Shown one piece after another: positions 1 to 64,000 of a DNA stretch of 64,000 nucleotides. A program made the translations under genes and the position numbers. Source of the DNA: Streptomyces puniciscabiei (GTDB taxonomy: Bacteria; Actinomycetota; Actinomycetes; Streptomycetales; Streptomycetaceae); assembly GCF_006715785.1 (NCBI RefSeq), contig NZ_VFNX01000001.1, positions 2,680,501 to 2,744,500 on the forward strand, written 5' to 3'. Below the pieces are notes generated by a model. It was not told the DNA's origin, did no database searches, and saw nothing but the letters and a program-made list of their open reading frames with translations. Position 1 is the stretch's first letter, and every line of letters starts with the position of its first letter.

Positions 1-486
1 CCCGCGGTGCGAATTCCGTGCCCGGCGTATCGCTCAGGGCGCTTTTCGGGATCGCGTGGTTGCGTTCGAGGTCGGCGCTGGTCTCCTCCAGTCGTGGCAG
101 CTGCTGTAGCTGGACGGCGCACACCGCCTCACCGGTCCCGGGGTACTCGCCGTAGAAGGAGTTCTCCTGCCACGACGGGTACGTCCCCGGAAGGCGCTGC
201 GCGCCGTGGTCGTGGTGGCCGCGTCTGGTCTTCCGGTCCGCGGTCCCACGGACATGCACCAGCCCGGCCCGTCCCTGAAGCAACGTGGCGTGGTAACGCC
301 GGCGGCTCCCGCGAATCCCTTGGCGCCGGCCATGGCACCGTCCGGGGGGACTGCGCCCATGGCCTGGGCGCAGTCCTCAAGGGCGAAGCGGGCAAGGGGA
401 ATGCCGACGAGCCTGCCGTCGAGACGGACCAGGTCTCCCACCGCCGGCCGGATGGCCGGCGCCACAGGGCAGACGCCGCGTTTCAT
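1..486 (-). pseudogene. Decayed DegT/DnrJ/EryC1/StrS aminotransferase (3' part, cut by window edge)
   Basis: Read on the minus strand, this stretch gives the central part of a StrS-type PLP aminotransferase in two frames. The first frame has an LEDCAQAMG segment matching the LIEDTAQAMG cofactor-binding strand of the intact paralogue at 15954-17117. After a frameshift near 300, the second frame gives YHATLLQGRAGLVHV, then a DHG...YPSW...FYGEY segment and EAVCAVQLQQLPRLEE. Those align closely with DHG...YPGW...FYGEN and EAVAAVQLQQFRRLDE of the paralogue. The Schiff-base lysine position is Thr (codon at 284-286). The frameshift and the lost lysine show that it is inactive. It sits downstream of the oxygenase gene and may continue past the left edge. 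The alignment was made by eye. Confidence 0.72.
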
Positions 487-515
487 CCACCCGCTCGCAG
501 CACGGATCCCCTGCC

Positions 516-1544
516 TCAGCCGATCACTCGGCTGGAGGTCGAGCGACGCAGACCGCGCGAAGCGCGAAGGTTCCTTGTCACCGTGAGCTTCTTGAGCCAG
601 CGGTCAGTTCCGTCGTACTTCGCGCGGAAGGGGCGCCGACCGTGCACCGCGGTGAAGTTGTCGACGTAGACGATGTCGCCCGGCTCGAGGACGACGTCGT
701 ACTCGGCGGCCATGAGCTTCTCGCAGATCTCCTTGAGCGCCTCCTCGGCTTCGGGGTCGGTCCCGACGGTCCTCATGTAGAAGGGGTCAAGCCGCAGGTA
801 AGGCTCATCGGGGTGACCGAAGAGGACGGCCACGGGCTCCGGGTTGTCCCGCAGCTTCTGGATCTCCTCCAGTCCGAAATGCGTTCCGTCGTCGGGGGTC
901 TGCCCCAGGTGCTCGGTGTCCGGGTAGATCACGTAACGGGGCTCGGAGAGGACCTTCTTGGCGTCTTCGCTGAGCTCGATGTCCCGGATCGAGGCGACCG
1001 TCGTGGGAACCCGGTCGAGGTTGCGGATGCCGAGCAGGCCGACGTAGTCGCATCGATAGGGGTGGAACGCGTCCTCGGTGTGCCATCCGAGCAGGACGTC
1101 ACTGCTGTGGCCGCTCTGCTCCTGCTCGACGCCCGGCAGGGGCAGGACGTTCTGGATCAGACTGCCGTTCTGGAGGGTCGACCAACCGAAGACCTCGCCG
1201 AGGCACATGCCGGTGAGGGCGAGGAAGATTTCCTCTCTCCGCAACGAGTCGGCATCGGCCCAGCTCGCCGGGGTCGGCTCGATCCCGTCCGGGTCCACGC
1301 GGAAGCCCCGGATCACGAACGCGCTGCCGGTCTCCGTGGTGCGGAAGTCGCTCAGTGCCTCACGCAGACCCGCGGGGACGCCGGCCAGATACCGCCATGC
1401 CAGGTCGTACAGGTCACCGGTTCTCGGGTCGTGCCCCGCCCGCACGATGTCGTCGATGACAGCGTCGAACGCCTCGTTGTCTTCTTCGCTCAGCACATAG
1501 GTCACGAGCGTCTTGGGGGGCATGAGTGTATCCGCCTCTCTCAT
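516..1544 (-). CDS. Fe(II)/2-oxoglutarate-dependent arginine hydroxylase, VioC-like
   Basis: Cytoplasmic non-heme iron oxygenase of 342 residues in the clavaminate synthase/VioC branch of the TauD fold. The facial triad is visible as WHTEDAFHPYRCDY (His155, Glu157) and AVHGRRPF (His301). R315 in DGTDRWLKK is the likely 2-oxoglutarate-binding arginine. Characterised relatives hydroxylate free L-arginine or enduracididine at C3 or C4 for viomycin- and mannopeptimycin-type products, so hydroxylation of arginine or a methylated arginine is the best guess; position and substrate state (free or carrier-bound) are inferred. Its ATG overlaps the TGA of the upstream NRPS gene by four bases, which implies coupled translation. 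A second ATG at 1523, preceded by a purine-rich GAGAGAGG, is an alternative start. Confidence 0.85.
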   Translation of the reverse strand: MREADTLMPPKTLVTYVLSEEDNEAFDAVIDDIVRAGHDPRTGDLYDLAWRYLAGVPAGLREALSDFRTTETGSAFVIRGFRVDPDGIEPTPASWADADSLRREEIFLALTGMCLGEVFGWSTLQNGSLIQNVLPLPGVEQEQSGHSSDVLLGWHTEDAFHPYRCDYVGLLGIRNLDRVPTTVASIRDIELSEDAKKVLSEPRYVIYPDTEHLGQTPDDGTHFGLEEIQKLRDNPEPVAVLFGHPDEPYLRLDPFYMRTVGTDPEAEEALKEICEKLMAAEYDVVLEPGDIVYVDNFTAVHGRRPFRAKYDGTDRWLKKLTVTRNLRASRGLRRSTSSRVIG

Positions 1545-4177
1545 TTAACGGCTTTGACGGCGACCATCGAGTCGGCCCACCAGTAGGTGCAGTCGTTCGG
1601 CGGTGCGAGATCGCGCACCACCTCGACCGAGAACGAGGAGAAATGCCTGAGCAGGCTGCGCTGGTGGGAGCGTCCGACGGTGTCGATCTCGTTGGTGTAG
1701 TAGGAGAAGACGCCTCCGGGCCGAAGATGGGCGGCGGCCGCTTCGAAGAAGTTCTCCGCGTAGTTGGTGCTGTGCACGACCGTGTCGCGATACTCGCGCT
1801 CGTTGGTCGGATAGGTGTCGAAGAAGATCGCGTCGAACTGTCCGAGCTGGTCGATCACCTCGTCCCAGAACCCGCGGACCAGCCGGATGTCGCGGTCCGG
1901 ATAGCCCTCGCGCCACCGCTCGAACGCGTCGATGACGTCTTCGTTCGGCTCGATGACCGTGTGGGAGGCCGCTCCGAACTCCTGGATGAAGGTGGCCGAG
2001 ATTCCCATGCCGAAGCCCACCTCCAGCACGTGTCCTCGGCTCTCGGTGACGTGGGCGGCCATCGCCCGCATGAGCGGACGCTCCCAGTCCTGCATGACCT
2101 CCTGGCCCTCGATGACCAGCTGCGAGGGTGTGTACCGGGCTCCGCTCCGGTCCCAGGACCCGTTGATGACAGGTCGGTCGACGCCGCGTTTCTGCGACGC
2201 GACGAGCCGGTCCAGATGCTCCAGGTCCGACTGGAATTCGCTGAGGGCGCGTTCCAGCATCCAGGTGCGGCGGTGGCCGATCGGCGTCCCGAGAAATCCT
2301 GGATCGCTGACCGAGACCGTCACGTCGAACGCCTCGGAACGCGTCTTGAAGATCTCCTTGGCGGCGGAACGGGCGGAGTCGCGCCGTACCAGGTCCTCCA
2401 CGAGTTCCGTGAGATCCGACAGACGGCTGTGCTGCATGAGTTGACGCAGCGGAACCCGGACCCCGAACACCGCGCCGATGCGCGCACTGAGCCGTGAGAT
2501 CTTCAGCGAATCGCCGCCGAGATCGAAGAAGTCGTCCTTCCCACTGGCCGGGGCAGTGCCCAGCAGCGACTCCCAGATTTCCGACAGCTCGGCTTCGGTC
2601 CGAGAGAGGGACCGGGCCCCCTTCGGGTCGGCGACGATACGTCCGGCGGCGGGCAGCGCCGCCCGGTCGACCTTGCCGCCGGGCGTGAGCGGCAGCGCGT
2701 CGAGCGTTGCCCACTTCGTCGGGACCATGTGGTCCGGGAGCCGCTTGCGGAGGTCCTCGGCGAGCTCCCGCAACTCCACCTCTCCCACGACGTAAGCCGT
2801 GATCGCGACCTCGTCGCGGTCCTTCTCGGCCTGGACGTGAGCCGCGCGGACGCCCGGATGAGTACGCAGAGCGTGCTCCACCTCGCCGAGCTCGACCCGG
2901 AAACCGCGGATTTTGACCTGGCCGTCCCGTCTGCCGTGGAACTCGAGAACGCCGTCCGACCGCCTGCGGACCATGTCCCCGGTCCGGTACATGCGTGCAC
3001 CGGACTCACCCGCGAACGGGTCGTGCAGGAAGTGGGCGGCGGTCTCCTCGGCGCGGTTCAGATAGCCGGCGGCGACTCGCGGCCCGGAGATGAACAGTTC
3101 GCCGACAGCACCGTCCTCGACGGGGCGCAGCTGTTCGTCCAGCACATGGATACGGGTTCCGGGGAGCGGCGACCCGATCGGGACCGACTCCGACGGGTTC
3201 TTCCCCTCGGCCATCGCCGGGGTGACCGGGTACACCGTGGCGGTGACAGTGCCCTCGGTGGGCCCGTAGCAGCAGATGACGTCCGCCGGAACGTCCTTGG
3301 CGAACCACTCCTGGAGGTCCCCGTAGCGGATGACGTCATTGCCGATGTTCAGCAGCCGCAGGGTGCGCAGCCGGGGATCGCGGCGTTCGACGTGGGCGAG
3401 CGTCTCGCGGAGGTAGGCCGGAGAGATGTCGGCCACCGTGACGCCCAGCTCCGCGATCTTGTCGGGGATCTCCTGCGGCATCCAGAAATCGGCGTCGGGC
3501 AGGACAAGCGTGGCCCCGCTGAGGACCGCGAGGCCGACCTGCTCCAGTGACACGTCGAAGACCGGGCCTGCCAGCATCAGGATCCGGTCGGCGGAGCTGC
3601 AGCCGTAGACGTCCCGGACCCTCGTCAGGTGGTGGAGGAACGCCTCGTGGCTCACCATCACGCCTTTGGGCGTGCCGGTCGAGCCCGACGTGTGGATGAC
3701 GTAGGCGAGATCAGGCGTATCAGGCACCGCCGCCGCGAACGCCGACAGACCTTCCGTACTCAGATCTCGGCCGACGCGGACGTGGACCTGTGCGGCGGCG
3801 ACGATCGACTGCCTGCGCTCGGCCGGCTGGTCCGGATCGATCGGGACGTGGGTCCCGCCGGCCCGGAACACGGCCAGGAGCGCCACGAAGTGGTCGATCG
3901 AGCGCGGGATCTCCACCGCGACCCGCGCTCCGTGCGCGACGCCCAGGTCTCGCAGACGGGTCGCGAGCCGCGTCGCCTGTGCGTCCAGCTCGGCGTAGGT
4001 CAGCACGGCGTCGCCATGCTGGATGGCCGGCGCGTCGGGTGTGAGCAAGGCGTAGTTCGCCAGGTGGTCGGCGAGGGTCCTGGGGACCGGCTGCCTCGGG
4101 CCGTCCAGGGGTGGTGCGCCACGTCGATCAGCGTCTGCCATCGTCCGGCGCTCCACGTGTGCATGAAGGGCTGACAA
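1541..4177 (-). CDS. Single-module NRPS: adenylation - carrier - guanidino-N-methyltransferase-like domain
   Basis: An 878-residue protein. Residues about 40-500 are an adenylation domain with IHTSGSTGTPKG (A3), CYGPTEGT (A5), YRTGD (A7), GRRDGQVKIRGFRVE (A8) and LPLTPGGKVDR (A10). A carrier domain follows with DDFFDLGGDSL, its phosphopantetheinyl serine near residue 556. The last 260 residues are a class I SAM methyltransferase: VLEVGFGMG near 719, then FDTYP, LRPGGVFSYYTN and PPNDCTYWW. These match guanidinoacetate methyltransferase more than ordinary NRPS N-methyltransferases. No condensation or thioesterase domain is present. Read with the downstream arginine hydroxylase, it probably loads arginine and methylates its guanidino group; the substrate is inferred. 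The TTG start at 4177 follows a strong AGGAGG with 7-base spacing; an ATG at 4141 is the alternative. No MbtH partner is seen. Confidence 0.85.
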   Translation of the reverse strand: MSALHAHVERRTMADADRRGAPPLDGPRQPVPRTLADHLANYALLTPDAPAIQHGDAVLTYAELDAQATRLATRLRDLGVAHGARVAVEIPRSIDHFVALLAVFRAGGTHVPIDPDQPAERRQSIVAAAQVHVRVGRDLSTEGLSAFAAAVPDTPDLAYVIHTSGSTGTPKGVMVSHEAFLHHLTRVRDVYGCSSADRILMLAGPVFDVSLEQVGLAVLSGATLVLPDADFWMPQEIPDKIAELGVTVADISPAYLRETLAHVERRDPRLRTLRLLNIGNDVIRYGDLQEWFAKDVPADVICCYGPTEGTVTATVYPVTPAMAEGKNPSESVPIGSPLPGTRIHVLDEQLRPVEDGAVGELFISGPRVAAGYLNRAEETAAHFLHDPFAGESGARMYRTGDMVRRRSDGVLEFHGRRDGQVKIRGFRVELGEVEHALRTHPGVRAAHVQAEKDRDEVAITAYVVGEVELRELAEDLRKRLPDHMVPTKWATLDALPLTPGGKVDRAALPAAGRIVADPKGARSLSRTEAELSEIWESLLGTAPASGKDDFFDLGGDSLKISRLSARIGAVFGVRVPLRQLMQHSRLSDLTELVEDLVRRDSARSAAKEIFKTRSEAFDVTVSVSDPGFLGTPIGHRRTWMLERALSEFQSDLEHLDRLVASQKRGVDRPVINGSWDRSGARYTPSQLVIEGQEVMQDWERPLMRAMAAHVTESRGHVLEVGFGMGISATFIQEFGAASHTVIEPNEDVIDAFERWREGYPDRDIRLVRGFWDEVIDQLGQFDAIFFDTYPTNEREYRDTVVHSTNYAENFFEAAAAHLRPGGVFSYYTNEIDTVGRSHQRSLLRHFSSFSVEVVRDLAPPNDCTYWWADSMVAVKAVK

Positions 4178-4308
4178 TCGAGACCCTCCTCCGTATCTCC
4201 TGTGGTCCAGCAGCAGTCGGTCGAGCTCTGCCGCAGTTCCGCTTCAGCCGAAAGGACCCCGGCCGGCATAGCGGGGAGATCCTCGGCACTGAGACGATGT
4301 TGCGCCAC

Positions 4309-4347
4309 TTGCCAAAACGATGTCAACTCTTGACAACATCAGTTGCC
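4309..4347. promoter_or_regulatory. Candidate operator: cluster of TTGNCAA half-sites upstream of the NRPS gene
   Basis: Within 39 bases there are TTGCCAA (4309-4315), ATGTCAA (4320-4326, complement TTGACAT), TTGACAA (4330-4336) and TTGCC (4343-4347). The two best copies are 21 bases apart, about two helical turns. The site is about 130 bases upstream of the NRPS start on its promoter side. The same half-site recurs at 4862-4877, 9584-9600 and 10138-10182. TTGACA also resembles a -35 box, so part of this may be promoter rather than operator. Confidence 0.5.
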
Positions 4348-4861
4348 TAAGGTGTGCCTGGTGGGCAACCTGTCGTGGCCTCGGCGAAGGTCCCGTCCGA
4401 GTGCGATCTGCCCCCGGGGCACGGGCGGCGCCGACGCGGCCGGTTCGCGGGCTCCTGGCCGGACGTGGCACACCACGGGCGGGCGGCCTCGTACGAGACC
4501 TCGGTGCCCGTGCCGGTGCATCGGCTGTTCGGCCCTGCGGCAGGGGGCGGGAAGCGCACGTCACAGCCACACGCAGGAGGAGAGGGCCTCGACCGGGCAA
4601 CGGCGGCCCTGGTGCGGCGGTTACGGGCTCCCCGGCCGGACCCTCCCCGAGGCGGTCAGTGCCGGGATCGGTCGCGCGGGTCCGACGTGACAGCGCCTCA
4701 GCCGCGCCTCGGCTCGGGTGGCAAAATGCAGATCGCCCCGGCGAAGAGGCCCGGCGAGGAGGTCACTGTGGCGAGCTTACGAAGGTGCATCACGGCGTGT
4801 GTCCTAAAGTAGTGGGTACAGCCGCCTCAGCACTACTGCCGTGCCAGAGATTTTCAACCCC
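4348..4861. other. Divergent intergenic region, no gene recognised
   Basis: About 500 bases between the divergent NRPS and XRE-TPR genes. Several open frames cross it on both strands, but they are rich in Arg, Pro and Gly, show no recognisable motif and have no good ribosome binding site. I see no tRNA-like or strong hairpin structure. It probably contains the promoters and leaders of the two flanking genes. Confidence 0.5.
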
Positions 4862-4877
4862 TTGCCAACGCTGGCAA
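4862..4877. promoter_or_regulatory. Candidate operator: inverted TTGCCA / TGGCAA upstream of the first XRE-TPR gene
   Basis: The sequence ttgccaacgctggcaa is a perfect 6-base inverted repeat with a 4-base spacer, about 70 bases before the XRE-TPR start. It shares the TTGNCAA half-site with the other three candidate operators in this block, which fits autoregulation or cross-regulation by the two paralogous XRE proteins. Confidence 0.5.
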
Positions 4878-4946
4878 TGACGTAACGAGTTCTGAGTGAT
4901 CTGACAGTCGCCCTGCACGTACGTGAATCGATCTGACGAGTGGAAC

Positions 4947-6167
4947 GTGGAATCTCTGAAGCAGCCCGACTTCGGGCGCCGCCTCAAACGACTGAGAACC
5001 GAGCGACACCTGTCGCAGGCGGCCCTTGCCGGTGAAGGCATGTCGCCGGGTTATCTCTCCCGCCTGGAATCCGGCGCCAGGCCGCCCACCGCGCAGGTGG
5101 TCGCCTACCTCGCCCAGCGACTGGACATCACCGAGGAGGAGCTCGCAGGGGAGCCGGGCGACGTCAGTTCGCTCGCACGTACGCTCATCTCCGCGACCTC
5201 CGCGGGGTCCGACGCGGCAGTGGAGGCATTGGCGGAACAGGGGGCCCTCGATCCGGAGGAGGACCCGCTGCTTCGCGCCCAGGCTCTGTGGCTGCTGGCT
5301 GACGTGTCCGGACGGACCGGACGCCGAGAAGAGGAACAGGACTACCTGGAACGCCTCGTCTCCCTCAGCGATGACCTGGGGCTCGATGACGTGAGGTCCC
5401 GAGCCCGGTCCCGGCTGGGCCGCTCCCTCCGGGCGACGGGAGCGATGCGCCGGGCGAGGGAGATCGCGACAGAGGCCTTGGCGATCGCTCGCGGAACACC
5501 GCTGGACGCGCCCGAGACCGCCGGTGCCCTGATCACGATCATCTCCATCGAGGCCGAGGACGGGCAGCTCACCACCGCCCTGTCCTACGCGGACGAACTG
5601 CGCGACCTCGTCCCGGATGACAGGCTCGACCTGCGGGTCGAGGCACTGTGGGCGTCGGCGACCGTCCGGGTCCGGCTGGGCGACTACGCGACCGCGGAGC
5701 GGCACCTGGAAGAAGTGCTGCAGCTGCTCACCACTTACCACAATGCGAATCTATGGCTCCGCGCCAGGCTCGCGACCGCCTCCCTGTATCTGCAGCTGTC
5801 TCCCCCCAACACGGAGATGGCGCGCCGCCGGCTCGTCGAGGTCTCCCACGCGGTCGAAATCACCGGAAATCCCCTTTACCGCCAGGAAATGGAGCTTCTC
5901 TTCGCCTACCTGGCCTACCACGAAGGCCGGTTGGCCGACGCCAGGGCGACCTGTCAAGCCCTTGAGAAATCCACCCTGTTGCTCACCTACCGCGACAAAG
6001 CGCGCTTGGCGGCGCTCGGCGGCCTGCTCCTCATCAGTGAAGGAAAGACCACCGAAGGTACGGAGACTCTCGAGCAGGTGGCGTCGAGCGCCCGCGACGA
6101 GGGCAGCCTGGATCTCGCCGCCGACATCTGGCGCCTCTTGGCCAAGGCATTGGCAGGACTCCGATAG
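4947..6167 (+). CDS. XRE-family regulator with C-terminal TPR array (paralogue 1)
   Basis: A 406-residue cytoplasmic DNA-binding protein. Residues about 5-65 form a lambda-repressor-like helix-turn-helix (FGRRLKRLRTERHLSQ, then GYLSRLESGARPPTAQV). The rest is all helical with repeated tetratricopeptide-like pairs, for example ALSYADELRDLV, YATAERHLEEVL and RLADARATCQAL. The family commonly reads a peptide or protein signal through the TPR part. Its architecture and motifs closely parallel the protein at 8256-9521, including the same GAR-PTA helix end. The GTG at 4947 gives an N-terminus matching that paralogue (QPDFG / QPEFG); a GTG at 4923 would add eight residues. It diverges from the NRPS gene and converges with the CHAT gene 19 bases away, so it is the likely pathway regulator of the arginine arm. 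Confidence 0.82.
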   Translation: MESLKQPDFGRRLKRLRTERHLSQAALAGEGMSPGYLSRLESGARPPTAQVVAYLAQRLDITEEELAGEPGDVSSLARTLISATSAGSDAAVEALAEQGALDPEEDPLLRAQALWLLADVSGRTGRREEEQDYLERLVSLSDDLGLDDVRSRARSRLGRSLRATGAMRRAREIATEALAIARGTPLDAPETAGALITIISIEAEDGQLTTALSYADELRDLVPDDRLDLRVEALWASATVRVRLGDYATAERHLEEVLQLLTTYHNANLWLRARLATASLYLQLSPPNTEMARRRLVEVSHAVEITGNPLYRQEMELLFAYLAYHEGRLADARATCQALEKSTLLLTYRDKARLAALGGLLLISEGKTTEGTETLEQVASSARDEGSLDLAADIWRLLAKALAGLR

Positions 6168-6186
6168 GCCGAGGGGGGCTCCGGGA

Positions 6187-8256
6187 TCAGGCCGGTACGA
6201 CGCCGAAGTGGCGGCGGGCCATCGTCACGGCGAGGTCCTGCACGGCGTACGCGGTCACGTAGTAGGCCTGGGGCGAGGTGCCGGCGGACAGACTCAGGGT
6301 GAACTCGGCCGCGCGGTCCTCGTCGGGTGTGACGCGGATCCTGTGCAGGGCCGGCTCCACCGCGCAGTCGGCGCGCAGGTAGCGCGGGACGTGGACGCCG
6401 AGGCGCAGCGGGCCGGTGCGGGCGCCGCGAACCACCAGCCGTACCCGGAGGGTGCCGCCCTGGGGCACCTCGTCGTCGGCGTGGATCCGCACCGTCGGCG
6501 CGCCGGGCAGGCGCAAGGAGACGTCCCCGCAGCGCGGGCAGACGACGCACTCGGTGTCGAGCGCGGTGGGCACCAGGGCCCTGCGGGTGTACCGCTCGGC
6601 GGGTCGGCCGCAGTGGCACAGCACCCGCGCCGCGGAGGACGCGTCGAGGCGGCTGCGGTCACCGAAGTGGGCCGGGTAGTCGCTGATCTCGTTCTCCGGG
6701 TCCTCGGCGATCCGTGCGGCGATGGCCTGGTCCAGGGACTGCAGGTCGTCCAGGAGGCCGCGCATCGTGCCGGTCTGGTCCCGGACCGCCAGTGAGCGGC
6801 GGGTGACCAGTCCCTCGACCTTGGCGGCGAGCTTGCCCAGCCGGGGACGCAGCGGGTTGCCGGGGGGCAGCAGCCCGCCGGCGAGGTAGGCGGTGAGGCG
6901 AGCCGAGGCGGTGAGGAGCAGCGGCCCGGGGTCCACGGACGGCGGCTCGGGTAGGGGGCCCGCGTCGTCGGCGGCCATGCCGAAGTGGAGATAGGCGGGG
7001 AAGGGCTGGACGGTGGAGATGCCGGCGTTCAGGCTCGGGGCGGAGGAAGCTCCGCGGAGGGCGGCGTCCATCCAGACCCGGTTCTCGACGCGGTCGGAGT
7101 CGTGGATGGTGACCGCGGCGACGACGTCCTTGGCGGTGCCGTCGATCGCGTTGAGCATCAGCTGGAACTTCGGGTCGTAGATGGCCGCGTCGGCGAAGGG
7201 AGCGTTGTTGCACGAGCTGAGGACGATCTCGGCGGCGCGGACCTCGCGCAGCTGGATCAGCTTGTCCATGGGCTTGTAGCAAGTGGGGCCGTAGGCGCAG
7301 GCCGGGCCGAGAAGCCCTGGGGCGCGCGGGGCGGTCTCGTTCAGGCCGCACACGGTGAAGTCGGCGAGGTTGATCGAGTCGTCCTTGCCGTGGCCCTGGA
7401 AGAGGACCCGTCTCCAGCGGGTGCCGAGGATCTCGGTTCTGATGTCCTCGCTCTCCACGTCGCGTTCGTCGCGCAGGTGGATGCCCGCCGGGGCCGGGGG
7501 GCGGTCGGTGGAGGTGTACAGGCCCAGCCGCTGGACGTCCGCGGCGATGCCGGCGTACTGCTTGGCGGTGAACCAGGCGAGGGACGCAGCGTCACGGCCG
7601 GTGAGGAAGGTGATCGGCGTGTCCGCGCGGGCGGCGGCCAGCAGGGCGGTCCACAGCGGGTCGAGGGTGAAGTGCTCGTACAGGCCGGCGACCAGCAGGG
7701 AACGCGCGGGGGCGGGACCGGCTGCGTCCACCGTGCCCCCGTCCCGGCCCCCCTCGAAGGTGTCGTCGTCCTTCGCCGTGTCCCGGACGCCAGGCCCGTC
7801 CGCCGGGCCGGCATCCGGACGGCTCTCCGCCGCGCCCGTGGTCCGGGGCCCGTCCGTGGGGGTGCCGTCGCCAGGCCCCTCCCCCTCGTCCGGCGCCCGG
7901 CGTCGCGTGCCGGGTCCGTCGGAGAGCACGGCTGCGAGTTCCTTCTCGTCGAGCCACTCCTCGGCCAGCGGTTCGATCAGTGCCGCGAGCCCGGCGGGCA
8001 GGGTGCCGGGGCTCAGCAGGACGCCGCATGCGTGGGGCGCCGGGCGGCGCACACCCGCGTACACGGTGGCTGCGCGCCCGGCGGAGGCGACGAGGTCTGG
8101 GCGGCCACCGGTCCACACCGGAACGGCCGCGGGCGAGGGGTCTGCGAGGAACCGCTCGACGGCCGCGGTGTACGAGGCCGGGTCGTCCACCGTCAGGAAG
8201 GGAGAGGAGGCCGGGACCGCCGTCCCGTCGGCGTCAGCGTGGAGCGCGGACTGCAT
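6187..8256 (-). CDS. Caspase-fold CHAT-like protease with zinc ribbon and C-terminal beta domain
   Basis: A 689-residue protein with no signal peptide or membrane segment. The core contains RVLFQGHGKDDS with candidate catalytic His289, and EIVLSSCNNAPFAD with candidate Cys349. This is the His-Gly / Ser-Cys spacing of the clan CD (caspase/CHAT) fold. An Asp/Gly/Pro-rich stretch at about 145-200 separates it from an N-terminal region of unknown function. Residues about 547-578 hold a CxC...CPRC zinc-ribbon-like set, followed by a beta-rich segment that may be Ig-like. Its ATG shares one base with the stop of the upstream XRE-TPR gene (TGATG), so the two are co-translated. I infer regulatory proteolysis, perhaps acting on or gated by a TPR partner; the fold is assigned from motifs only. 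Confidence 0.65.
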   Translation of the reverse strand: MQSALHADADGTAVPASSPFLTVDDPASYTAAVERFLADPSPAAVPVWTGGRPDLVASAGRAATVYAGVRRPAPHACGVLLSPGTLPAGLAALIEPLAEEWLDEKELAAVLSDGPGTRRRAPDEGEGPGDGTPTDGPRTTGAAESRPDAGPADGPGVRDTAKDDDTFEGGRDGGTVDAAGPAPARSLLVAGLYEHFTLDPLWTALLAAARADTPITFLTGRDAASLAWFTAKQYAGIAADVQRLGLYTSTDRPPAPAGIHLRDERDVESEDIRTEILGTRWRRVLFQGHGKDDSINLADFTVCGLNETAPRAPGLLGPACAYGPTCYKPMDKLIQLREVRAAEIVLSSCNNAPFADAAIYDPKFQLMLNAIDGTAKDVVAAVTIHDSDRVENRVWMDAALRGASSAPSLNAGISTVQPFPAYLHFGMAADDAGPLPEPPSVDPGPLLLTASARLTAYLAGGLLPPGNPLRPRLGKLAAKVEGLVTRRSLAVRDQTGTMRGLLDDLQSLDQAIAARIAEDPENEISDYPAHFGDRSRLDASSAARVLCHCGRPAERYTRRALVPTALDTECVVCPRCGDVSLRLPGAPTVRIHADDEVPQGGTLRVRLVVRGARTGPLRLGVHVPRYLRADCAVEPALHRIRVTPDEDRAAEFTLSLSAGTSPQAYYVTAYAVQDLAVTMARRHFGVVPA

Positions 8257-9521
8257 CAGCGGGTGACTCCCTCGTGGAAGCCCGAGGGCTCCGGGAGGCT
8301 GGGGGCGGCCTGTCTCTCCGAGGCCCAGGCCAGGGTCTCGGCCAGGGTGCGCCAGATCTCGGAGGCCAGGTGGACGTTGGAGGCGTTCTGGGCCTCCTGG
8401 GCGAGTTCCTCGATGCGGCGGACGCCGGCTTCGCGGTCGCCCTCCAGGATGCGGATCTGGTGGGCGAGGACCTCAAGCCGGATCCGGTCGCGGAAGGTCA
8501 GCTGCGGCAGGGCGTCCGTGAGCTGCTCGCACAGCGTCTTGGCTAGCACCAAGTCGCGCTGGTGAAAGGCGAGATGGGCCTTGATGACGAGAAGTTCCTG
8601 GCGGTGCAGCGGGCCTCCGAAGAGACCCAGGGCGTGTTCGGCCTCGGTCAGCCACTGCTGGGCCTCGGTCACCCGGCGCGGGATCATCTGCAGGTACAGG
8701 GACGAGGCGGCCAGCCGCAGCCGCAGCATCAGGTCGCCGTGGCTCGGAAGTTCGGCCAGGGCCCGCTGCAACAGCTGGGCGGCGCCCGGGTAGTCACCCT
8801 GGCGGATGCGTACGTTCGCGGCCGACCACAGGGCTTCGGCGCGCAGCACGGTGGGCAGGACGTCGATCGGTTCCAGCATCTGGTCGGCGAGCCGGCGCGC
8901 CTCCGTGATCAGGCCCGACTCCGCCTCGACCGACAGGAGCACCAGTTGGGCGCGGACGGTGTCCGCCACGGGGACCGCCCCGTTGTCGGCGGTGCGGAGG
9001 GCGTTCTGGGCGACGGCGCGGGCCTCCTCGATGTCACCGACGGCACGCAGGCAGCGGGCGAGGAGAGTGCGGGAGCGCACCTGGAGGGTGGGCACCTCCA
9101 GGCGGTCGCTCAGCTCGGTGAGTTCGCGTGCCGCGGCGAGTTCGTCCTGGCGCTCGCCCTGCTTGGCGTGCAGCTGGGCCAGCTTCCACAGGGACAGCCA
9201 GCGCAGGGAGAGATCCTCGCCGCTCTCCGCCTGGACGGCCTCCCCGAGCAGCCGGATGGCGTCGTCGGTGTCGTCCGAGGAACTGGCGGACGCGAGGGCC
9301 CGGCCCAGCGGGGAGGTGTGGATGCCTTGCAGGACGGACGCGGGGACGCCCAGTCGCTGGGTGAGGTGGTCGAGCACCTTGGCGGTCGGGCGCCGGGCCC
9401 CGGACTCCAGGCGTGACAGATACGCGGTGGACATGCCGCCCTCGGCAACCTCGGCCTGGGACAGGCCCCGCTCCTGCCGGAGGGCCTTCAATAGCTGTCC
9501 GAACTCGGGTTGTTCGAGCAC
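8256..9521 (-). CDS. XRE-family regulator with C-terminal TPR array (paralogue 2)
   Basis: A 421-residue protein with an N-terminal helix-turn-helix (FGQLLKALRQERGLSQ, AYLSRLESGARRPTAKV) and a long helical repeat region, for example YPGAAQLLQRALAEL, ITEARRLADQML and LVLAKTLCEQL. It is the paralogue of 4947-6167. Translation runs directly into the CHAT-like gene through a TGATG junction, so regulator and protease are made together. A palindromic TTGNCAA site lies 63-80 bases upstream of its ATG, consistent with autoregulation. Alternative roles include a peptide-responsive regulator of the Rap/NprR kind. The family assignment is firm; the signal is unknown. Confidence 0.82.
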   Translation of the reverse strand: MLEQPEFGQLLKALRQERGLSQAEVAEGGMSTAYLSRLESGARRPTAKVLDHLTQRLGVPASVLQGIHTSPLGRALASASSSDDTDDAIRLLGEAVQAESGEDLSLRWLSLWKLAQLHAKQGERQDELAAARELTELSDRLEVPTLQVRSRTLLARCLRAVGDIEEARAVAQNALRTADNGAVPVADTVRAQLVLLSVEAESGLITEARRLADQMLEPIDVLPTVLRAEALWSAANVRIRQGDYPGAAQLLQRALAELPSHGDLMLRLRLAASSLYLQMIPRRVTEAQQWLTEAEHALGLFGGPLHRQELLVIKAHLAFHQRDLVLAKTLCEQLTDALPQLTFRDRIRLEVLAHQIRILEGDREAGVRRIEELAQEAQNASNVHLASEIWRTLAETLAWASERQAAPSLPEPSGFHEGVTR

Positions 9522-9580
9522 TTAGCCATCCCTGAGCCTGTGGGTCCCCGTGAACGGAACCATCTTCAGTGCGGGACACA

Positions 9581-9603
9581 GGGTTGTCAACCTTTGGCAA
9601 CCC
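9581..9603. promoter_or_regulatory. Candidate operator: gggTTGTCAA-n3-TTGGCAAccc
   Basis: Two TTGNCAA half-sites (9584-9590 and 9594-9600) with flanking ggg and ccc make a near-perfect palindrome centred at 9592. The half-site starts are 10 bases apart. It lies just upstream of the second XRE-TPR gene and about 195 bases past the end of the small exported-peptide gene, whose promoter must lie beyond 9999. This is the best-formed copy of the motif shared across the regulatory block. Confidence 0.55.
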
Positions 9604-9798
9604 TGCTCGTTGAGGGGTCACCGGCCCGGAAAACCGGGCCGGTGACCCCAGCCGCCCACCACGCGGGCCACAGCCCGCCGCACTGGACGCTCCACGCGGG
9701 TCGGCCCGTCACCGCAGATGCACTGCGGGCCGGTGTGGGCCGCCGCGACCCGCACCGCACGGGTCGCCGGCCCTCTCCGCGATCGGTCGCCCCGCGGG

Positions 9799-9999
9799 TT
9801 ACGGCCAGTCGATGCGGCCGGCCGCGACCGGGGCGGACTGCGCGCGGAGGTCGTGCGCGCCGTGCAGCGGCCAGTCGATCCTCAGGTGCGCGGCCTGGAC
9901 CATACGGCCCTCGGTGCCGGCGTGGACGGCGGCCGTCCCGAGTGCGAGGACGGCGGCCGACAGGAGGGCGGTGGTGGTGCGACGACAGGCGTTCTTCAT
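9799..9999 (-). CDS. Small exported peptide with two RIDWP motifs
   Basis: A 66-residue protein. It begins with a classical signal peptide: MKNACRR, then a hydrophobic core TALLSAAVLALGTAA and a VHA cleavage site near residue 27. The mature part of about 39 residues contains LRIDWP and, at the very C-terminus, GRIDWP. A GGGGGAA ribosome binding site precedes the ATG by six bases, which supports this as a real gene. It sits between the XRE-TPR/CHAT operon and the nucleoside operon, with a candidate operator 139-183 bases upstream. No family is recognised. It could be a signalling peptide read by the TPR regulators, a protease substrate, or an unrelated secreted protein. Confidence 0.6.
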   Translation of the reverse strand: MKNACRRTTTALLSAAVLALGTAAVHAGTEGRMVQAAHLRIDWPLHGAHDLRAQSAPVAAGRIDWP

Positions 10000-10137
10000 G
10001 AGTGTTCCCCCGGGATGTCGAGTGTGGTGGTGTCTGTAGACCCACCGGAGGCTGGTCAGTGCACGGTCGGACCGGCCCGGAACGGGGTGTTCCCGGAAGC
10101 CGGCGGCGACCGCTCGGTCAGGTCGAAGCTAGATCAC

Positions 10138-10182
10138 TTGCCAAAGCTTGACAAGTCTCAGCGAATGATTGACAAATTTGTC
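10138..10182. promoter_or_regulatory. Candidate operator array: three TTGNCAA copies and a GACAAATTTGTC palindrome
   Basis: Contains TTGCCAA (10138-10144), TTGACAA (10148-10154) and TTGACAA (10169-10175). The last merges into the perfect palindrome gacaaatttgtc (10171-10182). Starts are 10 and 21 bases apart, so the copies lie on one helix face. It lies between the exported-peptide gene (minus) and the nucleoside biosynthesis operon (plus), so it could control either or both. Confidence 0.55.
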
Positions 10183-10475
10183 GGGCCGCACCTAGCGTCC
10201 TGTCACGAACGAGAGAGCCGCGGTGATGCCGGGGCCCTGTCCCGGATGTCTCGGCGCCCGCCGCAGCGGGCGCGCGCGGTGACGACAGGGCGTCCTGTTC
10301 CCGCGGCGGACGGCGACCCACGATGCGGAGTCCCATGGCGCCGACCGCCGGCTGAAGAAGACCATGTCCGCCCGGGACATGCCCAAGTCCCGTGCCCTGC
10401 GGGAGTCCTCGGCCGGACGGCACCTCGTGTGCACAGCGACAGCAGCCCAGCGACCCAGACCAAGGTGGTCACACG
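10183..10475. other. Leader of the nucleoside operon, no gene recognised
   Basis: About 290 bases between the operator array and the GNAT start. It contains a small hairpin cgcccgc-cgca-gcgggcg at 10255-10272. Short open frames are present but none carries a recognisable motif or a better ribosome binding site than the GNAT gene itself. Confidence 0.4.
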
Positions 10476-11576
10476 GTGACAGCCCTGACCCATACGCCCC
10501 TGCCTTCGACCGAGCCGTCCCGGGCCGGTTCCCTGCGCACCCGCGCGGCCGGCGAGGACGACCGAGACTTCCTCAGGTCCCTCTTCACCAGCACGCTCAG
10601 CCCGTTCTACGACGGTGACCACGCGGCGCACGCCGATCGCGTCCTCGATGCGCACCTCGCCTCCGGACGCGACCCGCTCGGTCACTTCTCCCACTCCCAG
10701 CGCACCTTCATCCTGTGTTCGGACGACACATCCGACGCCGAGCGGCTGGGTGTGCTGCACATGGCGGTCAAGCGTCAGGGCACGGTGAAGATCAGTCCGC
10801 TGATCCTCGTGCCGGAGCACCGCAGTCGCTCCGGGCTCGGCACCCTGCTGCTGCGCGCGGCGGAGGACTTCGCGCGCGAGGCCGGCGCCCGGCAGCTCTA
10901 CTGCACGGTCGCCGCCGCCAACACCGCCGCGCTCAACTTCTTCCTCGGGCACGGCTTCGTGCTGGCGGGCAGCGCGCCCGGACAGTACAAGCCGGACAGC
11001 GTCGAGCACATGCTCTACAAGGACCTGGCCCTGCACACGGAGCCTTCCGGGGACGACCGCACCGGCGCCGTGAGCGGCACCCGCATCCGCCCCTTCCGGC
11101 CACAGGACGCGCCCGGGCTGCGTGAGCTGGTGCTGCGCGCGATGCAGCCCGCGTACCGGGGTGTGAACGCGGACTGGGTGGGGGCGCTGATCGCCGGGCA
11201 CCACCGGCGCCACGACGGTGATCCCCACCAGAAGTCCAAGGTCATCCACGTGGCGGTGGACGAAACGGGCACCTTGCGCGGAGTGGCCGCCGCCGGCCGG
11301 AAGAAGGGCCTGTCCGTCAAGGTGATGCCGCTGTGCGCGGACCACCCGGCCGTCCTCGCCCAGCTCCTGGACCAGCTGCCCGACCTGCACCGCGGGCTCG
11401 GCCGCAAGCTCTACACCCACCAGCCGCCGGATCCCGCCGTCACCGCGCTCATGCAGAGCCGCGGCTGGTCCCTGGAGGGCCTGATGCCGACCGCGTACCA
11501 CCCCGACACCTGCACCGTTCAATGGGGCCTGATCCTGCCCCCAGCGCCACACCGCACCGGAGACACACATGAGTGA
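10476..11576 (+). CDS. Two-domain GNAT acetyltransferase
   Basis: A 366-residue protein. The N-terminal half is a clear GNAT domain: a core strand then LVPEHRSRSGLGTLLLRAAE, the acetyl-CoA pyrophosphate loop, and a following NTAALNFFLGHGF helix. The C-terminal half begins TRIRPFRPQDAPGL, also GNAT-like, but lacks the R/Q-x-x-G-x-G/A loop and may be a degenerate partner domain. The GTG at 10476 follows an AAGGTGG and gives the best start; longer upstream frames have no ribosome binding site. It heads the nucleoside operon and overlaps the next gene by eight bases. Likely roles are self-resistance by acetylating the product or acylation of an intermediate; neither is proven. Confidence 0.75.
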   Translation: MTALTHTPLPSTEPSRAGSLRTRAAGEDDRDFLRSLFTSTLSPFYDGDHAAHADRVLDAHLASGRDPLGHFSHSQRTFILCSDDTSDAERLGVLHMAVKRQGTVKISPLILVPEHRSRSGLGTLLLRAAEDFAREAGARQLYCTVAAANTAALNFFLGHGFVLAGSAPGQYKPDSVEHMLYKDLALHTEPSGDDRTGAVSGTRIRPFRPQDAPGLRELVLRAMQPAYRGVNADWVGALIAGHHRRHDGDPHQKSKVIHVAVDETGTLRGVAAAGRKKGLSVKVMPLCADHPAVLAQLLDQLPDLHRGLGRKLYTHQPPDPAVTALMQSRGWSLEGLMPTAYHPDTCTVQWGLILPPAPHRTGDTHE

Positions 11577-11946
11577 CCTGGACCAGTACGCCGACGAACT
11601 GCACTCCTTCGTGGCCGCACGCGGCTGGGACGCCTTCCAGAACCCCAAGAACCTGGCGATGGCCCTCGGCGGCGAGAGCGGGGAACTGCTGGCGCTTCTG
11701 CAGTGGCTCACCCCGGAGGAAGCCGCGGCACGCCCCTTCGAGGACCCCGAGTTCCGCCGCGAACTCGCCCACGAGCTGGCCGACATCCTCAACTACCTGC
11801 TGCGGCTGTCCCGTTCGGCCGGTATCGACCTGCTCGCAGCCGCCCGCGAGAAGCTCGCCCTCAACGAGCAGCGGTACCCGGTGGAGCTGGCACGCGGTAA
11901 CGCCCTGAAGTACGACCGGCTGGCCGAGGCGGGTGAGCAGGCATGA
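11569..11946 (+). CDS. MazG-like nucleoside triphosphate pyrophosphohydrolase
   Basis: A 125-residue all-alpha NTP pyrophosphatase. The metal-binding pattern is visible as E36SGE39 and E69LADILNY (Glu69, Asp72), the EExxE...ExxD signature of the MazG/dCTPase-like family. These enzymes cleave an NTP to the monophosphate plus pyrophosphate. Its place between a GNAT and a CMP-hydrolase-type gene, overlapping both, suggests that it makes CMP from CTP as feedstock for free cytosine. That link is inferred from context; house-cleaning of non-canonical nucleotides is the other possibility. Confidence 0.82.
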   Translation: MSDLDQYADELHSFVAARGWDAFQNPKNLAMALGGESGELLALLQWLTPEEAAARPFEDPEFRRELAHELADILNYLLRLSRSAGIDLLAAAREKLALNEQRYPVELARGNALKYDRLAEAGEQA

Positions 11947-12617
11947 GCGGCACCACTTCCCTGCCCCCCACGTCCGCTGCCGCGGCACACACCGCGGCCG
12001 GCCAGCGCATCGGTGACGGCCTCACCGGTGGCCTGCGTGTCTTTCTCGCCGCGCCGTTCGTGCAGTTCATCGATCCGGCCGATGGCGTGGTCCGTCCCGA
12101 GTGGCGGCAGCGGCTGTCGGCCTTGCGTGAGGCACTTCTCGACGCCGGGCACGCGGTCTTCAACGCCCACCACAACGAGGGGTGGGGCGAGTGGGGTCTG
12201 CCCCCACAGGAGTGCGTCCCCTCCGACTTCCGCGCGATGCAGTGCGCCGACCTGGTGCTCGCCTACCCGGGGACCCCGCCCTCCACGGGCGTCGCGCTCG
12301 AACTGGGCTGGGCCTCCGCGCTGCGCAAGCCCGTCGCCCTGCTGCTCGACCCCGGCACCACCTACAGCCCGATGATTTCGGCACTCGGCCAGATCTCCCC
12401 GGTGCTGCAGCTGCCGTTCGACGGCAGCTGGTCCGCGCAGTGCCTCGACCGCGCGGTCCGCACCGCCCTGGACTGGGCCACCGGTCTCGGTGTCCAGCCG
12501 GGGCCGTGGAGCGCACCGGAGCTGGACCCGGCCCTGGCCTACCACCGGCACGCGACGGACCACCCCGACCCGCCCGAGGCGGAGCCGGCCGCTGCGGAAA
12601 CGGTGGTGCAGGCATGA
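11943..12617 (+). CDS. Nucleoside 2-deoxyribosyltransferase-fold CMP hydrolase (BlsM/MilB type)
   Basis: A 224-residue protein of the nucleoside 2-deoxyribosyltransferase fold. After a flexible N-terminus come LRVFLAAPF and the conserved STGVALELGWA, with the catalytic glutamate at residue 120, and an Asp in CADLVLAYPG. In blasticidin S and mildiomycin biosynthesis, proteins of this fold hydrolyse the N-glycosidic bond of CMP or hydroxymethyl-CMP to release the free base. No thymidylate-synthase-like CMP hydroxymethylase is seen in the window, so unmodified cytosine is the likelier product. The ATG overlaps the MazG stop by four bases and its stop overlaps the next ATG by four, so the genes are tightly coupled. 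Confidence 0.8.
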   Translation: MSGTTSLPPTSAAAAHTAAGQRIGDGLTGGLRVFLAAPFVQFIDPADGVVRPEWRQRLSALREALLDAGHAVFNAHHNEGWGEWGLPPQECVPSDFRAMQCADLVLAYPGTPPSTGVALELGWASALRKPVALLLDPGTTYSPMISALGQISPVLQLPFDGSWSAQCLDRAVRTALDWATGLGVQPGPWSAPELDPALAYHRHATDHPDPPEAEPAAAETVVQA

Positions 12618-13900
12618 CGACTTTTCTGCGGACACTCGCCACGGCCGCTGGCCGCGCCAAGCCGCCCACCACCGTGACCGTCGCCCTGTGCGGTGTCGAG
12701 TTCGGCTGGGGCAGCGCCGGAAAGCTCGGTGCGATCGTGCACGCGCTGCGGGCGAAGCTCGGCGACCGCGTGCGCTTCGTCGGGCTCGGCTCGCGGCTCG
12801 GCCGCGAGATCGTGCGCGGCCACGGTGTCGAAGAGTGGCACGACGTCGACCTCGGGGATGCGCGGGCGCTGCGCGCCCTGGTGGACGAGCGGTCCCTGGA
12901 CGCCGCCGTGTGTGTCCTGGACCGGGCCGCCGCGGTGGCGCTGGAGGACGCAGGCTGCCCCGTCGTGTTTGTCGACAGCCTGCCGTTCCTGTGGACGAAG
13001 GACGATCTGGACAGCCTGCCGCTGCGAGCCAGCGCCTACTGCGCACAGCTCGTTCCCGGGCTGCCGGGTCCAGCCTGGCCCGTGCTGGCCCGTGTGGAGA
13101 ACCTGCGCTGGGTCGAGTCGGTGGTTGTCCCCGGGCCGGTTCGGACAGGACCCGAGATGCGGCGGGCCGGCGAACGCCGCGCGGTGGTCAGCCTGGGCGG
13201 CCTGCTGTCACCGCTGCTGGACGATCCCTCCGCCTACCTGTCCCTGGCGGTGCCGGCCGCGCTCGGCGCTCTCGCCGCGTGGGGCACCCGGCAGGTCACG
13301 CTGTGCGGCAACGTGCCCGAGGGACTGTTCGACGACATCACCGTTCCGGCGGGCCTGGACGTACGCAGCGGCGCCCTCGGCCACCAGGGCTTCCTGGCCG
13401 AGATCGCCGAGGCCGACGTCCTGCTCACCTCCCCCGGTCTGACGACGCTGCTGGAGACCAGCACGCGCGGGGTGCCCGCGGTGTGCCTGCCCCCGCAGAA
13501 CATCAGCCAGATCCTCAACGCCTCCTTCTACGCGCAGGCCACCGAGGCGCCGGTCGCCGAGTGGCCCGAGGAGGTGTTCCGCGCCCAGGAGGTGCTCGAC
13601 GCCCGCCTGGTCACGGCATCCGACGACGTCACGGACGGCGGTGGATCGCCCGGCGAGGACGCCGCCCTGGAACTGATCTACGGCGGGATCGCGCGCGCGG
13701 CCCGCACCCCCGCGCCGGTCCGCGCGGCCCTGACCGAGCGCATCGGCGCCTGCCTCGCCGCGGTCGAGCGGCAGCAAAGCCGATGGACCGCCCTGGCCCG
13801 GCTGGTCGGCACCGGCGGCGCGGCCCAGGTCGCGGACATCGTGCTGGCCACCGCGGCTCGCCACGGCACCAGTCACCGCCCCGCCGACCTCCCTTCCTGA
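12614..13900 (+). CDS. Cytosylglucuronate (CGA) synthase, GT-B type
   Basis: A 428-residue cytoplasmic glycosyltransferase of the GT-B fold. It has an N-terminal Rossmann half (TVALCGVEFGWGSAGKLGAI), a middle RRAVVSLGGL strand, and the donor-binding C-terminal half with ADVLLTSPGLTTLLE and VPAVCLPPQNISQ. This pattern fits the BlsD/MilC family, which joins free cytosine to UDP-glucuronic acid to give cytosylglucuronic acid, the first committed nucleoside of blasticidin-type antibiotics. It directly follows the CMP hydrolase gene (ATGA overlap) and precedes the radical SAM gene by 14 bases, the order expected for that pathway. Base and sugar specificity are inferred from family and context. Confidence 0.82.
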   Translation: MTTFLRTLATAAGRAKPPTTVTVALCGVEFGWGSAGKLGAIVHALRAKLGDRVRFVGLGSRLGREIVRGHGVEEWHDVDLGDARALRALVDERSLDAAVCVLDRAAAVALEDAGCPVVFVDSLPFLWTKDDLDSLPLRASAYCAQLVPGLPGPAWPVLARVENLRWVESVVVPGPVRTGPEMRRAGERRAVVSLGGLLSPLLDDPSAYLSLAVPAALGALAAWGTRQVTLCGNVPEGLFDDITVPAGLDVRSGALGHQGFLAEIAEADVLLTSPGLTTLLETSTRGVPAVCLPPQNISQILNASFYAQATEAPVAEWPEEVFRAQEVLDARLVTASDDVTDGGGSPGEDAALELIYGGIARAARTPAPVRAALTERIGACLAAVERQQSRWTALARLVGTGGAAQVADIVLATAARHGTSHRPADLPS

Positions 13901-13914
13901 AAGGCTCACCGATC

Positions 13915-14907
13915 ATGCAGGAACGACACCGCTATCTGTTCATCCGTGTGCTGGAGGCATGCAACGCCGACTGCTTCATGTGCGAGTTCGCCCTGTCCCG
14001 GGACACCTACCGGTTCAGTTTGGAGGACTTCGCCGAACTGCTCCCGGAGGCGGTGGCGAAGGGGGTGGGCTACGTCCGCTTCACCGGCGGCGAGCCGCTG
14101 ATGCACCGGGACGTCGTCGATCTGGTGCGCATGGGCACCGAGCACGGCATGCGCATGTCGCTGATCACGAACGGCATGTTCCTGCCCCGCTTCGTCGACC
14201 GGCTCGCCGACGCCGGGCTGGCCCAGGTGATCGTCAGCCTGGACGGCTCCTCCGCCGCCACCCACGACGTCTACCGCCGCTCCCCCGGCATGTTCGACAA
14301 CGGCCTGGAAGGGCTGCGCCGGGCGAAGGAGCTGGGCATCATCCCGCGCGTCAACTCCGTCGTGGGACCGCACAACTTCGCGCAGATGCCCGAGCTGCAG
14401 CGGGTGCTGACCGACCTCGGCGTCCAGCAGTGGGAGCTGTCCGCGATCAAGCTGGACCGTGAGATCCGCTATCCGTCGGCGGAGGAGGTCATCGCCACCT
14501 GCGAGCCCATCTACACCGCCGACCCGGCCACCACGCTCGTACCGCTCGGCAAGCGCTTCTACGGCGACACGCCCGAGGAGCAGAAGGCCTTCTTCGAGGA
14601 GTCCCTGCCGCCGCGCGCCTCGGAGCCCCTGTGCCTGGTCACCGACGACGTGATCTACCTGGACGGCAAGAACGGCCGGATGTTCTCGTGCAGCTGCCTT
14701 CCGCACAAGGAGGGGGACGAGGGCCCCGGCGGTGCGCCGCTGCGCACCGGCGACGGCAAGGTCATGCTCGACAGCCCGGTCTTCCGCACCCACGCGGACC
14801 TCTTCAAGCAGCAGGGTCCGACGATGTGCGGCGGCTGCTCCGCGACCGCCGCCGGCTACAGCGACGACCTCGCCCGCATGGGCACCGTACCGGCCTGGAG
14901 CTATTGA
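13915..14907 (+). CDS. Radical SAM enzyme, cytosylglucuronate decarboxylase type (BlsE-like)
   Basis: A 330-residue radical SAM protein. The [4Fe-4S]-SAM cysteines are in EACNADCFMCEF (Cys16, Cys20, Cys23; CX3CX2C), with the glycine-rich RFTGGEPL motif after it and an LITNG strand. Near the C-terminus CSCLPH and MCGGCSAT supply further cysteines that could bind a second cluster or zinc. BlsE of blasticidin biosynthesis decarboxylates the C5 carboxylate of CGA by radical chemistry; position immediately after CGA synthase makes that the best assignment. An AAGG follows the preceding stop and supports the ATG at 13915. Confidence 0.82.
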   Translation: MQERHRYLFIRVLEACNADCFMCEFALSRDTYRFSLEDFAELLPEAVAKGVGYVRFTGGEPLMHRDVVDLVRMGTEHGMRMSLITNGMFLPRFVDRLADAGLAQVIVSLDGSSAATHDVYRRSPGMFDNGLEGLRRAKELGIIPRVNSVVGPHNFAQMPELQRVLTDLGVQQWELSAIKLDREIRYPSAEEVIATCEPIYTADPATTLVPLGKRFYGDTPEEQKAFFEESLPPRASEPLCLVTDDVIYLDGKNGRMFSCSCLPHKEGDEGPGGAPLRTGDGKVMLDSPVFRTHADLFKQQGPTMCGGCSATAAGYSDDLARMGTVPAWSY

Positions 14908-14962
14908 CGGCCCCGCCTTCCCCTCACGCCCGCGTCTGGAACCGACCGCGCCCGGAGCCACC

Positions 14963-15901
14963 ATGTCCTCACCCACCACCGCCCCGCATCCCGCCCCGCC
15001 GCGGCTGCGCGTGCTCGCCACCGCGCGACCCGCGCTGGAGTCCCAGGCCGCACTGCGCCACGTCAGCGCCCACCTCACCGAAGTCGAGCTGACCGGTCAG
15101 CCGGACGCAGGCCCCGCCCCCGGCGCCGCCGTGGTCTGCGACGACGACGTGCTCGCCGCGCGCCTGAGCGCCTCCGGCGTGCCCGTCGTGTTCGTCGCCT
15201 CCGGCGGCCCCCCGCCCGGCGACACCTGGCCACCGTCGGCGGTCCGCTGCCTGCACCAGCCCGGCTGGCTGGGCGGGCAGCGCGCCAAGGGCGTGCACAA
15301 CGTCGGCACGATCGCCCCGCCCCGGGCCGCCCGGGCGCGCGCGGCGCGCGGCGCGGTCGTCCAGCTGTCCACACCGGATCTGCACCCCGACGACCACGCG
15401 GCCGTCGCCCGGGCCGGCGCGACCCTGCGCGCCGCCGTGGAAGCGGCACAGTACGACGGGAAACCGCTGCTCGGTGTGGTCCTGGACGCGCCGGTGCCCG
15501 CACGCTCCGCCCTACTGTCCGCGGCCGGGGAGGACGCCGGCGCGCTGCCCGTCGCAGGGGTCGAGGAGGCCGCCACGGAGCGGCTGCTGGCCGAGGCGTC
15601 GCTGCTGGTCACCTCGCCTCTGCTGACTGCCGTCAACCAGGCGCACGCCGCTCGGGTCCCGCTGCTGCTGCTCCCGGCGCTGGACGCGCACCAGGCGAGC
15701 CGGCTCGCCGGGATCACGGATGCCGCCGGCGTCGAGGTGCTCGACGCGGCCGCACCGGACGCCTCGGCCGACCGCGCCGTCCGAGGTGCCGACCCGCTCT
15801 GGAGCCGCGTTTCCCGGGCACTGGAGCACGCCGGCGACGACCGGCGCGGCGCCCAGCGCGTCGCCCGTCAGGTCCGGCAGCTCCTGCTCGCCCCGTTCTG
15901 A
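14963..15901 (+). CDS. CGA-synthase-related protein, shortened paralogue
   Basis: A 312-residue protein resembling the CGA synthase three genes upstream-side in pattern. GVPVVFVASGG matches CPVVFVDSLP, ARGAVVQLSTP matches RRAVVSLGGL, and ASLLVTSPLLTAVNQ with VPLLLLPALDAHQ matches ADVLLTSPGLTTLLE with VPAVCLPPQNISQ. It is about 115 residues shorter and lacks the glycine-rich N-terminal loop of the full enzyme. It may be a non-catalytic partner, act on a later sugar, or be an enzyme losing function. The reading frame is intact with normal codon bias and a GGAG ribosome binding site nine bases before the ATG, so it is probably expressed. Confidence 0.7.
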   Translation: MSSPTTAPHPAPPRLRVLATARPALESQAALRHVSAHLTEVELTGQPDAGPAPGAAVVCDDDVLAARLSASGVPVVFVASGGPPPGDTWPPSAVRCLHQPGWLGGQRAKGVHNVGTIAPPRAARARAARGAVVQLSTPDLHPDDHAAVARAGATLRAAVEAAQYDGKPLLGVVLDAPVPARSALLSAAGEDAGALPVAGVEEAATERLLAEASLLVTSPLLTAVNQAHAARVPLLLLPALDAHQASRLAGITDAAGVEVLDAAAPDASADRAVRGADPLWSRVSRALEHAGDDRRGAQRVARQVRQLLLAPF

Positions 15902-15953
15902 CGCGGCCTCGCCCCGCAGCCCCTGTCCACCCACCTCGAACGGAAGCCCGCTG

Positions 15954-17117
15954 ATGCTGCGTCCCTTCCCCTACGGCGCCAACTACCTCTCCCTGGAGGA
16001 CACCCCCGAACTGCGCCGGTCCCTCGACAACAAGGTCCTCTTCCGGTACAGCGCCCCCGCGCCGAGCAACGCCGACCTGCTGGAGGAGTACGCCGCCGAG
16101 CGGCTCGGCGCGGGGCGGGCGCTGACCGTGCCGAACGGCACACAGGCCCTGCGTGTGGCGCTGATGGGCACCCGACCGCGGGTCGGCGACCCTGTGTACA
16201 TACCGGCGGTCACGTTCGTCGCGGTGGCCGGTGCCGTGCTGTCCTGCGGACTGGTTCCGGTCCTCGTCGACGTCGACGAACGGTTCGGCCTGGACGCCTC
16301 GCTGCTGCCCGCGGACGCGGAGCGAGTGGTGGTGGCGCACATGGAGGGCACCGTCGTCGACCTGCCCGAGCGGGTGCCGTACCTGATCGAGGACACCGCG
16401 CAGGCCATGGGCGGACGCCACGCGGACGGGCGGCACGCCGGGACCGTCGGCTACGCGGGCACGTTCAGCTTCCACCACGCCAAGATCCTCACCTCCGGCG
16501 AGGGCGGCCTGGTCGTGGTCCGCGACCCCGCCCATTGGGACGTCCTGCGCTCCTACACCGACCACGGCTCGGCCCGCGAGCAGGGCAAGTACCCGGGCTG
16601 GAACCCCGGCGCGTTCTACGGCGAGAACCTGTGTGCCAACGAGGCCGTGGCCGCCGTACAGCTCCAGCAGTTCCGGCGGCTGGACGAGATCCTCTCCTCT
16701 CTGGACCGGCACTACGCCCTGACGCTGGAGGCGCTCGGCGAGCGCCCGGACGTCACCGTGGTCGCCAAGCGCCCCGGTGACGTCAAGACCAGCGTGCGGC
16801 TGCTGCTGGAGTCCCGGCACCTGCGAGACCGGGCCATGGAACGGCTGGAGGAACGGGGGCTGCCCTGCTGGACTCTGGACAAGTACCTCCTGCCCGAGCA
16901 CCCGGTGGTGGCGAGCCGCGCCTCGCTGTACACGGATGGGTTCCCGTGGAACCTGGCCGACGGCGACGACCGTTACGCGCCATTGAGCTGGGACGGTTTC
17001 ACCGCAACCCACGACAGGCTGAACCGCACCCTGTGCATACCGCTCACCCCGGAACTCGACGAGGCGGAACAGATCCTGCTAACCAAGGAGATCGCCGCCG
17101 TCGTCGCCGCGCTCTGA
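15954..17117 (+). CDS. DegT/DnrJ/EryC1/StrS PLP-dependent sugar aminotransferase (BlsH-like)
   Basis: A 387-residue PLP enzyme. Visible features are LTVPNGTQAL (phosphate loop), LIEDTAQAMGG (Asp147 under the pyridine nitrogen) and FSFHHAKILTSGEGG with Schiff-base Lys177. Members aminate keto-sugars for antibiotic and cell-surface sugars. Following CGA synthase and a radical SAM decarboxylase, it should install an amino group on the hexuronic-acid-derived sugar, probably at C4', as in blasticidin S. A decayed second copy lies at the left edge of the window. The ATG at 15954 has a CGGAAG upstream. Confidence 0.85.
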   Translation: MLRPFPYGANYLSLEDTPELRRSLDNKVLFRYSAPAPSNADLLEEYAAERLGAGRALTVPNGTQALRVALMGTRPRVGDPVYIPAVTFVAVAGAVLSCGLVPVLVDVDERFGLDASLLPADAERVVVAHMEGTVVDLPERVPYLIEDTAQAMGGRHADGRHAGTVGYAGTFSFHHAKILTSGEGGLVVVRDPAHWDVLRSYTDHGSAREQGKYPGWNPGAFYGENLCANEAVAAVQLQQFRRLDEILSSLDRHYALTLEALGERPDVTVVAKRPGDVKTSVRLLLESRHLRDRAMERLEERGLPCWTLDKYLLPEHPVVASRASLYTDGFPWNLADGDDRYAPLSWDGFTATHDRLNRTLCIPLTPELDEAEQILLTKEIAAVVAAL

Positions 17118-17169
17118 ACGGCAACGTCCTGCCCGGCGGCCCGCCCCCCACAAGAACCGAGAGAATGCC

Positions 17170-18456
17170 ATGACCCACGCCGTATCCGACAGCCGGCCCG
17201 AAGAGCCGTCCACTGAAACCGGCGCCAAGCCCCCGCCCGCCGGGAACCGGTTCCTCACCGTCCTGCGCGACAAGACCATGCGCGCTCCACTGCTGTGGAG
17301 CATCGTCGGTCGGTTCCCGCTGTTCCTGGTCACGCTCGCCCTCGTGGTGTTCGCCACCTCGCGCGGCACGGGCTACGGCTCCGCGGGCCTGCTTCTGGCC
17401 TGCTACTCGCTGGGCGGTGCAGTGCTCGCGCCGATCGTCGCTCGCCGCGTCGACGTACACGGCCAGACCCCCCTGCTCCTCCTCACCGGTGTCGTCCACC
17501 CGCTGGCACTGATCGCTCTGGTGTGCATGGCGCCTGACGCCCGCCTCGCGCAGCTGGTGTGCGCGAGCGTCGCGGGCGCCACGATCCCGCCGATCAGCGG
17601 ATCCGTCCGGTCGCTGTGGAGCACTCTGCCCACCAGCGGCCGGGAGGCGGGCTTCTCCCTGGAGGCAGTGCTCAGCGAGATCTTCTTCATCGGCGGACCG
17701 CTGCTGCTCAGCGGCATCCTGTTCTGGGGAACCCCCGCCACGGCCCTGGTCGTCGGCGGAGTGCTGGCGGGCGTGGGCGCCATCGGCTTCGCCACCACGC
17801 AAGCCTCGCGCAACTGGCGCGCCGAGGAGACCGAGAGCGACCTGCTGGGCGCGCTGCGCTCGCCGGGCCTGGTCCGGCTGCTGGCCATCCTGGTCTGCGC
17901 GGCCGTGTCCACGGGCGTGTTCAACCTGGCCCTGCCCGCCTTCGCCGAGGAACACGGCTCCGCGGACAGCGTCGGGCTGATCTTCGGTGCCTGGGGCGTC
18001 GGCGGGGTCGTCGGCGGGCTCTGGTACGGCAGCCGTAACCGGGACTGGCCCGCCGAACGCACCCTCGCCATCGGCCTGCTCCTCCTGTCCGCGCTCACCG
18101 CACTGCCCCTGCTCGCCTGGGACAACTGGTCGATAGGCCTGGCCCTCGCCATCGGCGGCCTGGTCTATGCCCCGGTGACGGCCGTGGAGTACGAACTCGT
18201 CGCGCGCACGGCCCCGTCGGGTGCCATCACCGAGGCCTTCACCTGGGTCATCACCGTGAACGTCGTCGGCACCGCCGTCGGCTCCCAGCTCGGCGGTCTC
18301 CTCGTCGGCTCCTACGGCACCTGGGCGGCCTTCGTCGCCGCGGTCGCCGCCCTGCTCGCTGGCGCCGCCGTCGCCTTCGCCGTACGCCACCGGTTCGCGG
18401 CCCCGGACGCCTCCCCCGGCTCCGCCCACCCCGACCTGGCGGGCTCGGAGCTGTAG
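17170..18456 (+). CDS. MFS transporter, probable product exporter
   Basis: A 428-residue membrane protein with about 12 hydrophobic segments. The first is at residues about 40-60 (FPLFLVTLALVVFA) and the last near 390-405 (FVAAVAALLAGAAVAFAV). The cytoplasmic N-terminus is Pro/Lys rich. The spacing to the aminotransferase (52 bases) and same strand place it at the end of the nucleoside operon. Export of the finished nucleoside is the expected role; substrate is not readable from sequence. Confidence 0.8.
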   Translation: MTHAVSDSRPEEPSTETGAKPPPAGNRFLTVLRDKTMRAPLLWSIVGRFPLFLVTLALVVFATSRGTGYGSAGLLLACYSLGGAVLAPIVARRVDVHGQTPLLLLTGVVHPLALIALVCMAPDARLAQLVCASVAGATIPPISGSVRSLWSTLPTSGREAGFSLEAVLSEIFFIGGPLLLSGILFWGTPATALVVGGVLAGVGAIGFATTQASRNWRAEETESDLLGALRSPGLVRLLAILVCAAVSTGVFNLALPAFAEEHGSADSVGLIFGAWGVGGVVGGLWYGSRNRDWPAERTLAIGLLLLSALTALPLLAWDNWSIGLALAIGGLVYAPVTAVEYELVARTAPSGAITEAFTWVITVNVVGTAVGSQLGGLLVGSYGTWAAFVAAVAALLAGAAVAFAVRHRFAAPDASPGSAHPDLAGSEL

Positions 18457-18546
18457 GACTCCACCGCCCTCCGCCCACCCAAGGAGTGTGCACGACCGGT
18501 CCCCGTCCCTCCCCGCTGCCGCCTCCGCCCAGGCGCCGGACGGGTC

Positions 18547-18771
18547 GTGGCGGCCACCCCGTTCGAGGAACTCCCGCGGCTGCCCGGCGGGCTCGGCGGG
18601 CGCGTGCCGCTCGTGCCGCTCGTGGCGGGCGCGGAGGTGACACCGCAGCGCGCCTCCCCCGCATCGTCGGGCCATGTGCGCGTGCAGGGCGGCGACGTGG
18701 CCGAAACCATCTCCCGGATGCAAGCCGTGCTGGACCATTTCCGGGCGGAGGCCCTCGACCAGGCGGCCTGA
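18547..18771 (+). CDS. Possible small protein between exporter and ABC-F gene
   Basis: A 74-codon GTG-started frame with strong GC third-position bias, ending in an amphipathic helix (ETISRMQAVLDHFRAEAL). No family is recognised, the ribosome binding site is weak (ACGGGTC), and the opposite strand is also open here. It is listed because the 476-base gap at 18457-18932 holds nothing else convincing. Confidence 0.25.
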   Translation: MAATPFEELPRLPGGLGGRVPLVPLVAGAEVTPQRASPASSGHVRVQGGDVAETISRMQAVLDHFRAEALDQAA

Positions 18772-18932
18772 GCGGTTTGCCCCTGCGGCGGCCCTGGGCA
18801 CCCCCGGCCACCGTCGGCCCGGAAAAAAATGAGCAGCCGTCGACCAGGCCCGCCTGGCACCGTGGTCCGGGGCCGCCCGCCCACACAGCGCACCGGCGCC
18901 GTACCCGAACAGCAGACAAGGACACAGGAAAG

Positions 18933-20552
18933 ATGGGACATCTGGAGGCCTCTCACCTCGAGTACTACCTGCCCGACGGGAGGACGCTGCTCGGCGACGT
19001 GTCGTTCCGGGTGGGCGAGGGAGTGGTGGCGGCCCTGGTCGGCGCGAACGGGGCCGGCAAGACGACCCTGCTGCGGCTGCTGTCCGGCGAGCTGAAGCCC
19101 CACAGCGGCACGGTCACGTCGAGCGGCGGTGTCGGGGTGATGCGGCAGTTCGTCGGTTCGGTTCGGGACGAGAGCACGGTCCGCGACCTGCTGGTGTCGG
19201 TGGCACCGCCGGGCATCCGGCGGGCCGCGCAGGCCGTGGACGCGGCCGAACACCAGATCATGACGGTGGACGACGAGGCCGCCCAGATGAAGTACGCCCA
19301 GGCCCTGGCCGACTGGGCGGAGGCGCGCGGCTACGAGGCGGAGACGCTGTGGGACATGTGCACCATGGCCGCGCTCGGCGTGCCGTACGAGAAGGCGCAG
19401 TGGCGTCAGATCCGCACGCTCTCGGGCGGTGAGCAGAAGCGGCTCGTCCTGGAGGCGCTGCTGCGCGGTCCCGACGAGGTGCTCCTGCTGGACGAGCCCG
19501 ACAACTACCTGGACGTGCCGGGCAAACGGTGGCTGGAGGAACGGCTCGGGGAGACCGCCAAGACCGTGCTGTTCGTCTCGCACGACCGGGAGCTGCTGGC
19601 GCGGGCCGCCCAGCGGATCATCGCGGTGGAGCCGAGCCCGGCCGGCTCCGACGTCTGGGTGCACGGCGGTGGTTTCGGCACCTTCCACGAGGCGCGGCAG
19701 GAACGGTTCGCCCGGTTCGAGGAGCTGCGCCGCCGCTGGGACGAGAAGCACGCCCAGCTCAAGAAGTTGGTGCGGGACCTGCAGCAGTACGCCGCGCGCA
19801 GCGACGACATGGCCTCCCGCTACCAGGCGGCGCGGACCCGGCTGCGCAAGTTCGAGGAGGCCGGTCCGCCGCCGGAGCCGCCGCGCAAGCAGGAGATCCG
19901 GATGCGTCTGCACGGCGGGCGCACCGGGGTGCGGGCCGTCACCTGCGAGCAACTGGAGCTGACGGGGCTGATGAAGCCTTTCTCCCTGGAGATCTTCTAC
20001 GGCGAGCGGGTGGCGGTGCTCGGCTCCAACGGGTCGGGCAAGTCGCACTTCCTGCGGCTGCTGGCCGGGGAGGACGTGGCGCACACGGGCACGGTGAAGC
20101 TGGGCGCACGGGTGGTACCGGGTCATTTCGCCCAGACACATGCGCATCCCGAACTGATCGGGCGCACCCTGGTGGACATCCTGTGGACCGAACACGCCCG
20201 TGACCGGGGCGCGGCCATGTCGGCGCTCCGCCGCTACGAACTGGACCGGCAGGGTGACCAGGCTTTCGACCGGCTCTCCGGCGGACAGCAGGCGCGCTTC
20301 CAGATCCTGCTGCTGGAACTACAGGGAACCACCGCCCTGCTGCTGGACGAGCCGACCGACAACCTGGACCTGGAGTCGGCGGAGGCCCTGCAGGAGGGGC
20401 TGGAGGCGTACGAGGGGACGGTCCTGGCGGTCACCCACGACCGCTGGTTCGCACGCTCCTTCGACCGCTTCCTGGTGTTCGGCAGCGACGGCCGGGTACG
20501 CGAGACACCGGAGCCGGTGTGGGACGAGCGCCGCGTGGAGCGGGCACGCTGA
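18933..20552 (+). CDS. ABC-F family ATPase (ribosome-protection type or housekeeping)
   Basis: A 539-residue soluble protein with two ABC ATPase domains and no membrane segment. Domain 1 has GANGAGKTT, LSGGEQKR and VLLLDEP; domain 2 has GSNGSGKS, LSGGQQAR and ALLLDEPTDNLD. A charged helical linker between them (about residues 245-320) is the arm that reaches the peptidyl-transferase centre in ABC-F proteins. Next to a cluster predicted to make a P-site-directed nucleoside, self-protection is attractive. However, very similar proteins are common in Streptomyces outside clusters, so this could be the first resident gene rather than the last cluster gene. ATG 18933 follows ACAGGAAAG. Confidence 0.82.
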   Translation: MGHLEASHLEYYLPDGRTLLGDVSFRVGEGVVAALVGANGAGKTTLLRLLSGELKPHSGTVTSSGGVGVMRQFVGSVRDESTVRDLLVSVAPPGIRRAAQAVDAAEHQIMTVDDEAAQMKYAQALADWAEARGYEAETLWDMCTMAALGVPYEKAQWRQIRTLSGGEQKRLVLEALLRGPDEVLLLDEPDNYLDVPGKRWLEERLGETAKTVLFVSHDRELLARAAQRIIAVEPSPAGSDVWVHGGGFGTFHEARQERFARFEELRRRWDEKHAQLKKLVRDLQQYAARSDDMASRYQAARTRLRKFEEAGPPPEPPRKQEIRMRLHGGRTGVRAVTCEQLELTGLMKPFSLEIFYGERVAVLGSNGSGKSHFLRLLAGEDVAHTGTVKLGARVVPGHFAQTHAHPELIGRTLVDILWTEHARDRGAAMSALRRYELDRQGDQAFDRLSGGQQARFQILLLELQGTTALLLDEPTDNLDLESAEALQEGLEAYEGTVLAVTHDRWFARSFDRFLVFGSDGRVRETPEPVWDERRVERAR

Positions 20553-20643
20553 CGGGGTGATGGGCGCTCCGGCGCTGGGCCGTGGAGAGCGGAAAGCCGG
20601 TACAACGGATGGCGCGGATTCGCATCCTGCAGGGGGCACCACT

Positions 20644-20688
20644 TCAGAGGGCCCCACCTGCAAACGTACGTAGGTGAGGCCCCTCTGA
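20644..20688. terminator. Hairpin terminator after the ABC-F gene
   Basis: tcagagggccccacct pairs with aggtgaggcccctctga around a 12-base loop, with one mismatch and a bulge. It lies 92 bases after the ABC-F stop and about 85 bases from the 3' end of the YdcF remnant, so it can serve both converging units. Confidence 0.6.
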
Positions 20689-20773
20689 CAGTTGTGCCTG
20701 CCATCAAGGCGGGCGGTCGCCGGCGATCACTGACGACCGGGGACGAGCATCATCGTGCGCAGGCGGTCGGGAG

Positions 20774-21240
20774 TCAGCTGGTGATGAGGCGGCTGTCGAA
20801 GCCAGCCCGCAGCAGGCGCTCGTAGGCCTCGTGGACGGCCCCCGGTACGTCCTGCTCCACGGCGAAGCCGAGCTTCGGGTACTCGATCACCCGCTGAAGG
20901 TCGCCGACGAGCATGTCGGCCACGAGCTTCTCGTCGCCGATGGACTTGAGGTAGTCCTCCAGCTCCAGCGGCTCGGAGGCGCACACGACGTCGACCCCGG
21001 ACCACAGCTTGCGACAGGTCGCGTACGAACGGCGCTCCATGTACGGCTTGGAGATCAACAGCAGCGACTCGACCGCGATGCCTGCTTCCGCCGGCAGCTC
21101 ACGGGAGAAGGCGATGTTCTGCCCGGTGTTCGCCGCCTCCGTCTCGACCATGATCGCCTCGTCCGGCACTCCGAGCGTCAGGGCGTGCTCGCGGTAGTGG
21201 ACGGCTTCGCCGCATGGAAAGCGGGCGCGAGTGGTGGGGC
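20774..21240 (-). pseudogene. YdcF/SanA-like DUF218 protein, 5' end lost
   Basis: The open minus-strand frame gives the C-terminal two thirds of a YdcF-type protein: RFPCGEAVHYREHALTLGVPDEAI, then a METEAANTGQNIAFSRE segment and a KPYMERRSYAT motif. Full-length relatives carry an N-terminal Rossmann strand and catalytic region that are absent here. Upstream of about 21240 the frame is joined to the truncated transposase, so the gene was cut by the element or a later deletion. A GTG at 21169 could start a 131-residue remnant, but function is unlikely. Confidence 0.65.
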
Positions 21241-21246
21241 TGTTGG

Positions 21247-21687
21247 TCCGACCACAACGACCATCCGTGTGTCTGCGTCGATGACGACTTGGTGATTGGT
21301 GGAGTACCTCTAGTTCTTGGACTGCTCTGCGGCGCTGTGGTCGCGGGTGGGCACGAGCGTGCCGTCGGCGATGAGTACGGTGCCGGGGCGAAAGCGTTGC
21401 CGCTGCCTGAGCGCCAGCAACGGCCCATCGTGGTCGATGATGCGGTCGGCAGCTGACTTGGAGATGCCGAAAAGCGGGGCAAGCTGGCGCAGTGTCAGGT
21501 TTGTTCGCCAGTACGCGGTGACCAGCAGCACCCTGTCTTCGAACGGCAGTGACCAGGGACGTCCCCGGCGAGTCAGCTCAGCACCTTCTCGGCGCAACAT
21601 AGCGGTCCGCCTGCGGAAGTCGCGCGGTTGCAGTCCGCTGAACCGGGCTATCCAATGCGGTTCCGACGCCGTGATCACACCAGTCAC
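21247..21687 (-). pseudogene. IS5-family transposase, N-terminal part with nonsense codon and 3' deletion
   Basis: The frame from a GTG at 21687 reads the familiar Streptomyces IS5-group N-terminus: GRPWSLPFEDRVLLVTAYWR, TLRQLAPLFGISKSAADRI, TVLIADGTLVPTRDHSAAEQSKN. A TAG at 21310-21312 stands where Tyr is expected. The frame then continues as RYSTNHQVVIDADTRMVVVVG, carrying part of the catalytic region, and ends abruptly at the junction with the YdcF fragment. The rest of the DDE domain and both terminal inverted repeats were not found. Confidence 0.75.
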
Positions 21688-21731
21688 GCGAAGAGATCGT
21701 TCCACACCTGTGGACCTCGGAAAGCCGCGAC

Positions 21732-22199
21732 TCAGCCGTAGCGGCTTCGCCGTGGCTCCACGGAACCCACCTGCTTCATGCGCTGGATCTCCCGCTCTGC
21801 CGCTTCCAAGTGCCCGAGGTCGAGGGCCATCGCGGCACGCCCGGCGACGTAGAAGATGTCCTGGCGGATCTGACAGTCCAACCCCGGTTGGCGGCACAAG
21901 ACCAGGAACTGCACCTCGACACTGAGTTCGATGCGGCCCATCTCGTCCCGGACGCGGACCGGGAGTGCAGCGTGCCGGAGGTCCTTGGCGTAGTCACGCG
22001 TCTGGCGGTCGGCCTCGTCAGGCCGGGCTTCCACGGGACGGTAGGGGTGATCGGTCCACTCTGCGTCAGCCCAGCAGACGAGTTCGTCCAGGTACTCCGA
22101 GGCGACCACCAAATCCGGGGGCGATGAGGAGAGGGCCGCGTCCGCGCCGGCAATTAACTGGACGGGACGGCGTCGCGCCTCGTCGCCCGCCACGCACAT
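21732..22199 (-). CDS. Hypothetical protein in the mobile-element scar
   Basis: A 155-residue frame with gene-like composition and no recognised family. It is acidic in its middle (YLDELVCWADAEWTDH) with a C-terminal helix (LGHLEAAEREIQRMKQV). No signal peptide or membrane segment is seen. The ATG at 22199 is chosen because upstream codons are shadowed by an NmrA-like fragment on the other strand. It may be a passenger gene or a remnant. Confidence 0.4.
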   Translation of the reverse strand: MCVAGDEARRRPVQLIAGADAALSSSPPDLVVASEYLDELVCWADAEWTDHPYRPVEARPDEADRQTRDYAKDLRHAALPVRVRDEMGRIELSVEVQFLVLCRQPGLDCQIRQDIFYVAGRAAMALDLGHLEAAEREIQRMKQVGSVEPRRSRYG

Positions 22200-22203
22200 C
22201 GCG

Positions 22204-22420
22204 ATGAAGCCCGACAACACATCGAGCCTTGTCGGCGACGTTCGCCCGACCCCCTTCATGGAGGAGATGGCACCGAGCCTGGAGCACGGAGAGGTCGTGC
22301 TGAGGCTGCCGCTGCCGGAGGACGTCGCCCTGAAGATGATCTCGGTCAGGGACGTCGGCCTGGTCGCCGCCGCGCTCCTGCCCGACACCGCGGAGGCACG
22401 GGCGGCGGCGATGGACTTCC
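22204..22420 (+). pseudogene. NmrA-like NAD(P)-binding protein, internal fragment
   Basis: The plus frame reads VRPTPFMEEMAPSLEHGEV, then LPLPEDVALKMISVRDVGLVAA, a pattern typical of the middle of NmrA/atypical SDR proteins (VRPxxFMEN...MIAVDDIG). Neither the N-terminal Rossmann glycine motif nor a proper C-terminus is present. The frame runs on into unrelated sequence, so this is a gene fragment. Confidence 0.5.
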
Positions 22421-22667
22421 GGGAGACGATCAGCCCGTCCTCGACGGGCAGGATGACGGTGTTCTCGGGCATCGTGCACTCCTGTTCTCTGGGCTTCCTC
22501 TTCTCTGGGCTTCCTCCCGCTCAGCCGGAGCGAGAGGTCTTGAGCGGATCCGCTGTGCCGGTTCTTGGCAGCGCGGATCCGGAGCGGCTCCGGCCCGCCG
22601 GGGCGGGCACGAGCGCGCGCCGTTCCGCCCGGGGCCCTTTTCGGTACGCCGGGGGGGTCTGTGGGTG

Positions 22668-22991
22668 CTACAAGGAGGCCCGCAGGCCCTGCAGGACGCG
22701 GGAGAGCAGGGCCGTATCCAGCTCGTTGGCCTCGACGGCGGCTCGCCCGTCCGCGTGCCACTGCGCCAGTCGTTGGCGCCAGGCAGCTCCGGCGCGCATG
22801 ACTTCGGTGCGCATGTCTGCCAGCGCCAGATCGGTTTCTATGCGGAGCCGTACGAGGTCGGCGGGTGTCAGCCGCAGGGCGCGGACGGTGATCGTGCCCT
22901 CGGTGCGGCGGGGTACGGCCGGCTCGACGCACCGCTCCGGATCGGCGACGCCCGCCAGTTCGTCTTCGGGCAGTAGCCGTACGGTCAGCAC
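22668..22991 (-). CDS. Hypothetical 107-residue protein, coupled to an RsbW-like remnant
   Basis: Begins at a GTG at 22991 with GGAGCGGGCGG upstream, overlapping the stop of the RsbW-like remnant by seven bases. The protein has a mixed N-terminal half with a conserved-looking RALRLTPADLVRLRIE segment and a helical C-terminal half (AWRQRLAQWHADGRAAVEA). It resembles small partner proteins found next to ATP-binding regulators in Streptomyces, but I cannot name a family. Its operon partner is broken, so it may be a stranded gene. Confidence 0.5.
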   Translation of the reverse strand: MLTVRLLPEDELAGVADPERCVEPAVPRRTEGTITVRALRLTPADLVRLRIETDLALADMRTEVMRAGAAWRQRLAQWHADGRAAVEANELDTALLSRVLQGLRASL

Positions 22992-23130
22992 GGTGAGACC
23001 GCCCGCTCCGCCCAGACGGTCTTGCCCCAGCGCATTTCGTCGTAGCCCCAGCGGTGCGCGAGCGCGTCGACCAGTACCAGGCCGCGCCCGGTCTCGTCGC
23101 CCTCGGCGACCAGATCCAGTCGAGGCATCC
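22985..23130 (-). pseudogene. RsbW-like ATP-binding regulator, C-terminal fragment
   Basis: The minus frame gives DETGRGLVLVDALAHRWGYDE then GKTVWAE, the G-box and C-terminal signature of the abundant Streptomyces RsbW-like HATPase proteins. Only about 48 residues remain. Sequence identity to the family stops near 23130, exactly where the integrase fragment on the opposite strand begins, so the two are joined by a deletion or recombination event. Confidence 0.65.
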
Positions 23131-23661
23131 GAACCGAAGACCGACAGTGGCTTCCGCGTCGTAGCCCTGGACGACGACACCGTCGGCGTCCTCGAACGGC
23201 ACCGCAAGCAGCAGGAGGCGGATCGCGAGGAATGGGGGTCGGCGTGGGTCGAGACGGGCCTCGTCTTCACCCAGGAAGACGGCTCATGGCTGCACCCCGG
23301 CAAGGTCACTGACCTCTTCGAACAACTCGTCACCACCTCCGGCCTCCCGCCGATCCGGCTGCACGACCTACGGCACGGCGCGGCCACGCTCATGCTCGCC
23401 GCCGGCATCGACGTGAAGATCGTGTCGGACACCCTCGGGCACAGCGATAGCCGGGTCACGCGGGACATCTACCAGAGCGTCCTCCCCCACGTCGGCAAGA
23501 GCGCCGCCGAGGCCACCGCGAAGCTGGTCCCGCTCCAGCGGAAGGCGGAGGCGGAGGAAGCCGCACGTAAGGCGGAGAAGGCCCGGAAGAAGGCCAAGCG
23601 CGCCAAGAAGGCCCAGGCCGAGGGCAAGAAGAAGGCTCAGCGGAAGAAGCCCAAGGAGTAG
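23128..23661 (+). pseudogene. Tyrosine integrase, C-terminal catalytic part
   Basis: From about 23128 the plus frame reads the second half of a phage/AICE integrase: LRTAL-equivalent strand replaced by FRVVALDD, then LVFTQEDGSWLHP, HDLRHGAATLML (HxxR), LGHSDSRVTRDIYQSV with the catalytic tyrosine. A very Lys/Ala-rich tail follows. The N-terminal arm-binding and core-binding domains and the first catalytic Arg are missing, so excision activity is not expected. It ends 130 bases from the 3' end of tRNA-Thr and faces it, the usual layout of a tRNA-integrated element. Confidence 0.75.
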
Positions 23662-23750
23662 CAGGGCGGGCCCCCTCCGCTCACGCATCGCTCACGCAAG
23701 CCACCCCACGCCACTCCAGCCGTGTGACGCGCCATGCCCCGGGCAACACA

Positions 23751-23785
23751 AAACCCCAGGTCAGCGACTATGTGCCCTGGGGTTT
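23751..23785. terminator. Hairpin downstream of tRNA-Thr
   Basis: aaaccccagg pairs with cctggggttt across a 15-base loop, a perfect 10-base stem. It begins five bases past the tRNA 3' end in the tRNA's direction and also follows the integrase fragment, so it can terminate both. Confidence 0.7.
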
Positions 23786-23790
23786 CTCAG

Positions 23791-23864
23791 AGCCGCCTTC
23801 GGGATTCGAACCCGAGACCTACGCATTACGAGTGCGTTGCTCTGGCCATCTGAGCTAAGGCGGC
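23791..23864 (-). tRNA. tRNA-Thr (anticodon CGU)
   Basis: The minus strand folds as a complete cloverleaf. The acceptor stem is GCCGCCU/AGGCGGC with discriminator U, the anticodon stem is ACGCA/UGCGU with loop CUCGUAA (anticodon CGU), and the T arm is CUCGGGUUCGAAUCCCGAA. The 3' CCA is not encoded. The 3' end faces the integrase remnant, which marks this gene as the probable attachment site of the decayed element. Confidence 0.95.
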
Positions 23865-23983
23865 GCGCCGTCCGCACCATGGTGCGATCGGCAACGTCGG
23901 TAAGTCTACACAGTTTCCGGGGGTGCTCCGACCACGCCCCGGAAGCGAGGGCTCCGGGGCGGGCGACAGGGGCCGGGCAGGGG

Positions 23984-25585
23984 CTATGAACAGCGCTTTC
24001 CCACGCTCGGCGGGGTGCCCTGGAGCAGGTAGGCGTTGATCGCCGTGTCGATGCAGGTGCTGCCGCGGCCGTAGGCGGTGTGGCCGTCGCCGACGTACGT
24101 CAGGAGGCGGCCCGAGGACAGCTGGCCGGCCAGGGACTGGGCCCAGTGGTAGGGGGTCGCGGGGTCGCGGGTGGTGCCGACCACCACGATCGGCGCCGCG
24201 CCCGCCGCCTCGATGCGGTGCGGCTCACCCGTGGCCTTCACCGGCCAGTACGCGCAGTTCAGCGAGGCCCAGGCCAGGACTTCGCCGAAGACCGGGGACG
24301 CCTTCTCGAAGGCCGGCAGCGCCTGCTCGACCTGCTCGGGGCCGGTGAAGGCCGACGGCAGGTCCAGGCAGTTCACGGCCGCGTTGGCCATCATCAGGTT
24401 GCTGTAGTGACCGTTGGCGTCACGTTCGTAGTAACTGTCGGAGAGCGCGAGCAGGCCCGCGCCGTCGTTCTCCTTCATCGCCGAGGTCAGCGCCTCGCGC
24501 AACTGCTCCCAGGTGCCCTGGTCGTACATCGCCGCGATCACCCCGGTCGTGGCCAGCGACTCGCCCAGCTTGCGGCCGTCCGCGTCGCCCGCCGGGATGG
24601 GGTGCGCGTCCAGCTTCCGGAAGAACGCCCTGAGGTGGTCGCCGACCTGCTCCGGCGTCGTGCCCCTGCTGCCGAGGGCGCAGTCGGAGTGCCGTACGCA
24701 GTCCTTCGCGAACGCCTGGAACGCCGTCTCGAAGCCGGCCGTCTGGTCCAGGTTCATCTGGCGGGCGTCCAGGGACGGGTCCATCGCGCCGTCCAGCACC
24801 ATCCGGCCGACCCGGTCGGGGAACAGGCCCGCGTACGTCGCGCCGAGGAACGTGCCGTACGACGCCCCCACGTAGTCCAGTTTCGGATCACCCAGTGCCG
24901 CCCGCAGGATGTCCATGTCGCGCGCCGCCTCGACGGTGGAGACGTGCCGCAGCAGCCGTGCCGAGTGCGCCCCGCAGCTCTCCGCGAACTCCCGGTCCGC
25001 CGCGACCAGCGCGTTCCGCTCCCGTTGGTCGTCCGGGGTCAGGTCGGTCTCTGTGTACGTGTCCATCCGGCGGCCGTCGAGACACTCCACGGGCTCGCTG
25101 CGGGCCACGCCCCGCGGGTCCACCGCGACCATGTCGTAGTGGGCACGGACGTCGGCCGGGTACCCGATGCCCGCGTAACTCTGCAGGTAGCCCACCGCCG
25201 AGCCGCCGGGGCCGCCCGGGTTGACCAGCAGCGAACCGAGCGGCTTGCCCTTGCCGGTGGCCGCCTTGCGGGCCACGGCGAGCCGTACGTCGCCCGCACC
25301 GGGATCGGCGTAGTCCAACGGGACCTTCATCGTCGCGCACTGGAAACCGGGGACACCGCAGCCGCGCCAGCGCAGCCGCTGGGAGTAGTACGCGGAGAGC
25401 GTCGACGGCGTCGCACGCGGCAGCGCGGCCAGCACCGCGTCCGCACCGCCCGGCGACGTGGTCGAGCCCCCGGAGGAGCAGGCGGACACGAGCAGGGCGG
25501 CGGCCGTGAACAGGGCGGCCGTGAGGCGAGCCGTCGTCCGGTGGCGGGCGCCGCGGGTCCGGCGGAGGGATGGCCTGGTGTGCAT
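23984..25585 (-). CDS. Exported TAP-like alpha/beta hydrolase (tripeptidyl aminopeptidase type)
   Basis: A 533-residue secreted lipoprotein-like enzyme. The N-terminus has a twin-Arg-rich n-region, a hydrophobic core and LLVSAC as a lipobox. The alpha/beta hydrolase fold shows LLVNPGGPGGS (oxyanion), GASYGTFLG (nucleophile Ser), GTTRDPATPYHWA (Asp) and GDGHTAYG (His). The TAP C-terminal region is present. Relatives in Streptomyces (SlpD/SlpE, Tap) remove N-terminal tripeptides or hydrolyse esters outside the cell. It is the first resident gene to the right of the tRNA and transcribed in the same direction as holB. Confidence 0.88.
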   Translation of the reverse strand: MHTRPSLRRTRGARHRTTARLTAALFTAAALLVSACSSGGSTTSPGGADAVLAALPRATPSTLSAYYSQRLRWRGCGVPGFQCATMKVPLDYADPGAGDVRLAVARKAATGKGKPLGSLLVNPGGPGGSAVGYLQSYAGIGYPADVRAHYDMVAVDPRGVARSEPVECLDGRRMDTYTETDLTPDDQRERNALVAADREFAESCGAHSARLLRHVSTVEAARDMDILRAALGDPKLDYVGASYGTFLGATYAGLFPDRVGRMVLDGAMDPSLDARQMNLDQTAGFETAFQAFAKDCVRHSDCALGSRGTTPEQVGDHLRAFFRKLDAHPIPAGDADGRKLGESLATTGVIAAMYDQGTWEQLREALTSAMKENDGAGLLALSDSYYERDANGHYSNLMMANAAVNCLDLPSAFTGPEQVEQALPAFEKASPVFGEVLAWASLNCAYWPVKATGEPHRIEAAGAAPIVVVGTTRDPATPYHWAQSLAGQLSSGRLLTYVGDGHTAYGRGSTCIDTAINAYLLQGTPPSVGKRCS

Positions 25586-25670
25586 CCCGCGAGCGTAACG
25601 CTGTGCGACGCCCCGGACGCGATACGTGGCAATTGTCGCCTCGTACGAGGGACAAAGGCGGCGGCGTGGT

Positions 25671-26876
25671 TCAGCCCGCCCGCAGCGCCATCGTCATCGC
25701 CTCCACCGCCAGCAGCGGGGCCACGTTGCGGTCGAGGGCCTCGCGGCACGCGGCGATCGCCTCGATGCGGCGCAGGGTGGATTCCGGGCTGCCGCCGCGC
25801 GCCAGCCGCTGCAGGGCGTCCTCCGCGTCGCCGTTGGCGATCGCCACGCGGGAGCCGAGCTGAAGGGCGAGCACGTCGCGGTAGAAGGCGGTGAGGTCGC
25901 CGAGGGCGATGTCGAGGCTGTCGCGCTGTGTACGGGTTCTGCGGCGCTTCTGCATGTCCTCCAGGTCCTTCATCACCCCCGCCGTGCCGCGCGGCAGCCG
26001 GCCGCCCTGGGCCGCGCCCAGCGCCGCCTTCAGCTCCTCGGCCTCCTTGCCGTCCATCTCCTCGGCGAGCTGCTTGGCGTCCTCGGCGGCCGCGTCGACC
26101 AGTTCCTGGGCGGCCTTGAGGCACGCACCGACCTCGTCCAGCCGCAGGGGCAGCTTGAGCACGGCCGCACGGCGCTGCCGGGCCGCCGGGTCCGTGGCCA
26201 GGCGGCGGGCGCGGTCGACGTGCCCCTGCGTGGCGCGGGCGGCGGCCGCCGCGACCTCGGGTTCGATGCCGTCGCGCCGTACGAGCATGTCGGCGACCGC
26301 GTCCACGGACGGCGTGCGCAGGTTCAGGTGGCGGCAGCGGGAGCGGATCGTCGGCAGGACGTCCTCGATGGAGGGGGCGCACAGCAGCCAGACCGTGCGC
26401 GGGGCGGGCTCCTCCACCGCCTTGAGGACGGCGTTGGCCGACTTCTCGTTCAGCCGCTCGGCATCCTCGACCAGGATGATCTGCCAGCGGCCGTTCGCCG
26501 GGGCGGTGAACGACTTGCGGACCGTGTCCCGCATGTCCTTCACGAGGATCTCGGAGCCCACTGCGGCCACGGTGGTGACGTCCGCGTGGGTGCCGAGCAG
26601 CGCGGTGTGGCAGCCGTCGCAGAAGCCGCAGCCGGGGGCTCCGCCGAGGGCGCGGTCGGGGCTGACGCACTGCAGGGCCGCGGCGAAGGCCCTCGCCGCC
26701 TGGTTCCGGCCGGCTCCGGGCGGGCCCGTGAACAGCCAGGCATGCGTCATCCTCGACGCCTCGGGCAGCGGCTCGTCGGCCGCTGCGGCCGTGACCAGGG
26801 CGTCGGCGTCCCGCGCGGCCGCGTCGAGCACCGCGCTCACCTTCTCCTGCCCGACGAGGTCGTCCCATACGGTCAT
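25671..26876 (-). CDS. holB: DNA polymerase III subunit delta'
   Basis: A 401-residue clamp-loader subunit. AAA+ features are WLFTGPPGAGRNQAAR (Walker A region), a four-Cys zinc module (C-vs-...PGCGFCDGC) and LVEDAERLNEKSANAVLKAVEEP (Walker B and sensor region). The Walker A lysine is replaced by Arg, as fits a delta' subunit that does not hydrolyse ATP. It lies in the conserved order holB-tmk-topA, transcribed with tmk 174 bases upstream. Confidence 0.92.
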   Translation of the reverse strand: MTVWDDLVGQEKVSAVLDAAARDADALVTAAAADEPLPEASRMTHAWLFTGPPGAGRNQAARAFAAALQCVSPDRALGGAPGCGFCDGCHTALLGTHADVTTVAAVGSEILVKDMRDTVRKSFTAPANGRWQIILVEDAERLNEKSANAVLKAVEEPAPRTVWLLCAPSIEDVLPTIRSRCRHLNLRTPSVDAVADMLVRRDGIEPEVAAAAARATQGHVDRARRLATDPAARQRRAAVLKLPLRLDEVGACLKAAQELVDAAAEDAKQLAEEMDGKEAEELKAALGAAQGGRLPRGTAGVMKDLEDMQKRRRTRTQRDSLDIALGDLTAFYRDVLALQLGSRVAIANGDAEDALQRLARGGSPESTLRRIEAIAACREALDRNVAPLLAVEAMTMALRAG

Positions 26877-27050
26877 GGGTCACGCCGCCCTTCCGTCACA
26901 CTCCGCGTTCCTGCCCTCCATTGTGCGGGCGGGCACTGACAGTGAGGGTCGCCGGCAGCCGGAGCGGCCGCGGACGGCCACCTCGGCGAGCAAAGGGGCG
27001 GCGCCGTCGGTGCTCCGACGACGCCGCCCCTGCTCAGTTCCGCGAGGACA

Positions 27051-30000
27051 TCAACCGCGGCCGCCCCGGCCGCGGCCCCTGCGGCCCTGCTCCTCGTCGT
27101 GGTCGTCCTTCTCCCGCTGGTCGTACGACCCCAGCAGCTCGTCCGCCAGCGACGGCAGGTCGTCCAGCGGGGTCTCCTCGGCCCAGTCGGGACGCGGCCG
27201 GCGGCGGGGGGTGCCGTCGGCGTCGAGCTGCGGCATCTCGCGCGTACGGTCCTCGGAGCCGTCGGGGCCGGCGGCGGGCCGCTCGTCGCGGAAGAAACCG
27301 GACGGCATCCGGTCCGCCGGGTCGCCACCCCGTACGGGCGGCAGTACGGCCGTCTCGTCGGCCGCCCCGGGGACCACCGGAGGCAGTACGGCCGTCTCGT
27401 CGGCCGCCCCGGGGACCACCGGCGGCAGCACCGCCGTCTCATCGGCCGCACCCGGAACCGGCGGCTGGGGCAGCTCGGCCGTCACCTCGGCGTCGGGTGT
27501 GCCGGGCTCGGCCGGCCGTGCGGCACGCGCGTTACGCGCGCCCTTCGCCCCGCCCTCCTCGGACCTCTCGGGCTCGTCGGCCGCGTCGCGCACGGGACGC
27601 AGCACCGTCGTCTCGTCCGTGCCCGCCCCGCGCCCGACCGGCTCGCCCTGCCCCGGCGGGACGACCGGGGTCGGGACCGTCTCCTCGGTGCCGCGCCCGT
27701 CCGGCGACACCACCGGGGTGGGCACCGTCGCCGCGTCCGGGCCCGGCGCGGCCGGCAGGGGCGTGCTGGAGCGGCGGGCCGCCGTGTCGGCCGCCGCCGC
27801 TGCCTCGGCCGCCTGCCGGCGGGCCTCCTCGGCGCGCAGCAGGGCCTCCTCGGCCTTGCGCTGCTTCTCCAGGCGGCGTGCTTCCTCTTCCGCGCGCAGC
27901 CGGGCCTGCCGGGCCTCCTCCTCGGCGCGCAGCCGGGCCTCCTCCTCGGCCTGCCTGCGGCGGCGCTCCTCCTCGGCCCTGCGGCGGGCCTCCTCCTCGG
28001 CGCGGGCCTTCTCCTCGGCGAGCAGCCGCTGGCGCTCCTCCTCCGCGCGCCGGGCCGCTTCGGCGGCCCGCTGCCGGGCCTCCTCCGCCTGCCGTTCGGC
28101 CTCGCGGCGCTGCGCCTCCTCCAGCTCGCGGCGCTTGCGTTCCTCCTCCTCGGCGCGCAGCCGGGCCAGCTCCTCCTGGCGCTCGCGCTCCAGGCGCTCC
28201 TCCTCGGCCTTGCGGGCGGCCTCTTCCTCGGCCTTGCGGCGGGCCTCCTCCTCGGCCTTCTTCCGCGCCTCCTCCTGGGCCTTGATCTCGGCCTCGGAGA
28301 GCGGGAGCACGGTGTCGAGCCGGTGCCGGATCACGGTGGTGACGGCCTCGGGCTCCTGCCCGGCGTCCACCACCAGATAGCGGCCCGGGTCGGCGGCGGC
28401 CAGGGTGAGGAACCCGGACCGCACGCGCGCGTGGAACTCCGCGGGCTCCGACTCCAGCCGGTCCGGTGCCTCGGTGAACCGCTCGCGGGCGGTCTCCGGG
28501 GAGACGTCCAGCAGCACGGTCAGGTGCGGGACCAGCCCGTTGGTCGCCCAGCGGTTGATGCGGGCGATCTCGGTCGGGGACAGGTCGCGGCCGGCGCCCT
28601 GGTAGGCGACCGACGAGTCGATGTACCGGTCGGAGATGACCACCGCGCCGCGCTCCAGGGCGGGCCGTACGACCGTGTCGACGTGCTCGGCCCGGTCGGC
28701 GGCGTACAGCAGCGCCTCCGCGCGGTGGGACAGGCCGGCCGAGGACACGTCCAGCAGGATCGAGCGCAGCCGCTTGCCGACGGGGGTGGCCCCCGGCTCG
28801 CGGGTGAGCACGACCTCGTGGCCCTTGGCGCGGATCCACTCGGCGAGGGCCTCGGCCTGGGTGGACTTGCCGGCGCCGTCGCCGCCCTCCAGGGCGATGA
28901 AGAAGCCGTTCGCCGCCGGTGCCTCGACCGGGTCGTCGCCGCCGAGCAGCGCGTCCTTGAGGTCCTGGCGCAGCGGGATGCCGGAGCGGTCGTCGACCTT
29001 GGCGAGCACCAGCGCCGCGACCGGCAGCAGCAGCGCGCCGACCAGCATCAGCGTGAAGGAGGCGCCGCCGTGCGCGAAGACGAAGCGGCCGTTCTGCAGG
29101 CGGTGCCGGCCGATGAGACCGGCGACCACGGGCGCGATCAGGGCGCCGAGCGCTATGAAGACCCGGACGACCGCGTGCAGGTGCTCGGTGACGCGCGCCC
29201 GGCGGTAGTCCTCGGTCTCCTGGTCGAGCAGGGCGTGCCCGGTGTTCGCGGCCACGCCCGCGGTGACGCCGGCCAGGGTGACGATCAGCAGCACCGTGGT
29301 GACGTCCGGGACCAGCCCGGCGGCCAGCAGGGCGATGCCGGTGAACGCGATCGCGAGGGCGAGCAGCCTGCGGCGCGAGAGCGAGGGCAGCAGCGCGGGG
29401 GCCGTACGGATGCCGACGGCGACGCCGCCGGTCAGGCCCAGCACCAGCAGGCCGTACAGGACCGGGCCGCCGCCCAGGTCGGTCGCGTGCAGCACGCACA
29501 CCGAGACGGCCGCGGCGATGGCCCCGGCGACCGCTGCGCAGGCCGGGACGAGCAGCGGGATGGCGCCCGTGCGGCCCTTGTCGACGCCGCTGCCGGTGCG
29601 CGGGCGGCGCAGGCCCTCCAGCGGGGACCGGGCGCGCGGGGTGCGCACCTCGGGCAGCTCCAGGGAGGTCAGCACGGACAGGGAGGCGGCGAACAGGCCT
29701 GCCGCCACATACGAGGCGAGGGCCGCGTGATGCTGGTCGAACCAGGCCACGCCGGTGCCCAGCAGATTGTTGAGCAGGGCGGCGACGACCAGCGTGGCGG
29801 CCGCCAGCGGGACGGCGAGGAAACCGGTGCGCAGCGAGAGACGGCGCAGGGCGTCCATGTGGTCCGGCAGCGGCCGTACGGTGGCGCCCTCCGGGGGCGG
29901 GCCGGGCAGCAGCGCCGGCGCCGCGCTCTCCCGGCACACCGTCCACAGGCGCTCGGCGACGCCGGTGACGAAGGCCGTGACGAGCAGGAGGGCCAGCGCG

Positions 30001-30431
30001 TTGCCCGGGGTCCAGTCGATCCACAGCGGCGCGACGATCAGCAGCGCGGCGCGCACGCCGTCGGCGCCGGCCATCGTCCAGCGGCGGTCGAGGGGGCCCT
30101 CCTGGGCGGTGAGCGTGGTCAGCGGGCCTAGGAGGACCGCGCCGAACAGCAGCGCGGCGAGGACGCGCGCCGCGAAGACCGTCGCCACTGCGAACGCGAC
30201 ACCCCGGTATCCACCGCCGAAAGCGCCCTGGGCGATCGCCGCCTGGAGGGCGAGGACGACCAGGACGAGGAGTGCGAGGGTGTCGCCGACACCGCTCACC
30301 AGCTGCGCGCTCCACAGGCGCCGCAGTTCGGGGCGGCGCAGCAGGGAACGCACGGCGCGCTCGCGGGAGTCCGCGACCAGGGCGTCGTCCGGGGCTGTGG
30401 TGGGGGCCGTTGGCTGCTCGGCTCGCGTCAT
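27051..30431 (-). CDS. tmk: Thymidylate kinase fused to an N-terminal MFS domain and coiled-coil tail
   Basis: An 1126-residue fusion. Residues about 35-490 carry 10-12 hydrophobic helices of an MFS-like permease. Residues about 505-720 are dTMP kinase with ALEGGDGAGKSTQ (P-loop), LTREPGATPVG (DR/E loop) and DRYIDSSVAYQG. From about 715 to 880 there is an uninterrupted Glu/Ala/Arg/Lys-rich coiled coil. The tail is acidic and proline-rich, with three copies of an ADETAVLPPV motif encoded by a DNA tandem repeat, and a Gly/Arg-rich end. The kinase makes dTDP from dTMP. The MFS fusion is known in Streptomyces and places the kinase at the membrane; the role of the permease part is unknown. Confidence 0.92.
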   Translation of the reverse strand: MTRAEQPTAPTTAPDDALVADSRERAVRSLLRRPELRRLWSAQLVSGVGDTLALLVLVVLALQAAIAQGAFGGGYRGVAFAVATVFAARVLAALLFGAVLLGPLTTLTAQEGPLDRRWTMAGADGVRAALLIVAPLWIDWTPGNALALLLVTAFVTGVAERLWTVCRESAAPALLPGPPPEGATVRPLPDHMDALRRLSLRTGFLAVPLAAATLVVAALLNNLLGTGVAWFDQHHAALASYVAAGLFAASLSVLTSLELPEVRTPRARSPLEGLRRPRTGSGVDKGRTGAIPLLVPACAAVAGAIAAAVSVCVLHATDLGGGPVLYGLLVLGLTGGVAVGIRTAPALLPSLSRRRLLALAIAFTGIALLAAGLVPDVTTVLLIVTLAGVTAGVAANTGHALLDQETEDYRRARVTEHLHAVVRVFIALGALIAPVVAGLIGRHRLQNGRFVFAHGGASFTLMLVGALLLPVAALVLAKVDDRSGIPLRQDLKDALLGGDDPVEAPAANGFFIALEGGDGAGKSTQAEALAEWIRAKGHEVVLTREPGATPVGKRLRSILLDVSSAGLSHRAEALLYAADRAEHVDTVVRPALERGAVVISDRYIDSSVAYQGAGRDLSPTEIARINRWATNGLVPHLTVLLDVSPETARERFTEAPDRLESEPAEFHARVRSGFLTLAAADPGRYLVVDAGQEPEAVTTVIRHRLDTVLPLSEAEIKAQEEARKKAEEEARRKAEEEAARKAEEERLERERQEELARLRAEEEERKRRELEEAQRREAERQAEEARQRAAEAARRAEEERQRLLAEEKARAEEEARRRAEEERRRRQAEEEARLRAEEEARQARLRAEEEARRLEKQRKAEEALLRAEEARRQAAEAAAAADTAARRSSTPLPAAPGPDAATVPTPVVSPDGRGTEETVPTPVVPPGQGEPVGRGAGTDETTVLRPVRDAADEPERSEEGGAKGARNARAARPAEPGTPDAEVTAELPQPPVPGAADETAVLPPVVPGAADETAVLPPVVPGAADETAVLPPVRGGDPADRMPSGFFRDERPAAGPDGSEDRTREMPQLDADGTPRRRPRPDWAEETPLDDLPSLADELLGSYDQREKDDHDEEQGRRGRGRGGRG
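27340..27459. repeat. 42-base tandem repeat, about 2.9 copies, inside tmk
   Basis: Two nearly identical 42-base units (27340-27381 and 27382-27423) and a third diverged unit encode repeated ADETAVLPPVVPGA in the C-terminal tail of the thymidylate kinase fusion. The length is a multiple of three, so copy-number change would keep the frame. Confidence 0.85.
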
Positions 30432-30486
30432 GCGTTCAGCCTATCGGCAGCCACCGACACCACGCCCCGCCTCTCCTGGCATGGGC

Positions 30487-30517
30487 ACGCCCCGACATCA
30501 AAGTGATGCCGGGGCGT
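30487..30517. terminator. Hairpin terminator after topA
   Basis: acgccccgacatca pairs with tgatgccggggcgt around a 3-base loop with one mismatch. It lies 30 bases beyond the topA stop on the minus strand and upstream of the tmk start. Confidence 0.75.
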
Positions 30518-30546
30518 TCACATTGCGAAGCCGGAAAGCGGCGGCG

Positions 30547-33378
30547 TCAGCCCTCCGCGCCGGAAGTCGGGGCCTTGGAGGCGGTCGCCTTCTTGGCGGT
30601 CGTCTTCTTCGCCGTGGTCTTCTTCGCGGCCGCGGTGGTCTTCTTCGCCGCCGTCTTCTTGGCGGCGGTCTTCTTCGCCGGGGCCGTCTTCTTGGCCGTG
30701 GCCTTCTTCGCGGTCTTCTTGGCGGGCCCCTTCGCGCGCTTCTCGGCAAGGAGTTCGAAGCCGCGCTCCGGGGTGATCGCCTCCACGCTGTCGCCGGAGC
30801 GCAGGGTCGCGTTGGTCTCGCCGTCGGTGACGTACGGACCGAAGCGGCCGTCCTTGACCACGACCGGCTTGCCGGAGACCGGGTCCTCGCCCAGCTCCTT
30901 CAGCGGCGGCTTGGCGGCGGCCCGACCGCGCTGCTTGGGCTGGGCGTAGATCGCCTGCGCCTCCTCCAGCGTGATCGTGAAGATCTGGTCCTCGGACTGC
31001 AGGGAGCGCGAGTCCGTGCCCTTCTTCAGATACGGGCCGTAGCGGCCGTTCTGCGCGGTGATCTCCTGGCCGTCGGCGTCCGTGCCGACGATCCGCGGCA
31101 GCGACATCAGCTTCAGGGCGTCGTCGAGCGTCACCGTGTCCAGCGACATGGACTTGAACAGCGACGCCGTGCGCGGCTTGACCGCGTTCTTGCCGGTCTT
31201 CGGGGTGCCCTCGGGGAGGACCTCGGTGACGTACGGGCCGTAGCGGCCGGCCTTGGCGACGATCTGGTGGCCGGTGGCCGGGTCGGTGCCCAGCTCGAAG
31301 TCGCCGCTGGGCTTGGCCAGCAGTTCCTCGGCCAGCTCGACGGTCAGCTCGTCCGGCGCCAGGTCGTCCGGGATGTCGGCGCGCTGGTGCTGCTCGGTGT
31401 CCTTCTCGCCCCGCTCGATGTACGGGCCGTAGCGGCCGACGCGGAGCACGATGTCGTTGCCCACGGGGAACGACGACACCTCGCGCGCGTCGATCGCGCC
31501 CAGGTCGGTCACCAGCTCCTTGAGGCCGCCGAGGTGGTCCCCGTCGCCGTTGCCCGCCTCCGCCGCGCCGCCGTGACCGGTGCCCTCGCCGAAGTAGAAG
31601 CGCTTCAGCCACGGCACGGCCTGGGCCTGACCGGCCGCGATGCGGTCGAGGTCGTCCTCCATCCGGGCGGTGAAGTCGTAGTCGACGAGCCGCCCGAAGT
31701 GCTTCTCCAGGAGGTTGACCACGGCGAAGGAGAGGAAGGACGGCACCAGGGCCGTGCCCTTCTTGAACACATAGCCGCGGTCGAGGATCGTGCCGATGAT
31801 CGACGCGTACGTCGACGGGCGGCCGATCTCGCGCTCTTCCAGCTCCTTGACCAGGGAGGCCTCGGTGTAGCGGGCCGGGGGCTTGGTGGCGTGGCCGTCG
31901 ACCGTGATCTCCTCGGCGGACAGCGCGTCGCCCTCGGCGACCTGCGGCAGCCGGCGCTCGCGGTCGTCCAGCTCGGCGTTCGGGTCGTCGGCACCCTCGA
32001 CGTAGGCCTTCAGGAAGCCGTGGAAGGTGATCGTCTTGCCGGAGGCGCTGAACTCCACGTCCCGCCCGTCGGCGGCGGTGCCGCCGATCCGCACGGTCAC
32101 GCTGTTGCCGGTCGCGTCCTTCATCTGGGAGGCGACGGTCCGCTTCCAGATCAGCTCGTAGAGCTTGAACTGGTCGCCGGTCAGGCCGGTCTCGGCGGGG
32201 GTGCGGAAACGATCACCCGAGGGCCGGATCGCCTCGTGGGCCTCCTGCGCGTTCTTGACCTTGGCGGCGTAGGTGCGCGGCTGCGGGGGCAGGTAGTCGG
32301 CGCCGTACAGCTGGGTGACCTGGGCGCGGGCGGCCGCGATCGCGGTGTCGCTCAGCGTCGTGGAGTCCGTACGCATGTACGTGATGTAGCCGTTCTCGTA
32401 CAGCTTCTGGGCGATCTGCATGGTCGCCTTCGCGCCGAAGCCGAGCTTGCGGCTGGCCTCCTGCTGCAGCGTCGTCGTACGGAACGGGGCGTACGGCGAG
32501 CGGCGGTACGGCTTGGACTCGACGGAGCGCACGGAGAAGCGGGTGTTCTCCAGGGCGGCGGCGAGGGCGCGGGCGGTCGCCTCGTCGAGGTGGAGGGTGT
32601 TCTCGCTCTTCAGCTGTCCCAGGGAGTCGAAGTCGCGGCCTTGCGCGATCCGCCTGCCGTCGACGGTCTGCAGGCGGGCGACGAGCGACGACGGGTCCGA
32701 CGGATCGCCCGCGCGGCCGGTCGCGAAGGTGCCCGTCAGGTCCCAGTACTCGGCAGAACGAAACGCGATGCGCTCGCGTTCCCGCTCGACGACGAGACGG
32801 GTCGCGACGGACTGGACACGGCCGGCCGACAGGCGCGGCATGACCTTCTTCCACAGGACCGGCGATACCTCGTAGCCGTAGAGGCGGTCGAGGATGCGGC
32901 GGGTCTCCTGGGCGTCGACCAGCTTCTGGTTGAGCTGGCGCGGGTTGGCGACGGCCTCGCGGATCGCGTCCTTGGTGATCTCGTGGAAGACCATCCGCTT
33001 GACCGGGATCTTCGGCTTGAGGACCTCCTGGAGGTGCCAGGCGATGGCCTCGCCCTCCCGGTCCTCATCGGTGGCGAGGAAGAGCTCGTCGGAGTCCTTC
33101 AGCAGGTCCTTGAGCTTCTTGACCTGCGCCTTCTTGTCGGCGTTGATCACATAGATCGGCTGGAAGTCATGGTCGACGTCCACACCGAGGCGGCGTACCT
33201 CGCCGGTGTACTTCTCGGGCACCTCCGCGGCGCCGTTGGGGAGGTCGCGGATGTGCCCGACGCTCGCTTCGACGACGTAGCCGGGGCCGAGGTAGCCCTT
33301 GATCGTCTTCGCCTTGGCAGGCGACTCGACGATGACGAGTCGGCGGCCGCCCTGTGCGGTCTCGCTGGTCGGGGACAA
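30547..33378 (-). CDS. topA: DNA topoisomerase I
   Basis: A 943-residue type IA topoisomerase that relaxes negative supercoils. The TOPRIM domain opens with RRLVIVESPAKAKTIKGYLG and has ATDEDREGEAIAWH (acidic metal triad). The catalytic tyrosine is in GYITYMRTDSTTLS. The C-terminal half carries four or five repeated GRYGPYV-type Topo_C_Rpt units and no cysteine zinc fingers, then a long Lys/Ala tail that is typical of actinobacterial TopA and aids DNA binding. The TTG at 33378 is chosen because GGAGAG precedes it and because the protein then starts just before the TOPRIM strand; longer frames begin in Arg-rich non-conserved sequence. Confidence 0.95.
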   Translation of the reverse strand: MSPTSETAQGGRRLVIVESPAKAKTIKGYLGPGYVVEASVGHIRDLPNGAAEVPEKYTGEVRRLGVDVDHDFQPIYVINADKKAQVKKLKDLLKDSDELFLATDEDREGEAIAWHLQEVLKPKIPVKRMVFHEITKDAIREAVANPRQLNQKLVDAQETRRILDRLYGYEVSPVLWKKVMPRLSAGRVQSVATRLVVERERERIAFRSAEYWDLTGTFATGRAGDPSDPSSLVARLQTVDGRRIAQGRDFDSLGQLKSENTLHLDEATARALAAALENTRFSVRSVESKPYRRSPYAPFRTTTLQQEASRKLGFGAKATMQIAQKLYENGYITYMRTDSTTLSDTAIAAARAQVTQLYGADYLPPQPRTYAAKVKNAQEAHEAIRPSGDRFRTPAETGLTGDQFKLYELIWKRTVASQMKDATGNSVTVRIGGTAADGRDVEFSASGKTITFHGFLKAYVEGADDPNAELDDRERRLPQVAEGDALSAEEITVDGHATKPPARYTEASLVKELEEREIGRPSTYASIIGTILDRGYVFKKGTALVPSFLSFAVVNLLEKHFGRLVDYDFTARMEDDLDRIAAGQAQAVPWLKRFYFGEGTGHGGAAEAGNGDGDHLGGLKELVTDLGAIDAREVSSFPVGNDIVLRVGRYGPYIERGEKDTEQHQRADIPDDLAPDELTVELAEELLAKPSGDFELGTDPATGHQIVAKAGRYGPYVTEVLPEGTPKTGKNAVKPRTASLFKSMSLDTVTLDDALKLMSLPRIVGTDADGQEITAQNGRYGPYLKKGTDSRSLQSEDQIFTITLEEAQAIYAQPKQRGRAAAKPPLKELGEDPVSGKPVVVKDGRFGPYVTDGETNATLRSGDSVEAITPERGFELLAEKRAKGPAKKTAKKATAKKTAPAKKTAAKKTAAKKTTAAAKKTTAKKTTAKKATASKAPTSGAEG

Positions 33379-33644
33379 CTTCGCTCTTCTCTCCGGTCGA
33401 CGCTGGGGCCTCCCCAGGTTCCTCCCGGGGTCGCGGCGTACTTCTGGCACGTGTGACGCTGCGGAGTGTGACGGTACATCCCGCCCCCGTGTCAAACGGG
33501 AAAAGCCCACAACGGCCACTCGAACGGTAACCCGACTACCGGTATTCCTGCCGCCCGGAGTCCCGGGTACCCACTCAAGGCCTGTCCGGAGCGTGACGCT
33601 CCCCTTACTCTCGCGGCAGCCTCACCGCCGCGCGCCCGCCGACG

Positions 33645-33842
33645 TCAGAGGCGGGTCAGGCAGTACCCGGCGAGGGCCAGAGCGACCGTCCCGGCCCCGC
33701 TCGCGACGGCCGCCGATGCGACCCGGTTCACACCGTGGGCCACCGGCTCGCGGCGCCTGAGGCGGGTGCAGGTCCAGGTCAGCAGGGCGCCTCCGAACAG
33801 GGCGAACACGATTCCCGCGAAGATCGCCGGCCCGCTCTCCAT
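33645..33842 (-). CDS. Small two-helix membrane protein
   Basis: A 65-residue protein with two hydrophobic segments (IFAGIVFALFGGALLTW and VASGAGTVALALAGYCL) separated by a basic loop RLRRREP. No family name is recognised. It lies between topA and the methyltransferase gene on the same strand. The ATG at 33842 is used because the upstream frame lacks membrane or conserved features. Confidence 0.55.
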   Translation of the reverse strand: MESGPAIFAGIVFALFGGALLTWTCTRLRRREPVAHGVNRVASAAVASGAGTVALALAGYCLTRL

Positions 33843-34226
33843 CCCCCGCCCACCTCTTCCGTGCCGTCCGGCTCCGCCCGCGCCGCGAGACTGGCACGCA
33901 CGGGAGCCGGAGGGGAGACGGGCAGGCGACATCGGAGTGAACGAAAGGTCGACGTGACATCGAACACAAGATCGAATAGCGCGGGCTGGGCTCGCGGCAC
34001 CCATATTTTTCCGGCCGTTTTCCCCGCATCGGCGCGTCACGGCACCCGACCCCGACCCGCGGCGGTCCGCACCCCCGGCATACGACGATGATCCGGACGC
34101 GGCCACGAAGGCATCGGGGGCCGGCTACGACCGCCCCCGTACCCGGCGTACCTCACCCGACCCACGCCGCCATGGCCCGTCACAGTCCCGACCGGCCGCC
34201 GCTGCCCTGCCCGCCCCCGCCGCCCC

Positions 34227-34326
34227 GGTCAGCGCGCCTGGCCCGGTCAGCGCGCCTGGCCCGGTCAGCGCGCCTGGCCCGGTCAGCGCGCCTGGCCCGT
34301 CAGGTGCCTGGCCCGGTCAGCGCGCC
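34227..34326. repeat. 18-base tandem repeat, about 5.5 copies, at the methyltransferase stop codon
   Basis: Four exact copies of ggtcagcgcgcctggccc start at 34227, 34245, 34263 and 34281. A shortened copy follows near 34299, and then the last part-copy, which contains the stop codon of the methyltransferase gene (34317-34319). The repeat therefore appears to have grown out of the gene's 3' end into the 474-base gap (33843-34316). The rest of that gap holds no gene I can support. Confidence 0.85.
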
Positions 34327-35837
34327 GGCTCGAGGAAGCCCTGCTCCACCAGCAGGCGGATCTGCGCGGGCGTCCGGTCGCGCAGCACCACCGGGTCCTC
34401 GCCCATGAGCTGGGCGATGGCGTCCAGGATGCGCCCTGCGCTCAGCGTGCCGTCGCACACACCCGCGAACCCGGCACCGACGGTGTCCACCTTCGTCGCC
34501 CGGCGCATCCCCCGGTGCTGCCGCAGCACCACATGCTCCGGGTCCTCGGCGCCGGGCAGCCCGACCTGCTCCTGGACCACCTCGGCGGCGAGCTTGAAGT
34601 GGCTCTCGAGCAGAGCCGCGTCGTCGTGCTCCCGGAGATAGTCGAGACGCTCGAAGTGCGCCCGGATCGTGTCCCCGAGGGGCTGCTCGACCGGGTGCGG
34701 CCACTCCTCGACCGTGACGACGGGCTCGGCGGAACCCGTCCGGCGCAGGGTGATCCAGCCGAAGCCGACCGCCTTGGTCTTGCGCGCCTCGAACTCGTCG
34801 AGCCAGGCGTCGTACCGAGCCTGGTACTCCGCCGGATCGCCGCGGTGGTCACCGGCGTCCCTCAGCCACAGCTCGGCGTACTGCGTGACGTCCTGTACCT
34901 CGCGCTGCACGATCCAGGCATCGCACCCGCGCGGCACCCACGACCTGAGTCTGTCCTGCCAGTCCTCCCCCGCTACGTGCTGCCAGTTGGCGAGGAACTG
35001 CGCGAACCCGCCCTCGTTCAGCCGTTCCCCCGCCTGCTGAACGAGCGAGCGGCACAGATCGTCCCCGCCCATCCCGCCGTCCCGGTAGGTGAGTCGGGCG
35101 CCCGGCGAGATGACGAAGGGCGGGTTGGAGACGATCAGATCGAAGGTCTCGTCGGCGTGGACCGGCTCGAACAGCGAGCCCTCGCGCAGATCGGCGGCGG
35201 GCGCGCCGGAGAGCGCGAGCGTGAGCGCGGTGGTGTGCAGGGCGCGCGGGTTGAGGTCGGTGGCCGTCACGCGCGTGGCGTGCTGGGCGGCGTGCAGCGC
35301 CTGGATGCCGGAGCCGGTGCCGAGGTCCAGGGCGGACGCGACCGGGGTACGGACGGTGATGCCTGCCAGCGTCGTGGAGGCGCCGCCGACGCCCAGGACC
35401 ACGCCCTCGTCGCGCTGCCCGATGCCACCCGCCCCGCCCACGGCACACCCGAGGTCGGACACGATGAACCAGTCCTCGCCGCCGGGACCGCCGTAGGGCC
35501 GTACGTCCACGGTGGCGGCCACCTCGTCGCCGCCCACGCGCGTGAGCCAGCCGGCCTCCAGCGCCTCCTCCACCGGCAGAACGGCCGCCACACGCGCGTG
35601 CGGCACCGGCTGCTGGAGCAGGAACAGCCGTACGAGCGTCTCCAGCGGCGTGTCGCCACGGGTCGCCCTCAGGGCGGGCACGGTCTCGCTGCGGGCCAGC
35701 GCCGCGTACGCGGGGGCGCCGAGCAGGTCCAGCAGACCGTCGGCGGTGAAGGTGGCGGCCAGCAGCGCGTCACGCAGGCGCGCGGCGACGTCGGGCCGGT
35801 CGGAAGCGGGCAGGGAAGCGAGTCCGGAGTCAGTCAC
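34317..35837 (-). CDS. SAM-dependent methyltransferase, HemK/RsmC-like with N-terminal extension
   Basis: A 506-residue class I methyltransferase. SALDLGTGSGIQALHAA is the SAM-binding loop and LIVSNPPFVISP is the N-P-P-F catalytic motif of enzymes that methylate glutamine or exocyclic base amino groups. About 150 residues precede the Rossmann fold and 200 follow it. Proteins of this build sit next to topA/hppA in Streptomyces; target (rRNA, tRNA or protein) is unknown. The GTG at 35837 with an ATGGGGG upstream is preferred to a start 15 codons earlier. Confidence 0.8.
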   Translation of the reverse strand: MTDSGLASLPASDRPDVAARLRDALLAATFTADGLLDLLGAPAYAALARSETVPALRATRGDTPLETLVRLFLLQQPVPHARVAAVLPVEEALEAGWLTRVGGDEVAATVDVRPYGGPGGEDWFIVSDLGCAVGGAGGIGQRDEGVVLGVGGASTTLAGITVRTPVASALDLGTGSGIQALHAAQHATRVTATDLNPRALHTTALTLALSGAPAADLREGSLFEPVHADETFDLIVSNPPFVISPGARLTYRDGGMGGDDLCRSLVQQAGERLNEGGFAQFLANWQHVAGEDWQDRLRSWVPRGCDAWIVQREVQDVTQYAELWLRDAGDHRGDPAEYQARYDAWLDEFEARKTKAVGFGWITLRRTGSAEPVVTVEEWPHPVEQPLGDTIRAHFERLDYLREHDDAALLESHFKLAAEVVQEQVGLPGAEDPEHVVLRQHRGMRRATKVDTVGAGFAGVCDGTLSAGRILDAIAQLMGEDPVVLRDRTPAQIRLLVEQGFLEPAR

Positions 35838-36016
35838 GCCCCCATTGTGGCCCGCGGCACCTTCCGCACGCGGCCTCAGCACGCCTCACCGCCGCAGTTC
35901 GGCACGCCTCACGGACACGGCTCGGCACGCCCCACGCCCCGGCCCGGTCACGCCCCGTCGGCCGCGGCCCCGACCGCCGTACGCGAGCTGTCGGCCGGCG
36001 GCCGGGAAGCGTCCCG

Positions 36017-36625
36017 TCAGCCCGCCGACGGGGAGGACGGGGACGAAGCCGTGGCCGCGACCTTCTTGCAGCTGGCCTGCTGGGCGATGGCGTTCTTGAC
36101 CTCACCCTGCTGGAGCTTCTCCAGCGCGTCGGTGCCGCTCTTGTGCTGCTTCTCCAGGTCCGTCATCTGCACCGCGACGTCGTGCAGACCGGAGGCGAAC
36201 TTGGCCTGGTCCTTGGTGTTCAGCGCGTCGACCTGCTTCTTCAGGCCGGCGTAGGAGGCGGAGAGACCGTTGAAGCTCTTCACGACGTCCTGCAGCCGCT
36301 TGGCGCCGTCGCTGACACCGGGAGGCGCGCCCGCGTCGCTGACGGCCGTGGCGATCGCCTTGTAGCCGTCGGCCATGTCCTGGAAGGCCTGCGAGTCCGT
36401 CTTCTGGAGCGTTTCGGGCTTGGCGGTGTCGGCGGCCGTCGTGCTGATCGCCGCGTTCGCCGCCTTGATCTTCGCGTCCTGCGCGGGCACCGCGTCGCAC
36501 ACCGACTTGGCCCAGGCGACCAGCTTGGGGTCGGGCCCCTTGTCACCGCCGCCGCTGCTGCATCCCGTCAGCGCCACCACCAGTACCGCACCGCCGGACA
36601 GTGCGGCCGCGAGCTTCTTGTTCAC
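36017..36625 (-). CDS. Small secreted lipoprotein, helical
   Basis: A 202-residue protein starting VNKKLAAALSGGAVLVVALTGCSSG, a lipoprotein signal with the lipobox LTGC. The mature part is hydrophilic, helical and Ala/Lys/Asp-rich with two cysteines that could pair (SVCDAVP near the start and ASCKKV near the end). It probably sits on the outer face of the membrane. No enzyme motif is seen. The GTG at 36625 follows GGAAGGGA; an ATG six codons upstream is possible. Confidence 0.75.
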   Translation of the reverse strand: MNKKLAAALSGGAVLVVALTGCSSGGGDKGPDPKLVAWAKSVCDAVPAQDAKIKAANAAISTTAADTAKPETLQKTDSQAFQDMADGYKAIATAVSDAGAPPGVSDGAKRLQDVVKSFNGLSASYAGLKKQVDALNTKDQAKFASGLHDVAVQMTDLEKQHKSGTDALEKLQQGEVKNAIAQQASCKKVAATASSPSSPSAG

Positions 36626-36815
36626 CGGATCGGTCCCTTCCATGGCTCTCGGCCCACGGACCCTACACGGCGGACCCACACCCCCCACTCCCCGAACGCC
36701 CCCTAAGGCACCCTTTGTGACTCTTTGCACCATGAGAGAGAAGGCTCACCACGTGGGCGAGGCCACAGACGCCTCCCCAGAGGGCCCTGCCCAACGACCC
36801 CCCGCAGACGGCAGC

Positions 36816-36849
36816 GGGCGGGCGGCGCGCCAACACGCGCCGCCCGCCC
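36816..36849. terminator. Strong hairpin after hppA
   Basis: gggcgggcggcgcg pairs perfectly with cgcgccgcccgccc across a 6-base loop. It lies 40 bases beyond the hppA stop on the minus strand, the expected place for its terminator. Confidence 0.8.
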
Positions 36850-36889
36850 ACCGGTTGAGCGGGGCTCGTCGATCAGACGGAGAGTACGG

Positions 36890-39292
36890 CTACGAAACCA
36901 CCGCCGTGTTCGGTGAGTTGGCGATCCGCTCGGTGCTCTCGTCGTCACCGACGGCGATTCCGCGCCGCTTGGAGACGTACACGGCGGCGACGATCACCGC
37001 GAGCGCGAGGATCGCGACCGCGATCCGCACGCCCAGGTTCTTGTCGCTGCCGTAGGAGAACTTGATCACCGCGGGCGCGATCAGCAGCGAGACCAGGTTC
37101 ATGACCTTCAGCAGCGGGTTGATCGCCGGTCCCGCGGTGTCCTTGAAGGGGTCACCGACGGTGTCGCCGATCACCGTGGCCGCGTGGGCCTCGCTGCCCT
37201 TGCCGCCGTGATGGCCGTCCTCCACCAGCTTCTTGGCGTTGTCCCAGGCGCCGCCGGAGTTGGCGAGGAACACCGCCATCAGCGTGCCCGCGCCGATCGC
37301 GCCGGCGAGGTAGGAGCCGAGCGAGCCGACGCCGAGCGTGAACCCGACGAAGATCGGCGCCATGACGGCGAGCAGACCTGGCGTGGCCAGCTCCCGCAGG
37401 GCGTCCCTGGTGCAGATGTCGACGACCTTGCCGTACTCGGGCTTCTCGCTGTAGTCCATGATCCCGGGATGCTCCCGGAACTGCCGCCGCACCTCGAACA
37501 CCACCGAACCCGCCGAACGCGACACGGCGTTGATGGCCAGTCCGGAGAAGAGGAAGACGACCGCGGCGCCCGCGATGAGGCCGACGAGGTTGTTGGGCTG
37601 CGAGATGTCCAGGGACAGGCTCATCGGCGCGCCCCGGCCGGTGAGTTTCGCCCCGACGTCCTGCACGTTGGTGGTGATCGCGTCGCGGTACGACCCGAAC
37701 AGCGCCGACGCGGCGAGCACGGCGGTGGCGATGGCGATGCCCTTGGTGATGGCCTTGGTCGTGTTACCGACCGCGTCCAGGTTGGTGAGCACCTGCGCGC
37801 CGGCGCCCTCGACGTCGCCGGACATCTCGGCGATGCCCTGCGCGTTGTCGGAGACCGGACCGAAGGTGTCCATGGCGACGATCACGCCGACCGTGGTGAG
37901 CAGGCCGGTGCCGGCCAGCGCGACCGCGAACAGCGCGAGCATGATCGACGTACCACCGAGCAGGAACGCGCCGTACACGCCGAGCCCGATGAGCAGCGCG
38001 GTGTAGACGGCGGATTCCAGCCCGACCGAGATGCCGGACAGGACGACGGTGGCCGGTCCGGTGAGGGAAGTCTTGCCGATGTCCCTGACCGGGCGGCGGT
38101 TGGTCTCGGTGAAGTAGCCGGTCAGTTGCTGGATGACGGCGGCCAGCAGGATGCCGATCGCCACCGCGACCAGGGCGAGGAGCCGCGGGTCGCCGGCCTT
38201 GCCCCTGATCGCCGCGTCCGTCACGCCGTGCAGCGCCGAGTACTTCGAGGGCAGGTAGACGAAGACCGCGATCGCGACCAGGGCGAGCGAGATCACCGCG
38301 GAGATGAAGAAGCCGCGGTTGATCGCCGTCATGCCGCTGCGGTCGGCACGCCGCGGTGCGACCGCGAAGATGCCGATCATCGCGGTGAGGACGCCGATGG
38401 CGGGCACGAGCAGCGGGAAGGCGAGGCCCGAGTTGCCGAAGGCGGCCTTGCCGAGGATCAGGGCGGCCACCAGGGTCACGGCGTACGACTCGAACAGGTC
38501 GGCCGCCATGCCCGCGCAGTCGCCGACGTTGTCGCCCACGTTGTCGGCGATGGTCGCGGCATTGCGCGGGTCGTCCTCCGGAATGCCCTGTTCGACCTTG
38601 CCGACCAGGTCGGCGCCGACGTCGGCGGCCTTGGTGAAGATGCCGCCGCCCACACGCATGAACATTGCGATCAGGGCGGCGCCGAGGCCGAAGCCCTCCA
38701 GCACCTTCGGCGCGTCGGCCGCGTACACCAGCACCACGCAGGAGGCGCCCAGCAGGCCGAGCCCCACCGTGAACATGCCGACGACGCCGCCCGTGCGAAA
38801 TGCGATCTTCATCGCGGTGTGCGAGACGGTGGTGAGATCCTTTTGCGGTTCGCCCGGTCCCGGGGTGGCTTCCCGGGCCGCCGCGGCGACCCGCACATTG
38901 CTGCGCACGGCGAGCCACATGCCGATATAGCCGGTGGCCGCCGAGAACGCCGCACCGATCAGGAAGAACACCGACCGCCCGGCACGCTGATTCCAGTCGT
39001 CCGCGGGCAGCAGCATGAGCAGGAAGAAGACGACCACGGCGAATACGCCGAGCGTGCGCAACTGCCGGGCGAGATACGCCTTCGCGCCTTCCTGGACCGC
39101 CTCCGCGATCCGCTTCATGCTGTCGGTGCCCTCGCCGGCCGCCAGCACCTGCCGCACCAGGATCCCCGCGACCACCAGTGCGGCCAGGGCGACCGCCGCG
39201 ATGACGGCCACGATGATCCGATTGTCACCGGTCAGGACCGCGGCTGCGAGAGTTGTGGGATGACCCGATTGAGGGGTAGAAAGCCCCGCCAT
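36890..39292 (-). CDS. hppA: Membrane-bound proton-translocating pyrophosphatase
   Basis: An 800-residue integral membrane protein of about 16 helices that couples pyrophosphate hydrolysis to proton pumping. Visible are the substrate motif DVGADLVGKVE, DNVGDNVGDCAGMAADLFES, and GNTTKAITKG. The Lys after GNTT is the hallmark of potassium-independent enzymes; potassium-dependent ones carry Ala. A strong AAGGAGGACGA precedes the ATG. Its orthologue is constitutive in Streptomyces and stands between the methyltransferase and bldG loci. Confidence 0.95.
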   Translation of the reverse strand: MAGLSTPQSGHPTTLAAAVLTGDNRIIVAVIAAVALAALVVAGILVRQVLAAGEGTDSMKRIAEAVQEGAKAYLARQLRTLGVFAVVVFFLLMLLPADDWNQRAGRSVFFLIGAAFSAATGYIGMWLAVRSNVRVAAAAREATPGPGEPQKDLTTVSHTAMKIAFRTGGVVGMFTVGLGLLGASCVVLVYAADAPKVLEGFGLGAALIAMFMRVGGGIFTKAADVGADLVGKVEQGIPEDDPRNAATIADNVGDNVGDCAGMAADLFESYAVTLVAALILGKAAFGNSGLAFPLLVPAIGVLTAMIGIFAVAPRRADRSGMTAINRGFFISAVISLALVAIAVFVYLPSKYSALHGVTDAAIRGKAGDPRLLALVAVAIGILLAAVIQQLTGYFTETNRRPVRDIGKTSLTGPATVVLSGISVGLESAVYTALLIGLGVYGAFLLGGTSIMLALFAVALAGTGLLTTVGVIVAMDTFGPVSDNAQGIAEMSGDVEGAGAQVLTNLDAVGNTTKAITKGIAIATAVLAASALFGSYRDAITTNVQDVGAKLTGRGAPMSLSLDISQPNNLVGLIAGAAVVFLFSGLAINAVSRSAGSVVFEVRRQFREHPGIMDYSEKPEYGKVVDICTRDALRELATPGLLAVMAPIFVGFTLGVGSLGSYLAGAIGAGTLMAVFLANSGGAWDNAKKLVEDGHHGGKGSEAHAATVIGDTVGDPFKDTAGPAINPLLKVMNLVSLLIAPAVIKFSYGSDKNLGVRIAVAILALAVIVAAVYVSKRRGIAVGDDESTERIANSPNTAVVS

Positions 39293-39464
39293 TCGTCCTC
39301 CTTGACGCTTGGGCTGAGCTCAAGATGTGGGGATTCTAGGTACCTCAGTGTGATCTAAACAGAGCGCGGTAAACGGAATTCGCCTCCGCCGACGCATCAG
39401 TAAATGATCGAGATCCCACCCGACAACCCGAATGGAGTAATGGGGCCAGGGCATTGTCAATGAT

Positions 39465-39480
39465 CGTGAATTGCTTCACG
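39465..39480. promoter_or_regulatory. Inverted repeat cgtgaa-ttgc-ttcacg upstream of hppA
   Basis: A perfect 6-base inverted repeat in an unusually AT-rich stretch (39340-39480) between hppA and the anti-sigma gene. It may be an operator for hppA, about 175 bases upstream of its start. No regulator can be named. Confidence 0.35.
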
Positions 39481-39516
39481 AATTCGGCAGGGCGTCTCTG
39501 CGCCCCGGAAAAACAC

Positions 39517-39543
39517 CGAGGGCCCTGCCAGGCAGGGCCCTCG
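39517..39543. terminator. Hairpin terminator after the anti-sigma factor gene
   Basis: cgagggccctgcc and ggcagggccctcg form a 13-base perfect stem around a single unpaired base (in practice a 3- to 5-base loop). It begins 22 bases past the stop at 39565 on the minus strand. Confidence 0.85.
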
Positions 39544-39564
39544 TGACGTGCTGCGACGCGGGTA

Positions 39565-39996
39565 TCAGACCAGCGCGGTGGCCGGCGGTGTGGTCGGCCA
39601 GGTCATGCGGATCAGGCCGCCGTCGTGTCCGGTGGTGACCTGGACGTCGTCGACGAGGCCGCTGATGACCGCGAGGCCCATCTCGTCCTCCTCGACCTCC
39701 GCCTCGCCGTCCTGCGCGGCGCCGGGCGTGTCGCCCGGGACGGCATGCGGAGCCTCGTCGCCGACCTCGATGGAGAACTGTTTCTCCTCTTCGATCAGCG
39801 CCACCTTCACGGGCGCGCTGATGCCGCCCATCTGGTGCAGCCCGACGGCACGGGAGCAGGCCTCGCCGACGGCGAGCCGGACCTCGTCGAGGACGGCCTC
39901 GTCCACTCCGGCCCTGCGTGCCACCGCGGCCGCCACCAGTCGGGCGGTCCGTACGTGCTCGGGCAGCGCGCTGAAGCGGAGTTCGACGGTGGCCAT
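39565..39996 (-). CDS. apgA: BldG-associated anti-sigma factor (RsbW-family HATPase)
   Basis: A 143-residue RsbW-like protein. The GHKL region includes LDEVRLAVGEACSRAVGLH (N box) and MGLAVISGLVDDV (G1 box). The N-box asparagine position appears to be Arg, and an acidic insert (DGEAEVEEDE) precedes the G1 box, so kinase activity may be weak or unusual. It lies downstream of bldG, as orf3/apgA does in S. coelicolor, where the product binds BldG. The ATG at 39996 follows AGGGGGATGC. The gene name is from synteny. Confidence 0.85.
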   Translation of the reverse strand: MATVELRFSALPEHVRTARLVAAAVARRAGVDEAVLDEVRLAVGEACSRAVGLHQMGGISAPVKVALIEEEKQFSIEVGDEAPHAVPGDTPGAAQDGEAEVEEDEMGLAVISGLVDDVQVTTGHDGGLIRMTWPTTPPATALV

Positions 39997-40199
39997 GCAT
40001 CCCCCTAGCGAATACGGGCGTGCGGGTCGGGGGCGGGGCCGCCGAGAGGCCACACCCCCTGCTGTGCTTCTGTGCCCCGAGCCGCTTCAGGGCCCGGGAC
40101 GGAACCGGTCGACGCACCGGCCCCGAACGCAGCGGGCCGGACGGTACCGGCCGACGTCCGGGCTCCGACGGGAGCCCGGCGCCGGTGACCGGTCCACGG

Positions 40200-40541
40200 T
40201 CAGTCGGTGGCCGCCACCGCTTCCTCGACCGAGGTGTGGATCGGGAACACCTTGGTGAGGCCGGTGATACGGAAGATCTTGAGAATGCGCTCCTGGTTGC
40301 AGACCAGGCGCAGCGAGCCCTCGTGGGCACGCACTCGCTTCAGGCCGCCGACCAGCACGCCGAGCCCGGTGGAGTCGAGGAAATCCACGCCCTCCATGTC
40401 GACGACGAGGTGGAAATTCCCGTCGTTCACGAGCTCGACCAGCTGCTCCCGCAGCTTGGGCGCGGTGTATACATCGATTTCGCCACCGACCTCGACGACC
40501 GTACGATCGCCGACGGTACGGGTCGACAGGGACAGGTCCAC
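40200..40541 (-). CDS. bldG: Anti-sigma factor antagonist BldG
   Basis: A 113-residue STAS protein, the length and sequence expected for BldG. The phosphorylatable serine is Ser57 in [10 protein letters not shown]. BldG is needed for aerial hyphae and antibiotic production in Streptomyces; unphosphorylated BldG frees sigma factors by binding their anti-sigma partners. It is followed on the same strand by its anti-sigma partner with a 203-base gap, and is divergent from the helicase gene with 83 bases between, where the promoters must lie. Confidence 0.96.
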
Positions 40542-40624
40542 GGATCCTCCAGCACCTTGCTATCGAGCGGTCGCCCCTTAAGGACACCTCGGCTTGCGGC
40601 CCCCGGGACGCAACGCCAGCCGCG

Positions 40625-43129
40625 ATGGCATTCAATCACTTACCGGCAGGCGTGCACGACGCCTTGGCTCCATTGTCCGTCACGCCAGTGACACACTCGG
40701 TGCCGATGGCCAAGAATCACCGATCCGATCGATCCCCGGCAGCCCCGGCGTCCCGCCCGTCTCCGGGCGCGGTCCTGGACCGGCTCGCCTCCGGGCCGAG
40801 CCGGTCTGCACGCATCACTCATACGGAGCACTTGCCCCCGCGCGCGGGCCGCCATGCCGTCTGGCCTGACCGAATCCGGGCCGAGGTGATCGCGGCCGTC
40901 CGGGAGTACGGCATCGAACACCCCTGGGCCCATCAGGCGCTGGCCGCCGAGCATGCCCTGGACGGCGACTCGGTGGTGGTCGCCACCGGCACCGCCTCCG
41001 GCAAGTCCCTCGCCTACCTCGCGCCCGTCCTGTCCACCCTGATGGACGGCGCCGAGGCTCCGAACGGCCGTGGCGCCACCGCCCTGTACCTCGCGCCCAC
41101 CAAGGCGCTCGCGGCGGATCAGTGCCGGTCGGTGAAGGAACTTTCACAACCCCTCGGCACCTCGGTGCGCCCCGCCGTGTACGACGGCGACACCCCGTTC
41201 GAGGAACGGGAGTGGATCCGCCAGTACGCCAACTACGTCCTCACCAACCCCGACATGCTGCACCGCGGCATACTTCCCTCCCACCCGCGCTGGGCCTCCT
41301 TCCTGAAGGCGCTCAAGTACGTCGTCATCGACGAGTGCCACACCTACCGGGGTGTCTTCGGCTCGCACGTCGCCCAGGTACTGCGCCGGCTGCGCCGCCT
41401 GTGCGCCCGCTACGGCGCCTCGCCCGTCTTCCTGCTGGCCTCGGCGACGGCCGCCGAGCCCGCCGTCGCCGCCGGTCGGCTGACCGGCCTGCCGGTGACC
41501 GAGGTCGCCGACGACGCCTCCCCGCGCGGCGAGCTCGTCTTCGCCCTGTGGGAGCCCCCGCTGACCGAGCTGCACGGCGAGAAGGGCGCCCCCGTACGCC
41601 GGACGGCCACCGCCGAGACCGCCGATCTGCTGACCGACCTCACCGTGCAGGGCGTGCGCTCGGTGGCCTTCGTGCGGTCCCGCCGCGGCGCCGAGCTGAT
41701 CTCGGTGATCGCCCAGGAGAAGCTGGCCGAGGTGGACCGCGCCCTGGTCCGGCGTGTCGCGGCCTACCGCGGGGGCTATCTCCCCGAGGAACGCCGTGCC
41801 CTGGAGCGCGCCCTGCACTCCGGTGAACTCCTCGGGCTCGCTGCCACGACGGCCCTGGAACTCGGCGTGGACGTCTCCGGTCTGGACGCGGTGGTCATCG
41901 CCGGCTATCCGGGCACGCGCGCCTCCCTGTGGCAGCAGGCGGGCCGCGCGGGCCGCTCCGGCCAGGGCGCCCTCGCCGTCCTCGTCGCCCGCGACGACCC
42001 GCTGGACACCTTCCTGGTACACCACCCCGAGGCCCTGTTCGACCAACCGGTGGAATCCACCGTCCTCGACCCCGACAACCCCTACGTGCTCGCCCCGCAC
42101 CTGTGCGCCGCAGCCGCGGAACTCCCGCTCACCGAGGAGGACCTGGACCTCTTCGGCCCCGCCTGCGCGGACGTGCTGCCGCAGCTGGAGGCCGCGAAGC
42201 TGCTGCGCCGGCGGACGAAGGCCTGGCACTGGACACGCCGCGAGCGGGCCGCCGACCTGACCGACATCCGCGGCGCGGGCGGGCGCCCGGTGCAGGTCGT
42301 CGAGTCCAGCACCGGCCGCCTGCTCGGCACGGTCGACGCGGGCGCCGCGCACTCAACGGTCCACGAGGGCGCGGTCCACCTGCACCAGGGCCGCACCTAC
42401 CTGGTGCGCCACCTGGACCTGGAGGACTCGGTCGCCCTGGTCGAGCAGGCCGACCCGCCGTACTCCACGGTCGCCCGTGACACCACCTCCATCTCCATCC
42501 TGGAGACCGACACCGAGATCCCCTGGGGCGCCGGCCGCCTCTGCTACGGCTCGGTCGAGGTCACCAACCAGGTGGTCTCCTACCTCCGCAGACGCCTCAT
42601 CACCGGCGAAGTGCTCGGTGAGACAAAACTCGACCTCCCTCCTCGTACACTGCGCACCCGCGCGGTGTGGTGGACGGTCACCGACGACCAGCTCGACGAG
42701 GCCCGGATCATCCCGGAGATCCTCGGCGGCTCCCTGCACGCCGCCGAGCACGCCTCCATCGGTCTGCTCCCGCTCTTCGCGACCTGCGACCGCTGGGACA
42801 TCGGCGGCGTCTCGGTCCCGCTGCACCCGGACACCCTGCTGCCGACGGTCTTCGTGTACGACGGCCACCCCGGCGGCGCGGGCTTCGCCGAGCGCGCCTT
42901 CCACACCGCCCGCACCTGGCTCGCCGCCACCCGCGAGGCCATCGCCTCCTGCGAGTGCGAGGCCGGCTGCCCGTCCTGCATCCAGTCCCCCAAGTGCGGC
43001 AACGGCAACGACCCGCTGCACAAGAGGGGCGCGGTACGGCTCCTCACGGTGCTGCTGCGGGGGGCGCCGGAGGAGAAGGCGGGGCTGCCGACGGAAGAAG
43101 CGGCTCCGGGGCAGGCGCCCCCCGCTTGA
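40625..43129 (+). CDS. DEAD/DEAH-box helicase with C-terminal cysteine cluster (MrfA/Hrq1-like)
   Basis: An 834-residue superfamily 2 helicase. VVATGTASGKSLAY is motif I, VIDECHTYRGVFGSH motif II, LLASATAA motif III and QQAGRAGRSGQG motif VI. The C-terminal region has CECEAGCPSCIQSPKCGNGN, the four-cysteine cluster of the DUF1998 domain found in MrfA/Hrq1-type DNA-repair helicases. Its neighbour in M. tuberculosis and S. coelicolor is also a tad-type cluster. The 3' end overlaps the convergent TadE-like gene by 86 bases. Confidence 0.88.
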   Translation: MAFNHLPAGVHDALAPLSVTPVTHSVPMAKNHRSDRSPAAPASRPSPGAVLDRLASGPSRSARITHTEHLPPRAGRHAVWPDRIRAEVIAAVREYGIEHPWAHQALAAEHALDGDSVVVATGTASGKSLAYLAPVLSTLMDGAEAPNGRGATALYLAPTKALAADQCRSVKELSQPLGTSVRPAVYDGDTPFEEREWIRQYANYVLTNPDMLHRGILPSHPRWASFLKALKYVVIDECHTYRGVFGSHVAQVLRRLRRLCARYGASPVFLLASATAAEPAVAAGRLTGLPVTEVADDASPRGELVFALWEPPLTELHGEKGAPVRRTATAETADLLTDLTVQGVRSVAFVRSRRGAELISVIAQEKLAEVDRALVRRVAAYRGGYLPEERRALERALHSGELLGLAATTALELGVDVSGLDAVVIAGYPGTRASLWQQAGRAGRSGQGALAVLVARDDPLDTFLVHHPEALFDQPVESTVLDPDNPYVLAPHLCAAAAELPLTEEDLDLFGPACADVLPQLEAAKLLRRRTKAWHWTRRERAADLTDIRGAGGRPVQVVESSTGRLLGTVDAGAAHSTVHEGAVHLHQGRTYLVRHLDLEDSVALVEQADPPYSTVARDTTSISILETDTEIPWGAGRLCYGSVEVTNQVVSYLRRRLITGEVLGETKLDLPPRTLRTRAVWWTVTDDQLDEARIIPEILGGSLHAAEHASIGLLPLFATCDRWDIGGVSVPLHPDTLLPTVFVYDGHPGGAGFAERAFHTARTWLAATREAIASCECEAGCPSCIQSPKCGNGNDPLHKRGAVRLLTVLLRGAPEEKAGLPTEEAAPGQAPPA

Positions 43130-43643
43130 GCCCGTCCGGCCGCATGCCCGTGGGCCCCGATTCCATGAGCTCCGATTGCATGGGCTCCGATTGCATGGGC
43201 TCCGATCCCATGGGCCCCGGTCCCGTGGACGCCGCTTCCTCCGGCACCGGTCCCGCCGGTCCCGCTCTTGCCCTGGCCTCCGCAGCGAACGGTCCTCTTC
43301 CCGAGGCCGCCGTGACGTCCGAGGTCTCGCCGACGATCGCGCACCGCACCAGCCGTACCCCCTGGGCCGCCGCCAGCCGCTCGGCCCGGGTGCAGGCCGC
43401 CGCGCCGCCCTCCTCCCAGTGGGCGGCCGCCGCGAGCGCCGCGAGATCCGCCCCGCCCGCCGCCCGATGCCGGACGACGACGGCCTGTCCCAGCGCCAGC
43501 ACGGCGCCGAACACCGCGCACAGCACGGCCATCGCCCCCAGGCTCCACACGGTGGCGGACCCCCGGTCGGACCACTGCCGGCCCTGCACGGCGCCGGACC
43601 CCCGGTCCCAGTGCCGCCGATTCCCCGCCCCGTCCCCCCTCAC
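43044..43643 (-). CDS. TadE/TadG-like protein next to helicase (Rv3654c-type)
   Basis: A 199-residue protein. After a charged start, GSATVWSLGAMAVLCAVFGAVLAL is a pilin-like cleavage and membrane segment, followed by RHRAAGGADLAALAAAAHW, as in the helicase/secretion-neighbourhood TadE-like family. The C-terminal third is low complexity with imperfect five-residue repeats (GSEPM, QSEPM, QSELM, ESGPT) and overlaps the helicase gene tail to tail. It is the last gene of the tad-type operon and overlaps the next TadE gene by four bases. Confidence 0.75.
   Translation of the reverse strand: MRGDGAGNRRHWDRGSGAVQGRQWSDRGSATVWSLGAMAVLCAVFGAVLALGQAVVVRHRAAGGADLAALAAAAHWEEGGAAACTRAERLAAAQGVRLVRCAIVGETSDVTAASGRGPFAAEARARAGPAGPVPEEAASTGPGPMGSEPMQSEPMQSELMESGPTGMRPDGLKRGAPAPEPLLPSAAPPSPPAPPAAAP
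43156..43215. repeat. 15-base repeat, four copies
   Basis: Four units close to tccgattgcatgggc at 43156, 43171, 43186 and 43201; the middle two are identical. On the minus strand they encode the five-residue repeats in the tail of the TadE-like protein. Confidence 0.85.
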
Positions 43644-44032
43644 TCGGCCACCTCCCGGGTCGCTGCGGTCTCCCCGGTCGCTGCGGTCTCCTCAGCCGGT
43701 GCGACGGCCTGCTCCCGCACCTCGAACGGCAGGCCGCTCAGCACCGGCGGCCTGGCCACCACCGTCACCCGTACCCGGTCGCCCTCGCGCCGGACCGTCA
43801 CCCGGGCGCCGCGCGGCGCGGCCTCCCGGGTCACGGTCACCACGGCGTCGGCGGGGTCCTGACGGGCGGCGGCCCGCGCGCCGATGCGAGCGGCGTCCAC
43901 GCACTGGATCTGCGCGGCCACCACGAGCAGCCCCCAGACCAGCGCCATCGTGAACGCCACCAGCACGCACAGCACCACGGCCGCCTCAGCGGTCACGAAC
44001 CCCCGGTCCGCCCCTCGCTCACATCCGCGCAC
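43640..44032 (-). CDS. TadE-family pilus assembly protein
   Basis: A 130-residue protein with a prepilin-like N-terminus: charged leader DRGFVTAEAA then VVLCVLVAFTMALVWGLLVVA as a single membrane segment, and QIQCVDAARIGARAAAR, a typical TadE motif. The exported part is beta-rich and ends in a Thr/Ala/Glu-rich tail with three near-repeats (AATGE, AATRE). It overlaps both neighbouring genes. Confidence 0.8.
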   Translation of the reverse strand: MRGCERGADRGFVTAEAAVVLCVLVAFTMALVWGLLVVAAQIQCVDAARIGARAAARQDPADAVVTVTREAAPRGARVTVRREGDRVRVTVVARPPVLSGLPFEVREQAVAPAEETAATGETAATREVAE

Positions 44033-44222
44033 TGAGGGCCTTCTTCACGATGTCCTGCAGCTCCGCCCGGACCTGGCCGCTGGTGACGACCTCGTAGAGC
44101 AGCAACGCGAACCCGACGGCCGCGATGATCCCCATCGCGTACTCGGATGTCACCATTCCGGCGTCCCGGCGGCCCTTGCCCAGCAGCCGTACCGCCGCCG
44201 CTTCCTTGATCTTCCTGTGCAT
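44019..44222 (-). CDS. DUF4244 Flp-type pilin-like small protein
   Basis: A 67-residue protein with GMVTSEYAMGIIAAVGFALLLYEVV, a class IVb (Flp) prepilin N-terminus with Glu at +5 after the predicted cleavage glycine. In M. tuberculosis the equivalent, Rv3656c, lies in the same gene order. It is probably the major subunit of the Tad-type apparatus. It overlaps the TadE gene by 14 bases. Confidence 0.82.
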   Translation of the reverse strand: MHRKIKEAAAVRLLGKGRRDAGMVTSEYAMGIIAAVGFALLLYEVVTSGQVRAELQDIVKKALSARM

Positions 44223-44309
44223 TCCAACCCCCGTGGGATTCAGCTCTTTCGTGGCTCTCCGCGATTGCTCGGTTCATCGACCGCTTGCGCTCGTTCGCTC
44301 TCGGACGCC

Positions 44310-45089
44310 TCACCTGCCTCCCCTCATGCCGCCCGCGAGTCCGATCACGACGGGCAGCACGCCGACCGCGATGAAAGCGGGCAGAAAGCACAGGCCCACC
44401 GGCGCGGAGATCAGTACGGCCGCGCGCCGGGCCCGGGCCGTCGCGGTGCGGGCCCACTGGGCGCGTGCGTCGGAGGCGAGGCGGGCGGCAGGTTCGGCTG
44501 CCGGAAGCCCGGACTCGTCGGCCCGTTCGAGCAGCCGCGCCAGCGCCGCGGCGCCGGGCAGCTCGGCCAGCCCCCGCCAGGCGTCGGCCGGTTCACCGCC
44601 GAGCCGGACCTCGGCCGCGCCCCGCGCCAGCGCCTGCCCGACCGGCCCGTCGAGCGCCTCCCCGACCGCCTGTGCGGCGATCACCGGTCCGGCGCCGGCC
44701 GCGATACAGGCAGCCAGCAGATCGGCGGCCAACGGGAGTTGGCGTGTGGCGGCGGCCGTGTCGACCGGCTCCGCCCGACCGGCGGCCAACTGCCGACCCC
44801 GCCACCACCACAGCACGAGCCCGGCGCCCAGCCCCAGCACGCCCCCGGTCACACCACCGACCAGAAGCCAGGCACCGCCCACCGCCCCGGCCGGCGGCAG
44901 CCACCGCCGCACCTGGACCGTCGACGCCAACCCCCGCCCGCGAACCGGCACTTCCCTTCCGAGCAGCTCGGCCACCCGCCGCCGTGCCCGACGCCGCCTC
45001 CGGACAAGCCCCAACCGCCACACCACCCAGCCAAGGACGGGCACGACAGCCCCGGCCGTCCCCAACCTGTGGACAACTTCCCCGCTCAT
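44310..45089 (-). CDS. Type II/IV secretion system F-family protein (TadC-like)
   Basis: A 259-residue membrane protein. Two hydrophobic helices near 15-30 and 75-105 precede the T2SSF core (LPLAADLLAACIAAGAGP, then ARLLERADESGLPAAEP), with a C-terminal pair of helices (VGLCFLPAFIAVGVLPVVIGL). It forms the inner-membrane platform with the TadB-like protein upstream. The ATG at 45089 begins just before the first helix; the longer open frame upstream is Arg/Gly-rich and not conserved-looking. Confidence 0.8.
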   Translation of the reverse strand: MSGEVVHRLGTAGAVVPVLGWVVWRLGLVRRRRRARRRVAELLGREVPVRGRGLASTVQVRRWLPPAGAVGGAWLLVGGVTGGVLGLGAGLVLWWWRGRQLAAGRAEPVDTAAATRQLPLAADLLAACIAAGAGPVIAAQAVGEALDGPVGQALARGAAEVRLGGEPADAWRGLAELPGAAALARLLERADESGLPAAEPAARLASDARAQWARTATARARRAAVLISAPVGLCFLPAFIAVGVLPVVIGLAGGMRGGR

Positions 45090-45164
45090 ACCGCCCGCTC
45101 TCCCCGCACGCCCCAGCCGACGCGCCCCATCACGCGCTCCGTCCCGCACACACCACTCCGCTCT

Positions 45165-45208
45165 CCGCTGATCGACCCGGGTTCCTCCGCTGATCGACCC
45201 GGGTTCCT
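45165..45208. repeat. Perfect 22-base tandem duplication
   Basis: ccgctgatcgacccgggttcct occurs twice head to tail (45165-45186, 45187-45208) in the 287-base gap (45090-45376) between the TadC-like and TadB-like genes. The gap is unusual inside an otherwise overlapping operon and holds no other feature I can support. Confidence 0.85.
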
Positions 45209-45376
45209 CCGCACGCCCCGGCCGCAGGCCCCTGACCCGCTCTGGCCCGCCCCGGAGGCTCCGGACGCCCCGGGAGCGCTGAGGCCCCTGAGGCCCCAGC
45301 CAGCGCATCCCTCGCACATCAGCCCCGAACACCGTCCAGCCCCCGAACACCGCCCCGCCCCGCTTCACGCCCTCGC

Positions 45377-46222
45377 TCACCCCGCCCCCGCTCCCCGTAC
45401 GATCCGCACTGCCCACCACATCCCGGCCGCCTCGAAGGCGGATCCGATCGTCAGGCAGCCGAGGCCGGCGCCCGTGTGGAGCAGGACGTGGAGGGGGGCC
45501 GCGCCCATGGCCGAGCCGAGGAGGACGCCGAGGGTGGGGAGCACGGCGAGCAGCACCGTGGTTGCCCGGGCGCCCGCCACCTGGGCGTGCAGGTCGGCGC
45601 GTTGGTCCCGTTCGGCGCGCAGGGCCGCGTCCAGTCGGTCCAAGCCCGCCGCGAGCCCGGCGCCCTGGGCCACGGCCACCCGCCAGCACGCGGCCAGCCC
45701 GAGCAGGCCCTCCGCGCCCGGCTGCCGGGCCGCCGCGGCGAGCGCGCCCGGCACGTCCCCGCCGAACCGGGCCGCCGCGACCACGGCTGCCTGCGCCTCG
45801 CCGAGCCCGCCGGAGTCCCGCGCCGCCCGCAACAGCGCCTCGCCCGGCTGTCGTCCGGCGCGCACCTCCCCGGCGAGAGCCCCGCACAGGGCGATCACCG
45901 CGTCGGCCCTCCGCTCCCGGGCCCGCCGGGCCTGCCGGGCCAGCCGCACCCGGCGCAGCACCGGCACCCCGGCCGCCCCCGCGGCGGCCGGGATCACCGA
46001 GGCCCCCAGCAGCCCGAGCAGCAGGCCGGCCGCGAGCGCCCACCACTCGGGCCCCAACCGGCCCCACAGCCGACGTAGTTCCGCGCGGGCCAAGCCCCAG
46101 GAGGGCGGGCCGTGCGTCACCACTCCGCCGCCAGCGAGCAGCAGCCGCGCCCGCCGCATTCCGTAGTGCCCGCCGCCGAGCAGCCAGACCAGCGCGCCGA
46201 GACAGATCAGCGCCGCGCCCAT
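45377..46222 (-). CDS. Type II/IV secretion system F-family protein (TadB-like)
   Basis: A 281-residue inner-membrane protein. It has an N-terminal helix (LICLGALVWLLGGGHYG), a pair near 60-90 (WALAAGLLLGLLGASVIPAAAG), then the T2SSF core (RRADAVIALCGALAGEVRAGRQP) and a C-terminal membrane pair ending at AGMWWAVRIV. It works with TadA and TadC to assemble pili or secrete. The ATG at 46222 is used; a GTG at 46240 would overlap the tadA stop. Confidence 0.8.
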   Translation of the reverse strand: MGAALICLGALVWLLGGGHYGMRRARLLLAGGGVVTHGPPSWGLARAELRRLWGRLGPEWWALAAGLLLGLLGASVIPAAAGAAGVPVLRRVRLARQARRARERRADAVIALCGALAGEVRAGRQPGEALLRAARDSGGLGEAQAAVVAAARFGGDVPGALAAAARQPGAEGLLGLAACWRVAVAQGAGLAAGLDRLDAALRAERDQRADLHAQVAGARATTVLLAVLPTLGVLLGSAMGAAPLHVLLHTGAGLGCLTIGSAFEAAGMWWAVRIVRGAGAG

Positions 46223-46229
46223 GGACGTC

Positions 46230-47435
46230 TCACCGATCACTTCCCGCACCCCTCTCCGAGTCCGCCCCGGCGTCCAGGAGCCCCTCCAGCCGCTCCCAGC
46301 CGCGCTCCCGTACAAAGGCCCGCTCGCCCCAGCGCAGGGCCGGCACCGTCCGGACCAGCCCCGTGGTGTCCCGTTCCAGCACGTGCACCTCCGCGATCCG
46401 GCGCCGCCCGGACCCGTCCCGTACGAGGTGCAGGACCACGGAGAGCGCCGCCGCGAGCTGGCTGTGCATGGCGGCCCGGTCGAGCCCGGCTGCCGTGGCC
46501 AGGGCCTCCAGGCGGGCCGGGACGTCTCCGGCGGCATTGGCGTGAACCGTGCAACAGCCCCCCTCGTGACCCGTGTTGAGGGCCGCGAGCAGATGCACGA
46601 CCTCGGGTCCGCGGACCTCTCCGACGACCAGCCGGTCGGGTCGCATGCGCAGCGCCTGCCGGACGAGGTCCTCCAGGGTGACCAGGCCCGCGCCTTCCTG
46701 GTTGGCGGGCCGGGTCTCCAGCCGGACGACGTGGGGGTGGTCCGGGCGCAGTTCGGCCGAGTCCTCGGCGAGCACGATCCGTTCACCCGCCCCGACCAGC
46801 CCCAGCAGTGCGCTGAGCAGGGTCGTCTTGCCGCTCCCGGTGCCTCCGCTGACGAGGAAGGACAGCCGGGCCGCAAGCAGGGCCCGCAGGATCCGGTCGC
46901 CGCCGGGCGGCACCGTGCCGGCCCGGACCAGTTCCTCCAGAGTGAACGCCCGCGGCCGTACCACCCGCAGGGCCAGGCAGGTGCAGCCGACGGCGACCGG
47001 GGGCAGCACCGCGTGCAGCCGGGTGCCGTCGGGCAGCCGGGCGTCCGCCCACGGTCGGGCGTCGTCCAGTCGGCGTCCGGCCACGGCGGCCAGCCGCTGC
47101 GCGAGGCGTCGTACGGCCGCCGCGTCGGGGAAGGTCACCGGGGTCAGCTCCAGGCCGCCGCCGCGGTCCACCCACACCCGGTCCGGGGCGGACACCAGGA
47201 CGTCGGTGACGTCGGGGTCGGCGAGCAGCGTCTCCAGCGGGCCGGTGCCGACGAGTTCGGACCTCAGCTGCCGGGCCGCGCCGAGGACTTCGGCATCGCC
47301 GAGCACCCGGCCCTGCTCACGCAGCGCCTGGGCCACGCGCGCGGGGGTGGGTTCGGCGCCGCTCTCGGCCAGTCGGCGCCGGACGCCGTCGAGCAGGGCC
47401 GCGCCGTCCGCGCGGTCGAGTCCGGTGAGGGTCAT
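46230..47435 (-). CDS. TadA/CpaF-type secretion ATPase
   Basis: A 401-residue hexameric ATPase. Motifs are SGGTGSGKTTLLSALL (Walker A), VLAEDSAELRP (Asp box), RMRPDRLVVGEVRGPE (Walker B) and GHEGGCCTVHANAAGDVPAR (His box). It powers Flp/Tad pilus assembly. The start overlaps the CpaE-like stop by four bases. Confidence 0.9.
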   Translation of the reverse strand: MTLTGLDRADGAALLDGVRRRLAESGAEPTPARVAQALREQGRVLGDAEVLGAARQLRSELVGTGPLETLLADPDVTDVLVSAPDRVWVDRGGGLELTPVTFPDAAAVRRLAQRLAAVAGRRLDDARPWADARLPDGTRLHAVLPPVAVGCTCLALRVVRPRAFTLEELVRAGTVPPGGDRILRALLAARLSFLVSGGTGSGKTTLLSALLGLVGAGERIVLAEDSAELRPDHPHVVRLETRPANQEGAGLVTLEDLVRQALRMRPDRLVVGEVRGPEVVHLLAALNTGHEGGCCTVHANAAGDVPARLEALATAAGLDRAAMHSQLAAALSVVLHLVRDGSGRRRIAEVHVLERDTTGLVRTVPALRWGERAFVRERGWERLEGLLDAGADSERGAGSDR

Positions 47436-48538
47436 CGGGTGCCTCCGGCCTCGACCAGCGCGCGCTCCCAGAAGTTCGCACAGAAGCGGGCGAGCGGGCC
47501 GCGTCCGGTGGCACCGGGCGGTTTCGCACCGCCCTGCGGGCGCAGCAGCGGCGGTTCGACCGGCACCTCGCCGGCCAGCGGCAGGCCGAGCAACCGGGCC
47601 ACCTCCTGGTCGTCCAGGCCGGGTGCGTACGGTCCGCGTACCGCCACGCGCAGGTCGCGCACGACCATGCCGACGGCGGAGGCGACCCGCCCGGCGGCCG
47701 CGACGGCGCGCAGGTCGGCGGGGACGACGAGCAGCGCCAGGTCGAGCTGGGCGAGGACTTCGGCGACCCCCTCGTCGAGGCGGCGGGGCAGGTCGACCAC
47801 GACCGCGCCGCCGCGCCGGCGGGCGGCGGCGAGCACCGCGCGCACCGCCTGCGGCGGGACGGCGACGCAGTCCCCGCGGTCCCAGCTCAGCACCCGAAGC
47901 GAGTGCAGTTCGGGCAGCGACTCCTCCAGGGCGCCCCCGCCCACCCGGCCGCGGGAGGCGGCGAAGGCGGGCCAGCGCAGTCCGTCGGCGCTCTCGCCGC
48001 CGAGGAGTACGTCAAGTCCGCCGCCGAGCGGATCGGCGTCCACGAGGAGGGTACGCAGTCCCTCGCGCGCGGAGGTGACGGCGAGCGCGCACGCGAGCGT
48101 GGAGGCGCCGGCCCCGCCCCGGCCTCCGATCACCCCTACGGTGAGGGCCGGGCGGCCCACTCCCTCCGCGACGTCGGCGATGCGGTCGACCAGCCACTGC
48201 TCGCCGTCGGGAAGCATCAGGACGTGGTCGGCGCCGATCTCGACGGCGCGCTGCCACACCCCCGGGTCGTCCTGGTCACGGCCGACCAGCACCACTCCGC
48301 GCCGGCGCGTGGCCCCGCCGACCCGGCGGGCGGCGTCGTCGCCGACCAGAACCAGCGGGGCCGCCTCCCAGCCGTCGCCGTGTGCGGGGACGCCGTGGTG
48401 GACCTCGGGTGTGGCGCCCGCGGCCGCGCACAGACGCAACAGGTCGTCCAGGAGTTCGGCGTCCTCGGTGACGATGAGCGGCCTGCCCGGCCGGTCCGTG
48501 GGGCCGGGCGGTGGGTCGTGGGTGACGGCTGCGGTCAC
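47432..48538 (-). CDS. CpaE/Ssd-like septum-site or pilus-localisation ATPase
   Basis: A 368-residue protein with a degenerate receiver-like N-terminus (PLIVTEDAELLDDLLRLC) and a MinD/ParA-type ATPase domain: GVIGGRGGAGASTLACALA (deviant Walker A with Ala-Ser in place of the usual Lys-Thr pair) and TLLVDADPLGGGLDVLLG. The M. tuberculosis counterpart is Ssd (Rv3660c), a septum-site regulator next to the same tad genes. The GTG at 48538 follows AAGGGGGAA. It is the first gene of the seven-gene tad-type operon. Confidence 0.85.
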   Translation of the reverse strand: MTAAVTHDPPPGPTDRPGRPLIVTEDAELLDDLLRLCAAAGATPEVHHGVPAHGDGWEAAPLVLVGDDAARRVGGATRRRGVVLVGRDQDDPGVWQRAVEIGADHVLMLPDGEQWLVDRIADVAEGVGRPALTVGVIGGRGGAGASTLACALAVTSAREGLRTLLVDADPLGGGLDVLLGGESADGLRWPAFAASRGRVGGGALEESLPELHSLRVLSWDRGDCVAVPPQAVRAVLAAARRRGGAVVVDLPRRLDEGVAEVLAQLDLALLVVPADLRAVAAAGRVASAVGMVVRDLRVAVRGPYAPGLDDQEVARLLGLPLAGEVPVEPPLLRPQGGAKPPGATGRGPLARFCANFWERALVEAGGTR

Positions 48539-48959
48539 GGGTGTTCCCCCTTCGCTGCATGGGCCGCGCAGCCCCTGCGGCCACGCGATTCCCAAAGGTG
48601 TGAAGAACCGGCAAGCGGCCCCCCATATGAACGGCCGACGGAAACCGGCCGTAGGCGCTCCGGCAATCGGAACCGGCCATGAACTCGCCTCGGCCGAGCG
48701 CGCTGGAATCACGGTGCAGCGATCCGCGAAATCATGTGGATCTTGGTCGAAATCTGTGGACAACTCAGGGGCTGTGAATATCACCATCACCCATACCGGT
48801 GACCCCCGTACCGACCCCTGTGCGACTTCCACAGAGCAGCACGACGATTACCGCGAGTAACGGATCATGGGCATGGCGAAACGGCGGCCGCAGCGGCGCC
48901 GTACCGGCACAGCGGCCTCACGAAGGAAGGGGGGAGGGAGAAAACCCGTCCGGACATGC

Positions 48960-48994
48960 GACGACCCCCGCCGGGGGGGAGAGCGGGGGTCGTC
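48960..48994. terminator. Hairpin in the cpaE-HAD intergenic region
   Basis: gacgacccccgc pairs perfectly with gcgggggtcgtc across an 11-base loop. It lies between two divergent genes, in a 591-base region (48539-49129) with no gene I can support. It may be a leader terminator for the HAD gene rather than an end-of-gene signal. Confidence 0.6.
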
Positions 48995-49001
48995 CCCACG
49001 G

Positions 49002-49025
49002 CCGACTCGGGGGGGGAGGAGTCGG
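49002..49025. terminator. Second hairpin in the same intergenic region
   Basis: ccgactc pairs with gagtcgg across a G-rich 10-base loop, eight bases after the first hairpin. The two in series lie 105-170 bases upstream of the HAD start and suggest attenuation or the end of an unrecognised transcript. Confidence 0.5.
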
Positions 49026-49129
49026 ACCGGGTTAGCACGGTCGCGAACGATCCGTGACTTCCATGGTGTACCCGAGAGCCCTCTCAGGCAAACCCACGCG
49101 CCCCACCTTACGCCGAATGGTGGGCGCCT

Positions 49130-49960
49130 ATGCTCTGGGGCGTGGAAAACCACTCCTTGCCCCGCGCAGCAGCCTTCTTTGATCTGGACAAGACGGTCAT
49201 TGCGAAGTCGAGCACGCTCACCTTCGGCAAGTCCTTCTACCAAGGCGGCCTGATCAACCGCAGGGCCGCGCTGCGCACCGCATATGCCCAGTTCGTCTTC
49301 CTGGCCGGCGGCCTGGATCACGATCAGATGGAGCGCATGCGCGAGTATCTGTCCACCCTCTGCCGCGGCTGGAACGTACAGCAGGTGCGCGAGATCGTCG
49401 CCGAGACCCTGCACGACCTGATCGACCCGATCATCTACGACGAGGCCGCCTCCCTCATCGAGGAGCACCACTCGGCCGGCCGGGACGTGGTGATCGTGTC
49501 GACCTCGGGCGCCGAGGTGGTCGAGCCCATCGGTGAACTGCTCGGCGCAGACCGGGTGGTGGCCACACGCATGGTCGTCGGCGAGGACGGCTGCTTCACC
49601 GGAGAGGTGGAGTACTACGCCTACGGCCCGACCAAGGCCGAGGCGATCCGGGAGCTGGCCGCGTCCGAGGGCTACGACCTCGGCCGCTGCTATGCCTACA
49701 GCGACTCGGCGACGGACCTTCCCATGCTCCGGTCGGTCGGGCACCCGCACGCGGTGAACCCGGACCGCGCCCTGCGCCGCGAGGCACTCGCGCATGGATG
49801 GCCGGTTCTGGAGTTCCGCCGGCCGGTCCCGCTGAAGAAGCGGCTGCCGACGTTCTCCGTCCCGCCCCGCCCCGCACTGGTCGCGGCGGCGGCCATAGGG
49901 GCGGCGGCCGCGACCGCCGGCTTTGTCTGGTACGCCAGCCGGCGCCGCAACACCGCCTGA
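49130..49960 (+). CDS. HAD-superfamily phosphatase (SerB-like subfamily IB) with C-terminal membrane helix
   Basis: A 276-residue protein. FFDLDKTVI holds the catalytic Asp18 and Asp20, IVSTSGAE is motif II, and CYAYSDSATDLPML is motif IV. The C-terminus has one hydrophobic helix (VAAAAIGAAAATAGFVWYA) followed by RRR, so the enzyme is probably membrane-anchored facing the cytoplasm. Its M. tuberculosis counterpart Rv3661 sits beside ssd in the same way. Substrate is unknown. Confidence 0.85.
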   Translation: MLWGVENHSLPRAAAFFDLDKTVIAKSSTLTFGKSFYQGGLINRRAALRTAYAQFVFLAGGLDHDQMERMREYLSTLCRGWNVQQVREIVAETLHDLIDPIIYDEAASLIEEHHSAGRDVVIVSTSGAEVVEPIGELLGADRVVATRMVVGEDGCFTGEVEYYAYGPTKAEAIRELAASEGYDLGRCYAYSDSATDLPMLRSVGHPHAVNPDRALRREALAHGWPVLEFRRPVPLKKRLPTFSVPPRPALVAAAAIGAAAATAGFVWYASRRRNTA

Positions 49961-50135
49961 CCTCGCCACACTGTCCGACCACCGCCCGTTTCACCCTGGT
50001 TCGGGGGCAAAAGTAAAGAACCGCAGGCTGGACTTTCACTTCCTCCCGGCTCGCGGTACAAAGGCTTTAGGCCCGCGAGACCAAAGGACATCCGCGAGGA
50101 TCACCTGTCATACGCACTTGGCCCACGGACCACGC

Positions 50136-50243
50136 ATGGACACCGGGCACCCACGCGACGTCGACCCGTCGATTACGGGCCAGCCGCACCAGGTGACGGG
50201 CAAAGACCCCGACCTGATGGGCAACATCGAGGACGCTTGGTAA
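50136..50243 (+). CDS. Possible 35-residue protein before a terminator
   Basis: An ATG-started frame, MDTGHPRDVDPSITG... ending GNIEDAW, with about 90 per cent G or C at third positions. Its TAA is 19 bases before a strong hairpin. It is hydrophilic with no membrane segment. The ribosome binding site is weak, and a TTG six codons upstream is an alternative. No family is recognised. The rest of the gap (49961-50135) shows nothing else. Confidence 0.4.
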   Translation: MDTGHPRDVDPSITGQPHQVTGKDPDLMGNIEDAW

Positions 50244-50261
50244 CCCGGTGGACATGCCAGC

Positions 50262-50289
50262 GGCGGTACGAGGACTCGTACCGCCGCAT
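50262..50289. terminator. Bidirectional hairpin terminator
   Basis: gcggcggtacgag and ctcgtaccgccgc form a perfect 13-base inverted repeat separated by two bases. It lies between converging units (HAD and small frame from the left, Fic-like gene from the right). Confidence 0.8.
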
Positions 50290-50333
50290 TCGTGTCCGGC
50301 CGCATTCGTGTCCGAGGCCGTTTCCCAGGGAGC

Positions 50334-51158
50334 TCAGGCCGCGCCGCGCTGCAGCGCCTCGCACACCGCCGTCGACTCGCGCGCGCCCAGTTCGATCGCC
50401 CGGCCGCAGTGTGCGATCCAGGCCGCCATGCCCTCGGGGGTGCCGGAGGCGTATCCGTCCAGCGCCGCCAGATACGAGGCGCGGCCCAGCTCGGCGTGAC
50501 CGACCTCCGCCGGGCAGATCGACTTCGGGTCCAGGCCGCTGCCGATCAGCACGATCCGCTCGGCCGCGCGCGCGACCAGGCCGTTGTGGGACACGAAGGG
50601 CCGCAGCGCGAGCAGCTCACCGTGCACCACGGCGGCCGTGACCAGCGCCGGCGCGGACGTCCCGGCGATGATCAGGTCCGCGAGCCCCTCCAGCCGGCCG
50701 GAGACCTCCGCCGCGTCCGGCAGCGGCAGCTCGATCAGCGGTTCGTCCACGTTCTCGCCGGCCTGGCGCGGCCTGCCGACCTCGTCACCCTTGCTCGCCG
50801 CGGCCACCAGGTGCAGCCGGGCCAGCACCCTCAGGGGCGACTGCCGCCAGATGGACAGCAGCTGTCCCGCCTCCGCCGACAGCCTGAGGGCAGCGCCCAT
50901 GACCCGCGCCTCGGCGTCACCGCCGAAGTCGGTACGCCGCCGCACCTCCTCCAGGGCCCAGTCGGCCCCGGACAGCGCCGCGGAGCCGCGGGCACCGCGC
51001 AGGGCCGCCTCTGAGGTGATCTCGGCGCTGCGGCGCCGCATGATCCGGTGCCCGTAGACCCGGTCCACGGCCTTGCGCACGGATTCCACGGAGTCGGCCA
51101 CACCGGGCAGCGAGCCCAGGGCGGCGAGCGGGTCGGCGTTAGCGCCTGTCGTACTCAT
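50334..51158 (-). CDS. Degenerate Fic-like protein (often labelled oxidoreductase)
   Basis: A 274-residue helical protein. HGELLALRPFVSHNGLVARAAER aligns with the Fic core HPFxxGNGRxxR, but the catalytic His is Arg, the first Gly of GNG is His, and the phosphate-binding Arg is Leu. An AMP-transfer reaction is therefore unlikely and a binding role is more plausible. The ATG at 51158 is preferred to a longer frame. It diverges from the ATPase gene with 101 bases between. Confidence 0.65.
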   Translation of the reverse strand: MSTTGANADPLAALGSLPGVADSVESVRKAVDRVYGHRIMRRRSAEITSEAALRGARGSAALSGADWALEEVRRRTDFGGDAEARVMGAALRLSAEAGQLLSIWRQSPLRVLARLHLVAAASKGDEVGRPRQAGENVDEPLIELPLPDAAEVSGRLEGLADLIIAGTSAPALVTAAVVHGELLALRPFVSHNGLVARAAERIVLIGSGLDPKSICPAEVGHAELGRASYLAALDGYASGTPEGMAAWIAHCGRAIELGARESTAVCEALQRGAA

Positions 51159-51259
51159 GAGTACGACACTACGCACCCCATCGGCCGACCCCTCGAAGGA
51201 GTGGTCTTCTTCACTTCGGCGTGACACGCACAGCGATCAACCGACTACCGTTGGTGAAC

Positions 51260-52252
51260 ATGAAAATTGCTTTCGTCGGGAAGGGCGGCAGTGGCAAGAC
51301 CACGCTCTCCTCCCTGTTCATCCGCCACCTCGTGTCCGTCGGCTCCCCGGTGGTCGCCATCGACGCCGACATCAACCAGCACCTGGGGCCCGCGCTCGGC
51401 CTCGACGAGACGGAGACCGCCGCGCTGCCCGCCATGGGTGAACGGCTGCCGTTGATCAAGGACTACCTGCGCGGCAGCAACCCACGCATCACCTCCGCCG
51501 CCACGATGATCAAGACGACTCCGCCCGGTGAGGGCTCACGGCTGGTCCGGGTGCGGGAACCCAATCCGGTCTACGACGCCTGCGCCCGGCCGGTGGAACT
51601 CGACGGCGGCGCCGCTCGTTTGATGGTCACCGGCTCCTTCACGGACTCCGACCTGGGGGTCGCCTGCTACCACTCCAAGACAGGAGCGGTGGAGCTGTTC
51701 CTGAACCACCTCGTCGACGGCCCCGACGAGTACGTGGTGGTCGACATGACCGCGGGTTCGGACTCCTTCGCCTCCGGAATGTTCACCCGCTTCGACATGA
51801 CGTTCCTCGTCGCCGAGCCGACCCGGAAGGGGGTCTCCGTCTATCGCCAGTACAAGGAGTACGCCCGCGACTTCGGCGTCGCCCTGAAGGTCGTCGGCAA
51901 CAAGGTCCAGGAGCAGGACGACATCGACTTCCTGCTCGCGGAGGTCGGGGACGACCTGCTCGTGACCGTCGGGCGCTCGGACTGGGTGCGCGCCATGGAA
52001 AAGGGCCGACCGCCCCGGTTCGATCTGCTGGAGGAGGCCAACGTCCGTGCTCTGCACACCCTGCGGGCCGCCGTCGACGCCACCTACGAGCGACGGGACT
52101 GGGAGCGCTACACCCGCCAGATGGTGCACTTCCACCTGAGGAACGCCGAGGCGTGGGGCAATGAGCGCACCGGGGCCGACCTGGCGGCGCAGGTCGACCC
52201 GGCCTTCGTGCTCGGCGAAAACCTCGGCACTCAGGTCACGACCGCCGTGTGA
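51260..52252 (+). CDS. ParA/CooC-type P-loop ATPase
   Basis: A 330-residue cytoplasmic protein beginning MKIAFVGKGGSGKTTLSSLF (deviant Walker A) with VVAIDADINQHLG and VVVDMTAGSDSFASGM. The fold is that of nickel-insertion and chromosome-partition ATPases. No metal-binding Cys pair of true CooC is obvious. It is conserved at this place in Streptomyces; partner unknown. Confidence 0.8.
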   Translation: MKIAFVGKGGSGKTTLSSLFIRHLVSVGSPVVAIDADINQHLGPALGLDETETAALPAMGERLPLIKDYLRGSNPRITSAATMIKTTPPGEGSRLVRVREPNPVYDACARPVELDGGAARLMVTGSFTDSDLGVACYHSKTGAVELFLNHLVDGPDEYVVVDMTAGSDSFASGMFTRFDMTFLVAEPTRKGVSVYRQYKEYARDFGVALKVVGNKVQEQDDIDFLLAEVGDDLLVTVGRSDWVRAMEKGRPPRFDLLEEANVRALHTLRAAVDATYERRDWERYTRQMVHFHLRNAEAWGNERTGADLAAQVDPAFVLGENLGTQVTTAV

Positions 52253-52275
52253 CGCGCATGGACTGTGCGTGACGC

Positions 52276-53550
52276 CTACTGCTTGACCGCCGGCGCCCCG
52301 GGCACGCCCTTGGGCGCCGGGGCCGGGCGGCCGGAGAGGAAGGACGCCCAGCCCTGCCGGGGAGCCTCGCCCACCTCCAGGGTGCGCAGCTTCTCCAGGG
52401 TCTTCGGGTCCTGGGCGTCCAGCCAGTCGACCAGCTGATGGAAGGAGACACAGCGCACGTCGGGCTTGTTGCACACCTCCCTCACCGTGTCCTCGACGGC
52501 GCGCATGTAGGTGCCGCCGTTCCACGACTCGAAATGGTTGCCGATGATCAGCGGGGCCCGGTTGCCGTCGTAGGCCCGGTAGAAGCCCTTGATCAGGCCG
52601 TCGCGCATCTGGTCGCCCCAGTAGTCGAACTTGTCCGGGTCGCCCTGGGTCTTGGTGCCGGACTGGTTGACCATGAAGTTGTAGTCCATGGTGAGCTGTT
52701 CAAAGGTGTGTCCGGGGAAGGGCACCAGCTGCATCGACAGGTCCCACAGGCCCTGCTTCTTCTTGGGCCATACCTGGTTGTTGACCCCGCTGGAGTCATA
52801 GCGGAAGCCCAACTCGCGGGCCGCCTTCATGAAGTTCTTCTGGCCCTCCAGACAGGGGGTACGGGCGCCGATCAGCTCCTTGTCGTAGTCGAAGGGCAGC
52901 GGGGCCGACTTCTTCATGCCGGTGTTGCTCTTCCAGGTCTTCACGAACTCCTTGGCCTGGGCGATCTCGCTCTTCCACTCGTCCACGGACCAGGTGCCGA
53001 CCCCGCCGTCCGGCCCGCAGAAGTGGCCGTTGAAGTGCGTGCCGATCTCATTGCCCTCCAGCCAGGCGAGCCGGGCCTGCTTGACGGTGTCGGCGATGCC
53101 CTTCTCGTCGTTGAAGCCGATGTCGGAGCTGCCCGGCGAGTGCTGCGGCGGTTTGTACAGATCGCGCTTCTCCTTCGGCAGCATGTACACGCCGCTGAGG
53201 AAGTAGGTCATGGTCGCGTGGTTCTCCTTGGCGACCTCGCGGAAGTGCGAGAAAAGCTTCTGGCTGTCCTCGCCCGCGCCGTCCCAGGAGAACACCACGA
53301 ACTGCGGGGGCTTCTGACCGGGCTTCAGCCGCTCGGGCCTGGGCAGGTGCGGCTGCGAGCCGGTGTACGCGGTGGATCCGTCGCCGATCAGCCGGAACAC
53401 GCTGCCGGGCGCCGGAGCCCCCTTCTGTGGGCCGGGCGCAGCTTGCTTCGAACCGTGAGAAACGTGCGAGCCGGTCGCGCAACCGGCGAGCGACGAGGCA
53501 CAGGCCGCGACGACCATGGCGCCGACGGCGATCCTCTGGGTGGCGGCCAT
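52276..53550 (-). CDS. Secreted polysaccharide deacetylase-like lipoprotein
   Basis: A 424-residue protein with a lipoprotein signal (VVAACASSLAGCATG). The catalytic domain is NodB-like: FVVFSWDGAGEDS in the place of the first Asp motif, and GTHFNGHFCG in the place of the metal-binding H-x3-4-H. The motifs deviate from classical chitin deacetylases, and a long C-terminal half ends with KGVPGAPAVKQ. It probably acts on a cell-wall or extracellular polymer. It converges with the ATPase gene. Confidence 0.75.
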   Translation of the reverse strand: MAATQRIAVGAMVVAACASSLAGCATGSHVSHGSKQAAPGPQKGAPAPGSVFRLIGDGSTAYTGSQPHLPRPERLKPGQKPPQFVVFSWDGAGEDSQKLFSHFREVAKENHATMTYFLSGVYMLPKEKRDLYKPPQHSPGSSDIGFNDEKGIADTVKQARLAWLEGNEIGTHFNGHFCGPDGGVGTWSVDEWKSEIAQAKEFVKTWKSNTGMKKSAPLPFDYDKELIGARTPCLEGQKNFMKAARELGFRYDSSGVNNQVWPKKKQGLWDLSMQLVPFPGHTFEQLTMDYNFMVNQSGTKTQGDPDKFDYWGDQMRDGLIKGFYRAYDGNRAPLIIGNHFESWNGGTYMRAVEDTVREVCNKPDVRCVSFHQLVDWLDAQDPKTLEKLRTLEVGEAPRQGWASFLSGRPAPAPKGVPGAPAVKQ

Positions 53551-53751
53551 GTTCCGCCCACCTTCTTCCTTCTCTCAGGCAAACGCTGACGAGGGCCGTT
53601 TTCTGGTGAGGTGCCGGGCTTGAACCGGCAGCGCCGCCAAGGTCGCACGGAACCGAGAAGGAATTAGTACGACAAGCCGATCAATTGATTAGTTCGCTCA
53701 TGCGAGGGATCGGCTGGGCCGTTTGCCACGAAAAGTTATGCATGAGCTTTA

Positions 53752-53777
53752 CATGGCATTACTGTTTCTTTGCCATG
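53752..53777. promoter_or_regulatory. Inverted repeat catggca-n12-tgccatg upstream of the carbonic anhydrase fusion
   Basis: Two perfect 7-base arms lie 38-63 bases before the ATG of the SulP-carbonic anhydrase gene, within a conspicuously AT-rich stretch (53675-53790) for this genome. A palindrome atcaattgat at 53680-53689 is nearby. The layout fits a promoter with an overlapping operator. Confidence 0.4.
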
Positions 53778-53814
53778 CTTTGCTCAATCCCGCCGCCCCG
53801 GAGGAGACGGGACC

Positions 53815-56271
53815 ATGTCAGCCTGCGCACCTTCGCACACCCAGGACCCGCCCCCGCCGCACGGCCCGCTGCCGGACCGCCGGGCCCGCTTCCCCGTGGC
53901 GGGCGCCGACCTGTCGGCGTCCGTCGCGGTATTCCTGATCGCTCTCCCCCTGTCCCTCGGCATCGCGCTGGCCACCGGTGCTCCGCTCCAGGCCGGCCTC
54001 GTCGCCGCGGCCGCGGGCGGACTCGTCGCCGGCCGGCTCGGCGGCTGCCCGCTCCAGGTCAGCGGCCCCGCCGCCGGACTCACCGTGGTCACCGCCGACC
54101 TGATCCACCGCTACGGCTGGCGGGCCACCTGCGGCATCACCGTCCTCGCCGGACTCGCCCAACTCGGCCTCGGCTGCCTGCGGGTGGCACGCGGTGCGCT
54201 CGCGGTCAGCCCGGCCGTGGTGCACGGCATGCTGGCCGGGATCGGCATCACCATCGCCGTCGCCCAGCTGCACATCGTCCTCGGCGGCAGCCCCGACAGC
54301 TCCGTCCTCGCCAACCTCCGTGCGTTGCCCGCCCAGTTGGCCCACCTGCATCCGGCCGCCGTCTCGATGAGCGTGCTGACGCTCGCCCTGCTGCTGGCCT
54401 GGCCCCGCCTGCCCGGCCGCACCGGCCGGGTGCTCCGGCGCGTGCCGGCCGCCCTCGTCGCCGTCACCGGGGCCACGGCCACGGCGGCCCTCACCGGCCT
54501 GACCCTGCCCCGGGTCGACCTGCCGTCCTGGCGCAGCCACGCGCTGGCCGGACTGCCCGAGGGCCCGGTGCTGGGCCTCGCCACGGCCGTGCTCACCACC
54601 ACCCTGGTGTGCAGCGTGCAGTCACTTCTCGGCGCGGTGGCCGTGGACAAGCTGGCCGCGGCCCGGCCCGGACCGGACCCGGGCGTCGGCCGGTCGGACC
54701 TGGACCGGGAACTGCTGGGCCAGGGCGCCGCCAACATCGTCTCCGGGGCGCTCGGCGGGCTGCCCGTCGCCGGGGTCGCCGTGAGAAGTACCGCCAATGT
54801 GAATTCGGGTGCCGTGAGCCGGAACTCCACGATGCTGCACGGCGTTCTCGTAGTAGTCGCCGCGCTGCTGATGGTCCCGGCCCTGGAGGAGATCCCGCTC
54901 GCCTCCCTCGCCGCCCTGGTCATGGCCGTCGGTATCCAGATGGTGTCCCTGCACCACATCCGCACGGTGACGCGCCACCGCGAAGTGCCGGTCTACGCCG
55001 CGACCACACTCGGCGTGGTGCTCCTCGGGGTCCTGCAGGGCGTGCTCCTCGGGGTCGCCGTCGCGGTCGCCGTCGCCCTGCGCCGCCTCGCCCGCACTTG
55101 CATCACCCATGAAGAGAAGGAAGGAGTCCATCACGTACGAATCCGAGGCCAGTTGACGTTCCTCGCGGTGCCCCGGCTCAGCCGCTCCCTGCACCTCGTA
55201 CCCCAAGGCGCCCACGCCGTCGTGGAGTTGAACGGATCGTTCATGGACCACGCGGCGTACGAGTCACTGCAGGACTGGCGCAGCTCCCACACCGCGCGCG
55301 GTGGTACGGCGGAGCTGTCGGGCCGACGCGGCGGAATCCGGACCGCCGGGCCGGGCCTCGCCACCGGGCCGGCCCCGGCCGCCGGGCAGATGCCGCCCAC
55401 TGGGCCAGTCCTCGCCACCGAGCCGACCCCGGCTTCCGGGCGGACCCCGCACGCCGGGCCCGACCTCGCCTCCACCGGGCAGGCCCCGTCCACCGGGTGC
55501 CGGTGGCAGCCCTGGACGCCCTGGCGCGATCACCGGTCATGCGTCGCGGAGCCCGTCGCCGCTCCGGCGGGTCGGGAGGCCGGGCACGAACTGGTCCGTG
55601 GGATCGGCTCGTTCCAGCGGCACACCGCGCCGCTGGTGCGCGAGGAGCTGGCGCGGCTCGCCCGGGAGGGCCAGCGGCCCGCGCAGCTCTTCCTCACCTG
55701 CGCCGACTCCCGGCTCGTCACGTCGATGATCACCGCCAGTGGTCCCGGCGACCTGTTCGTCGTCGGCAACATCGGCAACCTGGTGCCGATGCCGGGCGAG
55801 GAGCACGGTGACGAGTCGGTGGCGGCCGCCGTCGAGTACGCGGTGGAGGTGCTCGGCGTGCGCTCCATCACCGTGTGCGGGCACTCGGGATGCGGGGCGA
55901 TGCAGGCCCTGCTGAGCGCGACCGAGACCGGCGCCGACACCCCGCTGAGTCGTTGGCTGCGGCACGGGAGGCCGAGTCTGGCGCGGATGGCCGGGGACCG
56001 CCGCGCCCGGCCCCGGCTCGCCGGGCGGGCCCCGGCGGCCGCGGTGGAGCAGTTGTGCCTGATCAACGTGGTCCAGCAGCTGGAGCACCTGCGGGCGCAC
56101 GACCCGGTGGCCCGGGCGCTGGCCGGGGGCCGGCTGGCGCTGCACGGGATGTACTTCCACGTGGGCGAGGCACAGGCGTACGTGTCGGCAGGGAGTGGGA
56201 GGGACGGGGACGGTGTCTTCGAGGTCGTCCGGGGAAGCGTCCGGGAAGTGTCCCGGACGGCGTACCGGTGA
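53815..56271 (+). CDS. SulP transporter - STAS - beta-carbonic anhydrase fusion
   Basis: An 818-residue protein. Residues about 25-430 are a SulP anion transporter with 10-12 helices (VAVFLIALPLSLGIAL; QVSGPAAGLTVV). Residues about 435-510 are a STAS domain (VRIRGQLTFLAVP). A Pro/Gly/Ala/Thr linker of about 80 residues contains irregular repeats. The C-terminus is a beta-carbonic anhydrase with FLTCADSRLVTS (Cys and Asp), GNIGNLVP and VCGHSGCGAMQ (Zn ligands). The protein likely imports bicarbonate and interconverts it with CO2. The ATG at 53815 follows GGAGGAGACGGG. Confidence 0.9.
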   Translation: MSACAPSHTQDPPPPHGPLPDRRARFPVAGADLSASVAVFLIALPLSLGIALATGAPLQAGLVAAAAGGLVAGRLGGCPLQVSGPAAGLTVVTADLIHRYGWRATCGITVLAGLAQLGLGCLRVARGALAVSPAVVHGMLAGIGITIAVAQLHIVLGGSPDSSVLANLRALPAQLAHLHPAAVSMSVLTLALLLAWPRLPGRTGRVLRRVPAALVAVTGATATAALTGLTLPRVDLPSWRSHALAGLPEGPVLGLATAVLTTTLVCSVQSLLGAVAVDKLAAARPGPDPGVGRSDLDRELLGQGAANIVSGALGGLPVAGVAVRSTANVNSGAVSRNSTMLHGVLVVVAALLMVPALEEIPLASLAALVMAVGIQMVSLHHIRTVTRHREVPVYAATTLGVVLLGVLQGVLLGVAVAVAVALRRLARTCITHEEKEGVHHVRIRGQLTFLAVPRLSRSLHLVPQGAHAVVELNGSFMDHAAYESLQDWRSSHTARGGTAELSGRRGGIRTAGPGLATGPAPAAGQMPPTGPVLATEPTPASGRTPHAGPDLASTGQAPSTGCRWQPWTPWRDHRSCVAEPVAAPAGREAGHELVRGIGSFQRHTAPLVREELARLAREGQRPAQLFLTCADSRLVTSMITASGPGDLFVVGNIGNLVPMPGEEHGDESVAAAVEYAVEVLGVRSITVCGHSGCGAMQALLSATETGADTPLSRWLRHGRPSLARMAGDRRARPRLAGRAPAAAVEQLCLINVVQQLEHLRAHDPVARALAGGRLALHGMYFHVGEAQAYVSAGSGRDGDGVFEVVRGSVREVSRTAYR

Positions 56272-56431
56272 AGAGGCAGACGGTCCGGCGACGGAGCAAC
56301 AGAGATCGGGCGGAGAAAAGGACTTACCCACAGGTCTAAACCAATTTTGCCGACCGCCCTTGTCAGCGGACCCCCGCGTCTGATGAGCTGTGGCCTGGGA
56401 CACAACGGACACCCTGCGAGAGGGAGATGTC

Positions 56432-58387
56432 GTGAGCAACGAAAGCCTGGCCAACCTGCTCAAGGAAGAACGCAGGTTCGCGCCCCCCGCCGACCTGGCC
56501 GCGCATGCCAACGTCACGGCGGAGGCGTATGCGCAGGCCAAGGCTGACAGGCTCGGCTTCTGGGCCGAGCAGGCCCGTCGGCTGACCTGGGCCAAGGAAC
56601 CGACCGAGACGCTGGACTGGTCGAACCCGCCGTTCGCGAAGTGGTTCAAGGACGGCGAGCTGAACGTCGCCTACAACTGCGTGGACCGGCATGTGGAGGC
56701 AGGGCACGGAGACCGGGTCGCCATCCACTTCGAGGGTGAGCCCGGCGACAGCCGCTCGATCACCTACGCCGAGCTGAAGGACGAGGTCTCCAAGGCGGCC
56801 AACGCCCTGCTGGAGCTGGGCGTCCGCAAGGGCGACCGGGTCGCCATCTACATGCCGATGATCCCGGAGACCGCGATCGCGATGCTGGCCTCGGCCCGGA
56901 TCGGAGCCGCGCACTCGGTGGTCTTCGGCGGCTTCTCGGCGGACGCGCTCGCGACGCGCATCCAGGACGCGGACGCCAAGGTCGTCATCACCGCCGACGG
57001 CGGCTACCGGCGCGGCAAGCCGTCCGCGCTCAAGCCGGCCGTGGACGAGGCGATCGCCAAGGTCGACAACGTCGAGCATGTGCTGGTGGTGCGCCGTACC
57101 GGCCAGGACGTGGCGTGGACCGAGGGCCGGGACGTGTGGTGGCACGAGCTGGTCGAGCGGCAGTCCGCCGAGCACACCCCTCAGGCGTTCGAGGCGGAGC
57201 ACCCGCTGTTCATCCTCTACACCTCCGGCACGACCGGTAAGCCCAAGGGCATCCTGCACACCTCCGGCGGCTACCTCACGCAGGCGGCGTACACCCACTG
57301 GGCGGTCTTCGACCTCAAGCCGGAGACGGACGTGTACTGGTGCACGGCCGACGTCGGCTGGGTCACCGGGCACTCGTACATCGTCTACGGCCCGCTGGCC
57401 AACGGCGCGACCCAGGTCATGTACGAGGGCACCCCGGACACCCCGCACCAGGGCCGCTTCTGGGAGATCGTGCAGAAGTACAAGGTCACGATCCTCTACA
57501 CCGCGCCGACGGCGATCCGGACGTTCATGAAGTGGGGCGACGACATCCCCGCCAAGTTCGACCTGTCCTCCCTGCGCATCCTCGGCTCGGTGGGCGAGCC
57601 GATCAACCCCGAGGCGTGGATCTGGTACCGCAAGAACATCGGCGCCGACATCACGCCCGTGGTGGACACCTGGTGGCAGACCGAGACCGGCGCGATGATG
57701 ATCTCTCCGCTGCCCGGCGTCACCGAGGCCAAGCCCGGCTCCGCGCAGACCCCGCTGCCCGGCATCTCGGCGACCGTCGTCGACGACGAGGCGAACGAGG
57801 TTCCGAACGGCGGCGGCGGTTACCTGGTCCTCACCGAGCCCTGGCCGTCGATGCTGCGCACCATCTGGGGCGACGACCAGCGGTTCATCGACACCTACTG
57901 GTCCCGCTTCGAGGGCAAGTACTTCGCCGGTGACGGCGCGAAGAAGGACGACGACGGCGACATCTGGCTGCTGGGCCGGGTGGACGACGTGATGCTCGTG
58001 TCCGGGCACAACATCTCCACCACCGAGGTGGAGTCGGCGCTCGTCTCCCACCCGTCGGTCGCCGAGGCGGCCGTCGTCGGTGCCGCCGACGAGACCACGG
58101 GCCAGGCGATCGTCGCGTTCGTGATCCTGCGCGGTACGGCCGCGGAGACCGAGGCGCTCGTCGGCGAGCTGCGCGATCACGTGGGCGCCACGCTGGGACC
58201 GATCGCCAAGCCCAAGCGGATCCTGCCGGTGGCCGAGCTGCCCAAGACCCGCTCCGGCAAGATCATGCGCCGTCTGCTGCGGGACGTGGCCGAGAACCGC
58301 CAGCTCGGTGACGTCACCACGCTGACCGACAGCGCGGTCATGGACCTCATCCAGGCCAAGCTGCCCTCCGCGCCCAGCGAGGACTAG
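56432..58387 (+). CDS. acs: Acetyl-CoA synthetase
   Basis: A 651-residue AMP-forming acetate-CoA ligase. Motifs are [15 protein letters not shown] (P-loop), [14 protein letters not shown] (acetate pocket) and [13 protein letters not shown], with the C-terminal lysine that is acetylated to switch the family off. It makes acetyl-CoA from acetate. The GTG at 56432 follows GAGAGGGAGAT; it is followed by a strong terminator. Order acs-nhaA-holin-hydrolase-marP matches other actinobacteria. Confidence 0.95.
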
Positions 58388-58400
58388 GCGGAACGGCAGC

Positions 58401-58434
58401 ATGGGGCGCCCGGTGTCACCACCGGGCGCCCCAT
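58401..58434. terminator. Terminator after acs
   Basis: atggggcgcccggtg pairs perfectly with caccgggcgccccat over a 4-base loop and is followed by ttt, 14 bases past the acs stop. Confidence 0.9.
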
Positions 58435-58574
58435 TTCGTTCGCCTCGCTAACATCTGGCGTCAAAATCCGGTAAAGTGGCAGCCTCAGGGTGTGCCGGGA
58501 AGTCTGGTCGGCGACGCCGTCGGCGACCCCGCGGGACGGCGTGATCATCGCCGTACGACCCGGAGGTCCCCGCC

Positions 58575-59972
58575 GTGGCCGCGCCCCGCACCCCCAAAGC
58601 CCCCCGCAAGGCGCTCGGCCGTCTCTCCCTGCCCGAGCGGGCCTTCGTCGCGGATGCGCTGCGGACCGAGACCGTCGGCGGCGTCCTGCTGCTCCTGGCC
58701 GCTGTGACGGCGCTGATCTGGGCCAACATCCCCGCCCTGCACCACAGCTACGAGTCGGTCAGCCACTTCCACCTCGGCCCCGGCGCACTCGGCCTCAACC
58801 TCTCGGTGGCCCACTGGGCCGCCGACGGACTCCTCGCGGTGTTCTTCTTCGTCGCCGGGATCGAGCTCAAGCGGGAGCTGGTCGCCGGGGACCTGCGCGA
58901 CCCCAGGGCGGCCGTGCTGCCCGTGGTGGCCGCGCTGTGCGGCATGGCCGTACCCGCGCTCGTCTACGCCCTCACCACCGTCACCGGCCACGGCTCGACG
59001 CAGGGCTGGGCGGTGCCCACCGCCACCGACATCGCCTTCGCGCTCGCGGTCCTCGCCGTCATCGGCACCTCCCTGCCCAGCTCCCTGCGGGCCTTCCTGC
59101 TCACCCTCGCGGTGGTCGACGACCTCTTCGCGATCCTGATCATCGCGATCTTCTTCACCGACCGGCTCGACTTCGCCGCCCTCGGCGGCGCCGCGGCCGG
59201 GCTGGTGGCCTTCTGGCTGCTGCTGCGCAAGGGCGTACGCGGCTGGTACGTGTACGTGCCGCTCGCCGTGGTGATCTGGGCCCTGATGTACAACAGCGGC
59301 GTGCACGCCACCATCGCCGGTGTGGCGATGGGCCTGATGCTGCGCTGCACCACCCGGGAGGGTGAGCGGCACTCGCCGGGCGAGCACGTCGAACATCTGG
59401 TGCGGCCCCTGTCGGCCGGACTCGCCGTGCCGATGTTCGCGCTGTTCAGCGCCGGGGTGAAGGTCTCCGGCGGGGCGCTCGGGGACGTGTTCACCAAGCC
59501 GGAGACGCTCGGCGTGGTGCTCGGGCTGGTCGTCGGCAAGACGATCGGCATCTTCGGCGGCACCTGGCTGACCGTCCGCTTCACCCGCGCCTCCCTCAGC
59601 GAGGACCTCGCCTGGGCCGACGTCTTCGCGGTGGCCTCCCTCGCCGGCATCGGCTTCACCGTCTCCCTGCTCATCGGCGAACTCGCCTTCGCCGGCGACG
59701 CCGTCCTCACGGACGAGGTCAAGGCGGCCGTCCTCACCGGATCACTCCTCGCGGCGCTGTGCGCGACGGTGCTGCTGAAGATACGCAACGCCAAGTACCG
59801 CAGGCTCTGCGAGGAGGAGGAGCGCGACGAGGACCTCGACGGCATCCCGGACGTCTACGAACAGGACGACCCGGCCTACCACCTGCGCATGGCCGCGATC
59901 CACGAGCGCAAGGCCGCCGAACACCGCCGGATCGCCGCCGAGAAGGCCGCCGCGGCGCGCCACGGGCTTTGA
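58575..59972 (+). CDS. nhaA: Na+/H+ antiporter NhaA
   Basis: A 465-residue membrane protein of about 12 helices. The ion-binding aspartates are in LAVVDDLFAILI, and the unwound-helix region is PTATDIAFALAV. The C-terminal 60 residues are a charged cytoplasmic tail (EEEERDEDLDG and RKAAEHRRIAAEKAAAA) longer than in E. coli. A GGAGG precedes the GTG. Confidence 0.93.
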   Translation: MAAPRTPKAPRKALGRLSLPERAFVADALRTETVGGVLLLLAAVTALIWANIPALHHSYESVSHFHLGPGALGLNLSVAHWAADGLLAVFFFVAGIELKRELVAGDLRDPRAAVLPVVAALCGMAVPALVYALTTVTGHGSTQGWAVPTATDIAFALAVLAVIGTSLPSSLRAFLLTLAVVDDLFAILIIAIFFTDRLDFAALGGAAAGLVAFWLLLRKGVRGWYVYVPLAVVIWALMYNSGVHATIAGVAMGLMLRCTTREGERHSPGEHVEHLVRPLSAGLAVPMFALFSAGVKVSGGALGDVFTKPETLGVVLGLVVGKTIGIFGGTWLTVRFTRASLSEDLAWADVFAVASLAGIGFTVSLLIGELAFAGDAVLTDEVKAAVLTGSLLAALCATVLLKIRNAKYRRLCEEEERDEDLDGIPDVYEQDDPAYHLRMAAIHERKAAEHRRIAAEKAAAARHGL

Positions 59973-60142
59973 GGAAGTGCCGGGCGGGGCAGGCGAGGAG
60001 GGCGACCGTCCGGCATGATCTGACGAGACGGTACAAAACAAGACGGCCACACAAGCGGGACGGCCGCGTACGACGGCAGTACGCCGGCGGTACGACGGCA
60101 CGGGAAGCCCGCGGCACGACAGACCTCGTAAGGGAGAACGCG

Positions 60143-60631
60143 ATGAGCGCACCCGACGGCAGCCCGGTCGGCGCCGAACGCAGCATCGGCCAGCTGTTCG
60201 CCTCGGCGACGACCGAATTGTCCGCGCTGGTGCACGACGAGATCGCGCTGGCCAAGGCGCAGCTGAAGCAGGACGTCAAGCGCGGCGCGGCCAGCGGGGG
60301 CGCGTTCACGGCGGCCCTGGTGCTGCTCGTCTTCTCGCTCCCGATGCTCAACTTCGCCCTCGCGTACGGCATCCGGACCTGGAGCGGCTGGAACCTGGCG
60401 ATCTGCTTCGTGCTGTCCTTCGCGGCCAACGTGCTCCTCGCCGGCCTCCTCGCGCTGATCGGCACGGTGTTCGCGAAGAAGGCCAAGAAGAGCCAGGGCC
60501 CGCAGAAGGTGGCCGCCTCCATGAAGGAGACGGCGGGCGTGCTGCAGAACGCCAGGCCGCACCCGCGCGCGGAGCTGCCCGAGGACCGGTCCCCCGCGGC
60601 CATCGAGTCTGTGGCACGCTCGTCGTCATGA
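60143..60631 (+). CDS. Phage-holin-family (DUF1469) membrane protein
   Basis: A 162-residue protein with a helical start (IGQLFASATTELSALVHDEIALAK) and two membrane helices (FTAALVLLVFSLPMLNFALAY and LAICFVLSFAANVLLAGLLALIG), then a basic tail. Rv3669 is at the same place in M. tuberculosis. The name is a family label; lysis is not implied. It overlaps the hydrolase start by four bases. Confidence 0.85.
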   Translation: MSAPDGSPVGAERSIGQLFASATTELSALVHDEIALAKAQLKQDVKRGAASGGAFTAALVLLVFSLPMLNFALAYGIRTWSGWNLAICFVLSFAANVLLAGLLALIGTVFAKKAKKSQGPQKVAASMKETAGVLQNARPHPRAELPEDRSPAAIESVARSSS

Positions 60632-61548
60632 CGGACCCCGCCCCTTCGGCCGTACGGATCGAAGGTCCCTGGACGCACAAGGACGTCGCCGCCAACGGCG
60701 CGCGCTTCCACATCGCCGAGCTGGGCGACGGCCCCCTGGTGCTGCTGCTGCACGGCTTCCCGCAGTTCTGGTGGACCTGGCGGCACCAGCTGGTCGCGCT
60801 CGCCGACGCGGGGTACCGGGCGGTGGCGATGGACCTGCGGGGCGTCGGCGGCAGCGACCGCACCCCCCGCGGGTACGACCCCGCGAACCTCGCGCTCGAC
60901 GTCACCGGCGTGATCCGCTCGCTCGGCGAGCCGGACGCGGCGCTGGTCGGCCATGACCTGGGCGGCTATCTGGCGTGGACGGCGGCGGCGATGCGGCCCA
61001 AGCTGGTACGGCGGCTCGCCGTGGTGTCGATGCCGCACCCGCGGCGCTGGCGCGCGGCGATGCTGCGGGACGCCCGGCAGACGGCCGCCAACTCCTACAT
61101 CTGGGGTTTCCAGCGGCCGTGGATCCCGGAGCGTCAACTCACCGCGGACGGCGGTGCGCTGGTGGGCCGGCTGATCCGGGAGTGGTCCGGGCCGCGGCCA
61201 CCGGAGGACGAGGCGGGGGAGACCTACCAGCGGGCCATGTGCATCCCGTCGACGGCGCACTGTGCGATCGAGCCGTACCGCTGGCTGGTGCGCTCGCTGG
61301 CCCGCCCGGACGGCATCCAGTTCAACCGCAGGATGAAGCGGCCGGTACGGGTGCCCACGCTGCATCTGCACGGCTCGCTGGACCCGGTGACGCGCACCCG
61401 CAGCGCGGCCGGTTCGGGCGAGTACGTCGAAGCGCCGTACCGCTGGCGTCTGTTCGACGGCCTCGGCCACTTCCCGCACGAGGAGGACCCGGCCGCCTTC
61501 TCCACCGAGCTCGTCAACTGGCTGCGGGATCCCGAGCCGGACCGGTGA
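60628..61548 (+). CDS. Alpha/beta hydrolase, epoxide hydrolase type
   Basis: A 306-residue enzyme with HGFPQFWWTWRHQL (oxyanion HGxP), nucleophile Asp in LVGHDLGGYLAW and His in DGLGHFPHEED. The sequence fits the EphE-like soluble epoxide hydrolases next to marP. It may also act on haloalkanes or esters. Co-translated with the upstream membrane protein. Confidence 0.85.
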   Translation: MTDPAPSAVRIEGPWTHKDVAANGARFHIAELGDGPLVLLLHGFPQFWWTWRHQLVALADAGYRAVAMDLRGVGGSDRTPRGYDPANLALDVTGVIRSLGEPDAALVGHDLGGYLAWTAAAMRPKLVRRLAVVSMPHPRRWRAAMLRDARQTAANSYIWGFQRPWIPERQLTADGGALVGRLIREWSGPRPPEDEAGETYQRAMCIPSTAHCAIEPYRWLVRSLARPDGIQFNRRMKRPVRVPTLHLHGSLDPVTRTRSAAGSGEYVEAPYRWRLFDGLGHFPHEEDPAAFSTELVNWLRDPEPDR

Positions 61549-61912
61549 GGCACGCGCGCGGCGACACGCACTCCGGTGATGTTCACCCGAAACGGTGAGG
61601 GAGACCGGTGACCGTACGGTGACGGTTCGATGCGCGGAGTATCCGGTTCCTGAACAGTTGTCCCCCGAACGGCCACATGCCTGCCGCATAGGCCAATTGG
61701 ACGGCGCTCAGGCGGTTATCGACCTTCGGTCGGGGGCACACGTCGGGGTATGGGCTGGACGCACGACTACAGTGACGCACCCCGCAACCGCCGCTCGAGC
61801 GCCGGTGCGAGCACGTCTCACCGAGGCAACCCGCAACTCGCGGAAGCGGACCTCCGGGTCGGGATTCCGCGCATCCTGCGCCGCCGGGCCCGCTGGGTCT
61901 CGATGCGTCTGC

Positions 61913-61957
61913 GTCATCCGCGCGGCTGAACCTCCCGGTCATCCGCGCGGCTGAACC
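61913..61957. repeat. 20-base direct repeat, two copies 25 bases apart
   Basis: gtcatccgcgcggctgaacc is at 61913-61932 and again at 61938-61957, just beyond the 3' end of marP. The wider gap (61549-61971) between converging genes shows no convincing gene. Confidence 0.85.
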
Positions 61958-61971
61958 CCTCTCCAGAACGG

Positions 61972-63180
61972 TCACAGGGCGCAGCTGTCGGTGCCCACCT
62001 GCTCGTTCGCCGTACGGCCCTGCTGGATGTCGGGCTGGATCTCGTCCGCCGTGAGGGCGTAGCCGGTCTCGGCGTCATCGAGGGACTTGGCGAAGACCAC
62101 GCCGTACACCCGGCCTTGCGGGGTGAGCAGCGGGCCGCCCGAGTTGCCCTGGCGGACGGTCGTGTACAGCGAGTAGACGTCGCGGCGGACGGTGCCGCGG
62201 TGGTAGATGTCCGGGCCGTTGGCCGTGATGCGCCCGCGCACGCGCGCGGCGCGCACGTCGTACGAGCCGTTCTCCGGGAAGCCCGCGACGATCGCGCCGT
62301 CACCGCCGGACGCGTCCTGCGCGGAGAACCTGAGGGCGTTCGCCTTCAGATCGGGTACGTCGAGCACGGCGATGTCGCGCTTCCAGTCGTACAGGACCAC
62401 CTTGGCGTCGTACTTGCGGCCCACGCCGCCTATCTGCACGGTGGGCGCGTCGACACCGCCGACGACGTGCGCGTTGGTCATGACCCTGCGGTTGGCGAAC
62501 ACGAAGCCGGTGCCCTCGAGGACCTTGCCGCAGCTGGGGGCGGTGCCGGTGACCTTGACGATGGAGCGCTGGGCGCGCACGGCGACCGGGCTGTTCGCGA
62601 GCGCCGGGTCGGGCGGCTGGACGTCCTTGATCGGCTCGTTGGCGAAGGGGCTGAAGACCTGCGGGAAGCCGTTCTGCGCGAGGACGGAGGAGAAGTCCGC
62701 GAACCAGGTGTCGGCCTGCGCGGGCAGCGCACGGGAGACGCCGAGCAACACCTTGGAGCCGCGGACCTCCCTGCCGAGCGTCGGCAGGGTGGTGCCGGCC
62801 AGCGCGGAGCCGATCAGCCAGGCCACCAGCAGCATGGCGACGACGTTGACCAGGGCGCCGCCGGTGGCGTCCAGGGCGCGGGCCGGGGACCAGGTGATGT
62901 ACCGGCGCAGCTTGTTGCCCAGGTGGGTGGTCAGAGCCTGGCCGACCGATGCGCAGACGATGACGACGACCACGGCGACCACGGCGGCGGTGGTGCCGAC
63001 GTCCGCGTTGTCGGTCACGGCGTCCCAGATCACGGGCAGCGTGTACACGGCGACGAGGCCGCCGCCCAGGAACCCGATCACCGACAGGATGCCGACGACG
63101 AAGCCCTGGCGGTAGCCGACGACCGCGAACCAGACGGCCGCGACCAGCAACAGGATGTCCAGCACGTTCACGAACGACAC
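61972..63180 (-). CDS. marP: MarP-like membrane serine protease (CvpA - trypsin fold)
   Basis: A 402-residue protein with four N-terminal membrane helices (LLLVAAVWFAVVGYRQG; GFLGGGLVAVYTLP; AAVVAVVVVIVCA; LVNVVAMLLVAWLIG) of the CvpA type and a periplasmic chymotrypsin-like domain. The triad is VMTNAHVVGG (His), DIAVLDV (Asp) and GNSGGPLLT (Ser). In M. tuberculosis MarP gives acid resistance by activating a peptidoglycan hydrolase. It is followed upstream by the NUDIX gene with a four-base spacer. Confidence 0.9.
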   Translation of the reverse strand: MSFVNVLDILLLVAAVWFAVVGYRQGFVVGILSVIGFLGGGLVAVYTLPVIWDAVTDNADVGTTAAVVAVVVVIVCASVGQALTTHLGNKLRRYITWSPARALDATGGALVNVVAMLLVAWLIGSALAGTTLPTLGREVRGSKVLLGVSRALPAQADTWFADFSSVLAQNGFPQVFSPFANEPIKDVQPPDPALANSPVAVRAQRSIVKVTGTAPSCGKVLEGTGFVFANRRVMTNAHVVGGVDAPTVQIGGVGRKYDAKVVLYDWKRDIAVLDVPDLKANALRFSAQDASGGDGAIVAGFPENGSYDVRAARVRGRITANGPDIYHRGTVRRDVYSLYTTVRQGNSGGPLLTPQGRVYGVVFAKSLDDAETGYALTADEIQPDIQQGRTANEQVGTDSCAL

Positions 63181-63184
63181 CCTG

Positions 63185-63880
63185 TCATGCGCGCCAGTCG
63201 AGTGGGACCTGCTTCTCTCTGTCCCAGGGCCGCTCCCAGCCCGCGAAATGCAGCAGGCGGTCGATCACGCCGGCCGTGAAGCCCCACACCAGGGCCGATT
63301 CGACCAGGAATGCCGGGCCTCGGAAGCCACTGGGGTGGACGGTGGTGGCGCGGTTGGCGGGGTTCGTGAGATCCGCCACGGGGACCGTGAAGACCCGCGC
63401 CGTCTCGTTCGGGTCGACGACGCCGACCGGGCTGGGCTCGCGCCACCAGCCGAGCACCGGCGTGACGACGAAACCGCTGACCGGGATGTACAGCGCGGGC
63501 AGCACGCCGAAGAGCTGGACGCCTTCAGGGTCCAGGCCGGTCTCCTCCTCGGCCTCGCGCAGCGCGGCCCGGAGCGGTCCGTCGGTGTGCGGATCGCCGT
63601 CCTCGGGGTCGAGCGCGCCGCCGGGGAAGGACGGCTGCCCGGCGTGCGAGCGCAGTGAGCCGGCGCGCTCCATCAGCAGCAGCTCCGGGCCGCGCTCGCC
63701 CTCGCCGAACAGGATGAGCACGGCCGACTTGCGGCCCGAGCCGTTCTCCGGTGGCAGGAAGCGGCTCAGCTGGAGCGGCTCGACCGTCTCGGCGGCCCGC
63801 ACCACCGGTGCCAGCCACTCGGGCAGTCCCTCCTTGCTGAGTGTCACCGCGCCGCCCCGCGTCTCACTGGCCCTCGTCAT
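63185..63880 (-). CDS. NUDIX hydrolase, CoA pyrophosphatase type
   Basis: A 231-residue protein with the CoA-NUDIX signature LLLMERAGSLRSHAGQPSFPGG and the NUDIX box spread over GGALDPEDGD...AALREAEEETGL. It should cleave CoA or acyl-CoA to phosphopantetheine and ADP. Transcribed just before marP. Confidence 0.88.
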   Translation of the reverse strand: MTRASETRGGAVTLSKEGLPEWLAPVVRAAETVEPLQLSRFLPPENGSGRKSAVLILFGEGERGPELLLMERAGSLRSHAGQPSFPGGALDPEDGDPHTDGPLRAALREAEEETGLDPEGVQLFGVLPALYIPVSGFVVTPVLGWWREPSPVGVVDPNETARVFTVPVADLTNPANRATTVHPSGFRGPAFLVESALVWGFTAGVIDRLLHFAGWERPWDREKQVPLDWRA

Positions 63881-63934
63881 CGCCGCCCCCCTCGCTCTGC
63901 CTGTCCAACGCCCGGGGACCCCGAGATCGTTCCG

Positions 63935-64000
63935 TCACGCGGCCCCCAGTGGCGGGGCCGCCTTGCCGCCCGCGCCGAGGTAGGCCTGCGGGGGCTTCAG
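63935..64000 (-). CDS. 3' end of a gene cut by the window edge, probably endonuclease III
   Basis: The last 21 codons of a minus-strand gene (LKPPQAYLGAGGKAAPPLGAA, then TGA). Too short to identify by sequence. Gene order in Streptomyces and M. tuberculosis puts nth next to the NUDIX and marP genes, so nth is the best guess. Confidence 0.4.
   Translation of the reverse strand: MKPPQAYLGAGGKAAPPLGAA

Follow-up and report, generated by a model that had tools for sequence, protein, structure and literature searches.

We analysed a window of 64,000 nucleotides from Streptomyces puniciscabiei (the whole stretch of DNA studied; Table 1), in which a gene for a caspase-fold protein lies between two genes for XRE-TPR regulators (A and B), close to the genes of a cytosine nucleoside pathway. 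This gene overlaps the regulator A gene by one base (TGATG), and a GAGGGAG is found upstream of its ATG, within the regulator A gene; on the other side, 19 bases separate it from the convergent regulator B gene. The HTH and TPR domains of both regulators are real, the two share 41% identity, and they are the only full-length ones among seven matches in the genome. All of these open reading frames, the overlap and the adjoining paralogue are as described in an earlier reading made without database searches (the sequence-only reading), which took the pair for a switch inside an antibiotic cluster, with the protease possibly cleaving or sensing the regulators.

Table 1. Features of the window, in order of position (numbered from the first base of the window).
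Feature	Position	Strand	Details
Fe(II)/2-oxoglutarate arginine-type beta-hydroxylase (GntD/VioC-like)	516..1544	-	NF041363 389 bits (cut-off 345); PDB relatives include L-arginine beta-hydroxylases
Adenylation-carrier-methyltransferase (A-T-MT) fusion	1541..4177	-	MT related to BlsL-type methyltransferase (33% over 141 columns)
XRE-TPR regulator B	4923..6167	+	convergent paralogue of regulator A
Caspase-fold gene	6187..8256	-	689 aa; ATG at 8256; caspase/gingipain-fold, proposed aminoacyltransferase, Pur6 sister family
C-terminal Ig-like beta-sandwich	6190..6507	-	residues about 584-689
Zinc-ribbon-like CxC...CxxC, putative metal site	6529..6618	-	C547, C549, C573, C576
Cys349 codon	7210..7212	-	after strand at residues 341-347; aligns with Pur6 Cys326
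Three-Cys stretch between His and Cys	7279..7350	-	C303 (7348-7350), C320 (7297-7299), C326 (7279-7281)
His289 codon	7390..7392	-	after strand at residues 281-287; aligns with Pur6 His260
XRE-TPR regulator A	8256..9521	-	TGA at 8258-8256; one-base overlap with caspase-fold gene
GNAT acetyltransferase	10476..11576	+	
MazG-like protein	11569..11946	+	below Pfam cut-off
BlsM/MilB-type CMP hydrolase	11943..12617	+	PDB 5vto Blasticidin M, E 5.6e-24
Cytosylglucuronate synthase	12614..13900	+	TIGR04467 373.6 bits (cut-off 300)
Cytosylglucuronate decarboxylase, BlsE type (radical SAM)	13915..14907	+	TIGR04466 648 bits (cut-off 400)
CGA synthase-related protein	14963..15901	+	TIGR04469 185 bits (cut-off 150)
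DegT/DnrJ/EryC1 aminotransferase	15954..17117	+	
MFS transporter	17170..18456	+	
Two-domain ABC ATPase, ABC-F-like	18924..20552	+	Pfam ABC_tran, 2 stretches; ABC-F reading inferred

The placement inside an antibiotic cluster is borne out by the nearby genes for a cytosylglucuronate (CGA) synthase, a CGA decarboxylase and a CMP hydrolase. These three are shared with the blasticidin S cluster, and immediately beyond the left edge of the window lies the gene for an ATP-grasp ligase of the type found in related clusters (48% to its counterpart in locus L013). Unlike the blasticidin S cluster, however, the window has no arginine 2,3-aminomutase (a search with the L013 aminomutase, covering the window plus 20 kb on its left side, gave no match at E 1e-5), so that its product differs from blasticidin S; it has instead the VioC/GntD-type hydroxylase and the A-T-MT fusion. 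The two-domain ABC ATPase appears to be of the ABC-F kind, as one would expect if the producer must protect itself from a product that targets the ribosome. Because of the ATP-grasp ligase, we rejected the idea that amide formation in the window cluster falls to the caspase-fold protein alone.

An AlphaFold2 model supports the caspase fold, as does an alignment to gingipains K and R (peptidase family C25), the nearest solved fold. The gingipain match comes from a VIA re-alignment of Foldseek's own candidates; the 50 matches listed by Foldseek alone are mostly beta-sandwich domains, with no caspase-fold entry among them, and sequence searches of the PDB gave no significant match. With E values up to 1 allowed, Pfam, PADLOC and NCBIfam contain no model that matches the 689-aa protein, and Pfam finds no TPR in it. 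The earlier description as CHAT-like thus stands for the caspase-like fold, which is that of the CHAT proteases (TPR-CHAT/Craspase and SAVED-CHAT), and falls for the sequence model (no Pfam family at the same threshold), leaving a resemblance of fold and not a family assignment. The protein differs from CHAT proteases in having no Pfam or PADLOC match, no TPR of its own and biosynthetic neighbours; it differs from gingipains in lacking a Pfam match, in having three extra conserved cysteines and a ribbon that are common to Pur6, and in being encoded among biosynthetic genes. A known anti-phage defence system was also considered and rejected, since PADLOC gives no match for the caspase-fold protein; the PADLOC matches of the regulators are to their HTH parts.

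We found at least 106 homologues of the caspase-fold protein among the 8000 candidates with the most words in common, and aligned 100 of them with the window protein (alignment A2, 101 rows), which replaced P0001 (two residues different from it); P0044, P0046, P0091, P0094 and P0106 were dropped as short or partial. A further alignment (A1) has 42 rows. Position 289 is His in 99 of the 101 rows of A2 and Asn in two, and Cys349 is present in all 101, as are the ribbon cysteines 547, 573 and 576 (549 in 100/101). The His/Cys dyad, the zinc ribbon and the beta domain had all been claimed before, and all are upheld; the checks of the caspase core and of His/Cys conservation favour the core, and bear on the fold, not on the switch. 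Three more cysteines, 303, 320 and 326, which the sequence-only reading had not mentioned, are each conserved in 101/101 rows.

We compared the gene's surroundings in 46 named loci, those reached by four peptide patterns, taking up to 10 kb on each side. Cytosylglucuronate-pathway genes are found in 34 of the 46, whereas a regulator homologue (E 1e-8) is found in three (L017, L048, and L054), the other 43 lacking a clear one (L050 has a weak partial fourth). In the window's genus, 20 of 392 genomes contain a strong match to the caspase-fold protein (E below 1e-100), and 10 of the 20 contain a regulator A homologue (E 1e-20). It lies no more than about 2.2 kb from the gene in five of these (G000, G193, G059, G237, and G117), 15-23 kb away in two (G175 and G265; weak), and elsewhere in three. 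The regulators are also common without the gene: a homologue (E 1e-40) occurs in 64 of 382 genomes, 58 of which do not have it near a caspase-fold gene. The sibling cluster L088 keeps an intact regulator A but only a remnant of the caspase-fold gene, although its assembly contains ambiguous bases and a gap of 100 N nearby. TPR-CHAT pairing is thus not the rule, and was rejected as one. A protease with a regulatory role, cutting or sensing XRE-TPR regulator A, regulator B or both, would agree with the one-base overlap and the convergent paralogue, with the five close pairs, with L017 (where the regulator A homologue is directly upstream of the gene), and with a distant paralogue that is preceded by a TPR protein, without HTH, in two genomes; but set against the counts above, the persistence of the regulator in L088 and the lack of a PADLOC match, such a switch seems extremely improbable. 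Some link to TPR proteins is also favoured by the four loci in which an ATP-grasp gene precedes the caspase-fold gene, three of which have such a regulator near it (L070, L072, and L073; not L071).

The family resembles Pur6, the puromycin amino acid-aminonucleoside synthetase of Streptomyces alboniger (its cystocin counterpart is CstB). Comparison with the Pur6 profile by hhalign gave an E of 4.8e-7 over 535 columns (probability 92.5, ∼19% identity), and the controls, 30 shuffles and a reversed profile, scored far lower. At an E of 0.01, the search leading to Pur6 found matches in 15 of 382 genomes: two are accounted for by the query and its near relatives, two are Pur6-like proteins (1.8e-6 and 6.2e-4), and the remaining 11 (4.0e-4 to 0.009) may be chance; since the second Pur6-like match is no stronger than those 11, its identity rests partly on its cluster. 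Loci L079 and L080 bridge the two families, and a mixed-profile search gave two matches only, both from the L079 branch; for the intermediate L078, the match to the Pur6 profile is weak (probability 71). Both families have, in the same order, the His, three further cysteines, the catalytic Cys, a helical segment, a Cys ribbon and a beta-sandwich, and among solved folds Pur6, too, comes closest to gingipain. In the joint set used for the tree and residue counts (n = 62; 42 of the 101 A2 rows, four distant paralogues and 16 Pur6-family rows), C303, C326, and Cys349 are conserved in 62/62, C320 in 61/62 and His289 in 59/62 (one distant paralogue has Asp). However, the tree places the two in separate clades, Pur6 is the longer protein and has an additional beta region (about 426-516), and Pur6 is found in puromycin clusters whereas the caspase-fold gene is found in cytosylglucuronate clusters. 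We rejected Pur6 proper, since the window protein and its relatives occur in cytosylglucuronate or other clusters and not in puromycin-type ones, and filed them as a sister family. These sequence comparisons give good grounds for regarding the caspase-fold protein as a distant sister of Pur6, the profile match being good, not overwhelming.

Since the relatives lie in nucleoside-antibiotic clusters and are distant sisters of Pur6, the protein most likely builds a bond instead of cutting regulators; it is probably a caspase-fold aminoacyltransferase of a blasticidin/arginomycin-like cytosine nucleoside cluster, not a regulatory protease. His289 would activate Cys349, which would take an aminoacyl group as a thioester, most likely from an aminoacyl-tRNA, and pass it to an amine of the antibiotic nucleoside, or of a precursor, giving an amide. 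The gingipain-like fold and conserved His/Cys would also suit a pathway peptidase acting in maturation or resistance by taking an aminoacyl group off the nucleoside. We hold such trimming to be quite improbable: LBS is hydrolysed by PepN, whose gene lies elsewhere, and all the genes that LBS needs are in the cluster (PMC4664946), and the relative Pur6 belongs to the amide-forming step of puromycin (the reaction itself being a proposal, according to PMC11641026).

For an aminoacyltransferase, the blasticidin-type clusters suggest a specific role. The orthologue there appears in the BlsK position, directly before BlsL (a letter counted from gene position, not from the S. griseochromogenes BlsK sequence), and would be the leading candidate for leucyl-demethylblasticidin S (LDBS) synthetase; the leucyl addition would protect the producer and prepare the substrate for N-methylation. 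In the literature covered, which lacks most subscription journals, the leucine-adding step of blasticidin S is assigned to no enzyme, and four of the papers never mention BlsK. The orthologue is a concrete candidate gene for leucine addition to demethylblasticidin S, a step left open there, and connects that step with the equally puzzling one that Pur6 takes in puromycin formation. On a broader scale, we see about an even chance that caspase-fold aminoacyl-tRNA-dependent amide synthetases build several nucleoside-antibiotic families: Pur6 puromycin, the BlsK-position enzyme leucyl-demethylblasticidin S, and the window protein a hydroxyarginine-type cytosine nucleoside. Pur6-type synthases are stated, in PMC11641026, to be specific for puromycin-like antibiotics; the homologues described here extend the Pur6 superfamily to dozens of other clusters. 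The abstract and section list of a 2026 review on aminoacyl-tRNA-dependent natural-product enzymes (PMC12945691) contain no caspase-fold class, and the review never mentions puromycin or blasticidin. If the proposal is true, this fold class would join the aaRS-like, GNAT, cyclodipeptide-synthase and PEARL enzymes, running the thiol chemistry of a protease toward synthesis. The mildiomycin cluster has a putative tRNA-dependent aminoacyltransferase, MilH (PMC11784345), which is likewise proposed to load an amino acid onto a nucleoside derived from cytosylglucuronate, but serine and together with the carrier protein MilI; compared by description only, MilH may or may not belong to the caspase-fold family.

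The ATP-grasp ligase and the adenylation-carrier protein of the window cluster leave room for a carrier thioester as the donor. An enzyme of unchanged fold and cluster role that takes its acyl group from a carrier-protein thioester (e.g., on the A-T-MT protein, 1541-4177) is consistent with a relative of the adenylation-carrier protein near the gene in 11 of the 46 loci, as also in the window, and with the acidity of the caspase-fold proteins (median pI 5.7, net -12; n = 108, the 106 homologues and two of the L079 branch), which does not favour tRNA binding; the Pur6-family proteins (n = 16) have pI 5.7-9.2. We consider a carrier donor unlikely, because the gene is still kept in the 35 loci with no adenylation-carrier homologue in reach (E 1e-8), and because adenylation or ATP-binding activation domains are undetected in puromycin-like clusters, according to PMC11641026. 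An aminoacyl-tRNA is the donor we prefer. The clusters have no recurring tRNA gene, which would also fit a carrier donor; tRNA genes were rejected as a clue to the donor, since ARAGORN finds them in only six of the 46 named loci, none of them Leu. The one in the window is a tRNA-Thr at 23790-23864, beyond the ABC-F gene.

The caspase-fold gene lies within an antibiotic cluster, as the sequence-only reading of this DNA had proposed, surrounded by genes for a CGA (cytosylglucuronate) synthase (TIGR04467, 373.6 bits; cut-off 300), a BlsE-type decarboxylase (TIGR04466, 648 bits; cut-off 400), and a BlsM-like CMP hydrolase. The cluster also encodes a CGA-synthase-related protein (TIGR04469, 185 bits; cut-off 150), a DegT aminotransferase, a VioC/GntD-like hydroxylase, an adenylation-carrier-methyltransferase fusion, a GNAT, an MFS transporter, and an ABC-F-like ATPase; directly left of the window are genes for a thioesterase, a second GNAT, and an ATP-grasp ligase. 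No aminomutase was found in the window cluster, which belongs to the blasticidin/mildiomycin/arginomycin type and looks new.

The window spans C1:2680501-2744500 of a 9.15 Mb genome that, judging by homologues and neighbours, belongs to a Streptomyces. The caspase-fold gene is coupled there to one XRE-TPR regulator and adjoined by a second, both as first read: the TGA of regulator A and the ATG of the caspase-fold gene overlap by one base (TGATG), with GAGGGAG just 5′ of that ATG, and regulator B, on the opposite side, is 41% identical to regulator A (see the table).

Coordinates of the caspase-fold gene and its neighboring regulators in the window
Feature	Position	Strand	Description
Caspase-fold gene	6187-8256	-	ORF, 689 aa
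XRE-TPR regulator A	8256-9521	-	ORF; HTH and TPR matches; upstream of caspase-fold gene
XRE-TPR regulator B	4923-6167	+	ORF; HTH and TPR matches; convergent on caspase-fold gene

The caspase-fold protein had no matches in Pfam, PADLOC, or NCBIfam at E-values up to 1. A search of a large protein set (8000 candidates scored) found at least 106 homologues; those named are actinobacterial and annotated as hypothetical, some as CHAT domain-containing. The proposed catalytic dyad is conserved among them: across 101 aligned rows Cys349 is invariant, and position 289 is histidine in 99 and asparagine in two. Cys303, Cys320, and Cys326 are likewise invariant, as are the ribbon cysteines except for one valine at position 549. 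Residues 119-180 (about 60) have low confidence in the predicted model, and the two positions counted there are gaps in 99 of the 101 rows.

One scan of genome contigs yielded 46 loci, with flanks of at most 10 kb per side. At least one CGA-pathway gene is found in 34 of them (28 of the 40 long ones), and ATP-grasp or adenylation genes in 37 (both at E 1e-8). The full collinear order (CGA synthase, BlsE, CGA-synthase-related protein, aminomutase, DegT, ATP-grasp, MFS, caspase-fold gene, methyltransferase) is found in 23 loci, and in 28 a methyltransferase is the next detected same-strand gene after the caspase-fold gene. The family is also hosted by LysX/ArgB/ArgC-like clusters with a BtrH_N protein (L009, L012, and L016; partly L046), by an adenylation, hydroxylase, and ATP-grasp setting (L048, L049, L050, and L054), and among NRPS, ketosynthase-like, or ATP-grasp pieces (L010, L044, and L047). 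L009, L012, L016, and L046 carry LysX-like, BtrH_N, sulfotransferase-like, and DegT genes, with ArgB/ArgC-like genes in the first three. L053 and L051, MAGs labelled Proteobacteria and Ardenticatenales, have the caspase-fold gene within blasticidin-like gene sets. A distant paralogue (711 and ~692 aa in L079 and L080) lies 3′ of a TPR protein without HTH; the surrounding cluster (L083 and L084 in wider view) also encodes radical SAM and alcohol-dehydrogenase-like proteins and ABC transporters.

The published blsL primers encode MEQSTG (start) and CFYKD (end), and the methyltransferase of locus L032 carries both. By name, BlsD is the CGA synthase and BlsE the decarboxylase (PMC3715490, available portion), and BlsL is the methyltransferase (PMC5572114); the name BlsM was taken from PDB entry 5vto. 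Six detected genes occupy F to K, so the caspase-fold gene falls on K if the letters follow gene order, a letter counted and not read from a record. BlsK does not occur in PMC5572114 or in the available portions of PMC3715490, PMC4664946, and PMC11784345.

Leucylation of demethylblasticidin S (DBS) is required for efficient methylation by BlsL and cuts its inhibitory activity about 20-fold, and the activity of a leucyl-DBS (LDBS) synthetase was stated as not demonstrated (PMC5572114). According to the available portion of PMC4664946, the published cluster encodes everything leucylblasticidin S requires, and PepN, encoded outside it, takes the leucine off. Since the caspase-fold orthologue directly precedes the blsL-type gene, is homologous to an amino acid-nucleoside synthetase (Pur6, of puromycin), and has no assigned function that we found, it is the natural candidate for the LDBS synthetase. 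A charged tRNA would donate its aminoacyl group to Cys349 (the window's donor is possibly a carrier-bound amino acid), His289 would assist, and the nucleoside amine would attack the thioester. We count as weak points that the caspase-fold proteins are acidic (median pI 5.7, n = 108) and that two more amino-acid-activating proteins are encoded in the window cluster; the clusters share no recurrent tRNA gene (present in 6 of 46 loci, none for Leu). In mildiomycin, MilH is already listed as a putative tRNA-dependent aminoacyltransferase (PMC11784345, available portion), and is compared here by description alone, not sequence. Our literature search found no enzyme assay for the caspase-fold or Pur6 family and, among the papers listed, none assigning the leucine-adding step; one in a subscription journal may assign it. 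In its available portion, a 2026 review (PMC12945691) treats aaRS-like, GNAT, CDPS, and PEARL enzymes, and the words blasticidin, puromycin, Pur6, and caspase are absent.

The suggestion that the regulator and caspase-fold protein form a switch, with the same pair to be sought in other clusters, fared less well. Homologues of regulators A or B occur in 3 of 46 loci (E 1e-8), and a partial one turns up in L050 under looser search settings; within the genus, the family of regulator A is widespread, with 64 of 382 genomes carrying a member at E 1e-40 or better. We searched every one of the 20 genomes that match the caspase-fold protein strongly. Ten have a regulator A homologue at E 1e-20: in 5 of the 20 (G000, the window's own, G193, G059, G237, and G117) its distance from the caspase-fold gene is at most about 2.2 kb, in G175 and G265 it is weaker and 15-23 kb away, and in the remaining three it is elsewhere in the genome. 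The regulators most probably are cluster-situated ones that go with a single cluster sub-type; the caspase-fold protein may have a regulatory role, but nothing in the present data requires one. In the sibling genome G063 (locus L088), regulator A is beside a caspase-fold remnant, in an assembly that has ambiguous bases and a 100-N gap nearby. This remnant has about 160 residues with stops, a state that may partly be an assembly fault; most genes that this cluster shares with the window's are 87-99% identical, and the nucleoside genes are kept.

The GNAT genes at window 10476-11576 and L055 17006-18052 are a related pair flanking the cluster, the former weakly resembling streptothricin acetyltransferase. 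Between the MFS and ABC-F genes, window 18433-18741 resembles the ATP-grasp ligase's C-terminal region, at 37% over 108 columns, and is possibly a remnant. At the cluster's right edge, a long ORF with a phage-integrase-family C-terminus (22204-23661) sits beside a tRNA-Thr (23790-23864), perhaps marking an old integration site.
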